Shown here one piece after another: positions 1 to 20,762 of a DNA stretch of 20,762 nt. The position numbers and the translations under genes are program-made. The stretch covers positions 1-20,762 of the IMG/VR virus record IMGVR_UViG_3300037882_004258. One strand, 5' to 3'. Position 1 is the stretch's first letter. Each line of letters begins with the position of its first letter. The stretch comes from a virus. The notes below the pieces were generated by a model. That model was not told where the DNA came from. It made no database searches and worked only from the letters and a program-made list of their open reading frames with translations.

Positions 1-672
1 CCTTCCAAGCGGTATCGTTGAAATCTTATCAACAATCACGTCAACCGCCGCGTTAATCGCCTCCGGCGTCGCTCCGGATGAATGGTATTTTTCCAATGCC
101 GTGCGGATTTCGTACATCTGCGCCAGCGGGATTTCGGCGGTGTCCCTGTCGGCGTAAACTTTCGCAATGGCCGCGTCGATCTTCGCGAGCGCGGCGCGTT
201 TGTCAGCGTCCCATTTGATCACCGCCGCTTTGACTTCCAGCGCGTTTACTTTCCCTTCTTTGTCCGCGTTGCCGGTGATCTGGTTTACGTCGCGGTCAAA
301 GTTCGCCTGAACCGTCGCGGCTTGCATTTCACGCGTCCATTCGGCCACGGATTCAATCAGCCTCCGATTGTTCGCGACGTACATTTGCAGCGCGCGGTTT
401 TCAACCTGAGCCCCGGCCACAGCCCGCTCCTGAAAACAGCCTGGCAGCAGGAGCATGGTGGCCAATGCAATCACGGCGCCCGCAAACTTGCCGATGATGC
501 CAGCGACTTTGCCGAGAATCTCCATCGGCCCTTTGGATTTATCCGCCGTCGCAGCGTTGATTTCGCTGATGGTCTGCGCCTTTTCCGCGTCGCTCAATTT
601 CGCGAACTCGACAACGGCGCGGTCTTGAAAGTTGTTCGCAAATTCGGCGTTACTTGAAGTGAATTCGGACAT
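1..672 (-). CDS. Lipoprotein-like membrane/coiled-coil protein, partial at 3' end
   Basis: The reading frame opens with ATG at 672 and stays open for 224 codons to the window edge, so the C-terminus is missing. Residues 1-49 are polar. Residues 50-79 look like a lipoprotein signal: Met50, a lysine-containing start, a hydrophobic stretch and a lipobox LPGC with Cys79. The rest is Ala-, Lys- and Glu-rich and probably helical or coiled coil. It is the first gene after the tail assembly chaperone, where siphophages usually place the tape measure protein, and hydrophobic segments plus coiled coil would fit that too. The lipobox instead suggests an envelope-anchored protein (spanin-like or exclusion lipoprotein), most convincing if translation starts at the internal ATG 525-523. 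I do not recognise a specific family. That the frame is a gene is clear; its role is not. Confidence 0.7.
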   Translation of the reverse strand, partial: MSEFTSSNAEFANNFQDRAVVEFAKLSDAEKAQTISEINAATADKSKGPMEILGKVAGIIGKFAGAVIALATMLLLPGCFQERAVAGAQVENRALQMYVANNRRLIESVAEWTREMQAATVQANFDRDVNQITGNADKEGKVNALEVKAAVIKWDADKRAALAKIDAAIAKVYADRDTAEIPLAQMYEIRTALEKYHSSGATPEAINAAVDVIVDKISTIPLGR

Positions 673-684
673 GGTTTTTCCTTT

Positions 685-975
685 CTATTTTTTCGGCACG
701 AACACGTCCCGGAGAACGGTCAGCGGGACGATGACGCGCACGGGTTTGGGTTTCTCACCCGGCATAAAATCCGCCGGGGTGAACGGTGTGGGTTTCTTTT
801 TCGCGTCGCGGTTGATGTTCGCCAGCAGAGACATAATCGAAGCGGTTCTGGCCCATTCGGATTTGTCGCGACCCCGCGCCATCCATCGCAATTCCCGAAG
901 CGTCAAACCGCCGGGGTCTACTCCGGCGGTTCCGGCCAGCTCGAAAATGTGCTCCCAAATTTCGTCGGGTGTTAG
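685..975 (-). CDS. Tail assembly chaperone, -1 frame extension (gpT-like part of a gpG-gpT pair)
   Basis: This frame has no ATG near its beginning (only an internal TTG at 906) but is open upstream through the end of the preceding gene, in the -1 frame relative to it. Read from about 975 it gives LTPDEIWEHIFELAGTAG, then residues around LRELRWMARGRDKSEW and a C-terminal PFTPADF motif. A pattern of W..ASL.A.LAN..R plus PF.P.DF is typical of the second half of siphophage tail assembly chaperones made by programmed frameshifting (known of the family, from memory). It is therefore best read as the extension of the 972-1370 gene. A switch at CAAAAAGCC (983-975) would make a fused protein of about 228 residues. 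Stops at 685-687, just before the lipoprotein-like gene. Confidence 0.7.
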   Translation of the reverse strand, partial: LTPDEIWEHIFELAGTAGVDPGGLTLRELRWMARGRDKSEWARTASIMSLLANINRDAKKKPTPFTPADFMPGEKPKPVRVIVPLTVLRDVFVPKK

Positions 976-1370
976 GCTTTTTGAGCCAGCAGGTTTTCCG
1001 CTTCCGCCAGTTTCTCCCGCGCCACGAGAATCGACTGCCGGAATATCGCCAGATACCCGGTCAGCACGCTCCGGTGGCTCTGCGGGAAAAAATCCTTGAG
1101 CGCCTCGAGAAACACGTCGCGGATTTTTTCGATTGTGTCGCCGCTGATTGCGTTCTCGAATTGCTCAAGCGTCGGTTTTTCGCCGTCGGTTTTTGAGGCC
1201 AGATACGCGGCCTGGGTGATCGCCGGAGCATCGAAAATGAAACGGTTCAAGGCTTCGCCGTTGACCAATTCCAAAAGTTTATAACCGGTCGCGTTGGCGA
1301 CCTTCCTACACACGTCAACCGTGACTCGCACCGTCCATTGCCGCCCGGTGTCGTCTGTGAAATTCTGCAT
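972..1370 (-). CDS. Tail assembly chaperone, short form (gpG-like)
   Basis: A 132-residue protein beginning MQNFTDDTGRQW and ending in a Lys/Glu/Ala helix. Size, acidic helical character and position directly after the tail tube gene match the shorter tail assembly chaperone of siphophages, which coats the tape measure protein during tail assembly in the cytoplasm. The last codons before TAA (974-972) contain a five-A run, CAA AAA GCC, and the -1 frame is open across the end and continues into the 685-975 frame, as in lambda G/GT. A GGAGG-like site (TGGAGGC) lies about ten bases before the ATG at 1370. A structured intergenic RNA lies just upstream. The family call rests on context and on the frameshift arrangement more than on strong motifs. 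Confidence 0.75.
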   Translation of the reverse strand: MQNFTDDTGRQWTVRVTVDVCRKVANATGYKLLELVNGEALNRFIFDAPAITQAAYLASKTDGEKPTLEQFENAISGDTIEKIRDVFLEALKDFFPQSHRSVLTGYLAIFRQSILVAREKLAEAENLLAQKA

Positions 1371-1399
1371 GATGATTCATGCCTCCAGTGGATATTTCG

Positions 1400-1466
1400 C
1401 CGGGCGGCTTGCCGCGAAAGCCCCTTGCGGTGAATTCGCCGATGGTGGCAACCATCGACCGCCCGG
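1400..1466 (-). other. Structured intergenic RNA, possible three-way junction
   Basis: In the minus-strand transcript between the tail tube stop and the chaperone start, an 8-bp outer stem (CCGGGCGG 1466-1459 with CCGCCCGG 1407-1400) encloses two hairpins. The first is a perfect 7-bp stem (CGATGGT 1457-1451 with ACCATCG 1446-1440) with a four-base loop. The second is a 4-bp stem (CCGC 1430-1427 with GCGG 1415-1412). No U-run follows, so it is not a plain terminator. It lies 30 nt before the chaperone start and could set its translation, protect the mRNA or mark a processing site. The pairing is seen; the function is not known. Confidence 0.5.
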
Positions 1467-1483
1467 TTTTCTTCCTGATTTTT

Positions 1484-1951
1484 TTAGACGCCGACCGTGA
1501 TCCACGCCGGGGCCAGCCCGGAGTATGTCGGCTTGATCGTGACCTTGACCGTGATCGCTTCTTCGAGCGGCTGGGAAACGTCAAAGCCCGTGACTACGCA
1601 GTCAGCCCAAAGCCCCTGCACATCTTCGACCGTGCTTCCGCCGGTCAGCGCGGCGAATGCAACCGTGGTGCCAGCCAAAAATGCGGCCTGAATCGCGGTG
1701 AAGGCGGTGTCGGCGGCGTCGAAAATCATCTCGAATTCGATGCTGGCGTCCTTCAGCGTTCCGACCGTCGCCTTCCAACCGTCGTTGCCGCGTGTCGTGA
1801 CGTCGGCCTCGCCCTTCGATAGCGACAAGTCGAGGCTCTTCACGTTATCGATTTCCGCCAAATTCGGCGCGGCTCCGGTGCCTGGCCACGCCACGCGGGT
1901 GCCGGTGGTCTGGTAGTACAACTTCGCATTCATTCCAAGAATCGCGGCCAT
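1484..1951 (-). CDS. Major tail tube protein
   Basis: A 155-residue protein beginning MAAILGMNAKLYY. Its start, a short tether followed by NVKSLDLSLSKGEADVTTRG and later a W.ADC-type strand and a VTIKPTY ending, fits siphophage tail tube proteins, which form stacked hexameric rings making the DNA channel of the tail. The phrases 'I.NV..L.L....ADVTTR' and 'KATVGTLKDASIEFEM' are typical of the beta-sandwich tube fold (family knowledge). It follows the tail terminator by 11 nt with a good AGGAG ribosome-binding site before the ATG at 1951, and precedes the tail assembly chaperone, the standard order. No truncation is seen. Confidence 0.82.
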   Translation of the reverse strand: MAAILGMNAKLYYQTTGTRVAWPGTGAAPNLAEIDNVKSLDLSLSKGEADVTTRGNDGWKATVGTLKDASIEFEMIFDAADTAFTAIQAAFLAGTTVAFAALTGGSTVEDVQGLWADCVVTGFDVSQPLEEAITVKVTIKPTYSGLAPAWITVGV

Positions 1952-1962
1952 GTTTTTCTCTC

Positions 1963-2397
1963 CTATGCGTACACGCGGTAAGTGACCGCGATGACACTGG
2001 TGAACACTTTTTTGTTTTGAATTTCCTGCGCTGAATAAATCGGTTTATGTTCGGACGACAACCACATGATTTTCATGTCGCCAGAAACCAAATCCTGCTT
2101 ATCCAAAAACGTGGCGATATTTTCGGCGAGAAGCACGAGCGGGTCAATGTCCGATTCTGTTTCGCCTTCAAGTTTTTTCATCACACCAATGGAAACGGTG
2201 ACATCGTTTTCCATTTTTCCGCGTGTCGCTGGTGTCGATTCATTGCTAATCGGGACGACGACCACGCGCAAAGTTTTCAGGTCTGCGAGTTCAAATTGAG
2301 GCACATATTTTCTAATGGCAACAAACGGCACTGGGTCGATGCCGCTTGCGTAGGTGTTTAGCGCGGTGACAACCGCTTCGGTGATTTCCGTAATCAT
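1963..2397 (-). CDS. Tail terminator / minor tail protein (gpU-like)
   Basis: A 144-residue protein beginning MITEITEAVVTALNTY. The layout of an N-terminal helix, a central strand LKTLRVVVVPI, a basic loop and a strand containing DVTVSIGVM, then a long helix with a C-terminal strand SVIAVTYRVYA, fits the alpha/beta tail terminator proteins that cap the tail tube before it joins the head. It sits directly before the tail tube gene, the usual place. The start ATG at 2397 touches an out-of-frame TAA at 2400-2398. The family call is from context and secondary-structure-like pattern, not from an invariant motif. Confidence 0.72.
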   Translation of the reverse strand: MITEITEAVVTALNTYASGIDPVPFVAIRKYVPQFELADLKTLRVVVVPISNESTPATRGKMENDVTVSIGVMKKLEGETESDIDPLVLLAENIATFLDKQDLVSGDMKIMWLSSEHKPIYSAQEIQNKKVFTSVIAVTYRVYA

Positions 2398-2445
2398 TTA
2401 GTTTCCAATGATATGCCAGTTTGCGCCGTCGCTCTGAATCGTTAT
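2398..2445 (-). pseudogene. Out-of-frame C-terminal end of the fibre gene
   Basis: Directly after the fibre's last codon, the -1 frame reads ITIQSDGANWHIIGN and then stops at 2400-2398. The pattern 'qSDG.NW.IIG' is a common last strand of phage fibre and collagen-like proteins. A single missing base, or a -1 shift at CCA TAA (2447-2442), separates it from the main frame. The site GCGCCATAA is not a known slippery heptamer, so a mutation or sequencing error is as likely as programmed frameshifting. Confidence 0.55.
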
Positions 2446-4358
2446 GGCGCAATGTCACCGCGAGAACGCAAATACGCAAGAAGATCGTTAATCGCGGTAC
2501 GAGCCTCTGCGTCCTGCACAGCACCACCCGATGCGTCAGCAATCGCCGCACCCTGCGCAACGGGAGTTGCGCCATTCAATCCAATATCCCCGGCGATGTG
2601 ACATGCGGTGTGCGTCCCTGTGGTGCCGATGCGAATAATGCCGCTGTCGCCATTTACGCCAGCAGAACCAATGCAGATGTTATTGCTGTTGCCGACCGTT
2701 AAATTGTTTCCGGCAAGTTGCCCAATGGCGACATTGTTATCGCCGGTCGTGATCGACTGAAGAGCCTGTAACCCAACGGCAGTGTTGTTGTCTCCGCTGG
2801 TAAGACTACTCAATGATTGAGAGCCCAACCCAAGGTTGTAGTCCCCCGTACACGAGAGACCACCGCCATTGAACATATTGGACTGCCCAACACCCGGATT
2901 ACCAGATCCAACAACACTGGTGTTACTGTTTGCGTCGGTATACCAAGCGCCGCCGCCAACCGTGGAGATCGTGCCGTCGGATTTGCGGATTTTCATCACG
3001 CCATCAACGTCAAGAAAAGCAGTCCCGTAACCTTCTGCCGGTGTGGGCGGGATTGTGATTTTCTTCAACGTCACGCCCACGTCGGAAGTCAGCGCCACGG
3101 TTGACTGCGCACCGTAAATTTCTGAAGTCGCCAGAATCGTGCCGCCGCCAATCACGGTGCGCCCGCCGCCAATCAAAGCGGTGTCGCCGGTCATTTTCAC
3201 GCAGAAGTTTTCTGATCGAGCCGTTCCGGTGCTTTCCTCCGTCGCCCACGTCTCGCCGGTCAAAAGCTCAACAGTTTGCGTGAGTGTCGAGCCGTCAGTC
3301 TGCCCGCCAATCGCAAAAATCGTATTGTCGGAAAGCGCGATGGATTTATGGTTGTACCGAGCCACGTCGAGCGAGCCTGTTGCCGTCCAAACACCGGCAA
3401 TCAACTTTTCGCACGTCGCGGTGGCGGCGGTCAAATCGGTGTTGTAGCCGCCAATCAAAACGGGGACGCCCGAAGCAATCGAGATGGTGGCGAATTCGCG
3501 TTGTAAAATCACGTCGGGGCCTGACGACCATGTGCCGCCAACGTCGTCGTAAATCTCTGTCGTGTCAGAATCGACACCGCCGAGCATGCCGGAAACAGCA
3601 TGAACGTCGCCGTTAGCGTCTTTGAACGCCGCGAACCCAGTGCGCTCGTCCGACATTGCGCCGGTCGCAGTCACCGTACCGGCCTCATCGTACAGATCGC
3701 AATCGCCGCCACGACCGCCGAAAATCAAAACGAGGCCTGAATCCAGTTTGATCGCCGTGCCGTATTCGTCGGCGGCGGTGCCCGAAAATGTGCCGTCGTT
3801 GGCACAAAGCTCAGTAGTCGGGTCGTAAACTTCAACGGTGGTGGCCGCGCCGCCGATACTGCCGACAATCAAAACCTTGTCGTTGTCCAGGAGCACGGCT
3901 GTGCAACCGCCGCGAGCCGTCACAAGATCGCCGGTCGGCGTGAAAAGCCCGGTGGCCGGGTCGTAGATTTCGCACGTGTCGAGTTCGGTGCCGGAAATAT
4001 CCAGCCCGCCGCAAATAAAAATGCGCCCATCAGCCAGCAGGCAGACGCCCGGATTTCTACGGCCAGTGCCAAGACTGCCGGTAGCCAGCGGTTGAACGGC
4101 GGGCGGGGCGTTGGTTTGGATTTCCGTAACCGGGCCATCTTCAACCGTGCGTGCCAGAATTTGCCCGCCGTGCGCATACATCGCGATGCAGCCCGGCAGC
4201 GGAACGCCGTTGGCCGGGTCGTCAGCGTCTTCGGTTGTGGAGATTTTGACGGGGATGCCAGACGCCGCACTGAATGCCAGGTGTTCGCCGTCGTCGAGCG
4301 CGACGCAGCCCAGTGTGGACATGATGACGGATTTCGCGGGCGGCAGTGTTGTCGGCAT
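2442..4358 (-). CDS. Kelch beta-propeller fibre or head/tail decoration protein with YadA/Hep_Hag-like repeats
   Basis: A 638-residue protein. Residues about 96-415 contain seven kelch-like repeats; the glycine doublets or near doublets (ICGG, IVGS, IFGG, VSGM, LIGG, AIGG, LIGG) are each followed by a TEIYD- or VEVYDP-type strand, so a seven-bladed propeller is expected. Residues about 501-582 hold repeats of the NTAVGLQAL / NVAIGQLAG type, as in YadA-like trimeric adhesin heads and many phage fibres. Residues about 605-630 look like a short trimerising helix. The likely role is binding to a host surface or to the capsid or tail outside. It lies among the head-tail genes rather than after the tape measure gene, so a head fibre or neck appendage is possible. 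The in-frame end, RSRGDIAP, is followed in the -1 frame by a typical fibre ending (see 2398-2445). Confidence 0.8.
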   Translation of the reverse strand: MPTTLPPAKSVIMSTLGCVALDDGEHLAFSAASGIPVKISTTEDADDPANGVPLPGCIAMYAHGGQILARTVEDGPVTEIQTNAPPAVQPLATGSLGTGRRNPGVCLLADGRIFICGGLDISGTELDTCEIYDPATGLFTPTGDLVTARGGCTAVLLDNDKVLIVGSIGGAATTVEVYDPTTELCANDGTFSGTAADEYGTAIKLDSGLVLIFGGRGGDCDLYDEAGTVTATGAMSDERTGFAAFKDANGDVHAVSGMLGGVDSDTTEIYDDVGGTWSSGPDVILQREFATISIASGVPVLIGGYNTDLTAATATCEKLIAGVWTATGSLDVARYNHKSIALSDNTIFAIGGQTDGSTLTQTVELLTGETWATEESTGTARSENFCVKMTGDTALIGGGRTVIGGGTILATSEIYGAQSTVALTSDVGVTLKKITIPPTPAEGYGTAFLDVDGVMKIRKSDGTISTVGGGAWYTDANSNTSVVGSGNPGVGQSNMFNGGGLSCTGDYNLGLGSQSLSSLTSGDNNTAVGLQALQSITTGDNNVAIGQLAGNNLTVGNSNNICIGSAGVNGDSGIIRIGTTGTHTACHIAGDIGLNGATPVAQGAAIADASGGAVQDAEARTAINDLLAYLRSRGDIAP

Positions 4359-4403
4359 TTTAAATTCCTCTGGCGAACGGCTTTTTATGATCGTTTGTTT
4401 TGC

Positions 4404-4832
4404 TTACGTCAACTCGGTGACTTTATACGCCGTCGGCGTTCCGGGACTAAACATCGTGATTGCACCAGTATACACGGTTGCGCCTGACTCGTAAAACAAA
4501 CCAACACCACTACCGATGGTTCCCATCACGATTGTGTAATTAGATGCGGAAACAGCGCCATCACCAGATGGAATAACGTCTCCATTTTCATCCACGCCGC
4601 CAAACAAAACATAAGTTGGCGAACTAAGTCCCGCAAAAAATGTAAAGCCCTTACGGTTATCGTTTGCTGCAAGCAAAAGCGTTGCGGTTGCAGCGGAGAG
4701 TGATACGGTTGTCGTTGTCGCGGTTCCGGCGGTTGTCCCGCCTCCGCTGCCGCCTGCTCCGGCGGTTTTCAATTCGCCGTCTTCATTGAATTTCAGCGAG
4801 GCGCTTTGAATCGGGACAGTTGTATCAGCCAT
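4404..4832 (-). CDS. Small beta-rich phage structural protein, unknown
   Basis: A 142-residue protein beginning MADTTVPIQSASLKFNEDG. Residues about 20-50 are a Gly/Thr/Ala-rich linker (GGSGGGTTAGTATTTT); the remainder has strand-like segments (TYVLFGGVDENGD, NYTIVMGTIGSGVGLFY) and ends with a Tyr-Lys-Val strand. This resembles small phage-exterior or adaptor proteins, but I do not recognise a family. Its ATG overlaps the end of the upstream membrane protein gene by 8 nt (ATGGCTGA), so it is translationally coupled, and it is followed 45 nt later by the fibre gene, which hints that it may anchor or cap the fibre. That link is inference. Confidence 0.65.
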   Translation of the reverse strand: MADTTVPIQSASLKFNEDGELKTAGAGGSGGGTTAGTATTTTVSLSAATATLLLAANDNRKGFTFFAGLSSPTYVLFGGVDENGDVIPSGDGAVSASNYTIVMGTIGSGVGLFYESGATVYTGAITMFSPGTPTAYKVTELT

Positions 4833-5169
4833 GATTTTTTACCCCGTTCCCGCTTCCACTTTTCGACGCACGCAGAAGCATTGCGTTTTCGGCGTCAATT
4901 CTATCCATCAGCCGCGTCATCGTCTCTGTGTTGTTTGAAATCACTACGTTGTTTTCGCGCATCATCTTGGAGAATGATTCAAGATACTGATGATTGTTTT
5001 CGGCTGACTCTTTCTGTAATTGCTTAATCAAATCTAAGTGTTGTTGTGCGGTTGAATCGAGCCTGTCTGCCATGCGGTTGTAAATCGACCAACCCGCCTT
5101 ACCCAATGCTAAAATAGCCATTATGACAAGGCCTGTCTGCACTCCGAATTTATCAATCAATTCAGCCAT
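4825..5169 (-). CDS. Small membrane-anchored coiled-coil protein (holin-like candidate)
   Basis: From ATG 5169 the protein is about 114 residues, MAELIDKFGVQTGLVIM and on. One strongly hydrophobic segment lies at about residues 8-28, followed by a charged helical region with heptad-like spacing (LDSTAQQHLDLIKQLQKES) ending in a basic tail. A single N-terminal membrane helix plus coiled coil occurs in BhlA/UviB-like holins and in small phage membrane proteins of unknown role. A GTG at 5175 is an alternative start; AGGAG sits 10 nt before the ATG and 4 nt before the GTG, so I prefer the ATG. It overlaps the upstream head-tail gene stop and the downstream gene start. No endolysin is visible nearby, so a lysis role is only a candidate. 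Confidence 0.7.
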   Translation of the reverse strand: MAELIDKFGVQTGLVIMAILALGKAGWSIYNRMADRLDSTAQQHLDLIKQLQKESAENNHQYLESFSKMMRENNVVISNNTETMTRLMDRIDAENAMLLRASKSGSGNGVKNHG

Positions 5170-5521
5170 CCGCACCCATCTCCTTTGTGTGAATTCGCAA
5201 GGTTTTCCCGTCCGGGTCTGACCATCTGTAACACGGTTCGCCGGTCGGGGAAATCACCTCGTACAAAATTCCGCCGTCGGCAATCACGTCGCCGCGCAGC
5301 GGAATTCCAAAGGTTAGATTTGTCGCCAGAATCAAGAAATCGCGGGTCTCCGTTTTGATGAAAACACCGTAAGCGGATGACTCCTCGAAAACGCTTTTTC
5401 CGACTGACGCCGGAATTGAAAGTGCGGTCTCGCCCACGCGCCGGTACGAAATTGCGTGTGACGCAACTTCGCCAAGTTTTGAGTCGAGCCAGTCTGCCCC
5501 GGTGCGCAGTAAATCCCGCAT
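5162..5521 (-). CDS. Head-tail joining / head completion protein
   Basis: A 119-residue protein beginning MRDLLRTGADWLDSKLGEVASH. The N-terminal helix with 'DLLRTGADWLDSKL' and the following 'YRRG / SIPASVGKS' strands, then FLILATNLTFGIPLRGDVIADGG-type strands, resemble the small head-tail joining proteins of lambda-like and HK97-like phages (gpFII and similar). These form the ring between the portal and the tail. It lies between the capsid decoration protein (stop 6 nt upstream) and the membrane protein (overlapping), a normal place in this cluster. Full length for the family; nothing looks broken. Confidence 0.72.
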   Translation of the reverse strand: MRDLLRTGADWLDSKLGEVASHAISYRRVGETALSIPASVGKSVFEESSAYGVFIKTETRDFLILATNLTFGIPLRGDVIADGGILYEVISPTGEPCYRWSDPDGKTLRIHTKEMGADG

Positions 5522-5527
5522 GGTTTT

Positions 5528-6226
5528 TTAGACCGTGGCCAGAGTCGCGCCGTCGTTGCGCAATACGCGCCAGCGGAGATTTGTCGAGACGTAAATCGCC
5601 TCCAGCGTGACCACGTCGCCCGCGTCGTTGAACGTGATCGTGTTGTTGCCGGTCTGGTTGATGCCCGTCGCGCAGGTCACAACGGCGTCGCCACCGTCAG
5701 TCTTCATCGCCAGTTGGATGATCTGGCCCGCGAACGTCGGCGCGGCCAGTGTGCGGGTTTCCGCCCCGGCGGTGACAATCGGGACGTAACCTGAACCGGT
5801 CACGGGGATTGCTCCGGCGTTGCCAGGGTCTGCAATCGGGGCGCTCTGCGGCGTGTAGTTCGTGCTACTCACACCGTACATCCTCACGCGGGTCATCGAG
5901 TCGCCGCTTGCCGCCGCCTGAGTCGCGTAACCGATGAAGGTGTTGGACGTGCTGACGGTGGTGGCTGCGCCAGTACCTGCAGTGCCGCCAACCGGGTCAC
6001 CGTCGGCGTCCCAATACAGCGGTGCGCCAGCAGTCACCGCGCCAGTGATCTTCGCGAAATCAAAGATGCCGACAACTTCCAGCGCACCCAGCTCACCGGC
6101 GGCAATCGGAATTGTCGCCACGCCGATGAGACTGCCCTGCACCACGACCTGACCGGCCACCACCGCCGCAACGGGCGTGTAGTCGATGATGTTGCCGTCG
6201 TCCTGAACTTTTACGCCCTGAGCCAT
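5528..6226 (-). CDS. DUF2190-family capsid decoration / stabilisation protein
   Basis: A 232-residue protein starting MAQGVKVQDDGNIIDYTPVA. The N-terminal half has the DUF2190 layout: 'G..idyt...a..aG..V..g.liGVA..pI.aGe.Gal.v.GiF.f.K' followed by 'aG..lYWDadg' (LYWDADGDPVGG). DUF2190 proteins are small beta proteins encoded just after the major capsid gene and are linked to capsid decoration or fibre assembly (family knowledge). Residues about 140-232 form an extra beta-rich domain, including a strand set around TRTLAAPTFAGQIIQLAMKTDGGDAVVT and an NTITFNDAGDVVTLEAIY segment seen in other phage surface proteins. About 100 nt separate it from the capsid gene, with a terminator-like hairpin between them. 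Confidence 0.83.
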   Translation of the reverse strand: MAQGVKVQDDGNIIDYTPVAAVVAGQVVVQGSLIGVATIPIAAGELGALEVVGIFDFAKITGAVTAGAPLYWDADGDPVGGTAGTGAATTVSTSNTFIGYATQAAASGDSMTRVRMYGVSSTNYTPQSAPIADPGNAGAIPVTGSGYVPIVTAGAETRTLAAPTFAGQIIQLAMKTDGGDAVVTCATGINQTGNNTITFNDAGDVVTLEAIYVSTNLRWRVLRNDGATLATV

Positions 6227-6276
6227 GATTCATCTCCGCATTTGATGTTTGATGTTTTCAGCCAGCCTTGAAATGG

Positions 6277-6310
6277 AAAAGCGGGACGCAGTTTTTATGC
6301 CGCGCCCCGC
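6277..6310 (-). terminator. Intrinsic-terminator-like hairpin after the capsid gene
   Basis: In the minus-strand transcript an 11-bp stem with two G-U pairs (GCGGGGCGCGG 6310-6300 with CTGCGTCCCGC 6291-6281) has an eight-base loop and is followed by only four T (6280-6277). It lies 18 nt after the capsid stop. The short T-run suggests a partial terminator that lowers transcription of the genes beyond, keeping capsid above connector and tail proteins. Confidence 0.6.
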
Positions 6311-6327
6311 CGCACTTCTCGTTTTTT

Positions 6328-8355
6328 TTACGCCGCGCCTTTGGCCTTGCAGCCGCCGCGAGCGTCCTGTTTCGCCACACCGAAGTCGTGAACGCCGCGC
6401 ATCTGAATTCCGAGAGTATTGAACTCGGCGACTGCGCTCTCCACGGTCGGGTTTTCCTGACCGTTGAGAAACACAGTCTGGATCACCGGCACATCCATCG
6501 GATCGGCCAGCAGATACCACGCGGTGCTCGAACCCGTGACGGTCGCACCGCCGATGGTCGTGCGCTGCAAGTACCGGCTCGCGACAGGCGTGAACAGCCC
6601 TGCGTGAGGATTGGCCGTGCCATACAGCGTTGATGCTGTCGTGTCGCGGATTTCCGTTGAGCGCATAAGCTGCGTTGCGGCAGTCTGAAGCGCGGTGGGC
6701 ACCAACAGAATGCGGGCGGTGTGGCCGATGATCTGGCCGTCGGTGTCGATCAACTGGTTGAACTTGTTGAGCAGGTTCGTGATGCCGTTCACGGTCAAAA
6801 GCGAGTCAACCGCGCCAACGAGGTAGTTGGAATTCCCGCTCGAAAAGAAGCTAGAATCGTCAAGGAACGCAGTCCAGAAAACTTCATTCAGCGCGTTACC
6901 AGCGCCCGCGCCCAGCTTGCGGGGGATGGTGCCCAGCGCGTTCAGATCGTCGTTGATAATCATCGTGCGGTCGATGTTCAGCATCAAGCCGTAGGTCTGA
7001 GCGGCGTTGGTGTAGCTCTGGTTGCCGAGTGTGCCGTTTTTGATCGTACCGCCGGGGGCCACGCGCTGATAAGTGCCAGCGCCGGTCAGCCGGTAGGACG
7101 TCATGGTTTTAAAATCGGGAACGGTGGCGATCTGTGAAATCTGACGCCACGCCTGTTCGGTGAAATTGAAACCAGCCAGCAGGAACTTGTTGGCGATGTT
7201 CGAGAGAATCCCGCCGATGTCGATGTTGCTCGACGCCTGAATTCCGTAACCGAAAGCGGCCCGCTGGATTTCCAGTTCATTGCCGCCGAACTGAGCCTTT
7301 TTGTATCCGTTGGCCCAGGCAGCCTGAAGCATCAGATGCTGAATGCCAAGCCCGGTCTTGAATGCGCGGTGTGACGCTTCGAGCGTTTCCGGTTTGTAAA
7401 CTTTTTCGATGTCGGGCATTTTGACGCGCTGAGCCATCGAGCATTCGAGAAGCGAAGACTCGATCTTCGGCGTCTCGATGATGATCGCGTTGGGCGCGGC
7501 GGGGCGACTGGCGCGGAGAACGGTCAGCGCGAACTCGCCGGGGGTGGATTTGTTTTTGATCGCGGCTGCGCGGATCTCAGACGCGTTCGGCAGCGAGCAT
7601 TCCAGCGCGTTGATCTCGGTGATGCGATTCTGTTCGGCGACGGCCTCTGCGTTAATCTGCTCAGCAGTTTTCACCGGGGCTGCATTTGCCTGCACAATAA
7701 CCGGAGCGGGCGTGTTCGGCTGATTGCCCGCATTGGGCTCAGTTCCGGTCACGGGCGCGGCGGGGTCACGATGGATTCTCAAAACAGCCTCCTTCGCGGC
7801 ATTCGCCGCAATCGTTGCACTGGTTGTAGGGTCGGCTCCGAGTTCGGTCAGCGAGACCTCCATCAGAGTTGTCTTGGCCGCAATATATAACGGCCCCGCA
7901 AAAGTTTGTCCATTAATTTTCGCGCTGCCGGTTTCCGGCACATACACAATTTCGTTGATTGAACAACCAACCGAGGCTTGCCAAGGGAAACCGTTTTTCG
8001 CAGAATTCACCACATCGGCAGCGTAAACAGTGTCGCGGGAAATCAGCCCCGAACACATCAGCGTTTTGCCGTCGTTGGTGAACGAGTTGAGGTGGCCAAC
8101 ACCCTGATCGCGGGAATGTTCCAGACGAATCGGGATGGAGTTTGACGGAATCGACATGCCCGCCAAATCGATCACAACGGGCGTCCCGCTGAATCCCATC
8201 GGATTCATTTTTCCGCCGTTGTAGGCGTTCATTGAAATTTTCGGAACGGCCTTAGTGCCGGTTGCAGCGTCGGGCGCGAACGCCTCGATTGTCGCGGCAC
8301 ATGTCAGCGCCATCGGAGACAATTTACTCACGTCGATTTTATTCGTGATCGTCAT
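6328..8355 (-). CDS. Prohead protease fused to major capsid protein
   Basis: A 675-residue protein. Residues about 60-190 match the HK97-type prohead serine protease: a catalytic-type His80 in RLEHSRD, a Ser128 in WQASVGCS, and the conserved EVSLTELGAD strand. Residues about 200-310 are a low-complexity, Ala/Pro and Glu-rich linker likely acting as scaffold or delta domain. Residues about 320-675 resemble the Mu gpT/HK97-fold capsid protein (VYKPETLEASHRAFKTG, then IQHLMLQAAW, QRAAFGYGIQASSNID, TMIINDDLNALGTIPRKLG). The protein therefore carries protease, scaffold and shell in one chain and must cut itself during maturation, as in other known protease-capsid fusions. The ATG at 8355 overlaps the portal stop by 17 nt. 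The fusion has no internal stop, so it is one polypeptide. Confidence 0.85.
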   Translation of the reverse strand: MTITNKIDVSKLSPMALTCAATIEAFAPDAATGTKAVPKISMNAYNGGKMNPMGFSGTPVVIDLAGMSIPSNSIPIRLEHSRDQGVGHLNSFTNDGKTLMCSGLISRDTVYAADVVNSAKNGFPWQASVGCSINEIVYVPETGSAKINGQTFAGPLYIAAKTTLMEVSLTELGADPTTSATIAANAAKEAVLRIHRDPAAPVTGTEPNAGNQPNTPAPVIVQANAAPVKTAEQINAEAVAEQNRITEINALECSLPNASEIRAAAIKNKSTPGEFALTVLRASRPAAPNAIIIETPKIESSLLECSMAQRVKMPDIEKVYKPETLEASHRAFKTGLGIQHLMLQAAWANGYKKAQFGGNELEIQRAAFGYGIQASSNIDIGGILSNIANKFLLAGFNFTEQAWRQISQIATVPDFKTMTSYRLTGAGTYQRVAPGGTIKNGTLGNQSYTNAAQTYGLMLNIDRTMIINDDLNALGTIPRKLGAGAGNALNEVFWTAFLDDSSFFSSGNSNYLVGAVDSLLTVNGITNLLNKFNQLIDTDGQIIGHTARILLVPTALQTAATQLMRSTEIRDTTASTLYGTANPHAGLFTPVASRYLQRTTIGGATVTGSSTAWYLLADPMDVPVIQTVFLNGQENPTVESAVAEFNTLGIQMRGVHDFGVAKQDARGGCKAKGAA

Positions 8356-9832
8356 TTAAAGGCTCCTCAATTTCTGCGTTTTCGGCGGGTGTTTTTGATT
8401 GTGAAATGGCCAGCGGATTCATACCGGGATTGGCAACCGGCAATTCAATGCCGAGCAGTTTGGCGCGGGCCTGTTCTTTCGCGATCTGGTTGAACTGCGT
8501 TTCCCAATCGAGGCCGTCGCGGGCATACTCCTGCGCGTAGGTCGTGGTGCGCGATGCCAGCCTGGTCGATTGCGCCGTCGCCTCTTTCGCCGGGTCAACA
8601 TGCTGCGTACCGGCCCAAAACCATTGGTGCGCCACATCGACGGCACCGGCATCGATACCTGAAATGTAACCCGGAATGTATGACGCCTCTTTCAACCACG
8701 CCGAAAAAACGCGGTCGAGAATGTCGTCGATCATGCACTCGCGCTCGACTTTCAGACTCTTGTAATACGTCTGGTGGTCGAGGCGCCCGCTTGCGTAATT
8801 GTACGTGCTGGAATTTCCTGCCGCGACATTGAACGGCATGTTCATGCACCGTGCGATTTCGCCGATGATTTCGTTCTTGAAGTCCTTGTATGCATCCACC
8901 GGCTGCGCGGCTTGCATCTGCGTAATGCCCCAGCCAGCAGGCAGCGTAACCCAGGCATTACGCTGCACATTCAACACGGTGTCTTTTGAAACCGTCGCGC
9001 CTTCATCCTCGACTACCTGTGCCAAATCGGTGTGCACGATTCCGGCGACATTTGACGCCGCGCGGGCGGTGTCGAGAACAGATTGACTGTACTGCCGGAG
9101 TTGCGCGAACAGCCCGAGCGCGGGCGTAATTTCAGGGATGCCGCGCATTTGTCCGGGGCGTGTTGCGCGGAAATAATGCAGCATAAAATCCGGTGAAATT
9201 GTGTCGTAACCGGTGGCGATTCCCATTCCCCAATAATCGCCGGGGTGGTGTTTCAAAACGTGCCATTCGATCACGTTTCCGAGGTCGTCAAACTTCATAC
9301 CGTCCACCGCGTTCGGCGTGAAAATGGTGGCCGTCCAGCTGCTGGCCACCTGGTCAGCCTCGATCAGTTTCACGTCCAACTGAACCGGTGTTTTAATTTT
9401 CGGATTGTTCACCAAAACGCCGAAAGCCTCGCCATCCTGCGAGCGGCAAATCCGCATGAGCCTCAGTTTCGCGGCAAGCCCAATCGCGTTTGACCAGCGG
9501 TAAAATTCGCGCTCAATTTTGGTGTTTAAATCTGTATTGGCGGTCTGCACCTGAAGGCGGGGGCCGGTGCCGATGGTGTCGTTGGCCAGCGTCTGTACAA
9601 TTCCGTAGGCGTATGAGTTGTTCGCCACCTCGTGCCGCGCCCGCATTCGTAACGTGCGGCGCACGGGCGCGGACGTGGCGACGTTTGCGGATAGCGCGTC
9701 GGCGTCGGCCCAGTGTTGCACATTGTTGGATGTGGTTTGCGCCGCGTCGAAGCGGGCCTCCACGCGGTTGCGCGGGGCGAATGCCGAGGAAATGCGGGCG
9801 GCGATGTTGCGGGCGGTTTGCGCGATTTTCAT
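8339..9832 (-). CDS. Portal protein (lambda family)
   Basis: A 497-residue protein. The start MKIAQTARNIAARISSAF, then SANVATSAPVRRTLRMRARHEVANNSYAYGIVQTLANDTIGTG, the PGQMRGIPEITPAL segment, and the NMPFNVAAGNSSTYNYASGRLDHQTYYKSL segment are the hallmark regions of lambda-type portals. The portal forms the dodecameric channel at one capsid vertex through which DNA enters and leaves and to which the terminase docks. Length is usual for the family. The C-terminal tail is acidic and disordered-looking (EIEEPLNDDHE). It follows the gpW-like gene directly (stop 9834, start 9832) and overlaps the protease-capsid start, so the three are one translational unit. Confidence 0.92.
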   Translation of the reverse strand: MKIAQTARNIAARISSAFAPRNRVEARFDAAQTTSNNVQHWADADALSANVATSAPVRRTLRMRARHEVANNSYAYGIVQTLANDTIGTGPRLQVQTANTDLNTKIEREFYRWSNAIGLAAKLRLMRICRSQDGEAFGVLVNNPKIKTPVQLDVKLIEADQVASSWTATIFTPNAVDGMKFDDLGNVIEWHVLKHHPGDYWGMGIATGYDTISPDFMLHYFRATRPGQMRGIPEITPALGLFAQLRQYSQSVLDTARAASNVAGIVHTDLAQVVEDEGATVSKDTVLNVQRNAWVTLPAGWGITQMQAAQPVDAYKDFKNEIIGEIARCMNMPFNVAAGNSSTYNYASGRLDHQTYYKSLKVERECMIDDILDRVFSAWLKEASYIPGYISGIDAGAVDVAHQWFWAGTQHVDPAKEATAQSTRLASRTTTYAQEYARDGLDWETQFNQIAKEQARAKLLGIELPVANPGMNPLAISQSKTPAENAEIEEPLNDDHE

Positions 9833-9833
9833 T

Positions 9834-10037
9834 TTAGCGGACGCACCCCGGCGGTGAGATTTGCTGCCAGAGAACGCCGCCAGATTTCAACCTGCCAGCC
9901 GCTTTTTTGGTGAGATATTCATCCGCCGCGATGAGGTCGGGGATCGGGTGGGACTCGGCTTTGCGCCCGTCAATTTCAATGCGTTTCGGGTCTGTCGCGG
10001 CGGTCGGGAGCGCCGTTTCGATTGCACTTACAGCCAT
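9834..10037 (-). CDS. gpW-like small head-tail connector protein
   Basis: A 67-residue protein beginning MAVSAIETALPTAATDPKR and ending GVLWQQISPPGCVR. Its size, the position between the terminase and portal genes, and the helix-beta-helix look with a C-terminal 'ISPPG' tail fit the lambda gpW-type proteins that plug the portal channel and prepare it for the tail. In many lambda-like genomes a protein with a similar PPG ending directly precedes the portal. RBS AAAGGGG lies about 8 nt before the ATG. It is the first gene after the terminator of the inserted small unit, so it needs its own promoter. Confidence 0.68.
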   Translation of the reverse strand: MAVSAIETALPTAATDPKRIEIDGRKAESHPIPDLIAADEYLTKKAAGRLKSGGVLWQQISPPGCVR

Positions 10038-10061
10038 TTCTCACGCCCCTTTCATGGTCGC

Positions 10062-10089
10062 ATAATCTCTGAAACGGCTTTTTTTTCAA
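10062..10089 (-). promoter_or_regulatory. Candidate promoter for the head operon (weak)
   Basis: TTGAAA (10089-10084), exactly 16 nt spacer, then GATTAT (10067-10062), placed between the terminator of the inserted unit and the gpW-like start at 10037. The 16-nt spacer matches the other promoters of the window, but the -10 is poor and the CGTATA dyad is absent. Without some promoter here the strong terminator at 10099-10124 would cut off the head genes. Confidence 0.35.
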
Positions 10090-10098
10090 ATATAAAAC

Positions 10099-10124
10099 AA
10101 AAAAAGCCCGCTAAAAAGCGGGCC
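10099..10124 (-). terminator. Rho-independent terminator
   Basis: GCCCGC (10123... minus strand) pairs with GCGGGC across a six-base loop (plus-strand arms 10106-10111 and 10118-10123), followed on the minus strand by seven T (10105-10099). Ends the small inserted unit. The plus-strand side has CCTTTTAA after the stem, so it is weaker in that direction. Confidence 0.85.
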
Positions 10125-10130
10125 TTTTAA

Positions 10131-10185
10131 GGCTAATTTTTAAGGCCGTTTCCGGCACGACCGTATAGCTCCGGTCTATTTAGCC
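10131..10185 (-). other. Structured RNA at the 3' end of the inserted small gene
   Basis: In the minus-strand transcript, GGCTAA (10185-10180, in the last codons of the 74-residue gene) can pair with TTAGCC (10136-10131). It encloses two hairpins: GACCG...CGGTC (10176-10172 with 10163-10159, eight-base loop) and GCCG-GAAA-CGGC (10156-10145) with a GNRA tetraloop. A three-way junction of this kind directly before a terminator may serve mRNA stability or be a regulatory RNA. The pairings are seen; the role is unknown. Confidence 0.45.
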
Positions 10186-10400
10186 TGTTTCTTTTCCAAA
10201 ATCTTCAAAGCCGCGTTGGATGCCTTGGTTGGTGTCGCGCAGTAACCGCTTTTCCCGCTGTAGACTCCGCCGATGTAAACGCTTGCCGCCCAAGGACGAA
10301 CGTTTCCAGACCAAGCATAAACGGCGATGAATGTTTCGTTCTCTGCGCGTTTTTTCTGAATTTCATCAAAAGGCAGGTTTGTGTATGTTTTGGCGTCCAT
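10176..10400 (-). CDS. Small unknown protein in an independent unit between terL and the head genes (moron-like)
   Basis: From ATG 10400, with AGGAG eight nt upstream, it encodes 74 residues beginning MDAKTYTNLPFDEIQKK. An in-frame ATG at 10442 would lie at the predicted transcription start and is rejected. The region PWAASVYIGGVYSGKSGYC followed by TPTKASNAALKILEKK has the spacing of the second half of a dsRNA-binding domain (two strands, then a helix with Lys and Ala-Ala), but this likeness is by eye and weak. I do not recognise a family. It has its own promoter (10448-10475), leader hairpin and terminator and breaks the usual terminase-gpW order, the definition of a phage 'moron'. It shares its promoter type with the accessory genes of the right half. 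Confidence 0.75.
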   Translation of the reverse strand: MDAKTYTNLPFDEIQKKRAENETFIAVYAWSGNVRPWAASVYIGGVYSGKSGYCATPTKASNAALKILEKKQAK

Positions 10401-10419
10401 CTTTGCGTCTCCTGTTTTC

Positions 10420-10438
10420 GGGTCGCTTCTTGCGTCCC
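10420..10438 (-). promoter_or_regulatory. 5' leader hairpin of the inserted small gene
   Basis: GGGACGC (10438-10432), loop AAGAA, GCGACCC (10426-10420): six pairs with one A-A mismatch. It starts about ten nt after the -10 box, so it would sit at the very 5' end of the mRNA. The same place holds a similar stem in four other leaders, with changed but still pairing bases, suggesting selection for the fold. Confidence 0.6.
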
Positions 10439-10447
10439 ACATGAATC

Positions 10448-10475
10448 AATATATACGCGGCTTAGTTAAATACAA
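10448..10475 (-). promoter_or_regulatory. Promoter of the inserted small gene (shared type)
   Basis: -35 TTGTAT (10475-10470), 16-nt spacer ending CCGCGTA, -10 TATATT (10453-10448). It lies 30-60 nt beyond the terminase stop. Belongs to the promoter family of 13237, 14906, 16348, 16493, 17496 and 18651. Confidence 0.75.
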
Positions 10476-10506
10476 TATCTTTTTATGCGGATTTTCAGAT
10501 TTATTT

Positions 10507-12786
10507 TCAAAACCCGGATGCGATGCTCTGCCTGATCGAGTTCATGTCGACCGCAACTTTTTTCTTTTTGGTCGTCGCACCGCTGCCGATTTCCGCCAGC
10601 GTCGCGCCCTGGATTGCCGCGCCAACGGCACAACCTACCACGCAATCCAGCCAATGATTGTCACCGCCACCCGGACGCAATTTCCATTCGTCGACCACGC
10701 GCCCGCGTCCCGTTGTGCGGATTCGATATTCCGCAGTGAGGTGATCTGCAAAACACTGGTGGTTGATTCTCTTGTCACCGAAAATGCTCAGGTTTGCCCG
10801 GTCGCCCAGTGCGGTGGCGAATCGTGAGAAGATGAATGACTTCCAATAATTCGTATCGAAAACAACGTGCCGCACTTCGCGCTTGTCTTTGATTGGAATG
10901 CGCCAGTTGATGCCCGTCCGCTCACCCGGTTTTTTCGTGTAGTCGCCAAACGGTTTGGAACTCGCACCGACATACTTTCCGTGACTCGGAATCAGCACAG
11001 ACGAGAATTCGCTCTGTTTACAAAATTTGTAAATCATGTCGGTCGACGGACCCCAATTGGCGTCGATCATGCACTGGCTGATTTTCATTTTCGTTCCGTC
11101 TGTGCGCCGCCATTCGAGCGGCAACATCTGGCCCGTCAATTTCTCGAGGCCCGCGTAAATCTTTCCTTCCATGCCGTGCGTCGGGAACTCCACATCTAAA
11201 TTATTTTGCGCGTCGGCCAGCGTGAAATAATTCCGTTTCTGGTCGGGGTATGTGCCGTAATCTAAAACGTACCCGGTGAAATCCTCTGACCAGCCCACGA
11301 TTGTGTAAAACAAAAGACGCTGCTGAATGTCAATGAACATCGTGATGTAGTTCACAGACAACGGCACCTCGCCTGGTTTGTACCCGTTGGTTTTCTCCGC
11401 GATTTCGACAGCCGAAACGGTGCCGTCGAGCAATGACTTATCCTGCATCGGCTCGTTTTGGTACTCTGCAAAAAACGTCTCTTCGTCGTTGAACTTGATG
11501 TTCATGGCGAACTGCAGAGCAGAGATTTCGTTGTCGTCGAACCGTTCATCCCACGCGACTTTCGCACCCGCGTCCATCTCTGATTTGTTGGCCAGATAAA
11601 ACGCTGTGGCGTCCGCAATGTCGCGATCTGCCCGCAAACTGTCTGCGCGAATTTCCGCGTATTTCTCCCACAGTTTCATGTTGGTCGGGAATTCATAAAC
11701 CAGTTTCGTGCGCTCGCCGTTCCACACCGGATGGATGTTTTTGTTCAGGATGGTGTCTGTCACGTCACCGGGGCGAATGACAGTGCATGGCATAAAACCC
11801 GCGATCTTCCGTTTGTGGCCGGCCATGCCGAGCACCGCGCCTGAAATGATCTTCTCCCGCGTCCTGCACTGGTCTCGGCTGCGGGCACTTTCGTCCGTTT
11901 GCGGGTCGTCAACGATGACCATCTCTGGACGCATAGTCTTGCCATCTGCTGTTTGGTATTTAGCACCGCGAACACCTGCGCCTGTCAGTCCTGCCGTCTT
12001 AATGATCGCGCCGGAAGATGGTGAACCGGGGATGGTGGCCAACACGATCTCGTCTGCCCATTCGATGTGCGTCCGGTTCCCGTTGTAAACCTGGCCGAGG
12101 CATCGTTTGGAAATGCCTTCCAGTTTTTGGATCGGGTAAATCGCGGCCGGAAAATCCTCTGCCAGAAACGGGTTTGTCTCCAAGTGCATTTTGATCGCGT
12201 CGAGCAGTTGTTCGGCGTGATCTGACGACGGCCCGATAACGACCACGAACTTTCGGTGGCCGTAGAGCACAGACCAGACGGCAGCGCACTCTGACATGCT
12301 TGTTTTGCCGGATCCGCGAGGCATGGCGAATGCGAACAGCCCGCCGCGCAAAACGGCATTCTCGATTTTCCCGATCACGCGCAGGTGGTCGGGCGACCAC
12401 CCCATGTAAAACATTTGCGGAAAATAGTTCTCACAAAACGCCTGAAAACTTTCGCGACATTTCTCGCGCCGTTCCGGGTTTTTGATTTCGGGAATGTCGC
12501 CAATGTCGCGGGCGGCCTGTGACGCAATTTTCTGTTTTAACGCTTGGTCAGCTTTGTGCTGTTCGTAGGATTTTCCATCGGGTTTATCGTGCCGCGTTGT
12601 CAACAGCCAAGCAAAATATTTCGGCAGATTAAATGTCTTGCCTGCACCAATTCTGAAACCTGCTTTGTCTTTGTGATTTTCGAGATTCTGTTTTGATGTG
12701 ACAGATCCAATCTGTGTGGAATTCAGAATCTGCGTGAGTTCGCGGGATGTCAGATTCAGCGGGTCGATTTTCTTTTCTGCCGCCAT
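10507..12786 (-). CDS. terL: Terminase large subunit (with N-terminal small-terminase-like domain)
   Basis: A 759-residue packaging motor. Walker A-like PRGSGKTS lies at 156-163, Walker B MVIVDDPQTDE at 289-299. The C-terminal nuclease shows acidic residues in FIDIQQ (Asp486), MIDANWG (Asp575) and GGDNHWLDC (709-715), the last typical of GpA-like terminases. It cuts concatemeric DNA and pumps it into the prohead through the portal. Residues about 10-65 form an extra domain with SKQNLENHKDKAGFR...FNLPKYFAWL, similar in layout to the stand-alone protein encoded just upstream (12790-13011), so a small-terminase-like DNA-binding domain seems to be attached. The ATG at 12786 follows the upstream TAA by 3 nt. 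Full length. Confidence 0.93.
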   Translation of the reverse strand: MAAEKKIDPLNLTSRELTQILNSTQIGSVTSKQNLENHKDKAGFRIGAGKTFNLPKYFAWLLTTRHDKPDGKSYEQHKADQALKQKIASQAARDIGDIPEIKNPERREKCRESFQAFCENYFPQMFYMGWSPDHLRVIGKIENAVLRGGLFAFAMPRGSGKTSMSECAAVWSVLYGHRKFVVVIGPSSDHAEQLLDAIKMHLETNPFLAEDFPAAIYPIQKLEGISKRCLGQVYNGNRTHIEWADEIVLATIPGSPSSGAIIKTAGLTGAGVRGAKYQTADGKTMRPEMVIVDDPQTDESARSRDQCRTREKIISGAVLGMAGHKRKIAGFMPCTVIRPGDVTDTILNKNIHPVWNGERTKLVYEFPTNMKLWEKYAEIRADSLRADRDIADATAFYLANKSEMDAGAKVAWDERFDDNEISALQFAMNIKFNDEETFFAEYQNEPMQDKSLLDGTVSAVEIAEKTNGYKPGEVPLSVNYITMFIDIQQRLLFYTIVGWSEDFTGYVLDYGTYPDQKRNYFTLADAQNNLDVEFPTHGMEGKIYAGLEKLTGQMLPLEWRRTDGTKMKISQCMIDANWGPSTDMIYKFCKQSEFSSVLIPSHGKYVGASSKPFGDYTKKPGERTGINWRIPIKDKREVRHVVFDTNYWKSFIFSRFATALGDRANLSIFGDKRINHQCFADHLTAEYRIRTTGRGRVVDEWKLRPGGGDNHWLDCVVGCAVGAAIQGATLAEIGSGATTKKKKVAVDMNSIRQSIASGF

Positions 12787-12789
12787 GTT

Positions 12790-13011
12790 TTATCCGCGTT
12801 GGCGCAGGCCATTTCCGACAAGCCACGCGCAATAATGAAGAATGTTCACAGTCCCGTCACCGTTGGCGGGCGCACCCGATTCAATGTCGTCGCGAATCAT
12901 CCGTTCGGTGATTTCAAACTGGCCACCGTTCAGTTTGTTCACCATCGCGACCACGTCGCGGATGCGCATTGCAGACATACCGCCACCGGTTGATGGTTCT
13001 GCCGGAATCAT
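12790..13011 (-). CDS. Small terminase-like DNA-binding protein
   Basis: A 73-residue protein; internal Met12 or Met15 are alternative starts. The stretch RIRDVVAMVNKLNGGQFEITERMIRDDIESG...GDGTVNILHYCAWL reads as a winged helix-turn-helix of the kind in small terminase subunits, which recognise the packaging site and recruit the large subunit. The same pattern (helix, helix, 'SG', Gly-rich wing, 'N[IL]..Y.AWL') recurs at the N-terminus of the adjacent TerL, so the two may be paralogous domains. Its ATG directly follows the stop of the upstream gene (TAAATG). The family call is from position and pattern. Confidence 0.65.
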   Translation of the reverse strand: MIPAEPSTGGGMSAMRIRDVVAMVNKLNGGQFEITERMIRDDIESGAPANGDGTVNILHYCAWLVGNGLRQRG

Positions 13012-13212
13012 TTAGCTGGCCTTTTTCTTCGGACCGCGCCGGGGCGGGTTTGCGATCAGCGCGTCGACGTCCTCTTTGCGCACCTCGACATAATCGGGGC
13101 GACCGTCTGCGCGAATGTTTTTGCTTGGGCGTGACTTCACCAGGCCGTATCTGATCCATCCGTGCAGCCTACTTTTCGGAACACCCGCCAAACTGCCTTT
13201 AATCCATGCCAT
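13012..13212 (-). CDS. Small helix-turn-helix DNA-binding protein
   Basis: A 66-residue basic protein, MAWIKGSLAGVPKSRLHGWIRYG then ...VRKEDVDALIANPPRRGPKKKAS. The order 'GVPKSRLHGWIRYGLVKS' followed by a short wing and 'V...DVDALI' is that of MerR/excisionase-type winged helices. It is first in the packaging operon under the 13237-13264 promoter, so it could be a regulator of that operon or a second packaging factor. RBS AAAGGA lies about 10 nt before the ATG. Three DNA-binding modules in a row (this, 12790-13011 and the TerL N-terminus) are unusual. Confidence 0.65.
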   Translation of the reverse strand: MAWIKGSLAGVPKSRLHGWIRYGLVKSRPSKNIRADGRPDYVEVRKEDVDALIANPPRRGPKKKAS

Positions 13213-13236
13213 GATTTTTATTTCCTTTCAGGCGTA

Positions 13237-13264
13237 TATATATACGGATAAGTCAAAATGTCAA
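13237..13264 (-). promoter_or_regulatory. Promoter of the packaging operon
   Basis: -35 TTGACA (13264-13259, overlapping the amidotransferase stop), 16-nt spacer, -10 TATATA (13242-13237). The -10 lies inside the perfect palindrome CGTATATATATACG. The leader is short (about 20 nt) with no hairpin, unlike the accessory-gene promoters. It is the best match to a consensus sigma-70-type promoter in the window. Confidence 0.78.
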
Positions 13265-14016
13265 TTCTGAAAAAGAGTCCCGTTGTGCGGATAGAAGCTT
13301 TTCGGGTAAACATTTTCGCGATCTGCGGTGATGTGGTTCCACGAATCCGAGACAGTCAGGACGCAAACGGAGTCTTCCTTCACCGATGAAACGGTACCGC
13401 CCAAATGATCTGGAAACGACCCGAACCAAAAATCATGTTTGGATTGCCCGAAATGAATCGGGTTTCCGCGTTTTGCAATCAGAAACCTGGCGTTGTACGC
13501 TGCTCCACCCGGAGTCATATCTGGATTTGGATTCGGGAACAAACCGAGCACCGCAAGATTCCCGCGAATAACACGGATTGCATCGCGGGTGCGGGTGGCC
13601 AAGTTGCCTTTCTGGTCGATTAGCAGCCCGATCACCTCGGTGTCGCATTCCGTTTTCATTTCCAGTTCGTAGTTCTCGCACAGTTTTTCGTAATTGGAAA
13701 CGACGCCATTGTGCACGAACAGACCGTTGCGACACTTGTGCGGATGGTTGTTCTCGTTGGTCTCAGGGTCGCCGTGTGTGGCGTACCGGCAATGCCCGAT
13801 GACAGCGAGCGCGTGTTCGCAGCGGTCGATATCCGAAATATCATCGGTCACCGCGCCGGGCCGTTTGAACGAATTGAGATTGCCCGACTGGTCAATCCAC
13901 GCGAGGCCAAACGCGTGACGCCCTCTTTCCTGCGTTTTAATCGCAATCTTGCGCAGGGTGTTCATGCAAACGGCGCGGTCGCCAGACCGCGTCAGAAACC
14001 CAAAAATGCCGCACAT
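13261..14016 (-). CDS. Class II glutamine amidotransferase (stand-alone Ntn hydrolase domain)
   Basis: A 251-residue protein starting MCGIFGFLTR. After Met removal Cys2 is the N-terminal nucleophile. Other residues of the GlmS/PurF-type glutaminase site are present: the HCRYATHG motif (75-82, Arg77), NNHPH (89-93), VHNGVVSN (101-108, oxyanion Asn103-Gly104) and ECDTEVI (Asp125). It should hydrolyse glutamine or another amide, releasing ammonia or removing an amide group. No synthase domain is attached, so the partner must be another protein; the nearby amidoligases are obvious candidates. It is the last gene of the unit started by the 14906-14933 promoter. The catalytic set looks intact, so activity is expected, but the acceptor is unknown. 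Confidence 0.9.
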   Translation of the reverse strand: MCGIFGFLTRSGDRAVCMNTLRKIAIKTQERGRHAFGLAWIDQSGNLNSFKRPGAVTDDISDIDRCEHALAVIGHCRYATHGDPETNENNHPHKCRNGLFVHNGVVSNYEKLCENYELEMKTECDTEVIGLLIDQKGNLATRTRDAIRVIRGNLAVLGLFPNPNPDMTPGGAAYNARFLIAKRGNPIHFGQSKHDFWFGSFPDHLGGTVSSVKEDSVCVLTVSDSWNHITADRENVYPKSFYPHNGTLFQN

Positions 14017-14036
14017 CGTTTTTCATCCTTTCCAAT

Positions 14037-14061
14037 GCCGGGCAGGCATATCCTGCCCGGC
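14037..14061 (-). other. Strong intergenic hairpin before the amidotransferase gene
   Basis: GCCGGGCAGG, loop ATATG, CCTGCCCGGC: a perfect 10-bp stem with a five-base loop in the minus transcript. No T-run follows on the minus strand; TTTTTT lies about 10 nt beyond on the plus strand. It sits between the 14075 stop and the ATG at 14016 and may be an mRNA-processing or stabilising element. A very similar hairpin is at 19095-19119. Confidence 0.6.
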
Positions 14062-14074
14062 GACCATTCGTTTT

Positions 14075-14560
14075 TTATTCTGTCCGCGCCTGCGGGCGGG
14101 GGACGATGTTGCCGTCGACGATCAAATGTCGCGACGCTGACAGCGGGAACATGCGGGCGTACAAACTAAACGCCCACCGCAGCGCGTGTGCGTACTCAAT
14201 TCCGCGCATGCATGCCACCGCGGTAAAATAAGTCACCACAGAGAGACGGTAGTGGATCACCAACCGGCGAGGATTGCCGCCAAAGTCGAACTTGGACGGC
14301 TCGCCAAAATCCTGATCGACGTCAGGCGCGAACTCGAGTGACACATCCGCGATTTCCGGGTAGGCCAGCTTCATGGCTTCGTGCAAAACCGAGAACTTCG
14401 CCTCGCGGGCCTCTGTGTTGCCGCGCCACGGTTTTGAGCGGCGGAACTCGCGAACGGCCTTCACGCATTCTGCGGAAAACATCTGGCCGGGCTCTGCGAC
14501 CACCGGCCCGTTCGCGGTCGCGACCGCAGGGGCGGGCGGGGGTGTGTTTGGTGCGTCCAT
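14075..14560 (-). CDS. Unknown phage protein, possible degenerate metallopeptidase-like fold
   Basis: A 161-residue protein. Residues about 33-60 (AVREFRRSKPWRGNTEAREAKFSVLHEAM) and about 107-140 (RLSVVTYFTAVACMRGIEYAHALRWAF) resemble a group of small phage/bacterial proteins I recall, in which 'RLSVVTYLHEFAH....A.RWSINLF...FPRS' carries an HExxH-type zinc site. Here that site reads TAVAC, so the metal ligands are missing and catalysis is unlikely. The ending SRHLIVDGNIVPRP keeps the basic 'ARL' region. It lies upstream of the amidotransferase in the same unit, with an 84-nt leader holding the hairpin at 14589-14604. Recognition is from memory and moderate at best; it may simply be a novel structural or regulatory protein. 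Confidence 0.6.
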   Translation of the reverse strand: MDAPNTPPPAPAVATANGPVVAEPGQMFSAECVKAVREFRRSKPWRGNTEAREAKFSVLHEAMKLAYPEIADVSLEFAPDVDQDFGEPSKFDFGGNPRRLVIHYRLSVVTYFTAVACMRGIEYAHALRWAFSLYARMFPLSASRHLIVDGNIVPRPQARTE

Positions 14561-14588
14561 TTATATCGTTCCTCTCTCTGGTTTCTCT

Positions 14589-14604
14589 GCCGGTTTCAAC
14601 CGGC
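14589..14604 (-). other. Leader hairpin before the 14075-14560 gene
   Basis: GCCGGT, loop TGAA, ACCGGC: a perfect 6-bp stem with a four-base loop, 30 nt before the ATG. Like the other intergenic hairpins it lacks a T-run. Possible RNase processing or stability element. Confidence 0.5.
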
Positions 14605-14644
14605 GATGATGTATGCAATCTCTGATTAAAAAGCGGGCATGGCT

Positions 14645-14854
14645 TTACGCCAGCATCACCTCCAGATCAGTGCGAATGAAGTGGTTGAAGAATGATTTTG
14701 TTGCGTCCGTGGTGATGGAGTGTTTCCCGTCGTTCTTTTCAGCGTATGCGGTGTGGCCCAATTTGCGGAGTGCGATGGTGATGGTGTTGATTTTGTTTTC
14801 GGAAATGGTGTTTAGAAAAAAGGTGAAGGTTGTGGTTTTGGTCGCGGTCGTCAT
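14645..14854 (-). CDS. Small unknown accessory protein
   Basis: Starting at ATG 14854, with GGAG eight nt upstream and the shared GAAACGACC-ATG box, it encodes 69 residues: MTTATKTTTFTFFLNTISENKIN then a helix and ending FNHFIRTDLEVMLA. An upstream in-frame GTG at 14902 lies inside the predicted leader and is rejected. The composition (Thr/Asn/Lys at the start, then a mixed helix-strand) gives no family. It is the first gene of the unit that ends with the amidotransferase. Such small proteins early in phage accessory units are often host-directed, but nothing here shows that. Confidence 0.65.
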   Translation of the reverse strand: MTTATKTTTFTFFLNTISENKINTITIALRKLGHTAYAEKNDGKHSITTDATKSFFNHFIRTDLEVMLA

Positions 14855-14877
14855 GGTCGTTTCTCCGTTTTGTTTTC

Positions 14878-14896
14878 GGGTCGCGTTTTGCTTCCC
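14878..14896 (-). promoter_or_regulatory. 5' leader hairpin of the 14645-14854 gene unit
   Basis: GGGAAGC (14896-14890), loop AAAAC, GCGACCC (14884-14878): outer GGG/CCC and inner GC/GC pairs with a two-base internal loop. Same place and outer stem as the 10420-10438 hairpin. Confidence 0.5.
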
Positions 14897-14905
14897 ACAC
14901 ACGTA

Positions 14906-14933
14906 TTTATACGCGCATATGCGAAATATGCAA
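14906..14933 (-). promoter_or_regulatory. Promoter of the 14854-13261 accessory unit
   Basis: -35 TTGCAT (14933-14928), 16-nt spacer ATTTCGCATATGCGCG, -10 TATAAA (14911-14906). The spacer and -10 are identical to those of the 16348-16375 promoter. The CGCATATGCG palindrome in the spacer could be an operator. It begins 11 nt after the long amidoligase stop. Confidence 0.78.
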
Positions 14934-14943
14934 GCTCTGTTTT

Positions 14944-16320
14944 TTACAATCTGCGCCGTCTGTGCATCGGAATCGCAGGCGGTGACCGCCGGATGAAATC
15001 TGGCGGGCGCGTGATGGTTGCTGCTGGCGGGCGCGTGATTTCTGCGGGCTGCGGAATGGTGATCTGATTCGGATTGTTGATTGGTGATCGCGTCAGATTT
15101 TGAATTGCCTGTGACAAATGAACCACGATTTCATTCTCAGAAAAACTTGGAACTTCCAACGATATGGGTCTGTCAAAATTCATGTTCTCTGCATTCCGAA
15201 CGATGGTGGCCAACCGTCTGCACTCGCGTCGGATGATGTGAATTTGCGCATGAATGTCGGATTCTGTTGTCGCGTATATGGTGCCCGAACCTACACGATG
15301 GTCGTTGTTTCTGGCTGCTTCCAATTGCGCCAACTGAATGGCCGCTGAACGAATTGTTTGTTCGGGTGTCATTTCAGTTCGCGCACTCAATCCCGTCAAA
15401 TCCGGCGCGGGACGCGAGACGGTCTGCGGTTGTCGTTCGCCGGTGTCGTATTGCTTGGCGAGGCGCCTGAATTCCTCTTTTACTTTTTCCTGCGACAGGT
15501 CGTTCGGGTCAGCAATCCAACCGTATTGAATGCCGTTGTTGATTCGGGCGTACACCTCGCCCCAAGCCAAATACCCGATCAACCGCTCGCACTCGGATTC
15601 GCCCGGACCGTCCTTCATCCACCCGCCCGTTGGCGGCTTCGGATTCCAAACAGGGACGCGTTTGCAGTTCACCGCCCGCTGAACAATTCCGAGGCATACC
15701 TGAATCCAACCGGCGATCTTCACCGGCGATGTGGAACCGGAAAAGCACCGGAACTCGACGGTTCGCTGCCTGGCATTCCGCCTGGTGACGTTGGTCAGAT
15801 TCAGAATGTGATACCGGTCGTCGCCCGAGTGTCGCGTCGCGCTGTCTGGATTCCCGTATGCGCGGATCGAATGGCAGAATGACCCCTGTTCGCGTTTTTT
15901 CGTGCCGGTGATGGCGTACAAACCCCGCTCGCAGTAAGCAGTGATGCCGATCAGGCGTTTAATTTCGTCGCCAGAGTTTGGCCACTCTTCTTTCCACCCG
16001 ATGTGGATGTGAACGCCGCAGGATTTATTGACCGCATGTCCTTTTTGGGTGATCTTGATCATGGCGTCGATCACGTTTTTGATGCCGGGCGCACCGTGCA
16101 GAACGGGCGACGTGATTTCGCATTTCACCATCGGAACCGAATAACCGGAGGTCGAAATCGACCCGTCGTCTTCGGCTTTCCATCCGGATGGCAGATACGG
16201 GATCTGGATTCCAGCGTGATGTGGCCCGATTTCCAGCCGTCCTGCCGGGTCGCGGGTCAAGATGGTGGGCGCGGCGGTCTCACATTCGACTCCAAACGTC
16301 AATTCGTTGGCGTCAATCAT
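14944..16320 (-). CDS. Amidoligase with C-terminal extension (Amidoligase_2 family)
   Basis: A 458-residue protein. Residues 1-292 are an Amidoligase_2 (glutamine-synthetase-like) COOH-NH2 ligase: FGVECE (Glu12, Glu14), CEITSPVL (Glu68), SCGVHIHIGW (His104, His106), RYHILNL (Arg169, His171, Asn174) and TVEFRCFSG (Glu189, Arg191). These acidic, His and Arg residues are the expected metal-, ATP- and substrate-binding set. It should form an amide bond using ATP. Residues about 293-458 are absent from the paralogue at 16570: a helical, Gln/Arg-rich part and a proline-rich tail with TRPP repeats. It is divergent from its paralogue, sharing clear identity throughout the catalytic domain. The substrate is unknown; the tail may recruit it or a partner. 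Confidence 0.9.
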   Translation of the reverse strand: MIDANELTFGVECETAAPTILTRDPAGRLEIGPHHAGIQIPYLPSGWKAEDDGSISTSGYSVPMVKCEITSPVLHGAPGIKNVIDAMIKITQKGHAVNKSCGVHIHIGWKEEWPNSGDEIKRLIGITAYCERGLYAITGTKKREQGSFCHSIRAYGNPDSATRHSGDDRYHILNLTNVTRRNARQRTVEFRCFSGSTSPVKIAGWIQVCLGIVQRAVNCKRVPVWNPKPPTGGWMKDGPGESECERLIGYLAWGEVYARINNGIQYGWIADPNDLSQEKVKEEFRRLAKQYDTGERQPQTVSRPAPDLTGLSARTEMTPEQTIRSAAIQLAQLEAARNNDHRVGSGTIYATTESDIHAQIHIIRRECRRLATIVRNAENMNFDRPISLEVPSFSENEIVVHLSQAIQNLTRSPINNPNQITIPQPAEITRPPAATITRPPDFIRRSPPAIPMHRRRRL

Positions 16321-16347
16321 CGGTTTTTCTCCCCAAATGTTGAGAGA

Positions 16348-16375
16348 TTTATACGCGCATATGCGAAATAATCAA
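16348..16375 (-). promoter_or_regulatory. Promoter of the long amidoligase
   Basis: -35 TTGATT (16375-16370), spacer ATTTCGCATATGCGCG (16 nt), -10 TATAAA (16353-16348). The leader of about 20 nt has a GGGGAG ribosome-binding site before the ATG at 16320 and no hairpin, unlike the other accessory-gene leaders. Confidence 0.78.
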
Positions 16376-16391
16376 GACATTTCCATGCAAT

Positions 16392-16437
16392 TCGGTCAAA
16401 AAAATGTCAAAAATCGGTCAAAAGAAGGCCTTCTTTT
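16392..16437. promoter_or_regulatory. Repeats and palindrome between the divergent amidoligase promoters
   Basis: TCGGTCAAAA occurs twice (16392-16401, 16414-16423) with a related TGTCAAAAA between (16405-16413). They abut a perfect 18-bp palindrome AAAAGAAGGCCTTCTTTT (16420-16437). The span lies between the -35 boxes of two back-to-back promoters, so it may hold operators for a regulator acting on both, or a bidirectional transcription barrier. The remaining bases to 16492 (about 55 nt, AT-rich) show nothing else I can name. Confidence 0.5.
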
Positions 16438-16492
16438 TGGCCAAAAATATGCGATTTTTGAGATAAAAACGACAATTCTCCATAGATAAAGC

Positions 16493-16520
16493 TTGCGTAT
16501 TTATACGCGCCGTATATAAA
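16493..16520 (+). promoter_or_regulatory. Promoter of the short amidoligase
   Basis: -35 TTGCGT (16493-16498), 16-nt spacer containing the TATACG dyad, -10 TATAAA (16515-16520). Downstream, CGCG-AATAA-CGCG (16534-16546) forms a short leader hairpin, followed by a GGGG/AAAACGACC box before the ATG at 16570. Confidence 0.75.
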
Positions 16521-16569
16521 TGTATCTGTGAGACGCGAATAACGCGAACCAAAAACGGGGAAAACGACC

Positions 16570-17451
16570 ATGATCGACGCCAAAGACCTGACATTCGGAA
16601 TTGAGATCGAGACCATCGCGCCGGTGGCACTGACGCAACAGGTGTTTGGCCTGGACGGGCGGTACGCACCCGCCGAATTGACCATTGGCCATTACAAGAA
16701 CGGAATTCAGGTCCCGTACCTTCCGCAGGGGTGGACGGCGGAACGCGACGGGTCGATCAACGACAGCGCGGGACGGCCCTGCGAGATTGTGAGCCCGGTA
16801 TTGAAAGGCGAAGACGGGATCGCGCAGGTGATTCAGGTTTTGAAGACGCTCGAATCCAAAGGCCACAAGGTGGACGCTAGCTGCGGCGTACACGTACACA
16901 TTGGTTGGGATTCAAACATGCCCAGCGACGCGCTGGCCCGCCTGATCACCATCGTCTCCTACTGCGAAAAAGGCCTGTACGCGATCACAGGCACGAAGAG
17001 CCGCGAACGCGGGCGGTTCTGCGCGGGGGTGCGCAAATACAATAACGCCAAGAGCGCCAAGACCAGTCTCGACCGCGACAGATACCACGCGTTGAACCTG
17101 ACCAACCTCGCCAACGGCAACAAGAACACGGTCGAATTCCGCATTTTCTCCGGGTCCACCAGCGCCACCAAGGTGGTCGGCTGGATTCAAGTTTGCCTCG
17201 GATTGGTGCAGCGCGCCGTAAACGGCAAACGCAACCCGAACTGGAATCCCAAAGCGCCCAGCGGCGGATGGAAGAAAGCGGGCGAGGGCCAGAGCGAAAC
17301 CGAGCGCCTGATGGGCTACCTCGCTTGGGGCGATTGTTACAAACGCCTGAACAACGGGCAGGAGTTCGGGTGGATTTCAAACGCGATTGCGCAGGATGAC
17401 GTAAAGAAAGAATTCCGGCGCTTGGCCAAAAAATACGACGAAATGCCATAG
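16570..17451 (+). CDS. Amidoligase (Amidoligase_2 family), short paralogue
   Basis: A 293-residue protein with only the catalytic domain. The signature residues are present: FGIEIE (Glu12, Glu14), CEIVSPVL (Glu72), SCGVHVHIGW (His108, His110), RYHALNL (Arg171, His173, Asn176), TVEFRIFSG (Glu189, Arg191). It is predicted to join a carboxylate to an amine with ATP. Long stretches are shared with the divergent gene at 14944-16320 (for example GWIQVCLG, GYLAWG, EFRRLAK), so the two arose by duplication with inversion. The start MIDAKDLTFG matches the paralogue's MIDANELTFG. In other genomes the family is known next to glutamine-amidotransferase-like or Aig2-like genes; both types are present here. 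Substrate unknown. Confidence 0.92.
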   Translation: MIDAKDLTFGIEIETIAPVALTQQVFGLDGRYAPAELTIGHYKNGIQVPYLPQGWTAERDGSINDSAGRPCEIVSPVLKGEDGIAQVIQVLKTLESKGHKVDASCGVHVHIGWDSNMPSDALARLITIVSYCEKGLYAITGTKSRERGRFCAGVRKYNNAKSAKTSLDRDRYHALNLTNLANGNKNTVEFRIFSGSTSATKVVGWIQVCLGLVQRAVNGKRNPNWNPKAPSGGWKKAGEGQSETERLMGYLAWGDCYKRLNNGQEFGWISNAIAQDDVKKEFRRLAKKYDEMP

Positions 17452-17495
17452 AGAATGGCCAAGAAAATAAATCTGCAATTCCACAAAAACAGATG

Positions 17496-17523
17496 TTGAA
17501 ATTATATACGGCGCGTATATATT
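17496..17523 (+). promoter_or_regulatory. Promoter of the 17571-18633 operon
   Basis: -35 TTGAAA (17496-17501), 16-nt spacer, -10 TATATT (17518-17523). A perfect 8-8 bp inverted repeat TATATACG-GCG-CGTATATA spans the spacer and -10. Preceded by ACAGATG, shared with the 18651 promoter. Confidence 0.78.
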
Positions 17524-17532
17524 GGTGTTTGT

Positions 17533-17551
17533 GGGAACCAAAACGGGTCCC
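17533..17551 (+). promoter_or_regulatory. 5' leader hairpin of the 17571-18633 operon
   Basis: GGGAACC (17533-17539), loop AAAAC, GGGTCCC (17545-17551): six pairs and one mismatch. Same position and outer GGG/CCC pairs as in the 10420 and 14878 leaders, with different inner bases. Confidence 0.55.
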
Positions 17552-17570
17552 GAAAAACGGAGAAACGAAG

Positions 17571-17822
17571 ATGACAAAGACCACGAAAAAAACTGCCAAG
17601 AACGAATTTGAAAACGAGACCAAGATGGCCCAGGCGATTCTGGCGATTGTCAAAAAAGAGATGGGCCTCGATACGCTCGAAACCAGAAACAGCGACAGCC
17701 TCGACTTTCACGAATTCTGCGTCGCGACGATCAAAGACGCGATGATCGCGGCATACAAAGCCGGTGCCGAAAGCAGAAACGAAGAAATCAAAATGATCGT
17801 TCGGTTTAAGACGTCAAAGTAA
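17571..17822 (+). CDS. Small DUF6900-like protein
   Basis: Starting at ATG 17571 (CGGAG about nine nt upstream) it encodes 83 residues, MTKTTKKTAKNEFENETKM and on. The middle, LDTLETRNSDSLDFHEFCVATIKDAMIAAYKAG, matches what I recall as the DUF6900 core, found in phage and plasmid proteins of unknown function. An earlier in-frame ATG at 17493 would start inside the promoter and is rejected. It is the first gene of a three-gene unit with the Zn-ribbon protein and the cyclotransferase. The family number is from memory; the helical, acidic core is clear. Confidence 0.7.
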   Translation: MTKTTKKTAKNEFENETKMAQAILAIVKKEMGLDTLETRNSDSLDFHEFCVATIKDAMIAAYKAGAESRNEEIKMIVRFKTSK

Positions 17823-17847
17823 CCCAACCAAACCAACCAACCAACCA
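17823..17847 (+). repeat. CCAA tetranucleotide repeat in intergenic leader
   Basis: Four to five near-perfect CCAA units, as in CCAACCAACCAACCA, sit between the 17822 stop and the AAAGGA ribosome-binding site. With almost no pairing potential, they may simply keep the leader unstructured; slippage during replication could vary their number. Confidence 0.7.
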
Positions 17848-17864
17848 CAGAAAGGACAACGACC

Positions 17865-18251
17865 ATGATTCACAATGCGATTCTGACCGTCAAAAGCGCC
17901 ACAACGGGCGAACACCGGACTTTCAAGATTTCAACCGTTCCGCCCGACGCGAATTTCGCACCGGGCAAACGGGTCTTGGCGCTTCTGACCGGCCCGGACA
18001 ACACGTCGAACTACACACCGTTCGCGTTCGTGAACGAATTCAACATCATGGTTTGGGCCAAAAAACGCGGCACGATCTTCCAGAGATACGCAGACGTCCT
18101 TCTGGATTTGATGAACGGTGGCGTCAGATACGCCGGGCGGGGTTTCACCATGCACGAGGCGCGGTGCTGCCGCCGGTGTAACCGGCTGCTGACCACGCCT
18201 GAAAGCATCGCGGCGGGCATCGGGCCCGAATGCGCGAAACACGAGAACTAA
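17865..18251 (+). CDS. DUF6011-like protein with C-terminal zinc-binding motif
   Basis: A 128-residue protein starting MIHNAILTVKSATTGEHRTFKIST. The C-terminus has CxxC at Cys102-Cys105 (CRRCNRLLTTPESIAAGIGPEC) with Cys123 and His126 to complete a zinc site; this is the pattern of DUF6011-type proteins ('C..C.r.Lt.peSi..GiGP.C...'). The N-terminal strands look like a small beta domain. Such proteins are common in phages and conjugative elements and may bind DNA or protein. It follows the DUF6900-like gene with a good RBS (AAAGGA) and the shared ACGACC box. The role is not known. Confidence 0.75.
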   Translation: MIHNAILTVKSATTGEHRTFKISTVPPDANFAPGKRVLALLTGPDNTSNYTPFAFVNEFNIMVWAKKRGTIFQRYADVLLDLMNGGVRYAGRGFTMHEARCCRRCNRLLTTPESIAAGIGPECAKHEN

Positions 18252-18279
18252 AAACCGGCCACAGGCCAAGGAGAATACC

Positions 18280-18633
18280 ATGCTAATTTTCGTTTACGGA
18301 ACACTCAAGAATGGCGGGCGGCTGCACTATTGCCTGCGCACCGCAACATTCATCGCGGATGCAAAAACGAAACCCGGATACCAAATGCGCGACAAAGGAT
18401 GGTTCCCGATCATCCACAAGGCAGAAACAGAATCGCATGTGTCCGGTGAGATTTACAAGTGCGACGTCAAAACCGTTCAGACGCTGGATGGAATTGAACT
18501 GTCAGCCGGATATTCACGCGAAGAAATCCAAATCGAAAACTGCCCGTTGGACGAACCTGTTTTTGGGTACGTCTACAACCACGACGCCAGCCGGTTTCCG
18601 GTTATCGAATCGGGTGAATTTAAAGTTCGATAA
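18280..18633 (+). CDS. Aig2/GGCT-family gamma-glutamylcyclotransferase-like protein
   Basis: A 117-residue protein with the fold signature MLIFVYGTLKNGG (YGTLKNG 6-12), VSGEIY (54-59) and LDGIE...Y.R (69-80). Family members open gamma-glutamyl amine or amide bonds, releasing 5-oxoproline; Glu73 is the likely acid-base residue, by position. Length is typical of the YtfP/GGACT group. In this window it could remove or recycle gamma-glutamyl groups made by the amidoligases. It lies last in the 17496-driven unit, 28 nt after the DUF6011-like gene. The YGTL and GE motifs are seen; the link to amidoligase chemistry is inference, supported by the known neighbourhood of Aig2 proteins and Amidoligase_2 genes. 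Confidence 0.87.
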   Translation: MLIFVYGTLKNGGRLHYCLRTATFIADAKTKPGYQMRDKGWFPIIHKAETESHVSGEIYKCDVKTVQTLDGIELSAGYSREEIQIENCPLDEPVFGYVYNHDASRFPVIESGEFKVR

Positions 18634-18650
18634 TTCCTCAGAAACAGATG

Positions 18651-18678
18651 TTGCATTTATACGCGCATAGGTTAAATT
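18651..18678 (+). promoter_or_regulatory. Promoter of the 18739-19409 unit
   Basis: -35 TTGCAT (18651-18656), 16-nt spacer with TATACGCGCATA, -10 TAAATT (18673-18678). ACAGATG precedes it, as at 17496. The -10 is weaker than in the others. Confidence 0.68.
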
Positions 18679-18690
18679 ATGTTTGTGAGA

Positions 18691-18703
18691 CGCGGGTGCC
18701 GCG
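18691..18703 (+). promoter_or_regulatory. 5' leader hairpin of the 18739-19409 unit
   Basis: CGCGG, loop GTG, CCGCG: a perfect 5-bp stem with a three-base loop, about 12 nt after the -10. Same place as the other leader hairpins, followed by CCCAAAAC. Confidence 0.55.
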
Positions 18704-18738
18704 CCCAAAACAAAAACCACGAACGAGAGGAAACGACC

Positions 18739-19077
18739 ATGCGAGAGTACACAAACCCCACGATTTGCGTCGGTGCAAACGCCACCAACAGCCTTTTGCG
18801 CGCGGCGGAATACCAGATTCAGGCGGCTTTCCTGAGCATCCGCGATTCGATCAACGGGACGTACACCACAGAATGCGCCAACGAAATCGCATACGCCTGC
18901 ACCCGGTTCACGACCGCCACGCGCAACACGAACAAACCCGCGAAATTCGCAAAAGAGGTTCGCGACATTCTGCAAGACGCGATGAACATGATGCCCAGCG
19001 CGAACCACGACGCATGGGTGATGGCGCGGCTCGCAGACGATACGCTGCGGGCGGTCTGCCTGACGAACAAAGAGTAA
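18739..19077 (+). CDS. Unknown accessory protein
   Basis: From ATG 18739, with GAGAGG about nine nt upstream and the GAAACGACC box, it encodes 112 residues beginning MREYTNPTICVGANATNSLL. Mostly helical by composition, with the long helix around KFAKEVRDILQDAMNMM; five or so cysteines are scattered without a metal-binding spacing. I do not recognise a family. An in-frame ATG at 18679 would lie just after the -10 box and is rejected. First gene of the 18651-driven unit, followed by the 19146 gene. Confidence 0.65.
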   Translation: MREYTNPTICVGANATNSLLRAAEYQIQAAFLSIRDSINGTYTTECANEIAYACTRFTTATRNTNKPAKFAKEVRDILQDAMNMMPSANHDAWVMARLADDTLRAVCLTNKE

Positions 19078-19094
19078 AACCCACAAACGACAAA

Positions 19095-19119
19095 ACCCGG
19101 CAGGGTGTTCCTGCCGGGT
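19095..19119 (+). other. Strong intergenic hairpin before the 19146 gene
   Basis: ACCCGGCAGG, loop GTGTT, CCTGCCGGGT: a perfect 10-bp stem with a five-base loop, 17 nt after the 19077 stop. No T-run follows. Mirrors the hairpin at 14037-14061 in size, loop length and the CAGG/CCTG top. Confidence 0.6.
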
Positions 19120-19145
19120 GGCCAACACAGACGGGAGAGACGAAC

Positions 19146-19409
19146 ATGGACATGGTAACTTTGGCGAACCGGCTGTTGGCCGGGCCGCAAACAGAAAAGA
19201 TCATCGACGTCGAGTTCGACAGCCGCATGCTGGATTTCAATGCCACCGAGGTGAACGCCCGGTGGCTGACAGAGAAAGGCAAAAATATCTTCCGTAAATA
19301 CTTCGGGCAGGGGGTGATCGACGTCAACATGCGCAAAACGGGCGCGGTGGACTTCCACTCGCACCTGATCCAGAACGGATTTGCGGTCAGGATCAAACCG
19401 AAGGCCTAG
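19146..19409 (+). CDS. Small unknown protein
   Basis: An 87-residue protein starting at ATG 19146 after a GGGAG site. It begins MDMVTLANRLLAGPQTEK and contains IIDVEFDSRMLDFNATEV, ARWLTEKGKNIFRKYFGQ and a C-terminal VDFHSHLIQNGFAVRIKPKA. The mixed helix-strand pattern looks like a compact globular domain, but I do not recognise it. It is convergent with the methyltransferase gene, the two stops overlapping by four bases (19406-19409), and no terminator separates them. Confidence 0.6.
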   Translation: MDMVTLANRLLAGPQTEKIIDVEFDSRMLDFNATEVNARWLTEKGKNIFRKYFGQGVIDVNMRKTGAVDFHSHLIQNGFAVRIKPKA

Positions 19410-20762
19410 ACGGCCCCGGCCACAGCGTCCACATCACCCGCCCCGGCTTCGACCGGGGCGGTTTCGTTTGCGGGAATCCGAACGGCCTTCTGGCCGGTGA
19501 ATTCCTCAAACCGCTTCACAATCACGTCACAATAGTGCTGGTCGATTTCCATCAGAAACGCATTGCGCCCGCACCGCTCAGCGCCGATCAACGTGCTGCC
19601 GGATCCGCCGAACAGGTCGAGGACATTCTCACCCGGCCTGCTGGAGTACGTCATCGCCAGCACAGCCAGTTCTGACGGTTTCTCTGTCAGATGCACCATG
19701 CTCTGCGGATTCACTTTCTTGACGTGCCACAGGTCTGTGGCGTTGTGAATCTCCGGGCTGAAGTAATGCCCGGCGCCTTCGCGCCACCCGTAGAAACACC
19801 ATTCGTGCGCACCCATGAAATCTTTGCGCGTCATCACCGGGTGCTGCTTGTCCCAAATGATCGCCTGGGCGAAATACAGTTCGTTTTCCTTCAGCGCGGG
19901 CGGGTAATTTGCGATATTCGCGTAACCGCCCCAAATGTAAAACCCGCGTCCGGGTTCCAACACGCGGGCGATGTTGCCAAACCACGCCCGCAGGATTTCA
20001 TCGAAGGCGGTGTCGGTCATGAAATCGTTGGCCAGCGGTCTGTCTTTGGCGCGCATTTTTCGTGTGGTGGGAACTGATTTTCCTGGGAATCTGGCAAGGT
20101 CATTACTTTGATTCGACAGCAGCCCGCGGTGGCCGTCCATCGCAGCCAGTTCGTTTTGGTTCCCAAATGACGAGAGCCCGGCGGCGATTGCATTGTTGCT
20201 GCGCGGTTCAACCTTCACGTTATATGGCGGGTCGGTGTTCACCAACTGAATCTTTGCGCCATCGAGCAGCTTGTCGAGATCGTCCGGGTCGCTCGAGTCG
20301 CCGCACATCAGGCGATGGTGGCCAAGCACCCAAATGTCGCCGGGCTGCGTGATCGCTTCGTCCATCGCCTCCGGCGCTTTGACTTCCACGCCGCCAACCG
20401 TGACAGCGCATGTGCCCTGGTTCCCGTTGATTTCCGCGCCCAGCCATTTCTCAAGCTCGGCCATGTCGAAACCAAGCGTCTGCATGTCGAAGTCGGGCGT
20501 CGCCATCAGCGCCTTCAGTTCGCCCGGCAGCAGGTCGCGGTCCCACTCCGCGAACTCCGATGTTTTGTTGTCTGTGATGCGCAGCGCCCGAATCTGCGTG
20601 TCCGTCATATCTTTGGCGACGTGAACCGGCACGGTGGCCAACCCCAGCTTCATCGCGGCCAGACGCCGGGTGTGGCCGATGATGATCACGCCGTTTTCAT
20701 CCACGACGATCGGCTGCCGGAATCCGAACTCCTGGATGCTGGTCGCGACAGCGTCGACGGCA
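19406..20762 (-). CDS. ParB-like domain fused to DNA methyltransferase, partial at 5' end
   Basis: The frame is open to the right edge, so the N-terminus is missing; GTG 20704 is internal. The visible start, VDAVATSIQEFGFRQPIVVDENG then GHTRRLAAMKLGL, is a ParB/sulfiredoxin-type N-domain (GHTR in the GERR place). The C-part is a DNA N6-adenine/N4-cytosine methyltransferase with catalytic motif IV first (NTDPPYNV) and the AdoMet site last (VLDLFGGSGSTLIGAE), a permuted (beta-class) order. It would methylate phage DNA, probably to evade restriction, with the ParB-like part helping DNA binding. ParB-methyltransferase fusions are common in phages. 451 residues are visible. Confidence 0.9.
   Translation of the reverse strand, partial: AVDAVATSIQEFGFRQPIVVDENGVIIIGHTRRLAAMKLGLATVPVHVAKDMTDTQIRALRITDNKTSEFAEWDRDLLPGELKALMATPDFDMQTLGFDMAELEKWLGAEINGNQGTCAVTVGGVEVKAPEAMDEAITQPGDIWVLGHHRLMCGDSSDPDDLDKLLDGAKIQLVNTDPPYNVKVEPRSNNAIAAGLSSFGNQNELAAMDGHRGLLSNQSNDLARFPGKSVPTTRKMRAKDRPLANDFMTDTAFDEILRAWFGNIARVLEPGRGFYIWGGYANIANYPPALKENELYFAQAIIWDKQHPVMTRKDFMGAHEWCFYGWREGAGHYFSPEIHNATDLWHVKKVNPQSMVHLTEKPSELAVLAMTYSSRPGENVLDLFGGSGSTLIGAERCGRNAFLMEIDQHYCDVIVKRFEEFTGQKAVRIPANETAPVEAGAGDVDAVAGAV

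Follow-up and report, generated by a model that had tools for sequence, protein, structure and literature searches.

A probable one-gene moron at a variable junction of terL with the head genes of a phage

Morons are single coding regions that carry their own promoter and terminator and lie between two phage genes. Those of lambdoid and Mu-like phages have a different GC content, occupy hotspots where different morons are found at one site and include toxin-antitoxin and methylase genes (PMC4378225, PMC2920897). In prophages, accessory loci that carry promoters of their own have also been described (PMC7067206). P2/P4 anti-phage hotspots are small loci of 1-5 kb with high turnover, located between two conserved genes and carrying defence-type genes (PMC9122126). 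Cluster K mycobacteriophages carry start-associated sequences with inverted repeats (PMC3203893).

The DNA analysed here is a virus record of 20,762 bases, and "the window" refers to this full stretch. The packaging and head genes of the phage are on the minus strand, and the host probably belongs to Lentisphaerota-like bacteria. A small unit carrying the gene P0002 lies between terL and a gpW-like gene (Table 1), and the terL stop almost abuts its start. The gpW-like gene gave no match in the Pfam search; among PHROGs it weakly matches head-tail joining (E 0.1). A 638-aa protein with Kelch repeats is encoded among the minus-strand late genes (2442-4358). At 19406-20704 the window carries a DNA methylase (PF01555) whose N-terminal part gives a weak ParB-like match (E 0.27).

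Table 1. Position of the P0002 unit, its parts and the flanking genes in the window
Feature	Coordinates	Strand	Basis or remark
terL (terminase large subunit)	10507..12786	-	PF20454
Upstream module (promoter and leader)	10398..10508	-	76% identity over 111 nt to the module at 17463-17573(+), before the DUF6900 gene
Sigma-70-type promoter TTGTAT-16-TATATT	10448..10475	-	-35 10475-10470; -10 10453-10448
Leader hairpin GGGACGC-AAGAA-GCGACCC	10420..10438	-	Near expected transcript start; weak statistics
Shine-Dalgarno AGGAG	10409..10413	-	Eight bases ahead of ATG 10400
P0002, gene of a 74-aa protein	10176..10400	-	ATG 10400; ORF and codon use
3' untranslated region, two small hairpins	10129..10175	-	RNA folding
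Intrinsic terminator	10101..10128	-	Score 37.5, top of window
Weak candidate promoter TTGAAA-16-GATTAT for gpW/portal genes	10062..10089	-	Just past terminator; 9 of 12
gpW-like small head protein	9834..10037	-	Placed between terL and portal by alignment with relatives
Portal protein, lambda family	8339..9832	-	PF05136
Protease/major-head gene	6328-8355	-	Head gene

The first-pass annotation had described a self-contained unit between terL and the gpW-like gene, and its promoter, 74-residue ORF and strong terminator, together with a Shine-Dalgarno sequence, were confirmed. The terminator score is equalled by none of 100 shuffles. Codon use in the P0002 frame (log-odds +0.244 per codon, against -0.366 to +0.080 in the other five frames) falls within the range of the comparison set of 19 other phage genes (0.113-0.434), and the frame looks coding. 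The length of P0002 alone is weak evidence, since an ATG-initiated ORF of at least 74 codons occurs in 429 of 5000 random sequences of 378 nt. An alternative in-frame ATG upstream, at 10442, would extend the protein to 88 aa. The GC content of the unit is 47.2%, against 55.4% for the window, 53% for terL and 57% for portal, but some core genes are equally low (0.45 at 4825-5175 and 0.47 at 1963-2397).

The RNA elements of the unit are less clear-cut. The proposed leader hairpin is present, but its z of -1.8 is statistically weak when taken alone. Similar hairpins occur at 14898-14873(-) and 17531-17556(+), and the values across the three copies are modest (-1.8, -1.4 and -0.4). The three leaders include one compensatory change, from a G-C to a C-G pair, a level also attained in 162 of 500 shuffles. 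A DNA-pattern search of viral contigs with the leader gave no match. A conserved peptide encoded by the leaders was considered and rejected: the changes show no third-codon-position bias, and one of the three copies is out of frame with its own gene. The structured 3' RNA claimed for the unit was recovered with a z of -2.65, a value obtained on a folded stretch that takes in the terminator itself. A functional RNA product (a small RNA or an attenuator-like element) with an incidental reading frame would suit the hairpins at both ends of the unit and the frequency of equally long ORFs in random sequence. However, codon log-odds are clearly positive in the P0002 frame only, the Shine-Dalgarno sequence is in place and Rfam gives no family at gathering score for the unit (a Trp_leader hit falls below cut-off and on the opposite strand), which makes an RNA product highly improbable.

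The P0002 promoter is one of six alike promoters in the window. The others are found before 14855(-), the amidoligase genes at 16320(-) and 16570(+), the DUF6900 gene at 17571(+) and 18679(+). With a matrix made from its five sisters, the P0002 promoter obtains a leave-one-out score of 25.0 and ranks sixth, behind those five; the maximum in 20 shuffles is 17.7. The second site scores 26.4, yet one shuffle reached 22.9; the sixth (18651), the weakest of the set, fails the leave-one-out (5.0, rank 23). A generic promoter count is uninformative (9 found, 10.3 expected). The first reading had assigned P0002 to an accessory promoter type. This stands insofar as the other five members precede accessory genes, but a similar, near-consensus promoter of related type, TTGACA-16-TATATA (13264-13237, score 16.7), precedes small genes upstream of terL.

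A dyad, TATACG-N3-CGTATA, is exact in two of the accessory promoters (16502-16516 and 17505-17519), where it lies between the -35 and -10 boxes and is operator-like in sequence. It recurs at 14908 and 16350, where two positions are mismatched and the spacer is 2 nt long. These four sites compare with 0.5 expected and a maximum of three in 50 shuffles. The spacer of the P0002 promoter retains only the right half, CGTATA, and this might release P0002 from a control common to its sister genes.

This part of the window also carries two amidoligases (PF12224), a class-II glutamine amidotransferase (PF13522) and a gamma-glutamyl cyclotransferase (PF06094) close together at 13261-18633. Judged by its predicted families, this phage cluster is an accessory module for peptide ligation. 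Amidoligases 34-45% identical to these occur in 8 viral contigs.

Searches with the P0002 protein against Pfam, PHROGs, NCBIfam and PADLOC returned no family match, including none to a known anti-phage defence or toxin-antitoxin model, and homologues are absent from the viral contigs, genome contigs, phage records and plasmids searched. The AP2 profile does not match P0002. The first-pass annotation had suggested a comparison with dsRNA-binding domains, and the Pfam dsrm profile finds no match in the window at E <= 10. In 288 genomes from the phylum of L085, a relative discussed below, the best match (E 9.4e-4) is short, is found in a single genome and lies inside a 249-aa protein, which we take to be NqrC; with so short a match in one of 288 genomes, we rejected it as due to chance. 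Five uS11 sequences match P0002 with E 0.004-0.009. Identity with this ribosomal protein was also rejected, as only these five matched and Pfam Ribosomal_S11 gives no match at E <= 10. A single-sequence AF2 model has a pLDDT of 48.5, too poor to judge the fold, and the predicted order helix-strand-strand-strand-helix is a hint only. By these searches, P0002 encodes an orphan protein.

The terL-gpW junction was compared in 160 terL loci, comprising 80 of the 110 matching viral-contig loci and 80 of the 415 matching genome loci; most are titled Planctomycetota. Junction counts use 139 of them, the remaining 21 having no recognisable gpW or terL stop. In these 139 loci terL and gpW are conserved around the slot, and P0002 is present in none. 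A match to P0002 below E 0.2 was found in none of the 160 loci, nor in 31 further terL loci. The first-pass annotation had proposed a gene gained or moved in, and had named its presence at this place in all relatives as the finding that would speak against this. Such a presence was looked for and did not occur; the absence from all relatives examined is consistent with gain. The closest terL sequences among the relatives collected are 57-59% identical, so that the sample includes no near-identical relative with an empty site. In a quick terL tree the window branch is long (1.31) and lies near the root, with unsure placement; the nearest row by tree path is L085, a Lentisphaerae MAG, where terL and gpW are adjacent.

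Adjacency, which the first reading had taken as the normal state, proved to be uncommon. According to our own cut-offs, the 139 junctions divide into 17 adjacent, 78 with a zinc ribbon only and 44 with a larger insert; setting aside L018, whose zinc ribbon reads in the terL frame, leaves 16 adjacent. The zinc-ribbon gene encodes about 60 aa with four cysteines and is found at the terL stop or within 120 nt of it in 106 of the 139 loci. The NrdR zinc-ribbon profile PF22811 matches three examples of this gene (E 1.3e-8 to 2e-10) and has no match in the window at E <= 10. The slot could thus require a small protein, and P0002 could take the place of the zinc-ribbon protein as a regulator of the phage or a helper in packaging, belonging to the core life cycle rather than to the cargo. 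However, the zinc-ribbon gene mostly starts at the terL stop or within a few bases of it, whereas P0002 has its own promoter and terminator. Moreover, 17 relatives have neither gene, and P0002 has one cysteine and hence no four-cysteine metal site like that of the zinc ribbon. We consider such a replacement unlikely. A late structural or head-completion protein, co-transcribed with the head genes, would fit the position of P0002 next to gpW and portal on the same strand; the strong terminator between P0002 and gpW, and the lack of the gene in relatives with a complete terL-gpW-portal order, make this role very unlikely.

The contents of the slot in relatives were examined with a set of 79 insert ORFs of at least 120 aa, taken from 40 insert junctions after removal of near-copies (the near-identical loci L008, L038, L050 and L079 were dropped from the scan). 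Both the 44 inserts and the 79 ORFs include L105, though its insert ORF is a portal fragment. The terL stop and the gpW match are 719-4101 nt apart among the insert junctions listed. Pfam recognises AbiEii in 10 ORFs, AbiEi in 9, DUF488 in 3, cytosine (C5) methylase in 2 and Peptidase_M78 in 2, together with single cases of HipA, MazG, DUF1643, DUF6088, resolvase, radical SAM, SMI1_KNR4 and others. PADLOC agrees on AbiE, and the slot contents, as classified by these profiles, include defence-type families. AbiEi and AbiEii occur together in 8 non-redundant junctions (L007, L039, L040, L062, L068, L082, L096 and L118). The corresponding blastp clusters, equated with AbiEi and AbiEii on the strength of the Pfam counts, have no relatives in the remaining 1.40 Mb of locus sequence, a result biased by queries taken from the junctions. 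Fifty of the 79 ORFs are blastp singletons, and most insert ORFs are without a known family.

Terminators aimed at gpW were counted again with shuffled expectations, skipping 16 loci (15 in an earlier version). Among non-redundant insert junctions, 7 of 39 have one, against 1.8 expected; the zinc-ribbon-only junctions have one in 4 of 68 cases (2.8 expected) and the adjacent junctions in none of 16 (0.2 expected). Those pointing away from gpW number 4, 6 and 0, respectively. Terminator-bounded inserts therefore exist in relatives too, in a minority only, and the four zinc-ribbon-only cases indicate that a terminator is no proof of cargo. Two recurrent types of long, GC-rich, terminator-like hairpin were also observed immediately ahead of gpW in phages that otherwise differ (L020, L034, L063, L087, L101, L104, L107, L134, L139 and L142). 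These are possible recombination points for cassette exchange.

The Lentisphaerota-type branch was sampled through 13 extended terL loci (L214-L226) from genomes drawn from the phylum of L085. In 9 of the 13, DUF2924 and a large serine recombinase, identified by Pfam, directly follow terL. In 8 of these 9, the 3.0 to 13.5 kb that were read show no portal or gpW beyond them, which is what a prophage ending at this point would give. The remaining locus, L223, is continuous and reads terL, DUF2924, recombinase, an ORF, C5 methylase, gpW, portal and head gene. In L217, L219 and L222 terL is followed by a C5 methylase and portal, and L224 is without any of these genes. Of the 31 further terL loci mentioned above, which are shorter and were read for about 0.9-1.5 kb past terL, 6 have a gpW or portal match close to terL; in all 6, terL is only 43-48% identical to that of the window. 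The position of the serine recombinase implies that the slot probably holds attP in this branch. It further suggests that gene gain could be accounted for by imprecise excision or by recombination at a module boundary.

Taken together, the own promoter and terminator, the absence of P0002 in relatives and the variability of the slot support an accessory gene. The unit is probably a moron, that is, a one-gene accessory cassette placed where the junction of terL with the head genes is variable. Host RNA polymerase would start near 10441 and produce a message of about 340 nt, with a hairpin-led leader, which would end at the terminator near 10100 and be translated into the 74-aa protein. Expression of P0002 could thus be independent of the on or off state of the late genes beside it. 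The terminator would insulate the head genes from terL transcripts, and these genes may use the weak promoter just past it, although the window shows no excess of such sites (9 of 12) over shuffled sequence. As a module boundary, the slot would be open to gene exchange, and cargo may have been gained in connection with attP. The protein would most likely be a small factor directed against the host or competing phages, acting in lysogenic conversion, defence or counter-defence. This reading comes only from what the slot contains in relatives, and a role of P0002 in host/phage conflict is our best guess, a tentative one.

The junction between terL and gpW thus appears as a gene-exchange hotspot in a large phage family, mainly from Planctomycetota and Lentisphaerota genomes, in which AbiE-type and other conflict genes can be recognised. 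We found no report of a hotspot of this type in phages of these phyla in the open-licence literature. Through guilt by location, many slot genes, P0002 among them, become candidates for defence or counter-defence. A bolder scheme, which we regard as rather unlikely as a whole, would give the phage a standard plug-in module of promoter, dyad and leader copied before its accessory genes. A regulator would read the dyad, and P0002 with its half-dyad would escape this regulator and be expressed when its sisters are silent. The terL-gpW slot, which lies by the integration module in one branch, would then be a general cassette port and a source of undiscovered defence and counter-defence genes, P0002 being one of them.

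The window phage and the cluster K mycobacteriophages both have a repeated, dyad-bearing regulatory sequence before dispersed small genes. Unlike the 13-bp start-codon element of cluster K, the repeat of the window is a sigma-70-type promoter with a leader, present in six copies, and no sequence relation was seen between the two. The terL-gpW slot resembles the P2/P4 hotspots in being a variable locus of 1-5 kb with conserved flanks and defence-type genes, the families being assigned by sequence. However, it belongs to another phage family and another site, lies by a serine recombinase in one branch and is not known to neighbour cos; the insert of the window, with one gene, is also far smaller than P2/P4 hotspot cargo. 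The hosts of the terL-gpW phages, mostly Planctomycetota and Lentisphaerota, set them apart from the lambdoid and Mu-like moron carriers, and the P0002 unit is described here at the sequence level. At that level it is a moron by the published definition, the adjacent flanks of an empty site being found in a minority of relatives. The P0002 unit is like these morons in having a single gene with its own promoter and terminator between two phage genes, and the slot of the relatives is like their hotspots in its varied occupants, toxin-antitoxin and methylase genes among them.
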